From positions 1 to 40,014 of the forward strand of contig CAIQUG010000135.1 of the NCBI GenBank assembly GCA_903874895.1: 40,014 bases of DNA, given 5' to 3'. Numbering within the stretch: position 1 is the first letter of the stretch; each line of letters starts with the position of its first letter. This document shows positions 1 to 40,014 of the stretch, piece by piece. The stretch is from an uncultured Caulobacterales bacterium (GTDB taxonomy: Bacteria; Pseudomonadota; Alphaproteobacteria; Caulobacterales; Caulobacteraceae). The notes under the pieces were generated by a model. It was given only the letters and a program-made list of their open reading frames with translations, searched no databases and was not told where the DNA came from. Made by a program: the position numbers and the translations under genes.

Positions 1-256
1 GGCCCGGGCCACGGTGGGCGGGGAGCCCCTGCGCCTGACCTCGCTGGAATACCGGATGCTGCACTACATGATCATGCACGGGGACCGGGTCATCAGCCGG
101 ACCGAGCTGGTGGAGCACCTCTATGACCAGGACTTCGACCGCGACTCCAACACCATCGAGGTGTTCATCGGCCGACTGCGCAAGAAGGTGGGGGCCGACC
201 GCATCGAGACCGTCCGCGGTCTCGGCTACCGACTGATGCCCGTGGGCGCGGCGTGA
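1..256 (+). CDS. feuP: Response regulator, OmpR/PhoP family, C-terminal DNA-binding domain (partial, FeuP-like)
   Basis: This is the 3' end of a gene that begins before the window; the reading frame is open from base 2. About 84 residues are visible and they form a complete OmpR-type winged helix: LTSLEYRMLHYM, then DRVISRTELVEHLY, the recognition helix around NTIEVFIGRLRKKV, and the closing wing ETVRGLGYRL. The receiver domain lies outside the window. A histidine kinase gene starts 28 bases downstream, so the two form a two-component pair. In rhizobia the feuP/feuQ pair sits directly upstream of cycHJKL, and the kinase here is PhoQ-like, so a FeuP-type regulator of envelope or osmotic functions is a reasonable inference. 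The family is certain; the specific name rests on gene order. Confidence 0.85.
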   Translation, partial: ARATVGGEPLRLTSLEYRMLHYMIMHGDRVISRTELVEHLYDQDFDRDSNTIEVFIGRLRKKVGADRIETVRGLGYRLMPVGAA

Positions 257-284
257 GGGCGGACTCGACCGTCGCGATGGTGCC

Positions 285-1682
285 ATGACCCTCCTCGCGC
301 GTCTTCCCATGGCGAGGGGTTCCCTGGTCGGGCGCCTGGTGCTGGCGGCGTCGGCCTGGTGCCTGGTGCTGTTGGTGGCAGCGGGTGCGGGGCTGACCGC
401 CTCGTTCAACCACGCCGCCGAGGTGCGTCTCGACCAGAGCCTTGCGGAGGACGCCGACGATCTCTACGCCGGGACGGCCGTGGGTCCGGGGGGCGAGGTG
501 TTCGCGCCGGCGATCACCGATGTCCGCGCCACCCGCGCCTATTCCGGAAAATACTGGGAGCTGGGAGAGATCGGCCCTGACGGTCAGCTTCACGGCCTGG
601 TCCTGTCCCGCTCCATGTGGGACGTGGATACCCTGCCAACGCGGCCGGACCTGTTGAAGGCGCTGCGTGCCAGACCGGCGGGACGGGTGACCTATGATGG
701 CGTGGGGCCCCACGACCAGCATCTGCGGATCACGGCCATGCAGCGGATCCTGTCGGGCCGCGCCCATCCGGTGGTGTTCATGACCGCCGAGACCCGGGGG
801 GAGATCGATGCCGACGCCCGCCGCTTTGCCCTGACCACGGCGGCGGCGCTGCTCGTGCTGGGGCTGGGCCTGGTAGCGGCGGTGGTGATCCAGGTGCGGT
901 TCGGCCTCGCCCCCCTGTTCGCCATGCGCCGGGACCTTGCAGGAGTGCGGGAGGGCCGCAGCGAAGCCCTGACCGGCGACTATCCGGATGAACTCCAGCC
1001 CCTCGCCGACGAGCTGAACGCCCTGATCAGCCACAACCGCGAGGTGGTGGAACGCCAGCGCACCCATGTGGGCAATCTGGCCCACGCCCTGAAGACACCG
1101 ATCTCGGCCCTGCTGATGGAGGCTGAGCAGCAGCCGGGCTCCCTCGCCGACCTGGTCACCCGTCAGGCCACGGCCATGCGCGGCCATGTGGACCATCACC
1201 TGCGTCGGGCCCGTGCCGCCGCCCGCAGCCAGGCCCTCGGCGAACGCACGCCTGTCGCACCGGTGATGGAGGAGCTGACCCGTCTGCTGGAAAAGGTCTA
1301 TCGCACCAAGGACCTGGACATCGATCCCGGCGACCCGGCGCTGGGCTTTGCCGGGGAGCGGCAGGACCTGCTGGAAATGGTCGGCAACATCCTCGAAAAC
1401 GCCTGCAAGTGGTCGAAGAGCGCCGTCGTCGCCCGGGTCGAGACCCTCGACGGGCGGCGCTTCCGGGTGGTGATCGGCGACGACGGCCCCGGCCTTCCGG
1501 CCGACCAGCGGGAGGCGGCCCTGCGTCGCGGGGCCCGGATGGACGAGGGTGCACCGGGCTCGGGCCTGGGCCTCGCCATCGTCAATGATCTGGCCCGGGC
1601 CTATGGGGGACATCTGCGCCTGGGTCAAAGTGATCTCGGCGGACTGGAAGTCGAAATCGATCTGCCGCGCACGGAGGCTTGA
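285..1682 (+). CDS. feuQ: PhoQ-like sensor histidine kinase (FeuQ-like)
   Basis: A 465-residue inner membrane histidine kinase. The first membrane helix spans about residues 17-40, a periplasmic sensor region about 41-180, and a second helix about 182-204. A HAMP-like linker leads to the H box NLAHALKTPISAL with phosphoacceptor H267. The ATPase domain shows the N box (N368/N372, NILENACKW), DDGPG at 399-403 and GSGLGLAI at 425-432. The H box AHALKTP and the RGARMDEGAPGSGLGL stretch resemble PhoQ/FeuQ kinases. It follows its regulator by 28 bases, so the two are probably co-transcribed. No strong Shine-Dalgarno is seen; an in-frame ATG at 309 is an alternative start. Known FeuPQ and PhoPQ systems respond to osmotic or cationic envelope conditions; the signal here is unknown. 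Confidence 0.85.
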   Translation: MTLLARLPMARGSLVGRLVLAASAWCLVLLVAAGAGLTASFNHAAEVRLDQSLAEDADDLYAGTAVGPGGEVFAPAITDVRATRAYSGKYWELGEIGPDGQLHGLVLSRSMWDVDTLPTRPDLLKALRARPAGRVTYDGVGPHDQHLRITAMQRILSGRAHPVVFMTAETRGEIDADARRFALTTAAALLVLGLGLVAAVVIQVRFGLAPLFAMRRDLAGVREGRSEALTGDYPDELQPLADELNALISHNREVVERQRTHVGNLAHALKTPISALLMEAEQQPGSLADLVTRQATAMRGHVDHHLRRARAAARSQALGERTPVAPVMEELTRLLEKVYRTKDLDIDPGDPALGFAGERQDLLEMVGNILENACKWSKSAVVARVETLDGRRFRVVIGDDGPGLPADQREAALRRGARMDEGAPGSGLGLAIVNDLARAYGGHLRLGQSDLGGLEVEIDLPRTEA

Positions 1683-1758
1683 GCCCGAGACTCCGGTCGT
1701 ATTCGGAGCGGCCGAAGGCTCGCCCGGCCGATCCGAGCCCTTTGCTCGTCTCAGGACT

Positions 1759-1781
1759 CCCTTGCGGGCCCTCTGCAAGGG
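1759..1781. terminator. Hairpin downstream of the sensor kinase gene
   Basis: Perfect 7-bp inverted repeat CCCTTGC / GCAAGGG around a 9-base loop, 76 bases after the kinase stop codon. It has no T-tract, so it may be a weak or Rho-assisted terminator or an mRNA 3'-end stabiliser. The remaining bases between 1683 and 1925 show no gene that I can support. Confidence 0.35.
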
Positions 1782-1925
1782 CTCGCCAGATCTGCCGGAC
1801 TGCGTCCTTGGTCAGCCACCGCACCAAAATCCGGAATCCGGCATTCGCGAAGCCTTAACCTCGTTCCGGCAGTCTGCGGGCTCGACAAGGCATGAGGGTC
1901 CGCGAGGGCCGGGGATCACTGACGG

Positions 1926-3284
1926 ATGTCGTCCAAGGCACAGGCCAAACTCGCCATTGTCCGCCAGCTCATCGAGCGGGCGTCGGACAGTGTCGTGCGC
2001 AGTCTGGAACAGGCCCTGGTGAGTTCCTCCGGCGGTCCCTACAACGCCGCCACCGAAGCCCTGTGCGAGATGATCGCGCAGGAACGCCGCATCCGCCGGA
2101 CCCAGTCGGTGGTGTTCGCCCCCGTCATCGCCCCCTTCGTGCGGCGTCCCCGGATGCTGCCGACCCTGCAATATCCCCCGGAAACCCTGAAGGTCCTGTG
2201 GCGCGAGCTGAAGGAGCTGCAAGGCCCGCTGCTGGAGCGCGCGGTCGCCGCGGTCGCCGCGGATGCCTCCGGCCACGAAAGCTATGTGGTGTTCGACGAG
2301 GTGTGCGCCGCCGCCGCCACGGTACTGGACACGGGGGAGGCCCCCAACGCCGTGGCCCTGGTGGCCAACCTTCCGGGTGGCGTCGCCCAGCTGTCCCAGT
2401 TGCTGCGGCTGGCCCCCTCCCTGCGCGGCGTGATCCCGCGGCTGGACGGCTGGCTGCGCAACCTGAACGGCGACAATGTCGCCAGCGTCCGGCTCGCCTT
2501 CAAGGACTCCGCCGTGATCTGCGACGACGGCGGTCTTCTGATGATGGAGATCCTGTGTGCCCAGTTGCAGGAGCCCTGGCAGATCCTGCGGCTGATCTCG
2601 GCGGTCATGGATCACCCGGCGGACAGCTTCGTGGCGATCTCGGAGTTGGCACCCTTCGGCGAGCGGATCATGGCGGATGTGGGGGCGCGGATCGATGCCC
2701 TGAAGCGCTTCGATCCCGTGCAGGGCCCCGAGGCCGGGCGCGCGGCCGCCGTCTCCATCGCCATCGCGGTGCAGGAAATCGGCGAGTTCGAGCAGTGGTT
2801 CAAGCTCAGCCGGGACTCGGTCTGGGGCAAGCGCATCTTCGAGATGAAGCGAAACCTGGCCGCGGGTGTGGAAGCCCGCCTGAAGGAAGTGGAGCCGTCC
2901 GTGGCCCAGGCCCTTCCCCTGGCGACAAAGCCCTTCGGCGGCAAGAGCCTGCGGGCACCTGCAAAGCTGGTGGAGGATCCCAGCACGGCGGCCGTGTTCA
3001 AGGCGGACGGGCTGCTGGCCTTCATGGACGGCGTCCGGTCCAGTGCCTCGGCGGGGGGCTACGGCTCCTACCGCATCAAGGTGATGGAGGCCCTGGACGA
3101 GCGCCTGGATCACTATACCGAGGATCTGATCGACCGGCTTCTGACCGATGCGGGGCGGGGTGGACCGCCGGTGGAGCGGGTGCGGGCCTATCTGGAGATC
3201 GCCGCCCGCTTTGTCGCCCAGGTCCGCGACCCCAAGGCCGCAGACATCATCCGCCGCCGCAGCGCCAGCGCCCAGGCGGCCTGA
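1926..3284 (+). CDS. Conserved-looking hypothetical protein, mostly alpha-helical, function unknown
   Basis: A 452-residue protein that I do not recognise. It has no signal peptide or convincing membrane segment and looks soluble, cytoplasmic and almost wholly alpha-helical, with many Leu/Ala-rich amphipathic stretches that suggest a helical-repeat scaffold. No catalytic motif stands out. A less regular, basic segment (about 335-355, around KPFGGKSLRAP) separates a large N-terminal part from a C-terminal helical part. The ATG at 1926 has only a weak purine-rich region (GGGGA) upstream. Codon use and composition match its neighbours, which argues for a real gene. It lies between a FeuPQ-like pair and ccmI, where rhizobia have no such gene. 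A link to envelope signalling or cytochrome biogenesis is positional inference only. Confidence 0.7.
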   Translation: MSSKAQAKLAIVRQLIERASDSVVRSLEQALVSSSGGPYNAATEALCEMIAQERRIRRTQSVVFAPVIAPFVRRPRMLPTLQYPPETLKVLWRELKELQGPLLERAVAAVAADASGHESYVVFDEVCAAAATVLDTGEAPNAVALVANLPGGVAQLSQLLRLAPSLRGVIPRLDGWLRNLNGDNVASVRLAFKDSAVICDDGGLLMMEILCAQLQEPWQILRLISAVMDHPADSFVAISELAPFGERIMADVGARIDALKRFDPVQGPEAGRAAAVSIAIAVQEIGEFEQWFKLSRDSVWGKRIFEMKRNLAAGVEARLKEVEPSVAQALPLATKPFGGKSLRAPAKLVEDPSTAAVFKADGLLAFMDGVRSSASAGGYGSYRIKVMEALDERLDHYTEDLIDRLLTDAGRGGPPVERVRAYLEIAARFVAQVRDPKAADIIRRRSASAQAA

Positions 3285-3363
3285 CGGGTCCGTCGAGACG
3301 CCTCACCCCCCAAAATTGACCGGACGGCTTCGCAAGGGGGCGCAAACCCGCTAATCCCCCGGC

Positions 3364-4521
3364 ATGATCTGGTTCTGGCTCATTGCCGCATCTGTCGCCG
3401 CCCTCACGGGACTGCTGGTCACCTCCCGCGCCGCCGCCGCCGCGCGGTCTGCCCAGACGCCGGAGGAGGCCCCCGCCGTGGCGGTGCATCGCCGCCAGCT
3501 GGCGGAGCTGGATGAGCTCGCCAATCGGGGACTGATTGCCGGTGAGGAACTGGCGGCCGCCCGCACTGAAGCCGCGCGACGCCTGCTGGCCGCGGCCGAG
3601 ACCGCGCCGACGCCGGAGCGTCCGGGCTCTCCCCGCGTGCGGCGGGTCCTGGCCATCACCTGCGCCGGGATCGGTCTGGCGGCCCTCGGCCTCTACCTGC
3701 TTCTCGGCCGGGCGGACCTGCCGGACCAGCCCTACCAGGCGCGGCTGGCCCAGTGGAACACCTTGAAGGACCAGGCTCCCAACCGCCTCGCGCCGCAGGA
3801 ACTGGCGGCGCTGCTGAAGGGGCAGGCGGCGAAGACCCCCGACGATCCCCGGGTGTGGTTCATGCTCGGCCAGGCCCACCTGCTGTCCGGCGAGGCGGGG
3901 GAGGCGTCCCGTGCCTTTTCCCGGGCGGCGCATCTGGCGCCCCGGACCCCGGACTTCGAGATCGCCTACGGAGAGGCGGTGATGAGCTATTCCGAGGGCA
4001 AGATCACTCCCGACGCCCTGGCCGCCTTCCGGCGGGCCCTGGCCATCGATCCGGCGAACGGCGCGGCGCGCTACTACATCGGCCGGGCCAGGATCGCTGA
4101 CGGCGACGTGGCCGGCGGCCTGCAGGACTGGCGCGCCCTGGCGGCCAGCCTCCCACCGGAAGACGGACATCGCGCCGCCGTGCTGGCCCAGATCGACGAG
4201 GTGCAGAAGGCCGGCGGTCTGCCCCCTCCGGCCGCCGAGGCCCAGGCTCAGGCTCAGGCTCAGGCTCAGCCGGGAGTCGACGCCTCGTCGGGAGGGCAGC
4301 AGGCCTTCATCCACGCCATGGTCGACCGGCTGGCCGCGCGCCTGCAGTCATCGCCGGACGATCCCGACGGCTGGGTCCGCCTGATCCACTCCTACGGGGT
4401 GCTGAAGGATGCCAAGGCCCAGGCCGCTGCCCTGGCCCGGGCCCGCAGCCAGTTCGCCAGGCGCCCCGACGTGCTGGCCAGGCTCGAGGCGGAGGCCAGG
4501 GGATTGCCGGCCCCCCGCTGA
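3364..4521 (+). CDS. ccmI: Cytochrome c biogenesis protein CcmI (CycH)
   Basis: A 385-residue CcmI/CycH-type protein. CcmI is the apocytochrome c chaperone of the System I heme ligation complex (CcmFHI), anchored in the inner membrane with TPR-like repeats in the periplasm. The sequence shows a membrane helix at the extreme N-terminus (about 2-20), a cytoplasmic loop with the family motif HRRQLAELDEL and later EELAAARTEAARRLL, a second helix at about 95-115, then TPR-like helices around DDPRVWFMLGQAHLLSG and DALAAFRRALAIDP. A short (Ala-Gln) repeat near residue 293 separates the TPR part from a C-terminal domain. In this window ccmI is separated from ccmE-ccmF-ccmH by three unrelated genes, whereas in the classical cycHJKL order they are adjacent. 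The upstream bases 3285-3363 show no convincing promoter or ribosome binding site. Confidence 0.9.
   Translation: MIWFWLIAASVAALTGLLVTSRAAAAARSAQTPEEAPAVAVHRRQLAELDELANRGLIAGEELAAARTEAARRLLAAAETAPTPERPGSPRVRRVLAITCAGIGLAALGLYLLLGRADLPDQPYQARLAQWNTLKDQAPNRLAPQELAALLKGQAAKTPDDPRVWFMLGQAHLLSGEAGEASRAFSRAAHLAPRTPDFEIAYGEAVMSYSEGKITPDALAAFRRALAIDPANGAARYYIGRARIADGDVAGGLQDWRALAASLPPEDGHRAAVLAQIDEVQKAGGLPPPAAEAQAQAQAQAQPGVDASSGGQQAFIHAMVDRLAARLQSSPDDPDGWVRLIHSYGVLKDAKAQAAALARARSQFARRPDVLARLEAEARGLPAPR
4243..4269 (+). repeat. 6-bp tandem repeat inside ccmI
   Basis: Four and a half copies of caggct, encoding an (Ala-Gln)n linker between the TPR part and the C-terminal domain of CcmI. The repeat keeps the frame when whole units are gained or lost, so length variation between strains would be tolerated. 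Confidence 0.8.
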
Positions 4522-4604
4522 CGGCTCTCACGTTTCGGCCCCTCTTTCCGGGGATGGCGAAATCGGCCAACCTGCGCCGCAAATCAATCGGGGAGACCAC
4601 CACC

Positions 4605-5924
4605 ATGACGCTCAACCTCCGGGCGGCGCTGGCCGCCGCTGCTGCCGCCACGGCCCTGCTGGCGGGATCGACCGCCCAGGCGAAGGACGTGGTCATCCAC
4701 GCCGGCAAGCTGTTCGACGGCACGTCGAAGACCCTGCGCAGCCAGATGTCCATCCTCGTGCATGACGACCGGATCACCGGAGTGGAGGCCGGCTATGTGG
4801 ATCGTCCGGGTGCAGAGGTCATCGACCTGACGTCCTCCACCGTGCTGCCGGGCCTGATCGACTGCCATGTGCACATCACCAGCCAGTTCGACGGAGGTGA
4901 CCCGGTCCGCGAGGCGGTGACCCAGACCAGCTTCGACGCGGCCTTCAAGTCCACCCGCTATGTCAAGGCGACGCTCGAGGCCGGCTTCACCACCGTCCGG
5001 GACGTGGGCTCCGACACCGACCTGGTCGTGGCGCTGAAGCGGGCGATCAATGCCGGAACGGTGCCGGGACCGCGCATGTGGGTGGCGGGCGCGCCGCTGG
5101 GGCCGACGGGCGGCCACGGGGACCCGGCCAACGGCCTCGACCCGGAACTGACTCACCCCCATTGGGACGAGGTGACCATCGACAGCGCCGAGCAGGCCCG
5201 CCGCACCGTTCGCAGCTATCGCCGCCGGGGTGTGGACCTGATCAAGATCATGCCGTCGGGCGGGGTCCTGTCCATCGGGGATGATCCGTCCCTGCAGCTG
5301 ATGGCCGATGACGAGATCAGGGCGGTGGTGGAGACGGCCCATGCCCTGAAGATGAAGGTCGCCGCCCATGTGCACGGCACCTCGGCGATCAATCACGCCC
5401 TGGCGCTGGGGGTGGACTCCATCGAGCACGGCTCCTTCGGGGACGCGGAGTCCGACAAGCTGTACAAGGCGCACGGGGCTTATCTGGTTCCGACCCTGCT
5501 GATCGCCAGCGCGGTCTATGACATCGCCATGACCCATCCGGAAAAGCTGCCCCCCACCTCGGCGGCCAAGGCCATTGCGGTCACGCCGGTGATGCAGAGC
5601 AACGTCAACCGCTCCTACCGGGCCGGGGTGAAGATCGCCTTCGGAACCGACCAGGGCCTCGTTCCCCACGGCCAGAACGCCCGGGAGTTCGCCCTGATGG
5701 TCAAGGCCGGCATGACGCCGGTGGACACCCTGCTGGCGGCGACGCAGAACGCCGCGGACCTGATCGGCGACTCGGCGGATATCGGCTCGGTCCAGCCCGG
5801 GCGATTCGCCGACCTGATCGCGGTGAGCGGCGACCCCACCGCCGACGTGACGGTGCTGGAGCACGTGGCCTTCGTGATGAAGGGTGGCGAGGTCTACAAG
5901 CGCGACGGCAAGCCCACGCACTGA
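4605..5924 (+). CDS. Secreted metal-dependent amidohydrolase (imidazolonepropionase / Xaa-Pro-dipeptidase-like)
   Basis: A 439-residue amidohydrolase superfamily enzyme with an export signal (hydrophobic Ala/Leu stretch 6-22, likely cleavage after AQA at 24-26). The binuclear-metal TIM-barrel motifs are all present: HVH at 88-90, the bridging lysine K214 in DLIKIMPSGG, H255 in AAHVHG, H275 in SIEHGSF and D349 in FGTDQGL. Relatives are often annotated as Xaa-Pro dipeptidases or imidazolonepropionases. Some Caulobacter members of this clade were shown to hydrolyse dipeptides ending in Arg or Lys, so a periplasmic dipeptidase is plausible but the substrate is not determined here. I chose the ATG at 4605 over the in-frame ATG at 4554 because GGGGAGA lies just upstream and the signal peptide begins there. 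A PhzF-like gene follows after 36 bases. Confidence 0.85.
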   Translation: MTLNLRAALAAAAAATALLAGSTAQAKDVVIHAGKLFDGTSKTLRSQMSILVHDDRITGVEAGYVDRPGAEVIDLTSSTVLPGLIDCHVHITSQFDGGDPVREAVTQTSFDAAFKSTRYVKATLEAGFTTVRDVGSDTDLVVALKRAINAGTVPGPRMWVAGAPLGPTGGHGDPANGLDPELTHPHWDEVTIDSAEQARRTVRSYRRRGVDLIKIMPSGGVLSIGDDPSLQLMADDEIRAVVETAHALKMKVAAHVHGTSAINHALALGVDSIEHGSFGDAESDKLYKAHGAYLVPTLLIASAVYDIAMTHPEKLPPTSAAKAIAVTPVMQSNVNRSYRAGVKIAFGTDQGLVPHGQNAREFALMVKAGMTPVDTLLAATQNAADLIGDSADIGSVQPGRFADLIAVSGDPTADVTVLEHVAFVMKGGEVYKRDGKPTH

Positions 5925-5960
5925 CCCGGCCTGCAGGTCCGGCGACGGAGGAGACCAAGG

Positions 5961-6818
5961 ATGAGCGGACGCCCCTTCCAGCTGGTGGACGTGTTCCCCG
6001 ACGATCCCGCGGCTGGGGGCGCGCTGACCGGCAATCCCCTGGCGGTGGTCTTCGACGCCGACGGGCTGTCGACGGAAGAGATGCAGGGGATCACCCGCTG
6101 GCTGAACCTGTCGGAGACCACCTTCCTGGTGACCCCGACGGATCCGGCGGCGGACTACCACGTGCGCATCTTCACCCTGGACCGGGAACTGCCCTTTGCC
6201 GGGCACCCGACGCTCGGCACCTGCCATGCCTGGCTGCGCCGGGGCGGTCGGCCGAAGACACCGGGCCGGGTGATGCAGCAGTGCGGCGTCGGTCTCGTCG
6301 AGGTGAAGCAGGGGGATGCGGTCCTGTCCTTCGCCGCCCCGCCCCTGATCCGCAGCGGGCCGGTGGCGGCCGACCTGCTGGCGGCCATCGTCGATGTGCT
6401 GCAGGTGGAACCGACCGCCGTGCTTGAGGCGGCCTGGGCCGCCAACGGGCCGGGCTGGATCATGGTCCGGCTGGCCGATGCCGACCAGGTGCTGGCGCTG
6501 CAGCCCAAGCGCAGCTGCGACCGGCCGCTGGATCTCGGCGTGGTGGGGCCCTATCCGCCGGGCGGGCCCCTGGCCTACGAGGTCCGGGCCCTGTTCACGG
6601 CGGAGGCGGGGTCACTCAGGGAAGATCCGGTGACCGGCAGCCTGAACGCCTCGGTCGCCCAGTCCCTGCTGGCCGCCGGTCGGGTGACGGCACCTTACGT
6701 CGCGTCGCAGGGGACGGTGATCGGGCGTCGGGGGCGGGTGTTCATCGACCAGGACGCCACCGGCCAGGTGTGGGTCGGCGGCCGGTCAGTGACGCAGTTC
6801 GAGGGGACGACGGTCTAG
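5961..6818 (+). CDS. PhzF family isomerase/epimerase-like protein
   Basis: A 285-residue PhzF-fold protein, probably cytoplasmic. The N-terminal half starts FQLVDVF and has GNPLAVV and LNLSETTFL, in which E52 matches the conserved catalytic glutamate of PhzF. ELPFAGHPTLGTCHAWL is the conserved second motif, and the C-terminal half has the family signature DPVTGSLNASVAQSL. PhzF proper isomerises a phenazine precursor, but most family members are of unknown substrate, and no phenazine genes are present here. A strong ribosome binding site (GGAGGAG, 7 bases before the ATG) fixes the start. It follows the secreted amidohydrolase by 36 bases and is probably co-transcribed with it, which hints at amino acid or peptide metabolism; that link is inference. 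Confidence 0.85.
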   Translation: MSGRPFQLVDVFPDDPAAGGALTGNPLAVVFDADGLSTEEMQGITRWLNLSETTFLVTPTDPAADYHVRIFTLDRELPFAGHPTLGTCHAWLRRGGRPKTPGRVMQQCGVGLVEVKQGDAVLSFAAPPLIRSGPVAADLLAAIVDVLQVEPTAVLEAAWAANGPGWIMVRLADADQVLALQPKRSCDRPLDLGVVGPYPPGGPLAYEVRALFTAEAGSLREDPVTGSLNASVAQSLLAAGRVTAPYVASQGTVIGRRGRVFIDQDATGQVWVGGRSVTQFEGTTV

Positions 6819-6830
6819 GCGGCGACGGTC

Positions 6831-7400
6831 TCAGCTCCGCGACCAGGCCAGCCGCAGCAGGGCGGCGAGATCATCGTCCACCGCCGCCGGTTCGGACAGC
6901 ACGCGCACGGCGGTCAACCGCTCCGACCAGCCTTCCCGCGCCGGAGGCACCAGGCGGAGGTCGGCATCCAGCGGCACGGCCAGCCCGAGACGCACCCCGC
7001 CCCTGGCCGGACGCAGGGCCGCGAACTGGAAGCCTCTCGACCAGGCGGTGAAGCCCTTGCGCTGGCCGGTGACCACGTCGTCGAGCCCCGCGATCTGATC
7101 GCGCACGGCGACAAGCACCGCGCGGCTGTCCGGGTCCTTCCACAGGGCCTGTTCGTTGGCATCCCCCGCCGCCCAGGGCGCATCGGCGGGGAACGCGGCC
7201 CCGAGCACGATCGAGGCCCGGTTCTGTCCGAGGCCGTGGTGTGTCTTCAACCAGGCGAGACGGGCCCGGTGGGCGGTTTCCGGACAGGTCCGGGCGATCG
7301 CGACCCATTCCTCGAGGGTCCTGCCCGTCTCCGTGGCGAGGCCTTCCCGGATCGTGGCGAACCACTGCTGCTGGCGGGGGGTGAGCTGTCCGGGGGGCAT
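6831..7400 (-). CDS. DUF4287/DUF5655-like protein of unknown function
   Basis: A 189-residue soluble protein. The N-terminal part has GRTLEEWVAIARTC and a following helix ending in LKTHHGLGQNRASIVL, the pattern of DUF4287 proteins. The C-terminal part (about 95-187) has GQRKGFTAWSRGFQFAALR and a late LAALLRLAW helix, resembling the DUF5655 transport-associated-like domain that often accompanies it. No function is established that I know of. The ATG at 7400 was chosen over the longer frame to 7508 because GAGG lies 5 bases upstream and the longer N-terminus looks non-coding. It converges on the PhzF gene (12-base gap) and diverges from ccmE, so it splits the ccm cluster. Confidence 0.75.
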   Translation of the reverse strand: MPPGQLTPRQQQWFATIREGLATETGRTLEEWVAIARTCPETAHRARLAWLKTHHGLGQNRASIVLGAAFPADAPWAAGDANEQALWKDPDSRAVLVAVRDQIAGLDDVVTGQRKGFTAWSRGFQFAALRPARGGVRLGLAVPLDADLRLVPPAREGWSERLTAVRVLSEPAAVDDDLAALLRLAWSRS

Positions 7401-7460
7401 GGGGGCCTCGTGTGCGGGGTTCGAGACAGGCTTCGCCCTCACCGTAACCCTAACGATCTG

Positions 7461-7486
7461 CCCGCAAAACACCGTAAATTTGCGGG
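7461..7486. promoter_or_regulatory. Interrupted palindrome in the divergent ccmE / DUF4287 intergenic region
   Basis: Perfect 8-bp arms CCCGCAAA and TTTGCGGG separated by 10 bases, within the 127-base region between two divergent genes. CACCGTAA also occurs twice nearby (7440 and 7470). The layout fits an operator for one or both promoters; the cognate regulator is unknown. Confidence 0.4.
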
Positions 7487-7527
7487 AAGTGCTACAAACC
7501 CCCGGCAACGCGGTCTATATCGAGCCC

Positions 7528-8043
7528 ATGAGCCTCCTGCCCAAGTCCCGAAAAGCCCGACGCCGGCTGATGGCCGTGGCCGTGGCCGCACCCATTCTTG
7601 CCGCGGGGGCCTTCCTGTCCATCTACGCCATCGGTGACGGTGCCGTGTTCTTCTACACCCCGGCCCAGGCCAAGGCGAAGCACGTGCCCTCCGGCCGCAC
7701 CGTCCGCATCGGCGGGCTGGTGGAGCGCGGCTCCGTGGTCAAGGGACCGGACGGATCCGTCAGCTTCGTCGTCACCGACAAGATCGCCACGGACAAGGTG
7801 ATGTTCCGCGGCGACCTGCCCGATCTGTTCCGCGAGGGGCAGGGCGTGGTGACACAAGGGGCCTATCGCGGGGACGGCGTGTTCGTGGCCAAGGAAGTGC
7901 TGGCCAAGCACGATGAACGCTACATGCCCAAGGAAGTGGCCGACGCCCTGAAGAAGTCCGGTCAGTGGCGACCGGATGCCACCGTCTCCTCCACCGCGCC
8001 CATGGTGGCGGGCGGGGCCGGACCGGGGCGTGCCACCCGGTGA
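7528..8043 (+). CDS. ccmE: Cytochrome c maturation heme chaperone CcmE (CycJ)
   Basis: A 171-residue membrane-anchored heme chaperone. A basic N-terminus (PKSRKARRRL) precedes one membrane helix at about 14-34. The periplasmic OB-fold begins at YTPAQAKAKHVPSGRTVRIG and contains FVVTDK and GVVTQGAYR. The covalent heme ligation site HDERYMP is intact, with H128 and Y132 matching the conserved H-x3-Y. CcmE receives heme from CcmC and passes it to CcmF. I chose the ATG at 7528 because it gives the usual length and membrane topology; the longer frame upstream lacks similarity. Its stop overlaps the GTG start of ccmF by 4 bases, so the two are translationally coupled. The upstream dyad at 7461-7486 may control it. 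Confidence 0.95.
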   Translation: MSLLPKSRKARRRLMAVAVAAPILAAGAFLSIYAIGDGAVFFYTPAQAKAKHVPSGRTVRIGGLVERGSVVKGPDGSVSFVVTDKIATDKVMFRGDLPDLFREGQGVVTQGAYRGDGVFVAKEVLAKHDERYMPKEVADALKKSGQWRPDATVSSTAPMVAGGAGPGRATR

Positions 8044-10022
8044 TCGCAGAGCTTGGCGCCTTTGCCCTGGTGCTGGCACTGGTCCTGTCGGCCGCTCAGT
8101 CCGCCCTGAGCTTTTCCGCCCGCTGGAAGCATGATGCCGCCCTGCGCGGGGCCGGGGAGGGGGCGGCGCTGGCCGCCTTTGCCGCGGTCGCCATCGCCTT
8201 TGCCAGCCTGATGACGGCCTTTGTCACGTCGGACTTCTCCGTCGCCAACGTGGCCAACAACTCGCACACCGACAAGCCGCTGCTGTACAAGGTGGCGGCA
8301 GTCTGGGGCAGCCACGAGGGCTCCATGCTGCTCTGGGACCTGGCCCTGACCGGCTTCGGTGCCGCGGTGGTGCTGGCCGGACGACGTCTGCCGCCGGGCC
8401 TCAAGGCCCTGACGGTCGGGGTGCAGGGTCTGCTGGGCCTCGTCTTCATCGCCTATACGGCCTTCGCCTCCAATCCGTTCGTCCGCCTCGCCCATCCGCC
8501 GGTGGAGGGAGCGTCCCTGAACCCGATCCTGCAGGACCCGTTCCTGGCGATCCATCCGCCGTTCCTCTATTCCGGCTATGTGGGCTTTTCCGTCGTGTTC
8601 AGCCTCTGCGTCGCCGTGCTGATCGAGGGACGGGTGGACACGGCCTTTGCCCGCTGGGTGCGGCCCTGGGCGCTGGCGGCGTGGAGCCTCCTGACCATCG
8701 GCATCACGCTGGGCTCCTTCTGGGCCTATTACGAGCTGGGCTGGGGCGGCTGGTGGTTCTGGGACCCGGTGGAGAACGCCAGCTTCATGCCCTGGCTGGT
8801 GGGGGCCGCCCTGCTGCACTCGTCCATCGTCACGGAAAAACGCGGGGCCCTGGCCGGATGGACCGTGTTCCTCGGGCTGGCGGCGTTCTCGTTCTCCATG
8901 CTGGGGGCGTTCCTGGTGCGGTCGGGCATCCTGACCTCCGTGCATGCCTTTGCCGTGGATCCCAAGCGTGGCGCGATCCTGCTGGGCATCCTGGCCCTGG
9001 CAGCGGGATCGGCCCTGTCCCTGTTCGCCTGGCGCGCGCCTTTGCTGAAGGCCGGCGGTCTGTTCGCCCCCATCAGCCGCGAGGGCGCGCTGGTCATCAA
9101 CAACCTGTTCCTGGCCACCGCCGCGCTGACGGTGATGGCGGGCACCCTCTATCCGCTGATCTACCAGGCTGCCACCGGACAGCCCCTGAGCGTGGGCGCG
9201 CCGTGGTTCAACCTGACCTTTGCCCCGCTGATGACGGCGGTCCTGATCCTGCTCCCGGCGGGCACGCTTCTGTCATGGAAGCGCGCGGACGCACGGGGGG
9301 CTGTGGAGCGCCTGTGGGCGGCGGGTCTGCTGGCGCTTGCCACCGGCATCGGGGTGTTTGCCCTGCAGAACGCCAAGGGGGCGTTTGCCGCCATCGGCAT
9401 CGCCCTGGGCGTGTGGCTGATCGCCGGTGCGGTGACGGAGCTGGCCGTGCGCATCCGCCTGTTCCGCGTGCCGCTGAAGGAGGTCGTGAACCGGCTCACC
9501 GGCCTGCCGCGCGGGGCCTTCGGCATGACGCTGGCGCATATCGGCGTCGGTGTGTTCGTTCTGGGGGCCTGTGTCGAGACCGGCTGGCGGGTGGAGGCGG
9601 CCCAGGCCCTGAAGCTCGGCGACCAGGTCCAGGTGGGGGCCTACAGCCTCAGCCTGACCGACGTGACGCAGGCCGAGGGGCCCAACTATTCGGCGGAGCG
9701 CGCCACGGTGCGCATCAAGGGCCCGCAAGGGGACAGCGTGCTCTATCCCGAGCGACGCTTCTATCCCGCCAACCGCCAGACGGTCAGCCAGGTGGCCATC
9801 GAGACCCACGGCCCCAGTGATCTCTATGTGGTGTTTGGTGAAAGGCGGGAGGGGACGGACCCCAGCTGGCTGATCCGGGCCTACTGGAACCCCTGGGCGC
9901 GGATGATCTTCGGCGGGCCGCTGCTGATGGCGCTGGGCGGGCTTGTGTCCCTGTCCGACCGGCGGCTGCGCATGGCGGCGGGGGCGAAGGCCCGGGCTGC
10001 GGCGGCCGGAGCCAGGGCGTGA
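8040..10022 (+). CDS. ccmF: Heme lyase CcmF (CycK)
   Basis: A 660-residue polytopic inner membrane protein of the System I holocytochrome c synthase, which attaches heme from CcmE to apocytochrome c presented by CcmI and reduced by CcmH. The N-terminus IAELGAFALVLALVLS is typical of the family. The tryptophan-rich heme-handling WWD motif is visible as GWGGWWFWDPVENAS (about 234-248), with candidate heme-ligand histidines at H172 (IHPPFLYSGY) and H260. Many hydrophobic helices follow, and a periplasmic domain lies near the C-terminus before a last helix. The GTG at 8040 overlaps the ccmE stop (GTGA) and matches the family N-terminus. Its own stop overlaps the GTG start of ccmH in the same way. 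Confidence 0.95.
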   Translation: MIAELGAFALVLALVLSAAQSALSFSARWKHDAALRGAGEGAALAAFAAVAIAFASLMTAFVTSDFSVANVANNSHTDKPLLYKVAAVWGSHEGSMLLWDLALTGFGAAVVLAGRRLPPGLKALTVGVQGLLGLVFIAYTAFASNPFVRLAHPPVEGASLNPILQDPFLAIHPPFLYSGYVGFSVVFSLCVAVLIEGRVDTAFARWVRPWALAAWSLLTIGITLGSFWAYYELGWGGWWFWDPVENASFMPWLVGAALLHSSIVTEKRGALAGWTVFLGLAAFSFSMLGAFLVRSGILTSVHAFAVDPKRGAILLGILALAAGSALSLFAWRAPLLKAGGLFAPISREGALVINNLFLATAALTVMAGTLYPLIYQAATGQPLSVGAPWFNLTFAPLMTAVLILLPAGTLLSWKRADARGAVERLWAAGLLALATGIGVFALQNAKGAFAAIGIALGVWLIAGAVTELAVRIRLFRVPLKEVVNRLTGLPRGAFGMTLAHIGVGVFVLGACVETGWRVEAAQALKLGDQVQVGAYSLSLTDVTQAEGPNYSAERATVRIKGPQGDSVLYPERRFYPANRQTVSQVAIETHGPSDLYVVFGERREGTDPSWLIRAYWNPWARMIFGGPLLMALGGLVSLSDRRLRMAAGAKARAAAAGARA

Positions 10023-10474
10023 GGCGGGTCGCCTCGGCCCTGGTCATGATCACCTGTGCCCTGTGGCTGACCGCCGGGGCGGCGGGGGACCCGGCGGACC
10101 GGCTGGCCGATCCGGCGCGGGAGGCCCGGGCCCGGGACCTGTTCCGCGAGGTGCGGTGCCTGGTCTGCCAGAACGAGAGCATCGACGACAGCGAGGCGGA
10201 ACTGGCCTCGGACCTGCGCCGGATCGTGCGGCAGCAGGTGGCGGCCGGGCGCACGGACGCGGAGGTCCGCAGCTTCCTGGTGGCGCGCTATGGCAAGTTC
10301 GTGCTGTTGAAGCCGCCCTTCGACGCGGGAACCGCCCTGTTGTGGCTGACACCGTTCGGTGTCGTCGCAGGGGCGGGGCTCCTGTTGTGGCGGCGCCGGG
10401 GCGGGGGCGGAACCGATCCGGCGGTGCCCCTGTCGGCGGAGGAAGAGGCGCGACTTCGCCAGCTGGAGACCTGA
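10019..10474 (+). CDS. ccmH: Cytochrome c maturation protein CcmH (CycL), short form
   Basis: A 151-residue protein with a signal or anchor helix (about 5-21), the redox motif RCLVCQN with C47 and C50, and a three-helix bundle including SDLRRIVRQQ. The motif VRSFLVARYGKFVLLKPPF is characteristic of the family. A C-terminal membrane helix (about 107-124) is followed by a short basic tail. CcmH reduces the apocytochrome CxxCH cysteines, usually re-reduced by CcmG. This is the short form without fused TPRs; the TPR part is the separate ccmI gene. Its GTG start overlaps the ccmF stop. No ccmG lies between ccmF and ccmH, so CcmG must be encoded elsewhere. Confidence 0.93.
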   Translation: MRRVASALVMITCALWLTAGAAGDPADRLADPAREARARDLFREVRCLVCQNESIDDSEAELASDLRRIVRQQVAAGRTDAEVRSFLVARYGKFVLLKPPFDAGTALLWLTPFGVVAGAGLLLWRRRGGGGTDPAVPLSAEEEARLRQLET

Positions 10475-10592
10475 CGTCCGGCGGCGCAAAATTAAGCTTT
10501 CGTAAGATAGGAAGGTCCGCCACGGTCCCGCCCAACTTGCGCCGAACCATGGACGCGCTCATTTGTACGAGCTGAGCTGCATTTGCGATGAG

Positions 10593-10609
10593 GGTCCGTT
10601 CATCGGACC
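10593..10609 (+). promoter_or_regulatory. Hairpin in the degP leader, next to the ribosome binding site
   Basis: Perfect inverted repeat GGTCCG-TTCAT-CGGACC ending 5 bases before the AAGGGA Shine-Dalgarno (10615-10620) of degP. It could be an operator half-site pair or a leader RNA hairpin that modulates ribosome access. No clear sigma-E-type promoter is visible in the 153-base upstream region. Confidence 0.4.
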
Positions 10610-10627
10610 GTTACAAGGGACGTTTCA

Positions 10628-12217
10628 ATGGTGATGAAGAAGGGTTTCGTTGCGGGCGCGCTGGCGGGAGTCAGTGTCGCGGCGCTGGCGGTGGTCGGTG
10701 CGGGCGTCCAGTGGCCCCAGGCCATGGCCGACGAGCGTCCGCCGGTGAACCAGGCGGCACCCGGTGCCACCTTCGCCCCGCCCCCCGGCAGCCCCCTGTC
10801 GTTTGCCGATATCTTCGAGCGGGTGGCGCCTGCCGTGGTATCCATCGACGTCACCTCGAAGGCGCATGCCAACGACGCCATGGCCGAGCTGGCCAAGCGC
10901 TTCGGTATGCCCGTGCCCAAGGCGCCCAAGAAAACCCCGAAGGCCGCGCCCAAGGCGCCGCTGAAGCCCGGCGCCCCGGCCCCCAATGGGGGGGACGACA
11001 ACAGCGAGGACGGGGGCGATGACGAACCCGCGGCCATGGCCTCCGGCTCCGGCTTCTTCATCTCGGCTGACGGCTACATCGTCACCAACAACCACGTGAT
11101 CGCCGACGCCGACACCATCACGGTGAAGCTCAACGACAAACGCGAGCTGAAGGCCAGGGTGGTCGGCCGCGACGAGGGCACGGACCTGGCCGTGATCAAG
11201 GTCGAGGGCAAGGACTTCCCGTTCGTCACCTTCGAGAACAAGGCCAAGCCCCGGGTCGGTGACTGGGTCATCGCCGTGGGCAACCCGTTCCTGCTGGGCG
11301 GCACCGCCACGGCGGGAATCGTGTCCGCCTATGGCCGCGACATCGGCGACAACTTCGTCGACTACCTGCAGATCGACGCCCCCATCAACCGGGGCAATTC
11401 CGGCGGCCCGACCTTCGACATCTACGGCCGGGTGATCGGCGTGAACACCGCCATCTTCTCCCCCTCCGGCGGGTCGGTGGGCATCGGCTTCGCCATCCCG
11501 GCGGACATTGCCGAGCGGATCACCAAGTCCCTGATGGCCGGTCAGTCCGTGGTCCGGGGCTATCTGGGCGTCGGCGTCTATGACGTTACCAAGGACGTGG
11601 GCGAGAGCCTCGGCGTCACCGCCAATCACGGGGTGCTGGTCGGTGAAGTCACCGCGGGCGGTCCGGCCGACAAGGCGGGCGTGCAGAACGGCGACATCAT
11701 CCTGTCCGTGAACGGCAAGGTGCTGGCCAACCGCGGGGGCCTGACCCGGGCGGTGGCCATGACCCAGCCCGGCGACGCCCTCCGGCTCGAGGTGCTGCGC
11801 AGCGGCAAGACGATCAATCTGACCGCCAAGGCGGGCACCCGTCCGTCGGAGACCGCGCTGCTGGCTCGCCAGAACGGCGAAGAGGGGGCTGACGGTGCGG
11901 ACGCGCCGGACAGCGGCAAGCCCGGTGCGCTCGGCCTCGCGGTCCAGCCCCTGACCGACACCCTGCGGCACAAGTACGACCTGAAGCCCAATGTGCATGG
12001 TCTGGTGGTCACCGGCCTTGCGGACGAAAGCGATGCGGCGCGCAAGGGCCTGCATCCGGGCGACGTGCTGGTCAGTGGCAATCAACGGCCGTTGACCTCC
12101 GCGGCGGACCTGGCGGCGGTGATCGCGGACGCGAAGAAGGCAGGCCGGTCCACGGTCTTCTTCCTCGTCACCCGTGGGGCCCAGACCCTTCCGCTGGTCC
12201 TGAAGCTTGATAAATAG
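10628..12217 (+). CDS. degP: Periplasmic serine protease/chaperone DegP (HtrA/Do family)
   Basis: A 529-residue DegP-type protein. An N-terminal signal sequence (hydrophobic 6-27) is followed by the trypsin-like domain with the full catalytic triad: H156 in TNNHVI, D186 in GTDLAVI and S258 in NRGNSGGPTF. Two PDZ domains follow (about 300-395 and 425-525; GYLGVGVYDV starts the first). Before the catalytic domain, residues 98-136 form a Lys/Pro/Ala-rich basic stretch followed by an acidic Asp/Glu run, at the position of the LA loop that controls oligomer state in DegP. It degrades or refolds misfolded periplasmic and outer membrane proteins. AAGGGA lies 7 bases before the ATG. It follows ccmH and precedes a two-component pair, the order seen downstream of cycL in rhizobia. 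Confidence 0.93.
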   Translation: MVMKKGFVAGALAGVSVAALAVVGAGVQWPQAMADERPPVNQAAPGATFAPPPGSPLSFADIFERVAPAVVSIDVTSKAHANDAMAELAKRFGMPVPKAPKKTPKAAPKAPLKPGAPAPNGGDDNSEDGGDDEPAAMASGSGFFISADGYIVTNNHVIADADTITVKLNDKRELKARVVGRDEGTDLAVIKVEGKDFPFVTFENKAKPRVGDWVIAVGNPFLLGGTATAGIVSAYGRDIGDNFVDYLQIDAPINRGNSGGPTFDIYGRVIGVNTAIFSPSGGSVGIGFAIPADIAERITKSLMAGQSVVRGYLGVGVYDVTKDVGESLGVTANHGVLVGEVTAGGPADKAGVQNGDIILSVNGKVLANRGGLTRAVAMTQPGDALRLEVLRSGKTINLTAKAGTRPSETALLARQNGEEGADGADAPDSGKPGALGLAVQPLTDTLRHKYDLKPNVHGLVVTGLADESDAARKGLHPGDVLVSGNQRPLTSAADLAAVIADAKKAGRSTVFFLVTRGAQTLPLVLKLDK

Positions 12218-12235
12218 GCCGAACGGCTGAACCTT

Positions 12236-12263
12236 CGTCGACCGGCCCGGGTGCCGGTCGACG
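12236..12263 (+). terminator. Strong hairpin after degP
   Basis: Perfect 11-bp inverted repeat (CGTCGACCGGC / GCCGGTCGACG) with a 6-base loop, starting 18 bases after the degP stop. It is very stable but has no T-tract, so it is a terminator of uncertain type or an attenuating/processing element between degP and the regulator gene. Confidence 0.5.
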
Positions 12264-12289
12264 GGGTGATGCCTCGGCGGATGGAGGGG

Positions 12290-12306
12290 CCCGGCCTCCG
12301 GCCGGG
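12290..12306 (+). promoter_or_regulatory. Hairpin overlapping the ribosome binding site of the second response regulator
   Basis: Inverted repeat CCCGGCC-TCC-GGCCGGG whose right arm runs into the GGGAGGGGG Shine-Dalgarno (12304-12312) of the regulator starting at 12319. If it folds, it would partly occlude the ribosome binding site. Confidence 0.35.
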
Positions 12307-12318
12307 AGGGGGACGGAC

Positions 12319-12990
12319 ATGCGCATCCTGATCATGGAAGACGACGTCAGCGCCGCCGAGGCGATGATGAAGGGCCTGGCCGACGCGGGTCACGAGACCG
12401 TCCACGCCCCCGATGGCCGCGAAGGCCTGGCCCTGGCCGCCAAGGGCGGCTTCGACGTCATGGTGGTGGACCGGATGATGCCCCATGTGGACGGCCTGAC
12501 CGCGGTCTCCACCCTGCGGCGGGAGGGGGACGGCACGCCGGTCCTGTTCCTGTCCGCCCTGGGCGAGATCGACGACCGGGTCACCGGGCTGAAGGCCGGG
12601 GGCGACGACTATCTGGTCAAGCCCTACGCCTTCGCCGAGCTGATTGCCCGGGTGGAGGCCCTGTGCCGCCGCAAGGACACGGGCGGGCAGACCACCACCT
12701 TGGAGGTCGGGGATCTGGAAATGGACCTGATCGGCCGGACCGTGCATCGGGCCGGGACCGAGATCGACCTGCAGCCCCGGGAATTCCAGCTGCTGGAGTT
12801 CCTCATGCGTCATGCGGGCCAGTCGGTGACCCGCACCATGCTGCTGGAAAAGGTGTGGGAGTATCATTTCGATCCGCAGACCAATGTGATCGATGTGCAC
12901 ATCTCCCGCCTGCGCGGCAAGATCGACAAGGGTTTCGACCGGGCCATGCTGCAGACCGTGCGCGGCGCGGGCTATCGGCTGGAAGCCTGA
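12319..12990 (+). CDS. Response regulator, OmpR family
   Basis: A 223-residue two-domain regulator. The receiver domain has the acidic pocket EDD at 7-9, phosphoacceptor D51 in VVDRMMP, FLSAL and the conserved lysine in VKPYAF. The C-terminal winged helix shows LQPREFQLLEFLM, the recognition helix near NVIDVHISRLRGKI and the wing LQTVRGAGYRLEA. A strong purine-rich site precedes the ATG. It is followed 15 bases later by its kinase. The degP-regulator-kinase order matches the arrangement downstream of cycHJKL in rhizobia, so it may control envelope functions, but its targets are unknown. Confidence 0.92.
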   Translation: MRILIMEDDVSAAEAMMKGLADAGHETVHAPDGREGLALAAKGGFDVMVVDRMMPHVDGLTAVSTLRREGDGTPVLFLSALGEIDDRVTGLKAGGDDYLVKPYAFAELIARVEALCRRKDTGGQTTTLEVGDLEMDLIGRTVHRAGTEIDLQPREFQLLEFLMRHAGQSVTRTMLLEKVWEYHFDPQTNVIDVHISRLRGKIDKGFDRAMLQTVRGAGYRLEA

Positions 12991-13005
12991 CGGGCCGGGC
13001 GCGAC

Positions 13006-14421
13006 ATGCCCCTGCCTGCCCTGTTCCGCACCACCGCCTTCCGGCTGACCCTGCTGTCCCTGGCCCTGTTCGCGGCGGCGGCGGCGGCCTTCCTGTTCTA
13101 CATCTATGTCGCGACCGCCGGCGAGGTGACCCGCCGCGCCGACGAGGAGGTGAGCCGGGAGATCAGCTCGCTGGAGACGGTCTATGCCCGGGCCGGGGCC
13201 ACGGGCGTGAACCAGGCCCTGATCGAGCGCACGGCCATGGACCGGCCGTTCCTCTATCTGCTGATGGACAGGACCGCCAAGCCGATCAGCGGCAACATCG
13301 CCGCCACGCCGGTGGACCCGCCCGCCAGCGAGGCCCATGCCTCCTTCCGTGTCAGGTCCACCGATGCCGACGGGGCCGTGGTCCGCCGCCAGGCCTGGGG
13401 CCGGCAGATCCGCCTGCCGCAGGGGGAGCTGCTGTTCGTGGGTGCCGACATCGGTGAGGGGCAGGGCTATGTGCTGCGCATCGTTCGCGCCACCTGGGGA
13501 GCCGGTGTGCTGGTGCTGGTGCTGGGCCTTGCGGCCGGACTGCTTGTCAGTCGCAACGTGTCCCGCAGCCTGGCCGGGCTCAAGACCGTGGTGGCGGCGG
13601 TGGAGGCGGGGGACCTGTCCGCCCGGGCGCCGGTGCGCGGGGTGGGGGACGAATATGACGACCTGGCCGCCGGCATGAATGCCATGCTGGACCGGGTGGA
13701 CCGGCTGATGGGGGGCCTGCGCCATGCGGGGGACGCCATCGCCCATGACCTGCGGTCTCCCCTGACCCGGCTCCGCGCCCGGCTCGAGGCGGCGCTGATC
13801 GAGGTGGAGAACGGCCGCGCCGATGCCACGGAGAGCCTGGAACAGGCCCTGGCCGACACCGACGGGGTGCTGTCGACCTTCAACGCCGTGCTGGCCATTT
13901 CCCGGCTGCAGGCGGCGGGGCAGGTGCCCAATCCCAAGCCCTTCGACCCGTCAGCGCTGTGCGAGGGGCTGGCGGAGCTCTATGCCCCCCTGTGCGAGGA
14001 CAAGGGGCTCGAATTCTCGGCGGAATATTCCAAGGGGCTGGTGGTGCGCGGCGACCCGGACTTCGCCGGGCAGGCCATGGCCAATCTGCTGGATAATGCC
14101 ATCAAGTACACACCCGCCGGCGGAGCCGTGATGCTGCGGGTGCGCAAGCGCGCCTCGGGGGAGATCGAGTGCTCGGTCACCGACACCGGCCCCGGCGTGC
14201 CGGAGGAGGACCGGGCCCGGATCGTGCAGCGCTTCGTGCGGCTCGAGAACAGCCGTTCCCAGCCCGGATCGGGGCTGGGCCTGTCCCTGGTGCAGGCGGT
14301 GGCCGAGGCCCATGGGGGTCGGCTGGATCTGGACGAGGGTCCTGGCCGGGTGCGGGGCCGGGCGATTCCGGGCCAGGGACCCGGCCTGCGCACGGCGCTG
14401 GTGTTTCCGTCGCAGGACTGA
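13006..14421 (+). CDS. Sensor histidine kinase, partner of the preceding regulator
   Basis: A 471-residue inner membrane kinase. Membrane helices span about 13-34 and 164-182, flanking a periplasmic domain of about 125 residues. A HAMP domain (about 183-235) leads to the H box HAGDAIAHDLRSPLTRL with phosphoacceptor H247. The ATPase domain has NLLDNAIKY (N360/N364), DTGPG at 393-397 and GSGLGLSLV at 421-429. All catalytic boxes are intact, so it should be active. It is 15 bases downstream of the OmpR-type regulator and almost certainly co-transcribed with it. The signal is unknown. In rhizobia glnE follows the equivalent kinase; here a convergent TetR gene follows instead. Confidence 0.92.
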   Translation: MPLPALFRTTAFRLTLLSLALFAAAAAAFLFYIYVATAGEVTRRADEEVSREISSLETVYARAGATGVNQALIERTAMDRPFLYLLMDRTAKPISGNIAATPVDPPASEAHASFRVRSTDADGAVVRRQAWGRQIRLPQGELLFVGADIGEGQGYVLRIVRATWGAGVLVLVLGLAAGLLVSRNVSRSLAGLKTVVAAVEAGDLSARAPVRGVGDEYDDLAAGMNAMLDRVDRLMGGLRHAGDAIAHDLRSPLTRLRARLEAALIEVENGRADATESLEQALADTDGVLSTFNAVLAISRLQAAGQVPNPKPFDPSALCEGLAELYAPLCEDKGLEFSAEYSKGLVVRGDPDFAGQAMANLLDNAIKYTPAGGAVMLRVRKRASGEIECSVTDTGPGVPEEDRARIVQRFVRLENSRSQPGSGLGLSLVQAVAEAHGGRLDLDEGPGRVRGRAIPGQGPGLRTALVFPSQD

Positions 14422-14451
14422 GGGGGCAGGCCTGAGGGGGCAGGACTGAGG
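14418..14451 (+). repeat. 14-bp direct repeat between the kinase and tetR
   Basis: Two near-identical copies of ctgagggggcaggc plus a partial third, starting at the last codons of the kinase gene and filling most of the 53-base convergent gap. It looks like a recent slippage duplication. No clear terminator hairpin is seen. Confidence 0.7.
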
Positions 14452-14474
14452 CGCTCGCGTCCCTCGGGGCCAGC

Positions 14475-15119
14475 TTACACCCGGTAGGCCGCCACAAAGG
14501 TGTGGACGGCGCAGTCGATGTCGGCGGCGATCTCGGCCTCCGAGGGTTCCGGGGCCAGGCCCCACAGCAGGTGCTGGTGGGTGCGCGCCCGGCACAGGCT
14601 GAGGAAATGGGCCGCGGCCAGGGCCGGGTCGTCGGTTCGCAGCAGGCCATGGTCCATCGCCCCGCCAAGCAAACGGGACAGGTGCTCGATCTTGTCCTGC
14701 GGGCCTGCCTTGTAGAAGGTCTCGCCGAGCTCCGGAAAGCGGCCGGCCTCGCCGATCACCAGGCGGTAGAGGGCCACGGTCTGGGGCCGGCACATGAAGG
14801 TCAGCAGGGTCTGGCCGATGCGGGTCAGCCGGGCCGTCAGCTCGTCCAGGTGGGTGCAGGGGGGCTCGGGCACGGCCGGAAAGACCTGCCCGCCGCCCAG
14901 ATCCTCGGTCCTGTTGCTGAGCACGGCCCCGAACAGCTCTGCCTTGGAGCGGAAATAGGCATAGAGGGTCCCCTTCGATCCCCCCACCGCCGCGGCAATG
15001 GTGGACATGGACGCGGCCCCATAGCCCTCGGACAGGAAGATGTCCCGGGCCACCTCGATGATCGCTTCGCGGCGACGATCGCACCGGGGGCCTCTGGATT
15101 TTTGCGCGATCTGTCCCAT
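14475..15119 (-). CDS. TetR/AcrR family transcriptional repressor
   Basis: A 214-residue TetR-family regulator. The N-terminal helix-turn-helix is clear: RREAIIEVARDIFLSEGYG, then MSTIAAAVGGSKGTLYAYF and KAELFGAVL. The remaining all-helical region is the ligand-binding and dimerisation domain, with FMCRPQTVALYRLVIGEAGRFPELG typical of AcrR/AefR-like members. It is divergent from an outer membrane factor-EmrA-EmrB efflux operon, so it probably represses that operon and itself, released by a pump substrate. I chose the ATG at 15119 because it gives the usual spacing before the DNA-binding domain; AGGA lies unusually close to it, so translation initiation is unclear. Two palindromes in the intergenic region are its likely operators. 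Confidence 0.88.
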   Translation of the reverse strand: MGQIAQKSRGPRCDRRREAIIEVARDIFLSEGYGAASMSTIAAAVGGSKGTLYAYFRSKAELFGAVLSNRTEDLGGGQVFPAVPEPPCTHLDELTARLTRIGQTLLTFMCRPQTVALYRLVIGEAGRFPELGETFYKAGPQDKIEHLSRLLGGAMDHGLLRTDDPALAAAHFLSLCRARTHQHLLWGLAPEPSEAEIAADIDCAVHTFVAAYRV

Positions 15120-15129
15120 TTCCTGACCG

Positions 15130-15141
15130 AACCGTACGGTT
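15130..15141. promoter_or_regulatory. Putative TetR operator 1
   Basis: Perfect 12-bp palindrome AACCGTACGGTT ending 11 bases from the tetR start codon. It shares the half-site ACCGTAC with the second palindrome at 15190-15206, which supports a common binding protein, most simply the adjacent TetR. Confidence 0.6.
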
Positions 15142-15145
15142 TTTC

Positions 15146-15173
15146 TTGACCTCGGCGTTCCGCAGGTTATGTA
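15146..15173 (+). promoter_or_regulatory. Putative promoter of the nodT-emrA-emrB operon
   Basis: TTGACC (15146-15151), 16 bases, then TATGTA (15168-15173), a good sigma-70-type match on the plus strand. It lies between the two palindromes, so a repressor bound at either could block it. Confidence 0.5.
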
Positions 15174-15189
15174 AACCGTCACGAAACTG

Positions 15190-15206
15190 TACCGTACAGT
15201 ACGGTA
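15190..15206. promoter_or_regulatory. Putative TetR operator 2
   Basis: Perfect 17-bp palindrome TACCGTACAGTACGGTA centred on A15198, placed just after the expected transcription start of the efflux operon. TetR-family repressors commonly bind 15-17 bp palindromes in this position. Confidence 0.65.
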
Positions 15207-15243
15207 TGCTCCTCCGTCTGTCGACTACAAAAGGCCCTGATTG

Positions 15244-16728
15244 ATGCTGCAGCGACCGATCTTCCCGCGCGCCGCCGGCTCTGCCATCGCGGCCGCCGGT
15301 CTCCTCGCGGCGACCCTCGTGCTGGCGGCCGGCTGTGCGCCGAACCTCGGCCCGCGACCGCCTCTGGCCGCCGCAGGAAGCCTGGCCTCGCGGGAGAGCC
15401 TGACCGCGCCCACGGCGGACTGGCCGACCCAGGCCTGGTGGAAGGCCTATGGCGACCCGCAGCTGGACGCCCTGATCGAGGAGGGGCTGAAGTCGGCCCC
15501 GACCGTGCGTCAGGCCGCCGCCCGCCTGCGCTCGGCCGAGGCCGCCGCCGGCCAGTCCCGGTCGACCCTGTTCCCGGGTGTGGCCGTGAGCGCCGGTGAG
15601 CAGGAATATCTGCAGAGCAAGAACACGGGCTTCCCCGAGTTCATCAAGAAGAACTTTCCGGGCTCCCCCCACGCCTTCGGCCGCCTGTCGGTGGACCTGG
15701 CCTGGGACCTGGACCTGTTCGGCCGCAACCGGGCCAACCTCGCCGCCGCCGTGTCCGAGGCGCAGGCCGCCCAGGCGGATCGGGCGCAGGCGGAGCTGAC
15801 CCTGTCCTCGGCCATCGCGGCCCAGTATGCCGATCTGCGCCGCCTCGCCGCGGACCGCGCCGCGGCCCAGGCGGCCGTGGAGATCCGCCGCAAGACCCTG
15901 GCCCTGGTGGGTCAGCGGCTGGAGAACGGCCTCGAGACCAAGGGCGAATTCAAGCAGCAGGCGGCCAGCGTCCCCGCCGCCCGGTCCGAGGTGGATGCCC
16001 TGGACCGGCAGATCGCGCTGGGCCGCAACCAGCTGGCGGCTCTTCTCGGTGCCGGTCCCGATCGGGGTCTGTCGGTGAAGCTGGACGGGGACGCCCCCGC
16101 CCTGAAGCCCTTCGGCCTGCCCCCGCAGGTGGGGCTGGATCTGGTGGGTCGGCGGCCGGACATCGCCGCGGCCCGCCTTCGGGCCCAGGCCGCCGCCAAG
16201 CGCATCCGGGCGGCGGACGCGGACTTCTATCCCAATCTCAACCTCGCCGGGTCCTTCGGCTACCAGTCCCTCGGCCTCGATCTGCTGACCTCCAAGAACA
16301 GCCGGTTCTCCGGCGTGGGTCCCGCCCTCAGCCTGCCGGTCTTTTCCGGCGGTCGGGGACGGGCGGCCTACCGCAACGCCCGCAGCCAGTATGACCTGGC
16401 CGCCGCCACCTATGACCAGACCCTGACCCAGGCCCTGCACGAGGTGGCCGACTCGGTGGTGAACATCCGCATGCTGGACCGCCAGCTGGCCGATGCCCGG
16501 GAGGCGCTGGAGAATTCCGAGGCGGCCTACCGCATCGCGCTCGCCCGGTACGAGGGCGGCCTGTCTCCCTATATCGCCGTGCTCACCTCCGAGAATGCCC
16601 TGATCAGCCAGCGCCGCGCCGTGGCGGATCTGGAGGGCATCGCCCTGACCAATGACATCGCCCTCGTCCGGGCCCTGGGGGGCGGTTACCAGCCCGCCGC
16701 CGGGCGCGGCCCCACCGCGGCCCGATGA
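15244..16728 (+). CDS. Outer membrane efflux lipoprotein, NodT/OprM family
   Basis: A 494-residue outer membrane factor. The signal peptide ends in the lipobox LAAGC with lipidation at C31. Two repeats of the outer membrane efflux protein fold follow; typical segments are WWKAYGDPQLDALIEE, WDLDLFGRNRANLAAA, LVGRRPDIAAARLRAQAA and ALARYEGGLSPYIAVLTSE. It forms the trimeric channel-tunnel that completes a tripartite pump with the adaptor and MFS transporter encoded next. AAGG lies about 10 bases upstream of the ATG. It is the first gene after the putative TetR-controlled promoter. Its frame is the same as that of the next gene, separated only by the TGA and a short repeat-bearing spacer. Confidence 0.92.
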   Translation: MLQRPIFPRAAGSAIAAAGLLAATLVLAAGCAPNLGPRPPLAAAGSLASRESLTAPTADWPTQAWWKAYGDPQLDALIEEGLKSAPTVRQAAARLRSAEAAAGQSRSTLFPGVAVSAGEQEYLQSKNTGFPEFIKKNFPGSPHAFGRLSVDLAWDLDLFGRNRANLAAAVSEAQAAQADRAQAELTLSSAIAAQYADLRRLAADRAAAQAAVEIRRKTLALVGQRLENGLETKGEFKQQAASVPAARSEVDALDRQIALGRNQLAALLGAGPDRGLSVKLDGDAPALKPFGLPPQVGLDLVGRRPDIAAARLRAQAAAKRIRAADADFYPNLNLAGSFGYQSLGLDLLTSKNSRFSGVGPALSLPVFSGGRGRAAYRNARSQYDLAAATYDQTLTQALHEVADSVVNIRMLDRQLADAREALENSEAAYRIALARYEGGLSPYIAVLTSENALISQRRAVADLEGIALTNDIALVRALGGGYQPAAGRGPTAAR

Positions 16729-16733
16729 GTTCC

Positions 16734-16778
16734 CCCAGTCCCGATACTCCCCGCCCCGATCCTCCCCGTCCCGATACC
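16734..16778 (+). repeat. 15-bp imperfect tandem repeat between nodT and emrA
   Basis: Three copies of a CCCCG-TCCCGAT-type unit with a strict 15-base period (GAT at 16743, 16758 and 16773). It fills most of the spacer between the outer membrane factor and the adaptor gene. The C-rich run would be unstructured in mRNA. Confidence 0.7.
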
Positions 16779-16818
16779 CTTCCGCCGCATGACCCTGCCG
16801 CCGCTGAAAGTCCGACCC

Positions 16819-17982
16819 ATGGCCAGTGACACTGTCTCTTCCGCTCCGACCGCCACCGCGGCCAAGCCCGCCTCCAACCTTCGCCAGCGCCTGTTCACCG
16901 GCCTCGGCGCCGTCGTGGTAATCGGTGCCCTGGCCTATGGAGGCTGGTGGGGGCTCGTGGGCTCGCACCACGTCTCCACCGACGACGCCTATGTGGGGGC
17001 CGACATCGCCCTGATCACGCCCCAGACGGCCGGAGCCGTGCAGAAGGTGCTGGTCGCCGACACCCAGGCGGTGAAGGCCGGTGACGTGGTGGCGGTGATC
17101 GATCCCACGGACGCGGCCTATCCCCTGGCCCAGGCCACGGCGGACTACGCCCGGGTCGTGCGCCGGGTGCGGGGCGAGATCGCCACCACCGAGGCTGCCG
17201 GGGCCACGGTCGCTGCCCGGGACGCGGACCTGGCCCGGGCCAAGGCCCAGACCGTGGCCGCCGAAAGCGATCTCGCCCGGTCGAAGCTGGAATATGACCG
17301 CCGTGACAAGCTGGCCGCCACCGGTGCCGTGTCTGGGGAGGAGCTGACCAATGCCCGCACCACCCTGCGCAATGCCGAGGCGAACCTGGCAGCGGTCAAG
17401 GCCGCCCAGGCCCTGGCCGAAGCCAATCTGAAGGTCGCCCACGCCCAGAGCGAGGCCCAGTCGGCCCTGACCTCCGGGGCTGGTGTCGACGACAATCCCG
17501 ACGTGAAGTACGCCAAGGCCAATCTCGACGCGGCGCAGATGAACTATGACCGCTGCGTCCTGAGGGCGCCGGTGGACGGGATCGTGGCGAAGCGCAATGT
17601 GCAGGTGGGCCAGCGGGTGGCCATCGGCACGCCGCTGATGAGCATCGTCCCCATCAACCAGGCCTTCGTCGACGCCAACTTCAAGGAAGTGCAGCTGAAG
17701 AAGGTCCGGGTCGGCCAGACGGTGGAGGTCGAGGCCGATCTCTATGGCGGCGGCGTGAAGTACCACGGGACCGTGGTCGGCGTCGGCGGCGGCACCGGTG
17801 CGGCCTTCGCCGTGATCCCGGCCCAGAACGCCACCGGCAACTGGATCAAGGTGGTGCAGCGGCTGCCCGTGCGCATCCGCCTCGATGCCAAGGACCTGGC
17901 GGAGCACCCCCTTCGGGTCGGCCTGTCCGTGAAGGTCGATATCGACACCGCCAGCGGCGCCGCCCGCGGCGCAGGCGCGTGA
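16819..17982 (+). CDS. emrA: EmrA/HlyD-type membrane fusion protein
   Basis: A 387-residue periplasmic adaptor. A cytoplasmic N-terminus is followed by one membrane helix (about 27-47), then the EmrA signature STDDAYVGADIALITPQ. The lipoyl half-motifs flank a long coiled-coil hairpin (about 100-225, rich in Ala/Glu/Arg). NYDRCVLRAPVDGIVAKRNV and QAFVDANFKEVQLKKVRVGQ are typical of EmrA. It links the MFS pump encoded next to the outer membrane factor encoded before. The ATG at 16819 was chosen because GAAAG lies upstream; an in-frame ATG at 16789 is the alternative. Its stop overlaps the GTG start of the transporter by 4 bases. Confidence 0.9.
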   Translation: MASDTVSSAPTATAAKPASNLRQRLFTGLGAVVVIGALAYGGWWGLVGSHHVSTDDAYVGADIALITPQTAGAVQKVLVADTQAVKAGDVVAVIDPTDAAYPLAQATADYARVVRRVRGEIATTEAAGATVAARDADLARAKAQTVAAESDLARSKLEYDRRDKLAATGAVSGEELTNARTTLRNAEANLAAVKAAQALAEANLKVAHAQSEAQSALTSGAGVDDNPDVKYAKANLDAAQMNYDRCVLRAPVDGIVAKRNVQVGQRVAIGTPLMSIVPINQAFVDANFKEVQLKKVRVGQTVEVEADLYGGGVKYHGTVVGVGGGTGAAFAVIPAQNATGNWIKVVQRLPVRIRLDAKDLAEHPLRVGLSVKVDIDTASGAARGAGA

Positions 17983-19529
17983 GCCTCTCCATGGCGGCGG
18001 CCTTCTCCCGGGACGACAAGCAGCCCCTGACCGGCCCGATGCTGGCCCTGGGGGCCTTCGTGCTGGCCATGGCCAACTTCATGGCCATCCTGGACACGAC
18101 CATCGCCAATGTGAGCGTGCCCAACATCGCCGGCGGTCTCGCCATCTCCCCCAGCGAGGGGACCTGGGTGATCACGTCCTACTCGGTCGCCGAAGCCATC
18201 ACCGTGCCCCTGTCCGGCTGGCTGGCGTCGCGGTTCGGCGCGGTGCGGGTGTTCTGCGGCGCGGTGATCGCCTTCGGAGTCTGCTCGGCCCTGTGCGGCA
18301 TCGCCCCGTCCCTCGGCGTGCTGGTCATGTTCCGCGTCCTTCAGGGGTTCAGCGGCGGACCGATCATGCCCCTGTCCCAGACCCTGATGATGCGCATCTT
18401 CCCCCCGGAACGGCGCGGGGTCGCCATGGGGCTGTGGTCCATGACCGCCGTGGTCGGGCCCATTGCCGGGCCGCTGCTGGGGGGCCTCATCTGCGACAAT
18501 GCCAGCTGGCCGTGGATCTTCTACATCAACGTGCCCGTGGCCATCGGCATCTTCTATTTCGCCTCCCGCCTGCTGCCCCGCTACGAGCTGCCGCTGGTCA
18601 AGGCCCCGGTGGATTTCGTGGGCCTGGGCCTTCTTGTGGTCTGGGTCGGCTCCCTGCAGATCATGCTGGACAAGGGGGAGGAGGCCGACTGGTTCAACTC
18701 GTCCTTCATCGTGCTGCTGGCCGTGACCGCGGCCGTCGGCTTTGCCGCCTTCCTGATCTGGGAGCTGACGCACAAGCACCCCATCGTGGCCCTGCGCCTG
18801 TTCGCGGTCCGGGCGTTCTCCACCTGCAGTGCGGTGATGGCCCTGACCTATGGCGCCTTCTTCGGGGCGGTGGTGCTGATCCCCCTCTGGCTCCAGACCA
18901 GCATGGGCTACAATGCCCTGTGGTCCGGTCGGGTAATGGCGGTGCAGGGGGTGCTGGCCGTGCTCCTCTCCCCGGTGGTGGGGGCCAATATCGGCAAGAC
19001 CGATCCCCGGCGCTTCGTGTTCGGCGGGGTCCTGCTGATCGCCGTGGTCATGTTCATCCGGGCCGGCCTGAACACCCAGGCGAACTTCTGGTCCATCACC
19101 ATCCCGCAGATCATGCTCGGGGCGGGGATGCCCTTCTTCTTCATCGGCCTGAACACCATCGCGCTGGGCTCGATCTCGCAGGAGGACACGGCCTCGGGGG
19201 CCGGGATTCTCAACTTCCTGCGGACCACGGCGGGGGCCTTCGCCGTGTCGCTGACGACCACCAGCTGGTCCAATGCCTCGACCACGGCCCGGGTCTCCCT
19301 CGCGGGACGGCTGAATACGGCGGCGACGCTGGACCAGATGCAACAGGGGGGGATGGGGGCCGCCCAGGCCCTTTCGGCAGTGGACCAGCTGGCCCAGCAG
19401 CAGGCGGTGATGCTGGCCACGGATGGGGTGTTCACGGCCATGAGCGTGATCCTGGTGATCGCGGCCTGCTCGATCTGGCTTGCGCCCCGACCCGCCGGAC
19501 CCGTAGTTCTGGGCGAAGGCGGACACTGA
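17979..19529 (+). CDS. emrB: EmrB/QacA-type MFS drug efflux transporter (DHA2 family)
   Basis: A 516-residue inner membrane transporter with the 14-helix DHA2 layout. The first helix carries the family motif LDTTIANVSVPNIAGG, followed by TWVITSYSVAEAITVPLSGW and WLASRFGAVRVF (motif A region). GLWSMTAVVGPIAGPLLGG is the antiporter motif C in helix 5. It is the proton-driven pump of a three-part EmrAB-type system with the preceding adaptor and outer membrane factor. The GTG at 17979 overlaps the adaptor stop (GTGA); an ATG at 17991 is possible. Expression is probably controlled by the divergent TetR protein. Substrates cannot be told from sequence. Confidence 0.93.
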   Translation: MSLSMAAAFSRDDKQPLTGPMLALGAFVLAMANFMAILDTTIANVSVPNIAGGLAISPSEGTWVITSYSVAEAITVPLSGWLASRFGAVRVFCGAVIAFGVCSALCGIAPSLGVLVMFRVLQGFSGGPIMPLSQTLMMRIFPPERRGVAMGLWSMTAVVGPIAGPLLGGLICDNASWPWIFYINVPVAIGIFYFASRLLPRYELPLVKAPVDFVGLGLLVVWVGSLQIMLDKGEEADWFNSSFIVLLAVTAAVGFAAFLIWELTHKHPIVALRLFAVRAFSTCSAVMALTYGAFFGAVVLIPLWLQTSMGYNALWSGRVMAVQGVLAVLLSPVVGANIGKTDPRRFVFGGVLLIAVVMFIRAGLNTQANFWSITIPQIMLGAGMPFFFIGLNTIALGSISQEDTASGAGILNFLRTTAGAFAVSLTTTSWSNASTTARVSLAGRLNTAATLDQMQQGGMGAAQALSAVDQLAQQQAVMLATDGVFTAMSVILVIAACSIWLAPRPAGPVVLGEGGH

Positions 19530-19574
19530 GTCTGAAGGCCCGTCCGCCGGTCACCTGCGGACGGAGCCCGGACC

Positions 19575-20507
19575 ATGACCCTCACCCCTGTGTCGATGAC
19601 GCTGTACGACCGCGATTTCGACGGGTTCAGCCGCCAGCTGGGGCAGGCCTTCGAACGCTACGGCTTCGCGGTGGTGTGCGACCACGGACTGACCGAGGCG
19701 GCGGTCGAGGCGGCCCTGGACAGCGCCCGGACCTTCTTCGCCCTGCCGGACGCCGTGAAGCGGGCCTACAACCCTGCCGGCGGGGCCGGGCAGCGGGGCT
19801 ATACCCCCTTCGGGGTCGAGACCGCCAAGGGCGAGAGCCGGGCTGACCTGAAGGAGTTCTGGCATGTGGGCCGGGACCTGCCGCCGGGCCATCCCTCGGC
19901 CGTGGCCATGCCGCCCAACTTCTGGCCTTCGGAGGTGCCGGACTTCCAGGCCCATGTGGGGGCGCTGTTCGCCGGCCTGGACGGTCTGGGCGACCGGCTG
20001 CTGCGGGCGATTGCCCGGTACCTGGGGCTGGCGGACGACTATTTCGTTCCGGCGATGCAGGACGGCAATTCGGTGCTGCGCCTGCTGCACTATCCGCCCC
20101 TGGCCGCGGACGCCGTGGGCCTGCGGGCGGGGGCGCACGAGGACATCAACGTCATCACCCTGCTCCTCGGGGCGGAGGAGGCCGGACTGCAGATCCTGGA
20201 CCGGGACGGCCGCTGGCTGGACATCCGTCCGCCGCCGGGGGCGCTGGTGGTGAACATCGGCGACATGCTGCAGCGGCTGACCAATCACGTGCTGCCCTCG
20301 ACAACCCACCGGGTGGTCAATCCGGCCCCGGAGCGCCGGGGCTTTCCCCGCTTTTCCACCCCGTTCTTCCACCATTTCGCGCCGGACTTCCTGATCCGCA
20401 CCCTGCCGGGCTGCATCACCGCCGAGCGCCCGGACCGCTATCCCGAGCCGATCACCAGCCACGCCTATCTGACCGAGCGCCTGAGGGAGCTGAAGCTGCT
20501 GGGGTGA
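19575..20507 (+). CDS. 2-oxoglutarate/Fe(II)-dependent oxygenase, isopenicillin N synthase-like family
   Basis: A 310-residue cytoplasmic enzyme of the non-heme iron oxygenase superfamily. The N-terminal DIOX_N-like part includes YGFAVVCDHGL and FFALPDAVKRAYN. The catalytic double-stranded beta helix has the iron ligands H188 and D190 in AHEDINVITLL and H245 in STTHRVVNP. R259 and S261 in RFSTPFF would bind the 2-oxoglutarate carboxylate. These proteins hydroxylate or desaturate small molecules; bacterial members of this clade are mostly uncharacterised and there is no beta-lactam cluster here. GGAG lies 8 bases upstream of the ATG. It starts 45 bases after emrB in the same direction and could be the last gene of that operon, perhaps modifying a pump substrate, but that is speculative. 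Confidence 0.88.
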   Translation: MTLTPVSMTLYDRDFDGFSRQLGQAFERYGFAVVCDHGLTEAAVEAALDSARTFFALPDAVKRAYNPAGGAGQRGYTPFGVETAKGESRADLKEFWHVGRDLPPGHPSAVAMPPNFWPSEVPDFQAHVGALFAGLDGLGDRLLRAIARYLGLADDYFVPAMQDGNSVLRLLHYPPLAADAVGLRAGAHEDINVITLLLGAEEAGLQILDRDGRWLDIRPPPGALVVNIGDMLQRLTNHVLPSTTHRVVNPAPERRGFPRFSTPFFHHFAPDFLIRTLPGCITAERPDRYPEPITSHAYLTERLRELKLLG

Positions 20508-20520
20508 GGCGCGGATCCGG

Positions 20521-20580
20521 AAGCGACAGGGCCTAAAAGCGAAAGGGCCTAAAAGCGAAAGGGCCTAAAAGCGAAAGGGG
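20521..20580. repeat. 16-bp tandem repeat
   Basis: Nearly four copies of aagcgaaagggcctaa (the first with one change, the last truncated). Read on the minus strand it is a series of T-rich tracts right after a hairpin. Confidence 0.9.
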
Positions 20581-20603
20581 CGGACCGCTGTGCGATCCGC
20601 CCC
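20577..20603 (-). terminator. Probable intrinsic terminator on the minus strand
   Basis: Perfect 8-bp arms GGGGCGGA / TCCGCCCC with an 11-base loop. On the minus strand the hairpin is followed at once by CCCCTTTCGCTTTT, a U-rich tail. On the plus strand it is followed by C-rich sequence. No minus-strand gene is recognised upstream of it, so it may end a non-coding RNA or act mainly for the plus-strand oxygenase gene. Confidence 0.5.
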
Positions 20604-20922
20604 ACCCCCTCGCCCGGACGCCGCCGGCTGTGAAGCCCTGCGGCGTTGCGCAAACCTGCTCGTCCGAGCGGCGCTGGCTTCCGCAATCGCGGTGCGCGCC
20701 GGCCGGGTCCGTGCGGCGTGTCCCCCAACGCGCCGTCGATCTCCGACGACCCAACTCTGCCGGTTGCAGAAGCGACGTCAAAGCCCTGTTCGCGTCATCC
20801 GCCACCCGCATGCGATTTGCCCGCCGCGTGTAGCCTTCTTGCAACAAAACCGCATCAAAGACCGGTTATGCCAGCAGGCCCCCGTCGGAGTGACATTCCA
20901 GGTGTCGCAGCCGGGGAGAGAT

Positions 20923-20947
20923 GGGCTAGTCTCGCCCCAGACTGCCC
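20923..20947. promoter_or_regulatory. Dyad upstream of the RND operon
   Basis: GGGC(T)AGTCT and AGACTGCCC pair over 9 bp with one bulged T around a 6-base loop, about 60 bases before the adaptor start. It could be an operator or a leader hairpin. Confidence 0.35.
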
Positions 20948-21007
20948 GGTTCGCGGTATGGCGTTCCTGCCGCGTGACCGTTCGAGTGATCAAGGAGCTC
21001 CTTTCGC

Positions 21008-22846
21008 GTGACTGATTCAGGCTCTTCGACCCCCGGTTCCACGCCACCCCAGGGGCCCTATGACGCACCGCCCTGGCTCGGACGCCGCACCCGCAGTGGA
21101 CGGATGGGCTGGATCGTCACCGGGCTCGCCGTCCTCGTGCTGGGCGGGGTGGTCTGGTTCGCCATCGCCAACAAGGCCAAGCCGGTGGACGAGGCCGGCG
21201 GTGGCTTCGGCGGGCCTCCGGGGGCCGGGGGACCGCCCGGCGCCGGCGGACGCGGCGGCGGGGCCGGCGGCAAGGGCGGTCGGGGCGGCGGGGCCGTGGT
21301 GAACACGGCCGTGGCCGAGGCCGGGGCCATGCCGGTCACGGTCCAGGCCCTGGGCACGGTGACGCCCGCGGCCACGGTGACGGTGAAGACCCAGCTGAGC
21401 GGCCAGCTCATGTCCGTGGGCTTCACCGAGGGACAGGTCGTGAAGAAGGGCCAGTTCCTGGCCCAGGTGGATCCCCGTCCCTATCAGCAGCAGCTGGCCC
21501 AGGCGGAGGCCACGGCGGCCAAGGACCGGGCCCAGCTGACCAATGCCCAGATGGACCTGAAGCGCTACCAGACCCTGCTGGCGCAGGACTCGGTGTCGCG
21601 CCAGCAGGTGGACACCCAGCAGGCCCTGGTGGGGCAGCTGCAAGCCCAGGTGAAGGCCGACGAGGCCGCCGTGGGCACCCAGAAGCTGAACCTGGCCTAT
21701 ACCCGGATCGTCTCCCCCATCTCCGGCAAGGTGGGCCTGCGTCAGGTGGATGCGGGCAACTACGTCACCGCCGGCGACGCCAACGGTATCGTGACCGTGG
21801 CCCAGGTCAGCCCCATCGACGTGGCCTTCACCCTGCCCGAGGACGTGGTCCCCAAGGTGAACCAGCAGCTGGCGCGCCACGCCCATCTGGCGGTGGAGGT
21901 CTATGACCGTGCCCAGAGTCAGGTGCTGGCCCACGGGTCGCTGGCCACCCTCGACAACCTGATCGACACCACCACCGGCACCGTGCGGGCCAAGGCCCGC
22001 TTCGCCAATGCCGATGATGCCCTGTTCCCGAACCAGTTCGTCAATGTCCGCCTGACCGTCGAGGTGCTGAAGGGGGCGGTGATCGTGCCGACCTCTGCCG
22101 TGCTGCGGGGCCAGAACGGCATGTTCGTCTATGCCGTGGACAGCGCCCGGACGGTGCATGTCCGCCCCGTCACGCCGGGCGCGGCCCAGGGCGAGCGGAC
22201 GGCGATCCTGTCCGGCCTGTCAGCCGGCGAGACCGTGGTCACCGACGGGACCGACCGGCTGCGCGAAGGCATGGCCGTGTCCACGCCGCCTGCCTGCCCG
22301 CCGGGGACCGGTGGAGCGGGGGGGCGCGCCATGCGCAAGGGACCGGGCTCCGGCGGGGCCTCGGCCTTCGGCGGACGATCCGGCGGTGGTGCAGGCGGCT
22401 CGGCGGCATGCCGGCCCGCTTCGGCCCCCGCGGGGGCTTCGGGCGGGGCCGCGCCGATGGCCGCTTCCGGTGCCGCGCCGAGTGCCGCGGTCGCAGGTCG
22501 GGGCAGGGCCGCGGACGTCGCAGCGACGCCGGCTCCGGCTGCGGGCGGTGGCGAGGGTGGCGGCGGCGGACGGCTGGCGGGCATGCTGGCCGAGCTGAAC
22601 CTCGATCCGGCCCAGCAGCAGAAGGCCGATATCCTCTTCGCCGAAGCCCGGGAGCAGGCCATGGCCCAACTGGGTGACAATGCCGACCCCGACGCCCGGC
22701 GCGCGGCCATGAAGAAGGCCTACGGGGCCGCCTTCGGCAAGCTGTCCACGATCCTGCGGCCGGAACAGAAGGCCAAGCTGATCGAGATCCGCGCGCGGAT
22801 GGCGATGCAGGGTGGTGGCCAGGGCGGTGGCGGTCCGCAGCGATGA
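21008..22846 (+). CDS. RND efflux periplasmic adaptor (MdtA/MuxA-like) with C-terminal LTxxQ domain
   Basis: A 612-residue adaptor, much longer than the usual 400 or so. One membrane helix (about 33-53) is followed by a Gly/Pro-rich spacer (64-96) and the adaptor core (about 97-425): barrel-sandwich halves ([19 protein letters not shown] and [20 protein letters not shown]) around a coiled-coil hairpin. After the core come a 95-residue Gly/Ala/Ser/Pro linker with two cysteines (C430, C468) and a helical domain (523-600) with two LTxxQ-like motifs, [11 protein letters not shown] and LRPEQKAKL, as in Spy/CpxP-type periplasmic proteins. The start is a GTG with GGAG upstream inside the palindrome AAGGAGCTCCTT. 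The stop overlaps the first pump gene (ATGA). The core call is firm; the fused domain is a motif-level call. Confidence 0.88.
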
Positions 22847-25800
22847 GCCCTCCGTCCAAGCCTCCCGGTTCCGCCCCTCAGGGTCCGGCACCCCGGGGGG
22901 AGGGTGGTGGCCCGCTGGGCGGGTTCAGCCCGTCGACCCTGTTCATCGAGCGGCCGATCGCCACGTCGCTGCTCATGGTGGCCATCTTCCTGTCCGGGCT
23001 GATCGGCTTCCAGTTCCTGCCCCTGTCGGCCCTGCCGGAGGTCGACTACCCCACCATCCAGGTGCAGACCTTCTATCCCGGGGCCTCGCCGGAGGTGATG
23101 ACCTCCACCGTCACCGCACCCCTGGAGCGGCAGCTGGGCCAGATGCCCAGCCTGCAAAGGATGAGCTCGGTCAGCTCCAATGGCGCGTCGGTCATCACCC
23201 TGCAGTTCGGCCTCGACCTGACCCTGGACGTGGCCGAGCAGCAGGTGCAGGCGGCCATCAATGCCGCAGGCAATCTGCTGCCCTCCGACCTGCCGACACC
23301 GCCCACCTATGCCAAGGTCAATCCGGCGGATGCGCCGGTGATGACCCTGGCCCTGTCCTCCGACGTGCTCGCGCCGACGGAGGTGGAGGATCTGGCGGAC
23401 AACCGGCTGGCCTCCCGCATCAGCCAGATGCCGGGCGTGGGTCTGGTGACCGTCAGCGGCGGCCAGCGCCCCGCGGTGCGCATCCAGGCCAATCCCCAGG
23501 CGCTGGCGGGTTACGGGCTCAGCCTCGACACCCTGCGCTCGTCCATCGCCGCGGCCAATGTCAACGGGGCCAAGGGCACGGTGAACGGGCCGACCCGGGC
23601 CTACGCCATCAATGCCAATGACCAGCTGTCGAGCCCGGCGGACTACGAGCGGCTGGTGGTGGCCTATCGCAACGGGGCACCGATCCGTCTGGGGGCGGTG
23701 GCCAAGGTGGTGGCGGGGGCCGAGAACAGCCAGCTGGGGGCCCTGGCGGGCGCGCCGCGGAACGGCAGGCCCTACACCACGCCAGCGGTGATCCTGAACA
23801 TCCAGCGACAGCCCGGCGCCAACGTCATCGCCGTGGTGGACCGGATCAAGGACCTGCTGCCCCACACCTACTGCCAGACCAAGGACTGCAAGGCCAAGCC
23901 CAGCCTGATCGAGGACGGCCTGCCCGCGGGCCTGGTCATCACCCCCATGACCGACCGGACCGTGACCATCCGCGCCTCCGTGCACGACGTGGAGTTCGAG
24001 CTGGCCATGGCCGTCGCCCTGGTGGTGGCGGTGATCTTCGTCTTCCTGCGCAACATCGCCGCGACCTTCATCGCGGGCGTGGCCGTGCCCCTGTCGCTGG
24101 TGGGCACCTTCGGTCTGATGTACCTGCTGCATTTCAGCCTGAACAATCTCAGCCTCATGGCCCTGACCGTGGCGTCCGGCTTCGTGGTCGACGACGCCAT
24201 CGTCATGATCGAGAACATCAGCCGCTACGTGGAGGAGGGGGAGGAGAGCCGCCCCGCCGCCCTCAAAGGGGCCGGCGAGATCGGCTTCACCATCATCTCG
24301 CTCACCGTCTCCCTGCTGGCGGTGCTGATCCCCTTGCTGTTCATGGCCGATGTGGTGGGCCGCCTGTTCCGGGAGTTCGCGGTGACGCTGGCGGTGACCA
24401 TCGTCATTTCCGCCATCGTCTCCCTGACCCTGGTCCCGTCCCTGTGCGGCCTGTGGCTGAAGCAGCCAAAGACCCCCCGCCCGGGCGGGTTCGAGGACCG
24501 GGCCCAGAAGGCGCTGGACTGGGTCATCGAACGCTATGACCTGGGCCTGGGCTGGGTCCTGTCCCATCAGCGCACCACCCTGATCGTCGCCCTGGCGACC
24601 TTCGCCCTGACGGCCGTTCTCTATGTGGTGATCCCCAAGGGCCTGTTCCCCGTCCAGGACGTGGGCGAGATCCAGGGCGTGGTGGAAGCGGACCAGAGTG
24701 TCTCCTACGGCAAGATGGCGCAGATCCAGTCGGCCGTGGCGGAGGCCCTGCTGAAGGATCCGGCGGTGGAGAACGTCTCCGCCTTCACCGGCGTCGATGC
24801 CCAGAACAACAGCGTCAACAACGGCCGCGTGCTGATCCAGCTGAAGCCGCTGAACCAACGCTCCGGCTCCGCCAGCGAGATCATCCGTCGCCTGAATGAC
24901 GAGATTCGCGTCCCCGGCGCGACGGTCTACATGCAGCCCGTCCAGGACCTGGCCATCGATTCCCAGGTGTCCAAGACCCAGTACCAGTTCGTGCTGGAAG
25001 GGGCCGATCCGGCCCTGCTGCAGACCTGGAGTGCGGCGGTCATCGACCGGCTGAAGCAGAGCCCCAAGGTCGCCGACGTCACCTCCGACGTGCAGAGCCA
25101 GGGGCTGGCCATGTCCATCGAGGTGGATCGGGACACGGCCGGGCGCCTGGGGGTCTCCATGGCCTCCATCGACAACGCCCTGTACAACGCCTACGGCCAG
25201 CGCATCGTCTCCACCATCTTCACCCAGTCCAACCAGTACCGGGTGATCCTCGAAGTGGCACCGGAGTTCCGGCTGGGGCCCGAGGCCCTGTCCAGCCTCT
25301 ATCTGCCCACGGGGTCCGGCGGTCAGGCCCCCCTGTCGTCCTTCGCCCGGCTGGTGGAGCAACCCGCCCCCCTGGTCGTGACCCATGTGGGCCAGTTCCC
25401 CGCCGTGACCATCAGCTTCAACCTCGGCAAGGGGGAGAGCCTGGGCGGCGCGGTGAACGCCATCAAGCAGATGGAGCGGGAGGTGAAGGTCGGGGCCCAG
25501 ACCGGCGTGCCCCTGTCGATCAACACCACCTTCCTCGGCGCCGCGGACGCCTTCGAGAAGTCCCTGAACAACGAGCTGTGGCTGATCCTGGCCGCGATCG
25601 TGACCATCTACATCGTGCTGGGCGTGCTCTATGAGAGCTTCATCCACCCGATCACGATCCTCTCCACCCTGCCGTCGGCGGCGGTGGGGGCCCTGATCGC
25701 CCTGATGATCGCCGGCGAGGACCTGGGCGTGGTGGGGGTGATCGGCCTGATCCTGCTGTTCGGCATCGTCAAGAAGAACGCGATCATGATGATCGACTTC

Positions 25801-26118
25801 GCCCTCGATGCAGAGCGGAACGAGGGCCTGTCCCCCGTGGACGCGATCCGGCAGGCGGCGCTGCTGCGCTTCCGGCCGATCCTGATGACCACGCTGGCGG
25901 CCCTGTTCGGCGCCGCGCCGCTGATGATCGGCGGCGGCTACGGGGCAGAGCTTCGCCAGCCCCTGGGCGTGGCCATTGTGGGCGGTCTGATCGCCTCGCA
26001 GCTGCTGACCCTGTTCACCACCCCGGTGATCTATCTGGCCTTCGACCGGCTGGCCCGTCGGCTGCCCGCGGACAGGCTGACCGAGGACGGAGCCCCTGAA
26101 GGATCGGGTGCGGCGTGA
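22843..26118 (+). CDS. RND multidrug transporter, MdtB/MuxB-like
   Basis: A 1091-residue HAE1-type RND pump with 12 predicted membrane helices and two large periplasmic loops. The proton-relay aspartates in helix 4 are intact (D450 and D451 in [14 protein letters not shown]). Conserved segments include [32 protein letters not shown] and the late [21 protein letters not shown] Pro/Gly-rich N-terminal extension of about 30 residues precedes the first helix. In the first periplasmic loop, after VDRIKDLLP, there is a short insert with the pair C344 and C349 (CQTKDC), which I do not expect in MdtB. It is followed by a second, different RND gene, as in mdtABC and muxABC, where the two pumps form a mixed trimer. 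Both junctions overlap by 4 bases. Confidence 0.93.
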
Positions 26119-29100
26119 ACATCACGGAGCTGTTCATCCGGCGTCCCGTCGCCACCACGCTCCTGACCATCGGCATCGCCCTGACCGGCGTCGCGGCCTA
26201 TTTCCAGCTGCCCGTCTCGTCCCTGCCGGCGGTGGACCTGCCCACCATCATGGTGCAGGCGCGCCTGCCCGGCGCCAGCCCGGCGGTGATGTCCACCAGC
26301 GTGGCCACACCGCTGGAACGGCATCTGGGCCAGATCGCCGACGTGAGCGAGATGACCTCCACCTCCTCGGTGGGGGAGACCCAGGTGATCCTGCAGTTCG
26401 GTCTCAGCCGGGACATCAACGGCGCGGCCCGGGACGTGCAGGCGGCCATCAATGCCGCCCGGGCGGACCTGCCGGCGACGCTGCGGTCCAACCCCACCTA
26501 CCGCAAGTTCAATCCCGCCGACGCGCCGATCCTGATCCTGTCGCTGACCTCGCCAATCCTGTCCAAGGGCCAGATGTACGATGCGGCAGCCACCATCCTG
26601 CAGCAGAAGCTGAGCCAGGTCGAAGGGGTCGGCGACGTCTCCCTGGGCGGCGGGGCCAATCCCGCCGTGCGGGTGGAGCTGAACCCCCAGGCCCTGTTCA
26701 AGTACGGCCTGAGCCCGGAGGACGTGCGCGCTGCCATCTCCTCGGCCAATGCCAACCAGCCCAAGGGCTTCCTCGCCAATAACAGCCGCCGCCTGCAGAT
26801 CTACACCAACGACCAGGCCCGCACGGCGGACGATTACCGTCATCTGGTGATCGCCGTCCGGGACGGTCAGGTGATCCGCCTGTCCGACGTGTCCGACGTG
26901 GTCGACAGCGTCGAGGACGTGCGGCAGATGGGCCTGGTGGACGGCAAGCCCGCCATCGTCGTGCGCATCACCCGCCAGCCGGGCGCCAACGTGATCGCCA
27001 CGGTGGACCGGATCAAGGCTGCGCTGCCGCGGCTTCGGGCCCAGCTGCCGCCCCAGGTGGACCTGGAAATCGGTGTCGACCGCACCACCGCCACCCGCGC
27101 CTCGCTGAACGATGTGGAACGCTCCCTCGCCATCTCCATCTTCCTGGTGGTGCTGGTGGTCCTGGTGTTCCTGCGCAACGGCCGGGCGGTGATCATCCCG
27201 GCGGTGGCGGTGGTGGTCTCCCTGCTGGGGGCCCTGTCGGTCATGTACCTGCTGCACTACAGCCTCGACAGCCTGAGCCTGATGGCCCTGACGGTGGCCA
27301 CCGGCTTCGTGGTCGACGACGCCATCGTGGTGCTGGAGAACATCACCCGCCACGTGGAGGAGGGGATGCCCCGCTTCCAGGCCGCCATCCTGGGGGCCCG
27401 GGAAGTGTCGTTCACGGTGATCTCGATCTCCGTCTCGCTGGTGGCGGTGTTCGCCCCCATCGTGCTGATGGGGGGCATTGTCGGGAAGTTCTTCGTCGAG
27501 TTCGGCGTGACCCTGTCGGCCTCCATCGTCATCTCGCTGGTGGTCAGCCTGACCTTCACCCCGATGATGGCCGCCCGGCTGGGCAGCCTGCACGAAACCG
27601 CACATCCCGGCAGCCGTCGGAGCGGTGTGTCGCAGGTCCTGTGGCAGATCTCCGAGGCGATGGAACGGGCCTTTGACGGCGTGACCGCCACCTATGGCCG
27701 GTCCCTGGCCTGGGCGCTGGACCACCGGCGCCTGATCATGCTGTTGCTGCTCGGCACGATCGGTCTCAACGTCTATCTCTTCATCCAGGTGCCCAAGGGC
27801 TTCTTCCCGCAGCAGGATTCCGGCCAGCTGGTCGGCGGCATGCAGGTGGACCAGGCGAGCTCCTTCCAGCTGACGGCGGAGAAGTTCCGGCGGCTGCAGC
27901 AGATCGTGTCGGCCGACCCGGCGGTGGAACATGCGGTGGGCTTCACCGGGGCCGGCGGCGGCTTCATGTTCGCCAGCCTGAAGCCGAAGGCACAGCGCGG
28001 GGGCTTGAGCTCCGACGAGGTGGCCCAGCGGATCCGGCCCAAGCTGAAGCGGGTGGCCGGCGCGGCCCTGTTCCTGCAGGTGCAGCAGGAGTTCCGCCTC
28101 GGCGGACGCCAGTCCGCGGCCCAGTACCAGTACACCCTGCAGAGCGACGACATCGACGCCCTGCGGACCTGGTCGGAAAAGCTCACCAACCAGCTGAAGC
28201 TGTCCCCCCTGCTCACCGACGTGAATTCCGACCAGCAGGAGCACGGGCTGGAGACCTATGTGACCCTGGACCGGGACGCGGCCTCCCGCCTCGGGGTCAC
28301 GGCCCAGCAGATGGACAACATCCTCTACGACCTGTTCGGCCAGCGGCAGGTGTCCACCATCTACAACCCCCTGAACCAGTACCATGTGGTGATGGAGGCC
28401 GAGCCGCACTTCACCCAGTTCTCCGACAGCCTCCACGACACATGGCTGACGCCGGTGGGGGCCTCCAGCGCCACGGCCAGCTCGCCGGCCGTCAGCGCCC
28501 GCCTGGCCAGCCCGGCCCGGCTGGCGGTGATGGCCAATCCGGCCAACCAGACCCCGCCCAATCCGTCCACCACCCTGACCAGCCGCGCGCCCGCGCCGCA
28601 GCCCTTCATGGTCCTGTCCCGCCCGGCCCCGTCCGGACCGGGGGGCGCGGCCTCGGCCACGGTCTCCACGGCGGCGACAAGCGCGAATACCTCCGGGGTC
28701 ACCGGGTCGGCCACGGCCCTCAACGGCGCGGGTGCCGCCCGCACCACCACCGGGGCCACACCGGCACAGACGGGCAACGCCGTCTCCACCGGTGCGGCGC
28801 GGATGATTCCGCTGGCAACCATCGCCACCTGGCAGCTGAACAACACCCCGATCTCTGTCAGCCACCAGGGCCAGACCGTCGCCGCCACCGTCTCGTTCAA
28901 CCTGAAGCCGGGCCGGTCCCTGTCCGACGCCCAGTCCGAGATGGCCGCCGCCATCGCCGCCATCGGCATGCCCAACGCCGTGCATGGCAGCTTCCAGGGC
29001 ACGGCGGGCGCCTTCCAGGCCACCGGCAGCTCGCCGGTGCTGCTGATCGGCGGGGCCCTCCTGGCGGTCTACATGGTGCTGGGGATCCTTTACGAGAGCT

Positions 29101-29594
29101 ATGTCCACCCGATCACGGTGCTGTCGACCCTGCCGTCGGCGGGAGTCGGGGCCTTCCTCGCCCTGCTGGTCTTCCATGTGGAATTCTCGATCATTGCCCT
29201 GATCGGGGTCATCCTGCTGATTGGCATCGTCAAGAAGAACGCCATCCTGATCATCGACTTCGCCCTGCAGGCGGAGCGGGCCGGCGCGACGCCGATGGAG
29301 GCGATCTACCGCGCCTCCCTTCTGCGCTTCCGGCCGATCCTGATGACCACGGTGGCCGCCATCCTGGGGGCCGTGCCCCTCGCCCTGGCCTTCGGCGAGG
29401 GGGGCGAGCTGCGCCAGCCGCTGGGCGTCACCATCATCGGCGGTCTGGTGGCCAGCCAGATCCTGACCCTTTTGACCACCCCCGTCGTCTATATCTACAT
29501 GGACCGTCTGCGGCATCTGCAGCTGTTCCGCCGCTTCCGCCGTCGCCGCCCGCGTCCGGCGCCGCTTCACCCCGTGACCGGGCAAGGCTCATGA
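26115..29594 (+). CDS. RND multidrug transporter, MdtC/MuxC-like, with a low-complexity periplasmic insert
   Basis: A 1159-residue RND pump, longer than the roughly 1030 usual for MdtC. The N-terminus [16 protein letters not shown] and [18 protein letters not shown] are typical, and helix 4 keeps D401 and D402 ([14 protein letters not shown]). The second periplasmic loop follows the family up to about residue 782 (DTWLTPVG). It is then interrupted by about 110 residues made almost only of Ala, Ser, Thr, Pro, Gly and Asn. The family sequence resumes at [11 protein letters not shown] (from about 896). The insert is in frame and both ends are canonical, so this is not a frameshift. It starts with a GTG overlapping the preceding stop and would act with the preceding pump, adaptor and the next-encoded channel. 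Confidence 0.93.
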
Positions 29595-30979
29595 TGACCC
29601 GCAAGCTTCTTTCCCCGCTCATCGCCGCCCTGATGCTGTCCGCCTGCGCCGTGGGCCCCAACTACCGCACGCCGACGGCGGGGACCGAGACCGCCTTCAA
29701 GGAGGCGGATGGATGGACCCCGGCCACGCCGATGGATGCCATCGACCGCGGGGCCTGGTGGTCGGCCTATCACGACCCCGCGCTGGACGATCTGGAGCAG
29801 CGCCTCGCCGCCTCCAACCAGACCCTCGCCGCCCAGCTTCAGGCCTACAAGCAGGCCCGCGACGTGCTGGCCGAGACCGAGGCGGCCTTCTTCCCCGTCC
29901 TGTCCGCCACGGGCTCCGGCCAGAAGAGCGGCGGCAAGGGGTTGAGCCCCTCCGGCACCGCCGCGACGCGCTATGCCGCCGCCGCCGATGCCTCGTGGAC
30001 CGTGGACCTGTGGGGCCGTATCCGCCGCCAGATCGAGCAGGGCCGCGCCAACGCCCAGGCCAGCGCCGCGGACCTCGCGAATGTCCGCCTGTCCCTCCAG
30101 GCCACGCTGGCCATCGACTATTTCCAGCTCCGGGCCACGGATGCGCAGAAGGACCTGCTGGCCGCCACCGTGGCCAATGACACCCGCGCGCTGGCCCTGA
30201 CCGAGAACCAGTACGCGGCCGGTGTCGCGGCCCGCGGCGACGTGATCACCGCCCGCACCCAGCTGGAGACCGCCCAGGCCAGCCTGATCGACGTGACCTC
30301 CACCCGCGCGCAGCTCGAACACGCCATCGCCGTGCTGGTGGGCCAGACGCCGCAGAGCTTCAGCCTGGCCCCGGCCCCCCTGCCGCAGACTGCGCCGGTG
30401 GCCCCGCTCAACCTTGCCGGAACCCTGCTGCAGCGCCGTCCGGACGTGGCGGCGGCAGAGCGGGCGGCGGCCGCGGCCAGTGCCGGCATCGGCATTGCCA
30501 GGTCGGCCTATTTCCCGGCGGTCACCCTGTCGGCCTCCGATTCCACCGCCGCCGCCAGGACGCAGTCGCTGTTCAAGGCCGCCACTTCCAGCTGGGCCTA
30601 CGGGGCCAGCGCGGCGGTCACGGTGTTCGACTTCGGAGCCCGCGAGGCCCAGGTGCGCGGGGCCAAGGCCGCCTACAACCAGCGGGTGGCGGAGTATCGC
30701 CAGACGGTGCTCACCGCCTTCCAGCAGGTGGAGGACCAGATCGCCACCCTGCGCACCCTCGAGGCCGAGGCCGGCTACCGGGACCAGGCTGTAGCCGATG
30801 CCCGCGCGGCGGAGGCCATCGCGCTGAACCAGTACCGGTCGGGCACGGTGAATTATTCGGTGGTGATCCAGGCGCAGAACACTGCCCTCGCCGCGGCCCA
30901 GAATGCCCTCTCCACCCAGCGCGCCCGTCTGGTGGCCAGCGTGTCGCTGATCGAGGCCCTCGGCGGCGGGTGGCGGTAG
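29591..30979 (+). CDS. Outer membrane efflux lipoprotein, NodT/OpmB-like
   Basis: A 462-residue outer membrane factor. The signal peptide ends in the lipobox LSAC with lipidation at C19. Then come VGPNYRTP, WWSAYHDPALDDLEQRL, WTVDLWGRIRRQIEQG, LLQRRPDVAAAERAAAAASA and a late LNQYRSGTVNYSVVIQAQNTA, all typical of both halves of the trimeric channel fold. It is the fourth gene of the operon; its ATG overlaps the stop of the second pump (ATGA). The layout adaptor-pump-pump-channel matches muxABC-opmB of Pseudomonas. A second outer membrane factor for the MFS pump is encoded at 15244, so this window has a dedicated channel for each pump. Confidence 0.93.
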   Translation: MMTRKLLSPLIAALMLSACAVGPNYRTPTAGTETAFKEADGWTPATPMDAIDRGAWWSAYHDPALDDLEQRLAASNQTLAAQLQAYKQARDVLAETEAAFFPVLSATGSGQKSGGKGLSPSGTAATRYAAAADASWTVDLWGRIRRQIEQGRANAQASAADLANVRLSLQATLAIDYFQLRATDAQKDLLAATVANDTRALALTENQYAAGVAARGDVITARTQLETAQASLIDVTSTRAQLEHAIAVLVGQTPQSFSLAPAPLPQTAPVAPLNLAGTLLQRRPDVAAAERAAAAASAGIGIARSAYFPAVTLSASDSTAAARTQSLFKAATSSWAYGASAAVTVFDFGAREAQVRGAKAAYNQRVAEYRQTVLTAFQQVEDQIATLRTLEAEAGYRDQAVADARAAEAIALNQYRSGTVNYSVVIQAQNTALAAAQNALSTQRARLVASVSLIEALGGGWR

Positions 30980-30983
30980 GACC

Positions 30984-31002
30984 GGACGGCCTCCCACCGT
31001 CC
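30984..31002 (+). terminator. Weak hairpin after the RND operon
   Basis: GGACGG / CCGTCC with a 7-base loop, 5 bases after the last stop codon of the operon. No T-tract follows. It may contribute to 3'-end formation before the dnaK promoter. Confidence 0.35.
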
Positions 31003-31045
31003 AGTATAAAGTTGTCTGGCCGGTTATCCCTGCACCCATTACGGT

Positions 31046-31074
31046 CTTGCAGCGGTGGCGCGGCTACCCATATC
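31046..31074 (+). promoter_or_regulatory. Heat-shock (sigma-32, RpoH) promoter of dnaK
   Basis: CTTGCAG (31046-31052), 14 bases, then CCCATATC (31067-31074), close to the sigma-32 consensus CTTGAAA-N13/14-CCCCATNT. It lies about 155 bases upstream of dnaK, where a heat-shock promoter is expected. The leader downstream also carries the 12-bp palindrome AACCCCGGGGTT at 31148-31159. Confidence 0.65.
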
Positions 31075-31229
31075 CGCTGCAACTCTGCTGAGCCCGGAGG
31101 GTTCCGTCCCCGGAACTCACCGGTCCGCAGTTCACCCCAAGACCCTTAACCCCGGGGTTGGACGTTCGCCGGTGCTTCACTGGCAAGGCCTGCAAGTCCA
31201 ACCGCCAAAGACTGGAGCGAGACCCTCAC

Positions 31230-33134
<1,905 letters not shown>

Positions 33135-33154
33135 TCGCGGTCCCGGAACGCGTC

Positions 33155-33179
33155 GCCGGCGGGGTCGACCCGTCGGCGG
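33155..33179 (+). terminator. Intercistronic hairpin between dnaK and dnaJ
   Basis: Ten-base-pair stem (CGCCGGCGGG / CCCGTCGGCG, one G-U pair) with a 5-base loop. There is no T-tract. It may attenuate transcription into dnaJ or protect the dnaK transcript from 3' decay, giving more DnaK than DnaJ. Confidence 0.5.
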
Positions 33180-33216
33180 CGCATCCGGGCCTTCTCTGTG
33201 ACGAGTTGAGACCGCC

Positions 33217-34413
33217 ATGACGACGCAACGCTGCTATTACGAAATCCTCGAGGTCGAACGCACGGCCAATGAAGGAGAGCTGAAGTCCGCCTTCCGCAAG
33301 GCGGCCATGCAGCACCATCCCGACCGCAATCCCGGCGATCCCGAAGCGGAAAAGCGCTTCAAGGAATGCAACGAGGCCTATTCCATCCTCTCCGACCCGC
33401 AGAAGCGCGCGGCCTATGACCGGTATGGTCATGCGGGCCTCGGCGGCGGTGGCGGGGGCGGTGCGGGCTTCGGCGGCTTCCAGGATGCCTCCGACATCTT
33501 CTCCGACGTGTTCGGCGACGTGTTCGGGGAGATGTTCGGCGGAGGCGGTCGCCGCTCCGGCGGGCCGCAACGCGGGCAGGACCTGCGCTACGACCTCGAG
33601 ATCACCCTGGAGCAGGCCTTCACCGGGGCCGAGGTGAACCTGAAGGTTCCCTCCACCCAGACCTGTGACACCTGCGACGGCTCCGGTGCCAAGCCGGGGA
33701 CCCAGCCCACCACCTGCCAGACCTGCGCGGGTCATGGCCGGGTCCGGGCCAGCCAGGGCTTCTTCTCCATCGAACGGTCCTGCCCCCGCTGCGGCGGCCA
33801 GGGCCGGATCATCACCGACCCCTGCCGGACCTGTCACGGGGTCGGGCAGGTGCGCAAGGAGCGGACGCTGCAGGTGCGCATTCCCGCCGGAGTCGATGAC
33901 GGCGCGCGGATCCGCCTGCAGGGCGAAGGCGACGCGGGCCAGAGGGGCGGTCCCCGGGGCGACCTGTACATCTTCCTCTCCCTGCGCCCGCACGAGCTGT
34001 TCACCCGGGACGGCCTCGACCTCTATTGCGACACGCCGGTGCCCATGTGGATGGCAGTCCTCGGCGGCGAGATCGAAGCCCCGGCCATGTGTCCCGACGG
34101 CATGAAGAGCGGTGACGCCGACAGCTGCCGGGCCAAGGTCAAGGTCCCCGAAGGGGCGCAGAGCGGCGACGTGGTCCGGCTCCGCGGCCGGGGCATGCCC
34201 TCCCTCCGCGGACGGGAGCGCGGCGATCTGCTGGTCAGCCTGAAGGTGGAAACCCCGGTGCGTCTCACCGCCCGGCAGAAGGAACTGATGCGCGAGCTCG
34301 CGGCCACCATGGCCACCGGGGATGGCCATCATCCCCGCCAGACCGGCTTCTTCGACAAGGCCCGGCGCTTCTGGAACGGCGTCGTGGGCGGGACAGAGGG
34401 CGCCGCGGGCTGA
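33217..34413 (+). CDS. dnaJ: Co-chaperone DnaJ (Hsp40)
   Basis: A 398-residue type I Hsp40. The J domain has the HPD motif at 34-36 (QHHPDRN). A Gly/Phe-rich region (about 72-112) follows, then a zinc domain with four CxxCxGxG repeats (C150/C153, C167/C170, C189/C192, C203/C206). The C-terminal substrate domains contain LGGEIEAPA and [18 protein letters not shown]. DnaJ delivers unfolded clients to DnaK and stimulates its ATPase. Domain II has an insert of about 12 residues with two further cysteines (C292, C304) compared with E. coli; related alphaproteobacterial DnaJ proteins carry inserts here. It is downstream of dnaK in the same direction and is probably transcribed from the same heat-shock promoter. 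Confidence 0.97.
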
Positions 34414-34448
34414 GCCGGTCGCCGCAGTCGAAATAGGTATTTCTCCAG

Positions 34449-34454
34449 TATAAT
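34449..34454 (+). promoter_or_regulatory. Possible -10 element upstream of the small protein-chemoreceptor pair
   Basis: A perfect TATAAT lies in an AT-richer stretch (34430-34460) about 130 bases before the small protein gene. No matching TTGACA-like -35 is seen at the right spacing. A GTCCCG/CGGGAC hairpin (34462-34480) follows it. Confidence 0.35.
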
Positions 34455-34582
34455 TTGCTTCGTCCCGCTGTGGCCGGGACCTGAAATGTGTTGAAGGGCC
34501 GTCTTTCGGGAAATTCCTGTCCGGCGGTCATTCTGGGCGCTTATGGTAAGTCGCTGTTAATCGCTGTTTGAGACTTTGGCGG

Positions 34583-34924
34583 ATGCTTATGGGCTCGCTC
34601 AAAGACAACAGGCCTCAGACCGTGCGAACGCGGCTTTGGACGGGTGTCGGCCTGCTGGCCGCGTCGCTCCTGACCCTCGCTCCGGCGGCGCTTGCGCCCA
34701 CCGGCGGGACGGGCCCCGCCACCGTCGCGGCGGTCTTTCCCCCCTGGTGGAGTGCCACGCAGGCGCTGACGGCCGCCGCCTCGTCCTCCCAGATCCTGCG
34801 TCTGGGCGGTCTGCCCAGCATCATCATCGTCCGGACCGACCATCCCGATCGCCTGCGGGCCGACGGGGCCTGGCTGTTCCTGAACCCGATCCTCGGGGGT
34901 TGTGCCCCCAAAACGGAAAGCTGA
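34583..34924 (+). CDS. Small exported or membrane-anchored protein of unknown function
   Basis: A 113-residue protein. A basic N-terminus is followed by one hydrophobic segment (about 19-39, [20 protein letters not shown]) that could be a signal peptide or an anchor. The rest is a small mature domain: VAAVFPPWW, a helix, IRL-type strands ([10 protein letters not shown]) and [13 protein letters not shown] near the end, with one cysteine. I recall similar small proteins in alphaproteobacteria with an AAVFPPWW motif and a C-terminal Gly-Gly-Cys, but no function. Its stop is one base before the ATG of a chemoreceptor gene, so the two are translationally linked. ATG codons at 34583 and 34589 are both possible starts, and a TTG at 34568 is in frame. 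Confidence 0.7.
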
Positions 34925-34925
34925 C

Positions 34926-36620
34926 ATGAGCATCAAATCCGACACCCTCGCCCAGCAACGGCAGACCGGTGGCCTGGTGGTGGCCGGTTGCAGCGCCCTT
35001 CTGACCCTCGCCTCCGGGATCGCCTGGCTGACCTTCGGCCAGGGGGTCATCGCCACGGGCATCGCGGTCCTGCTCACCGTCGGGCTCGGCATCCTCTCCC
35101 GCCAGACGGGCGAGAGCGCGGTGGCGCGGATGGCCCAGGGCGTGGGTCTGATGGCGCAGGTCTCCCTGCTGGTGGCCATCTGCAACGGCCACCTGTGGCA
35201 GATCGACATGCACATGGCCTATTTCGCGGCCCTGGCCGTGCTGGCCATCTTCGCCGACTGGCCGGTGATCCTGGTGGCCGCGGCCACCGTGGCCCTGCAC
35301 CACCTCACCCTCAGCTTCCTGCTGCCGGCCCTGGTGTTCAACGGCGGCGGCGGCATCGGCCGGGTGCTGGTCCATGCGGTGATCCTGATCGCCGAAGCCG
35401 CCACGCTGATGTGGACGGCCCTGTCCAGTGTCCGCATGCTGGACAGCCTCGAGGATGCCCGGATCGCCAGTGAGCGCGCCAGTGAGGCGGTCCTGGCCGC
35501 AGAGGCGGAAAAGCGGGAGGTCTTCGCCCAGGAAGAGCGTCGCTCCGGCGAGCGCCGCCAGCACGAGATCGACGCCAAGGCGCAGATGGCCGCCATGGTC
35601 GACCAGATCGCCCAGGCGCTCAGCCGTCTGGCGGCGGGAGACCTGACCTGCCGGATCCGGGAGCCCTTCACCGACGAATTCGAGACGATCCGCGAGGACT
35701 TCAACCTCGCCATGGAAAAGCTCGGCCAGACCATGAGCGGCGTGGTGGGTCAGGCCCAGGACATCCGTCACGGTGCCGACGAGATGAGCCAGGCCGCCGA
35801 CGACCTGTCCATGCGGACAGAGCGCCAGGCCGCCAGCCTGAACCAGACCTCCACCGCCCTGCAGGAGGTGACCATCACCGTCCGCTCCACCGCCGAGACG
35901 GCACAGCAGGCGGCCCGGCTCGTCACCGACGCGCGGGAGCAGGCGGATCGCTCCGGCGTGGTGGTGACCGACGCCATCAGCGCCGTGGGCGGGATCGAGC
36001 AGTCGGCCCACAAGATCAGCCAGATCATCGGCGTGATCGACGAGATCGCCTTCCAGACCAACCTGCTGGCCCTGAACGCCGGGGTCGAGGCGGCGCGGGC
36101 GGGGGATGCCGGTCGCGGTTTCGCCGTGGTGGCCATGGAGGTCCGGGCCCTGGCCCAGCGCTCCGCCGACGCCGCCAAGGAGATCAAGGCCCTCATCGCC
36201 GAATCGGCCACCCAGGTGGAGCAGGGGGTCGACCTCGTCGGTCGGACGGGCAAGGCGCTGAGCGGGATCGTCGAGAAGGTGGTGCAGGTGGCCGATCTGG
36301 TCGGACGCATCGCGGCCACGGCCCAGGAGCAGGCCGCGGGCCTGAACCAGGTCACGGCGGCCGTGCGGGAGATGGATGATGTCACCCAGCAGAACGCCGC
36401 CATGGTGGAGGAAACCACCGCCGCCAGTCACCGCCTGACCCGGGAAGCGGAGTCCCTGAGCCAGATCGTGTCCCAGTTCGCCGTGGACGGGGCGCCGCCG
36501 GTGGCGACACCGGCACCAAGGCCCCGCCGCGCAGCCGCATCCGTCGCGGCCCGTCCCCGTCCCACCGCCGACGCCCGCGCCCTGCAGACCCGGGTGGCCG
36601 AGACCTGGGACGAATTCTGA
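34926..36620 (+). CDS. Methyl-accepting chemotaxis protein with a multi-helix membrane sensor domain
   Basis: A 564-residue chemoreceptor. Instead of two helices flanking a periplasmic domain, the N-terminus (about 15-165) has five or six consecutive membrane helices with very short loops and several histidines (H89, H96, H125, H126, H150). A basic/acidic linker and HAMP-like region (about 190-270) lead to the cytoplasmic signalling domain. Its hairpin tip is intact ([21 protein letters not shown], split around 373-393), followed by [18 protein letters not shown]. Methylation helices flank it. A Pro/Ala/Arg-rich tail ends in TWDEF, resembling the NWETF-type docking site for CheR/CheB. GGAAAG precedes the ATG. 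It follows the small protein gene by one base. The ligand is unknown; the in-membrane histidines suggest a cofactor or redox input (inference). Confidence 0.9.
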
Positions 36621-36633
36621 GGAGTCTGCGCGC

Positions 36634-37317
36634 CTAGCGCCCCCCGGCGCTGGGGGGATTGCCCACCAGGCGCTCCATGGCCGCCTCGGCTGCCACGGGG
36701 TCGCGGGCGGCGATCGCTTCACCGGCGGCCCGGTGCAGGAGGATGTCGGTCATCTGCGCCTCGGGGCTCTGGCGCTCCATGGCGAAGATCCAGAAGCGGG
36801 TGGCGATGTTCTGCAGGGACACGATGAAGCGCGCCAGCATGGGATTGTGCGTGGCCCAGGCCACGGCCTTGTGGAAGTTGCGGTCCATTTCCAGCAGGGC
36901 CCGGTAGTCCCCCCGCTCCACGGCCGCCTCCGCCCCGTCGAAGGCGGCGCGGATCTCGGCAATGTCCTGGTCCGTGGCGGCCAGGGCGGCCAGGGCACCG
37001 GACCGTCCTTCCAGCAGGCGGCGGACCTCGAAGGCATGTTCGATCTCCCGCAGGTCCAGCGGGGCCACGACGGTGCCCACCCGGGCGCGGCGAACGACCA
37101 TGCCCTCCAGCGCCAGGCGGCCCAGCGCCTCGCGAAGCCCGGCAAGCCCCGCACCGTAGCGCAGCGCCAGCCGCTTTTCCTCCAGGGGTGTGGACGGGGG
37201 CAGGGCGCCCAGGATGATGTCGGACAGCAGCTGCTCGTAGATGCGGGACTTCTGCAGGTCCGGCGCCCAGTCGCGGGTGTCGGTGGGTCGATAATCGGTC
37301 AGGTCGTCATGGGCCAT
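36634..37317 (-). CDS. GntR family transcriptional regulator, FCD (FadR-like) subfamily
   Basis: A 227-residue regulator. The N-terminal winged helix starts with KSRIYEQLLSDIILGALPP and EEKRLALRYGAGLAGLREAL, then GRLALEGMVVRRARVGTVV. The recognition helix GAGLAGLREAL departs from the usual VSRTPVREAL. The C-terminal FCD effector domain has D145 and H149 (MDRNFHKAV) and H195 (LLHRAAGEAI), which normally bind a metal with a further C-terminal histidine. That position appears to be Leu here (AAMERLVG), so metal binding may be altered. Such proteins respond to carboxylic acids. The ATG at 37317 has AGGTG 6 bases upstream; the GTG at 37326 is less likely. It converges on the chemoreceptor gene and follows the cysteine-cluster gene on the same strand. 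The target is unknown. Confidence 0.88.
   Translation of the reverse strand: MAHDDLTDYRPTDTRDWAPDLQKSRIYEQLLSDIILGALPPSTPLEEKRLALRYGAGLAGLREALGRLALEGMVVRRARVGTVVAPLDLREIEHAFEVRRLLEGRSGALAALAATDQDIAEIRAAFDGAEAAVERGDYRALLEMDRNFHKAVAWATHNPMLARFIVSLQNIATRFWIFAMERQSPEAQMTDILLHRAAGEAIAARDPVAAEAAMERLVGNPPSAGGR
36636..36657. terminator. Possible hairpin at the convergent chemoreceptor/gntR end
   Basis: AGCGCC-CCCC-GGCGCT, with an alternative CCCCCC/GGGGGG pairing, at the 3' end of the gntR gene just after the chemoreceptor stop. It is not followed by a clear T-tract, so a terminator role is uncertain. Confidence 0.3.
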
Positions 37318-37348
37318 GGGGAACACCTAGCATGCCGCCGCAGGGGCG

Positions 37349-37834
37349 TCAGGCGCCCGGTTCCTCGTCCAAGGCCAGATCCGGGTCATGCAGGAACTCC
37401 GGGGCGGGGAAGTCGATGGCATCCTCCACCTCCGCCAGGATCGACTCCGAGAAGACCTGGCCGCGGACGCTGATCCCGGCACGCTCCACGCTCTTCGGAT
37501 CCCCGCTGATCAGGGGGTGCCAGGGGGCCAGTCCCCGGCCCTCGTGCAGGCGACGATAGGCGCATGTGGTGGGCATCCAGGTCAGATGCTCGATGGCGTC
37601 CGGCGTCAGCTTGATGCAGTCCGGCACGAACTCCCGGCGCGCCGTGTAGTTGGAGCAGCGGCATGCATCGGCGTCGAACAGGCGACAGGCGGCCCGGGTG
37701 GGGACGACCTCGCCCGTCTCCTCGTCCTCGAAGCGCACGACGCAGCAGCGGCCGCAGCCGTCGCACAGGCTCTCCCACTCCGCATCGGACATGGATTCAA
37801 GGGATTTGGTTTCCCAGAAGGGCTTATCGCTCAT
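37349..37834 (-). CDS. YcgN/YkgJ-type cysteine cluster protein (UPF0260)
   Basis: A 161-residue soluble protein of the UPF0260/YcgN type. It opens with PFWETKSLESMSDAEWESLC and the cysteine cluster CDGCGRCC (C24, C27, C30, C31). Further cysteines follow in TRAACRLFDADACRCSNY (C50, C58, C60) and in PDCIKL and TTCAYRRL (C73, C91). HPLISGDPKSVERAGISVRG is a highly conserved stretch in this family. The cluster suggests iron or zinc binding; the biochemical role is not established as far as I know. It is divergent from the penicillin-binding protein gene with only about 40 bases between them. The gntR gene follows it on the same strand. Confidence 0.9.
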   Translation of the reverse strand: MSDKPFWETKSLESMSDAEWESLCDGCGRCCVVRFEDEETGEVVPTRAACRLFDADACRCSNYTARREFVPDCIKLTPDAIEHLTWMPTTCAYRRLHEGRGLAPWHPLISGDPKSVERAGISVRGQVFSESILAEVEDAIDFPAPEFLHDPDLALDEEPGA

Positions 37835-37876
37835 GCTAAACGCCCGTAGAGTATTCTGACGTCGACCGCCACACTG

Positions 37877-39919
37877 TTGACGCCCGTCCTTATCGCAGAG
37901 CCGCCGCGACCCGTGACCTACTGGACGCCCGATCCCCCTCCCGCCGACCAGCCGTCCGGATCGATCCGCGCGGATCTCGCCCATGCCCGGGCGGTCCGGC
38001 GGCAGACCCTCCTTCGGGGCCTGGGAGTCGGTGCCATTGGCGGCGCATTGGCGGCGCTGCTGATCGGCCTGTGGATCTGGCGGATCGCCTTTGCCGAACT
38101 GCCGCCGATCCCGGGCAAGCAGGCGCTCTGGTCCATGAACCGGCCGCCGGGGATCACCTTCCTTGACCGCAATGGACAGGTGCTGGGCCAGAGGGGCTTC
38201 CGCCACGGTCCACCCATCGGCCTGGACCAGCTGTCCGCCTACGTGCCCAAGGCCTTCCTCGCCGCAGAGGACCGGCGCTTCTACCATCACCCAGGGGTCG
38301 ATCTGGTGGGCGTGGCCCGGGCGGCGCGGGCGGATCTGACGGCCCACCGGGTGGTGCAGGGGGGCTCGACCATTACCCAGCAGGTGGCCCGGGGGATCTT
38401 CCTGTCTCCCGACCAGACCTTGACCCGAAAGCTGCAGGAAGCCGCCCTGTCCCTGCGGATCGAGGCCATGCTGAGCAAGGACGAGATCCTCACCCTGTAT
38501 CTCAACCGGACCTATTTCGGCGGCGGGGCCTATGGGGTGGAGGCCGCCAGCCGCGTCTGGTTCGGCAAGTCCGCGACGGCCCTCGACCTGTCGGAGGCGG
38601 CCCTGCTGGCGTCCCTGCCCAAGGCCCCCACGCGGCTTGATCCCGGTAACAACCTGCGCGCAGCCATGCGCCGCAGTCATCATGTGCTGGACCGGATGGT
38701 GGCCGAGCGCTGGATCACCGACGCCCAGCGGCGGGATGCGCTGGCCCATCCGCCGGTGCTGGCCCCCGAGCCGGTCGGGGAGGGGGATTATGGATATGTC
38801 TTCGACATGGCGGGGGCCGAGGCCCGCCGCCTGGCCAACGGCGCGGCCCCGGACCTGGTCGTACGGCTGACCATCGATCCCCGCCTGCAGCAGGAGGCGA
38901 CGAGGGCGCTCCGGGCCGGGGTGGCCGCCGCCCGGTCGCGGGGCGCCACCGAGGGCGCGCTGGTGGCGCTCGGGCCGGACGGGGAGATGCTGGCCGTGGT
39001 CGGCGGTCTGGATCACCGGGACTCCGCCTTCAACCGCGCCACCCAGGCCAAGCGCCAGCCCGGCTCGGCCTTCAAGCCCATCGTCTACGCCACGGCCTTC
39101 GCCGCCGGCATGATCCCCGAGGATGTCCGGCCGGATGCCCCGGTGAAGTATGGCGACTATGCTCCGGAGAATTCCGACGGGACCTATCGGGGCAATATCA
39201 GCCTGACCGAGGCCGTGGTCCGCTCCGTCAACACCGTCGCGGTCCGGGTGGCGCACGAGGTGGGGCCGGCCAGGATCGGCGTGCTGGCCCGGCAGTTCGG
39301 GGTTTCAGGCATTCCCCCTGACCCGGCCCTGCCCATCGCGCTGGGGGCCTACGAGGTGACGCTGGCGGAGCTGACCGGGGCCTATCAGGTGTTCCAGTCC
39401 GGCGGGCGGGCAGTCCGGCCCTTCCTGATCCATCAGGTGGCCAATGCCCGGGGGGATGTGCTCTGGCACCGCAATCCGGCCCTGCCACCGGTGATCTATG
39501 ACAACGGCCATGCGGCCCAGATGGTGCGGGTGCTGCAGCAGGTGATCGACAGCCCCTATGGCACCGGTCGCCGGGCCCGCCTCGACCGGCCGGCGGCGGG
39601 CAAGACCGGCACCAGCCAGAACAACCGCGACGCCTGGTTCATCGGTTTCACGCCGGACCTGGTCTGCGGCGTGTGGGTGGGGGACGACCATGGCCAGCCG
39701 ATGAAGGGCATGACCGGCGGTGAGACCCCGGCCCTGATCTGGCGGGACTTCATGCTGGTGGCGCACCGGGGACTGGCCCCCCGCCCCTTCACCGAGTCCG
39801 CGGAAGCCGATCCCCGGGACCGGTTCTATCGCACCCTTGCCCGGGACTTCGAAGCGGCCCAGCAGCCCGAACTGGCCCTGCCCGCGGCCCCGGACGGAGC
39901 GGCGGCGGAGACGGAGTGA
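37877..39919 (+). CDS. Class A penicillin-binding protein (bifunctional transglycosylase/transpeptidase, PBP1-type)
   Basis: A 680-residue peptidoglycan synthase anchored by one membrane helix (about 47-72). The glycosyltransferase (GT51) domain has the catalytic E131 in AAEDRRFYHHPG, QGGSTITQQVARG, and KDEILTLYLNRTYFGGGAYG. The transpeptidase domain has the active-site S397 and K400 (SAFK), S450-V-N452 and the KTG triad at 576-578. It polymerises and crosslinks glycan strands on the periplasmic side. No large extra domains are present. The start is uncertain: TTG at 37877 gives the longest product, GTG at 37913 is an alternative, and neither has a clear ribosome binding site. TATTCT at 37852-37857 could be a -10 element. 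It converges with dapB across a 23-base gap. Confidence 0.92.
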   Translation: MTPVLIAEPPRPVTYWTPDPPPADQPSGSIRADLAHARAVRRQTLLRGLGVGAIGGALAALLIGLWIWRIAFAELPPIPGKQALWSMNRPPGITFLDRNGQVLGQRGFRHGPPIGLDQLSAYVPKAFLAAEDRRFYHHPGVDLVGVARAARADLTAHRVVQGGSTITQQVARGIFLSPDQTLTRKLQEAALSLRIEAMLSKDEILTLYLNRTYFGGGAYGVEAASRVWFGKSATALDLSEAALLASLPKAPTRLDPGNNLRAAMRRSHHVLDRMVAERWITDAQRRDALAHPPVLAPEPVGEGDYGYVFDMAGAEARRLANGAAPDLVVRLTIDPRLQQEATRALRAGVAAARSRGATEGALVALGPDGEMLAVVGGLDHRDSAFNRATQAKRQPGSAFKPIVYATAFAAGMIPEDVRPDAPVKYGDYAPENSDGTYRGNISLTEAVVRSVNTVAVRVAHEVGPARIGVLARQFGVSGIPPDPALPIALGAYEVTLAELTGAYQVFQSGGRAVRPFLIHQVANARGDVLWHRNPALPPVIYDNGHAAQMVRVLQQVIDSPYGTGRRARLDRPAAGKTGTSQNNRDAWFIGFTPDLVCGVWVGDDHGQPMKGMTGGETPALIWRDFMLVAHRGLAPRPFTESAEADPRDRFYRTLARDFEAAQQPELALPAAPDGAAAETE

Positions 39920-39921
39920 AG

Positions 39922-39938
39922 CTGCGTGACGGACGCAG
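39922..39938. terminator. Bidirectional terminator candidate between the PBP gene and dapB
   Basis: CTGCGT-GACGG-ACGCAG, a perfect 6-bp stem with a 5-base loop in the 23-base gap between two convergent stop codons. There is only TTCC after it on the plus strand and AAGCTT-like sequence on the other, so efficiency is unclear. Confidence 0.5.
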
Positions 39939-39942
39939 TTCC

Positions 39943-40014
39943 TCACATGCCCAGTACGTCCTGCATGTCATAGAGTCCCGGCGGTCGGCCGATGATCCAC
40001 CGGGCGGCGGCCAC
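39943..40014 (-). CDS. dapB: 4-hydroxy-tetrahydrodipicolinate reductase DapB, C-terminal end (partial)
   Basis: Only the last 23 codons and the TGA lie in the window, read on the minus strand. They encode a segment ending RPPGLYDMQDVLGM, which matches the strongly conserved C-terminus of bacterial DapB (Gly-Leu-Tyr-Asp-Met-x-Asp-Val-Leu-Gly). DapB reduces the dipicolinate precursor with NAD(P)H in lysine and meso-diaminopimelate synthesis, which also feeds peptidoglycan synthesis. In several alphaproteobacteria dapB lies close to dnaKJ, which fits. The rest of the gene is beyond the right edge. Confidence 0.85.
   Translation of the reverse strand: MAAARWIIGRPPGLYDMQDVLGM

Follow-up and report, generated by a model that had tools for sequence, protein, structure and literature searches.

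An MdtABC-type operon with an extended periplasmic adaptor

The window analysed here is a stretch of 40,014 nucleotides from an uncultured Caulobacterales bacterium (contig CAIQUG010000135.1). An open frame at positions 21008–22846 of the forward strand, stop codon included, starts with GTG and encodes a 612-residue periplasmic adaptor of the MdtA/MuxA type. The NCBIfam MdtA/MuxA model NF008589 matches residues 88–425 (E 6.8e-119) with 397.3 bits, which passes its curated cut-off of 391. NCBIfam matches to residues 88–425 and 98–425, together with the strands predicted by AF2, delimit an adaptor core at residues 98–425 (21299–22282, forward strand); the matches end at residue 425, near which a previous reading of this DNA, made from the sequence alone (hereafter the sequence-only reading), had placed the end of the core. 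AF2 positions the hairpin helices at residues 157–232 and predicts an N-terminal membrane helix at residues 31–55 (21098–21172, forward strand), which, judging from the model, would span the membrane and place the rest of the adaptor in the periplasm.

The adaptor stop codon overlaps the ATG of the first RND permease gene at 22843. This permease is of the MdtB/MuxB type (22843–26118) and is followed on the same strand by a second, MdtC-type RND permease (26115–29594) and by an outer-membrane factor of the NodT family (29591–30979; NCBIfam TIGR01845, E 2.1e-111). The best NCBIfam models for the two permease genes are PRK10503 (1477 bits, below its cut-off of 1584) and PRK10614 (1341 bits, below its cut-off of 1774), respectively. 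Adaptor, MdtB/MdtC-type permeases and NodT-family factor together make this an operon of the MdtABC type that brings its own exit duct. The second permease contains an Ala/Ser/Thr/Pro-rich insert of about 110 residues (28413–28787, permease residues about 767–891), located between positions that align to residues 770 and 784 of solved MdtB; it is another low-complexity element within the same pump as the adaptor linker described below.

A second export operon lies upstream (15241–19529) and consists of a NodT-type outer-membrane factor, an EmrA-type adaptor and an EmrB-type MFS pump, with a regulator that we take to be TetR-like on the opposite strand at 14475–15182. A Do-family protease, followed by a response regulator and a histidine kinase, occupies 10628–14421; the two-component pair scores best to heavy-metal CusRS/CzcRS-type models, under their cut-offs.

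The nearest named relatives are metagenome-assembled genomes (MAGs) of uncultured Caulobacterales. Two neighbouring MAGs (loci L063 and L062) contain the same continuous frame from the adaptor into its C-terminal domain, so an assembly chimera is unlikely.

A Spy-related domain at the end of a long tether

The core is followed by a disordered linker of 92 residues (426–517; 22283–22558, forward strand) that contains 28 Ala, 26 Gly, 11 Pro and 8 Ser and is predicted with a pLDDT of about 31 over residues 429–518 (AF2 on an 18-row alignment), and then by an LTXXQ/Spy-like four-helix domain at residues 519–604 (22562–22819, forward strand). The long Gly/Ala/Ser/Pro linker and succeeding helical domain described in the sequence-only reading are thus both present. 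That reading had assigned the domain to the Spy/LTXXQ family by motif, and profile comparison bears this out: residues 516–612 alone match Pfam LTXXQ (PF07813) with 29.0 bits (E 1.8e-6), above the curated cut-off of 24.3. The whole adaptor protein scores 12.3 bits, below that cut-off, so routine annotation would probably miss the domain; the low-complexity linker is probably what brings the score down. Each of the 13 tail domains in the alignment matches LTXXQ with an E of 1 or lower (best 1.6e-10). A profile of these 13 matches Spy chains among the solved structures at E 1.1e-6, and one built from 17 tail and insert domains together (the mixed profile; see below) matches Spy at E 2.4e-8. E. 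coli Spy is the only molecule below E 0.03 for both profiles; CpxP is matched at E 0.2–0.9. Profiles were needed for this comparison, because searching the solved structures with a single sequence gave nothing beyond chance matches (E 0.075 and above), most of them to beta-lactamases.

Two LTxxQ-like motifs had been reported in the domain. Both are where they were said to be, but the strict Thr of the family motif is replaced in each, by Asp in LDPAQ and by Arg in LRPEQ, with L and Q kept, and literal LTxxQ is absent from the window's domain. In the first motif, LNLDPAQ (residues 530–536; 22595–22615, forward strand), both Leu and the Gln show no variation across the 13 tail domains or the 17-row mixed set. 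The second, LRPEQKAKL (residues 583–591; 22754–22780, forward strand), keeps L, P, Q and K in every one of the 13 tail domains, and its L and Q throughout the mixed set.

AF2 modelling of the full chain on the 18-row alignment yielded a core of high confidence and helices at residues 519–529, 534–554, 561–582 and 585–604, with pLDDT values mostly of 84–94, and the domain modelled alone with three rows gave the same four helices at a mean pLDDT of 77. Structure prediction, which had been proposed as a check, hence returns a helical domain, the four-helix fold being a prediction from few alignment rows. The full-chain model joins the domain to the core solely through the low-confidence linker (pTM 0.43). 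Foldseek with the predicted domain gave no matches below E 0.001 (Spy 0.39, CpxP 0.52), with chains of STV, Spy, CpxP and CnrX filling 12 of the first 13 rows. VIA aligned Spy with a Z of about 5.5 over 72 residues at 4.1 Å and the VirG-like protein STV with a Z of 7.7. Unrelated bundles, among them a spidroin domain at Z 7.3, fall between the two, and these values lie in a range that, by the tool's own warning, is common for helical bundles. The net charge of the 13 tail domains is +2 to +5. Taken together, the profile matches and shared motifs indicate that the tail is a genuine Spy-family (LTXXQ) domain, carried on a long linker of an RND adaptor.

Conservation of the domain and drift of the linker

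The extension is present in close homologues, L063 and L062 included, so its absence from all of them, which the sequence-only reading had named as a refutation, did not occur. Amino acid identity to L063 and L062 is 95% and 85% in the domain, 95% and 86% in the core, and 71% and 59% in the linker, respectively. The corresponding dN/dS values are 0.08 and 0.30 (domain), 0.11 and 0.30 (core), and 0.14 and 0.46 (linker), with a saturated linker dS against L063 (1.5) and overlapping bootstrap intervals for the domain and linker ratios. The contrast in identity is for these reasons the stronger statement. By these comparisons the domain is conserved as strongly as the core while the linker drifts.

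The tether preceding the tail domain, or the first of two, measures 61–167 residues among tail-domain adaptors. The window's linker contains two cysteines, Cys430 (22295–22297) and Cys468 (22409–22411, both forward strand), and such a pair, 5–7 and 34–74 residues past the core, is found in nine of the ten loci of one subclade; L148, one of the nine, ends at a contig end before the position of the domain. The tenth locus, L151, has neither the tail domain nor the first linker Cys. Cys430 and Cys468 could form a periplasmic disulfide that loops the tether.

Related domains on MdtA-type tails and within MacA-type adaptors

Among 149 genomes of the family Caulobacteraceae, 36 match the tail domain at E 0.01 or better. 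In the 35 that were read (G044 was left out), the domain lies on an MdtA-type tail in 12 and inside a MacA-type adaptor in 23. A thirteenth MdtA-type tail, in G013, was found only by a frame search, and the tails of G041 and G045 are fragments at contig starts whose type was judged from RND sequence downstream in a shifted frame. In the MacA-type adaptors, the domain is inserted between the strand ending near MacA residue 315 and the remainder of the membrane-proximal (MP) domain; the MacA-type adaptors read from many Alphaproteobacteria have roughly 100–130 extra residues bearing the Spy-like domain at this place (L090–L095, L098, L100–L109, L111, L112, L114 and L175–L202, except L184). All 15 MacA inserts examined by profile match LTXXQ at E 1 or better (best 5.7e-7; one row contains sequence errors), and one tested alone scored 23.8 bits, just under the 24.3 cut-off. 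A profile of these 15 inserts alone, the row with errors included, matches Spy at E 0.0098. Several inserts contain a literal LTPEQ or LTPDQ, and the net charge of the 15 is +4 to +8. The presence of the domain inside MacA-type ABC adaptors, like the variable tail content described below, goes beyond the sequence-only reading.

A survey of the gene 3′ of the adaptor covered 32 loci, for 31 of which a downstream frame was obtained. It is plainly an RND permease at 8 of 11 MdtA-type tail-domain loci, a co-occurrence that the sequence-only reading had proposed to look for, and plainly a MacB-type ATPase or permease at 15 of 20 insert-bearing MacA-type loci; the remaining three and five, respectively, were read in a shifted frame.

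Wider searches recovered both arrangements. Of 385 genomes of the class Alphaproteobacteria, 27 match at 1e-5, comprising two MdtA tails, 20 MacA-type inserts (L109 and L114 assigned by eye, the other 18 by profile, including one fragment at a contig end) and five short free proteins. The mixed profile matched 25 of 299 genomes of the phylum: two MdtA tails, five frames of 534–631 residues and 18 of 152–286 residues. L210, among the five longer ones, comes from outside the class and is followed by a MacB-type ATPase. A PF07813 query of 299 genomes at E 1e-5 matched a free LTXXQ protein of the window's genome and missed the fused one, so that it gives no count of fusions. This free protein is His/Met-rich and lies on contig C134 (L001, 1189–1845, forward strand) beside frames that look to us like trmD and rplS. 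Six genomes of one genus of the class (G529, G647, G689, G728, G744 and G808; genus code g295) have large frames of 434–714 residues with two LTXXQ domains each.

Gain, loss and exchange of the tail

Adaptor-core matches at 1e-60 occur in 58 of the 149 family genomes. The 30 best-scoring MdtA-type loci divide into 11 with the domain, 17 without it, and two that lack it and are cut by a contig end; for one of these two, G045, the domain was found at the start of another contig. Among MacA-type orthologues with at least 54% identity, 27 of 28 have the insert (partial or weak matches for L197, L198 and L202), L184 being the sole one without it. From these counts of domain-free orthologues, 17 of 30 and 1 of 28, the domain is dispensable. 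Outside the family, 23 of 24 retrieved adaptors were checked, one of the 23 being cut by a contig end, and none has a tail domain. None of the 149 genomes combines the tail domain (13 genomes) with the usually insert-bearing MacA orthologue (28 genomes), a mutual absence with a probability of 0.059 by chance alone when relatedness is ignored.

On a core tree of 38 loci, which left out duplicates of one genome and most Acidobacteria, the tail domain requires at least three state changes. A single clade of tail-domain adaptors was rejected (p-AU 0.00025); an early gain with losses and two gains would both fit this tree. A tree of the domains themselves, from which the free LTXXQ protein of the window's genome, a very long branch in another tree, was left out, does not reject a single origin of the 13 tail domains (p-AU 0.25). 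In it, tail and insert domains from Caulobacteraceae fall into a single group (97/83), inside which 12 of the 13 tail domains come together (96/90); a tree with the inserts kept apart is not rejected either (p-AU 0.054, 89 columns). The grouping of the MdtA-tail copies with Caulobacteraceae MacA inserts favours, short of proof, a derivation of the tail domains from the inserts and suggests a move between pumps.

Tail content also varies. The adaptor of L170 (655–2787, reverse strand) bears two tandem Spy-like domains. In another genus, Cys-rich repeats occupy the tail position, three in L171 (1198–3300, forward strand), where Pfam Cys_rich_FGFR scores 21.6 bits, just under its cut-off of 22, and one in L167 (1093–2802, reverse strand), judged by eye from its Cys pattern.

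We tentatively propose, as a picture somewhat likelier to need revision than to stand, that the Spy-like domain can move between efflux adaptors as a module. It would have entered the MP domain of MacA-type ABC adaptors in Alphaproteobacteria and have been copied to the tail of MdtA-type RND adaptors in Caulobacteraceae. About six tethered chaperones would ring the base of either pump, and the MdtA tail would serve as a landing site at which periplasmic domains can be exchanged (a single or double Spy-like domain, Cys-rich repeats or none).

Discussion

Proposed role and alternatives

The explanation that we favour, at a little short of an even chance, is that the extension is a tethered Spy-like binding and holding domain at the pump base. 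In this MdtABC-type tripartite pump, the Spy-related four-helix domain hangs on the disordered tether of about 92 residues that leaves the MP domain. Known pumps have six adaptors each (the MacA chain of entries 5nik and 5nil accounts for 12 chains in the two entries), and by extension roughly six copies of the domain would surround each base, near the periplasmic cargo entry. There, close to the pump, the domain might capture polypeptides that are unfolded or amphipathic, or tannin-like aromatic toxins that bind proteins, and such capture could protect the pump or help to hand cargo to it. Its occurrence on two transporter types suggests an action on the neighbourhood that they share, the periplasm and the MP domain, and not on one permease.

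Several studies provide a setting for this role. Spy binds unfolded clients on a surface that is partly hydrophobic and carries positive charge, and tannin, butanol and ethanol induce it (PMC8144458). The genes spy, mdtA and acrD make up the core of the BaeSR regulon in E. coli (PMC3160322), and a soil study reports that Kosakonia expressed RND-type transporters together with Spy in reactors given condensed tannin (PMC8084988). Because E. coli regulates spy and mdtA together, the fusion unites relatives of two co-regulated products. The positive net charge of the domains is in line with Spy's client-binding face, a weak clue. The dimeric cradle of Spy may not form here, the spacing of the two motifs being about 53 residues, shorter than in Spy.

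A structural function is conceivable if unlikely: neighbouring domains might pair, or lie against the adaptor ring or the transporter, thereby bracing the assembled pump while binding no client. Spy does form dimers (PMC8144458), the MP-domain neighbourhood is common to both pump types, and the L170 tail has two copies. A tether of 61–167 residues would nevertheless make a poor brace, domain-free orthologues still have an RND gene downstream, and AF2 connects the domain to the core only by the low-confidence linker. Slightly less probable is an envelope-stress sensor resembling CpxP, a member of the same family as Spy, in which the tethered domain would bind a sensor kinase and report unfolded protein or the state of the pump. 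CpxP appears among the weak profile and Foldseek matches, and the two-component pair with its Do-family protease lies 6.6 kb upstream (10628–14421); in the window, however, none of the genes adjoining those of the pump encodes a kinase, and the upstream pair best fits models of the heavy-metal type, below their cut-offs.

The sequence-only reading had also considered a metal sensor of the CnrX/ZraP type, and here the evidence goes against it. CnrX and ZraP have a His-containing metal site, whereas the window's domain has neither His nor Cys; both residues are absent from 7 of 13 tail domains and from all 15 MacA inserts, although His occurs in 6 of the 13 tails. Metal_resist (PF13801) is matched by one of 13 tails (E 0.38) and one of 15 inserts (E 0.0075), and the window's domain does not match it at E up to 10. 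CnrX chains are present among the weak structural rows, and SilB bears a C-terminal CusF metallochaperone domain (PMC4446572), but multidrug models of the MdtB/MdtC type describe the permeases far better than heavy-metal models do, leaving a metal-binding sensor or metallochaperone very improbable. The patchy distribution of the domain, with its at least three state changes, the free variation of low-complexity tails and the tolerance of loss would all suit a near-neutral passenger that landed on a tolerant tail and was kept for no strong reason. Conservation of the domain at the level of the core, invariant motif residues and retention in several genera argue otherwise, and we regard this account as about as improbable as the stress sensor.

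If the tethered binding and holding mechanism is correct, some drug pumps come with arms of their own for protecting proteins or catching cargo, and efflux and envelope protein quality control are linked within one molecule. The fused form would offer a direct test of why mdtA and spy, as separate genes, share an E. coli regulon. The mechanism would further imply that there is one site at which adaptors tolerate the exchange of domains, and that such domains can escape a whole-protein Pfam score, as here, where the domain alone passes the cut-off that the full protein falls under.

Comparison with known systems

The portions of adaptor reviews covered, PMC8277102 among them, make no mention of Spy or LTXXQ, and no description of a Spy-like/adaptor fusion was found in titles or abstract beginnings among the matches listed, a search with subscription journals mostly outside its scope. 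An absence of the fusion from print is thus only indicated.

E. coli MacA (5nik, 9qgy) has the same core as the insert-bearing MacA-type adaptors, and its solved chain of 371 residues has no Spy-like insert. E. coli MdtABC likewise combines an adaptor with two RND permeases, but there spy is a separate gene, and the 392 positions of the MdtA/MuxA model do not extend over such a tail. Spy itself, a longer protein than the window's tail domain, shares with the latter its sequence family, four helices, two LTxxQ-like motifs and a positive net charge. Spy is free and dimeric (PMC8144458), whereas the window's domain is short and tethered, with motifs of the form LD..Q and LR..Q. Heavy-metal pumps are known to include adaptors with additional terminal domains, and SilB of Cupriavidus metallidurans with its CusF domain is the case that has been tested (PMC4446572). 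The all-helical tail domain and multidrug-type core do not fit a SilB-like CusF tail in the present adaptor. SilB and the present protein are alike in that each adaptor ends in a domain known elsewhere as a free-standing periplasmic chaperone; they differ in that SilB has a CusF metal-binding beta-barrel on a heavy-metal pump, whereas the window's adaptor has an all-helical relative of Spy on a pump of the MdtABC type.
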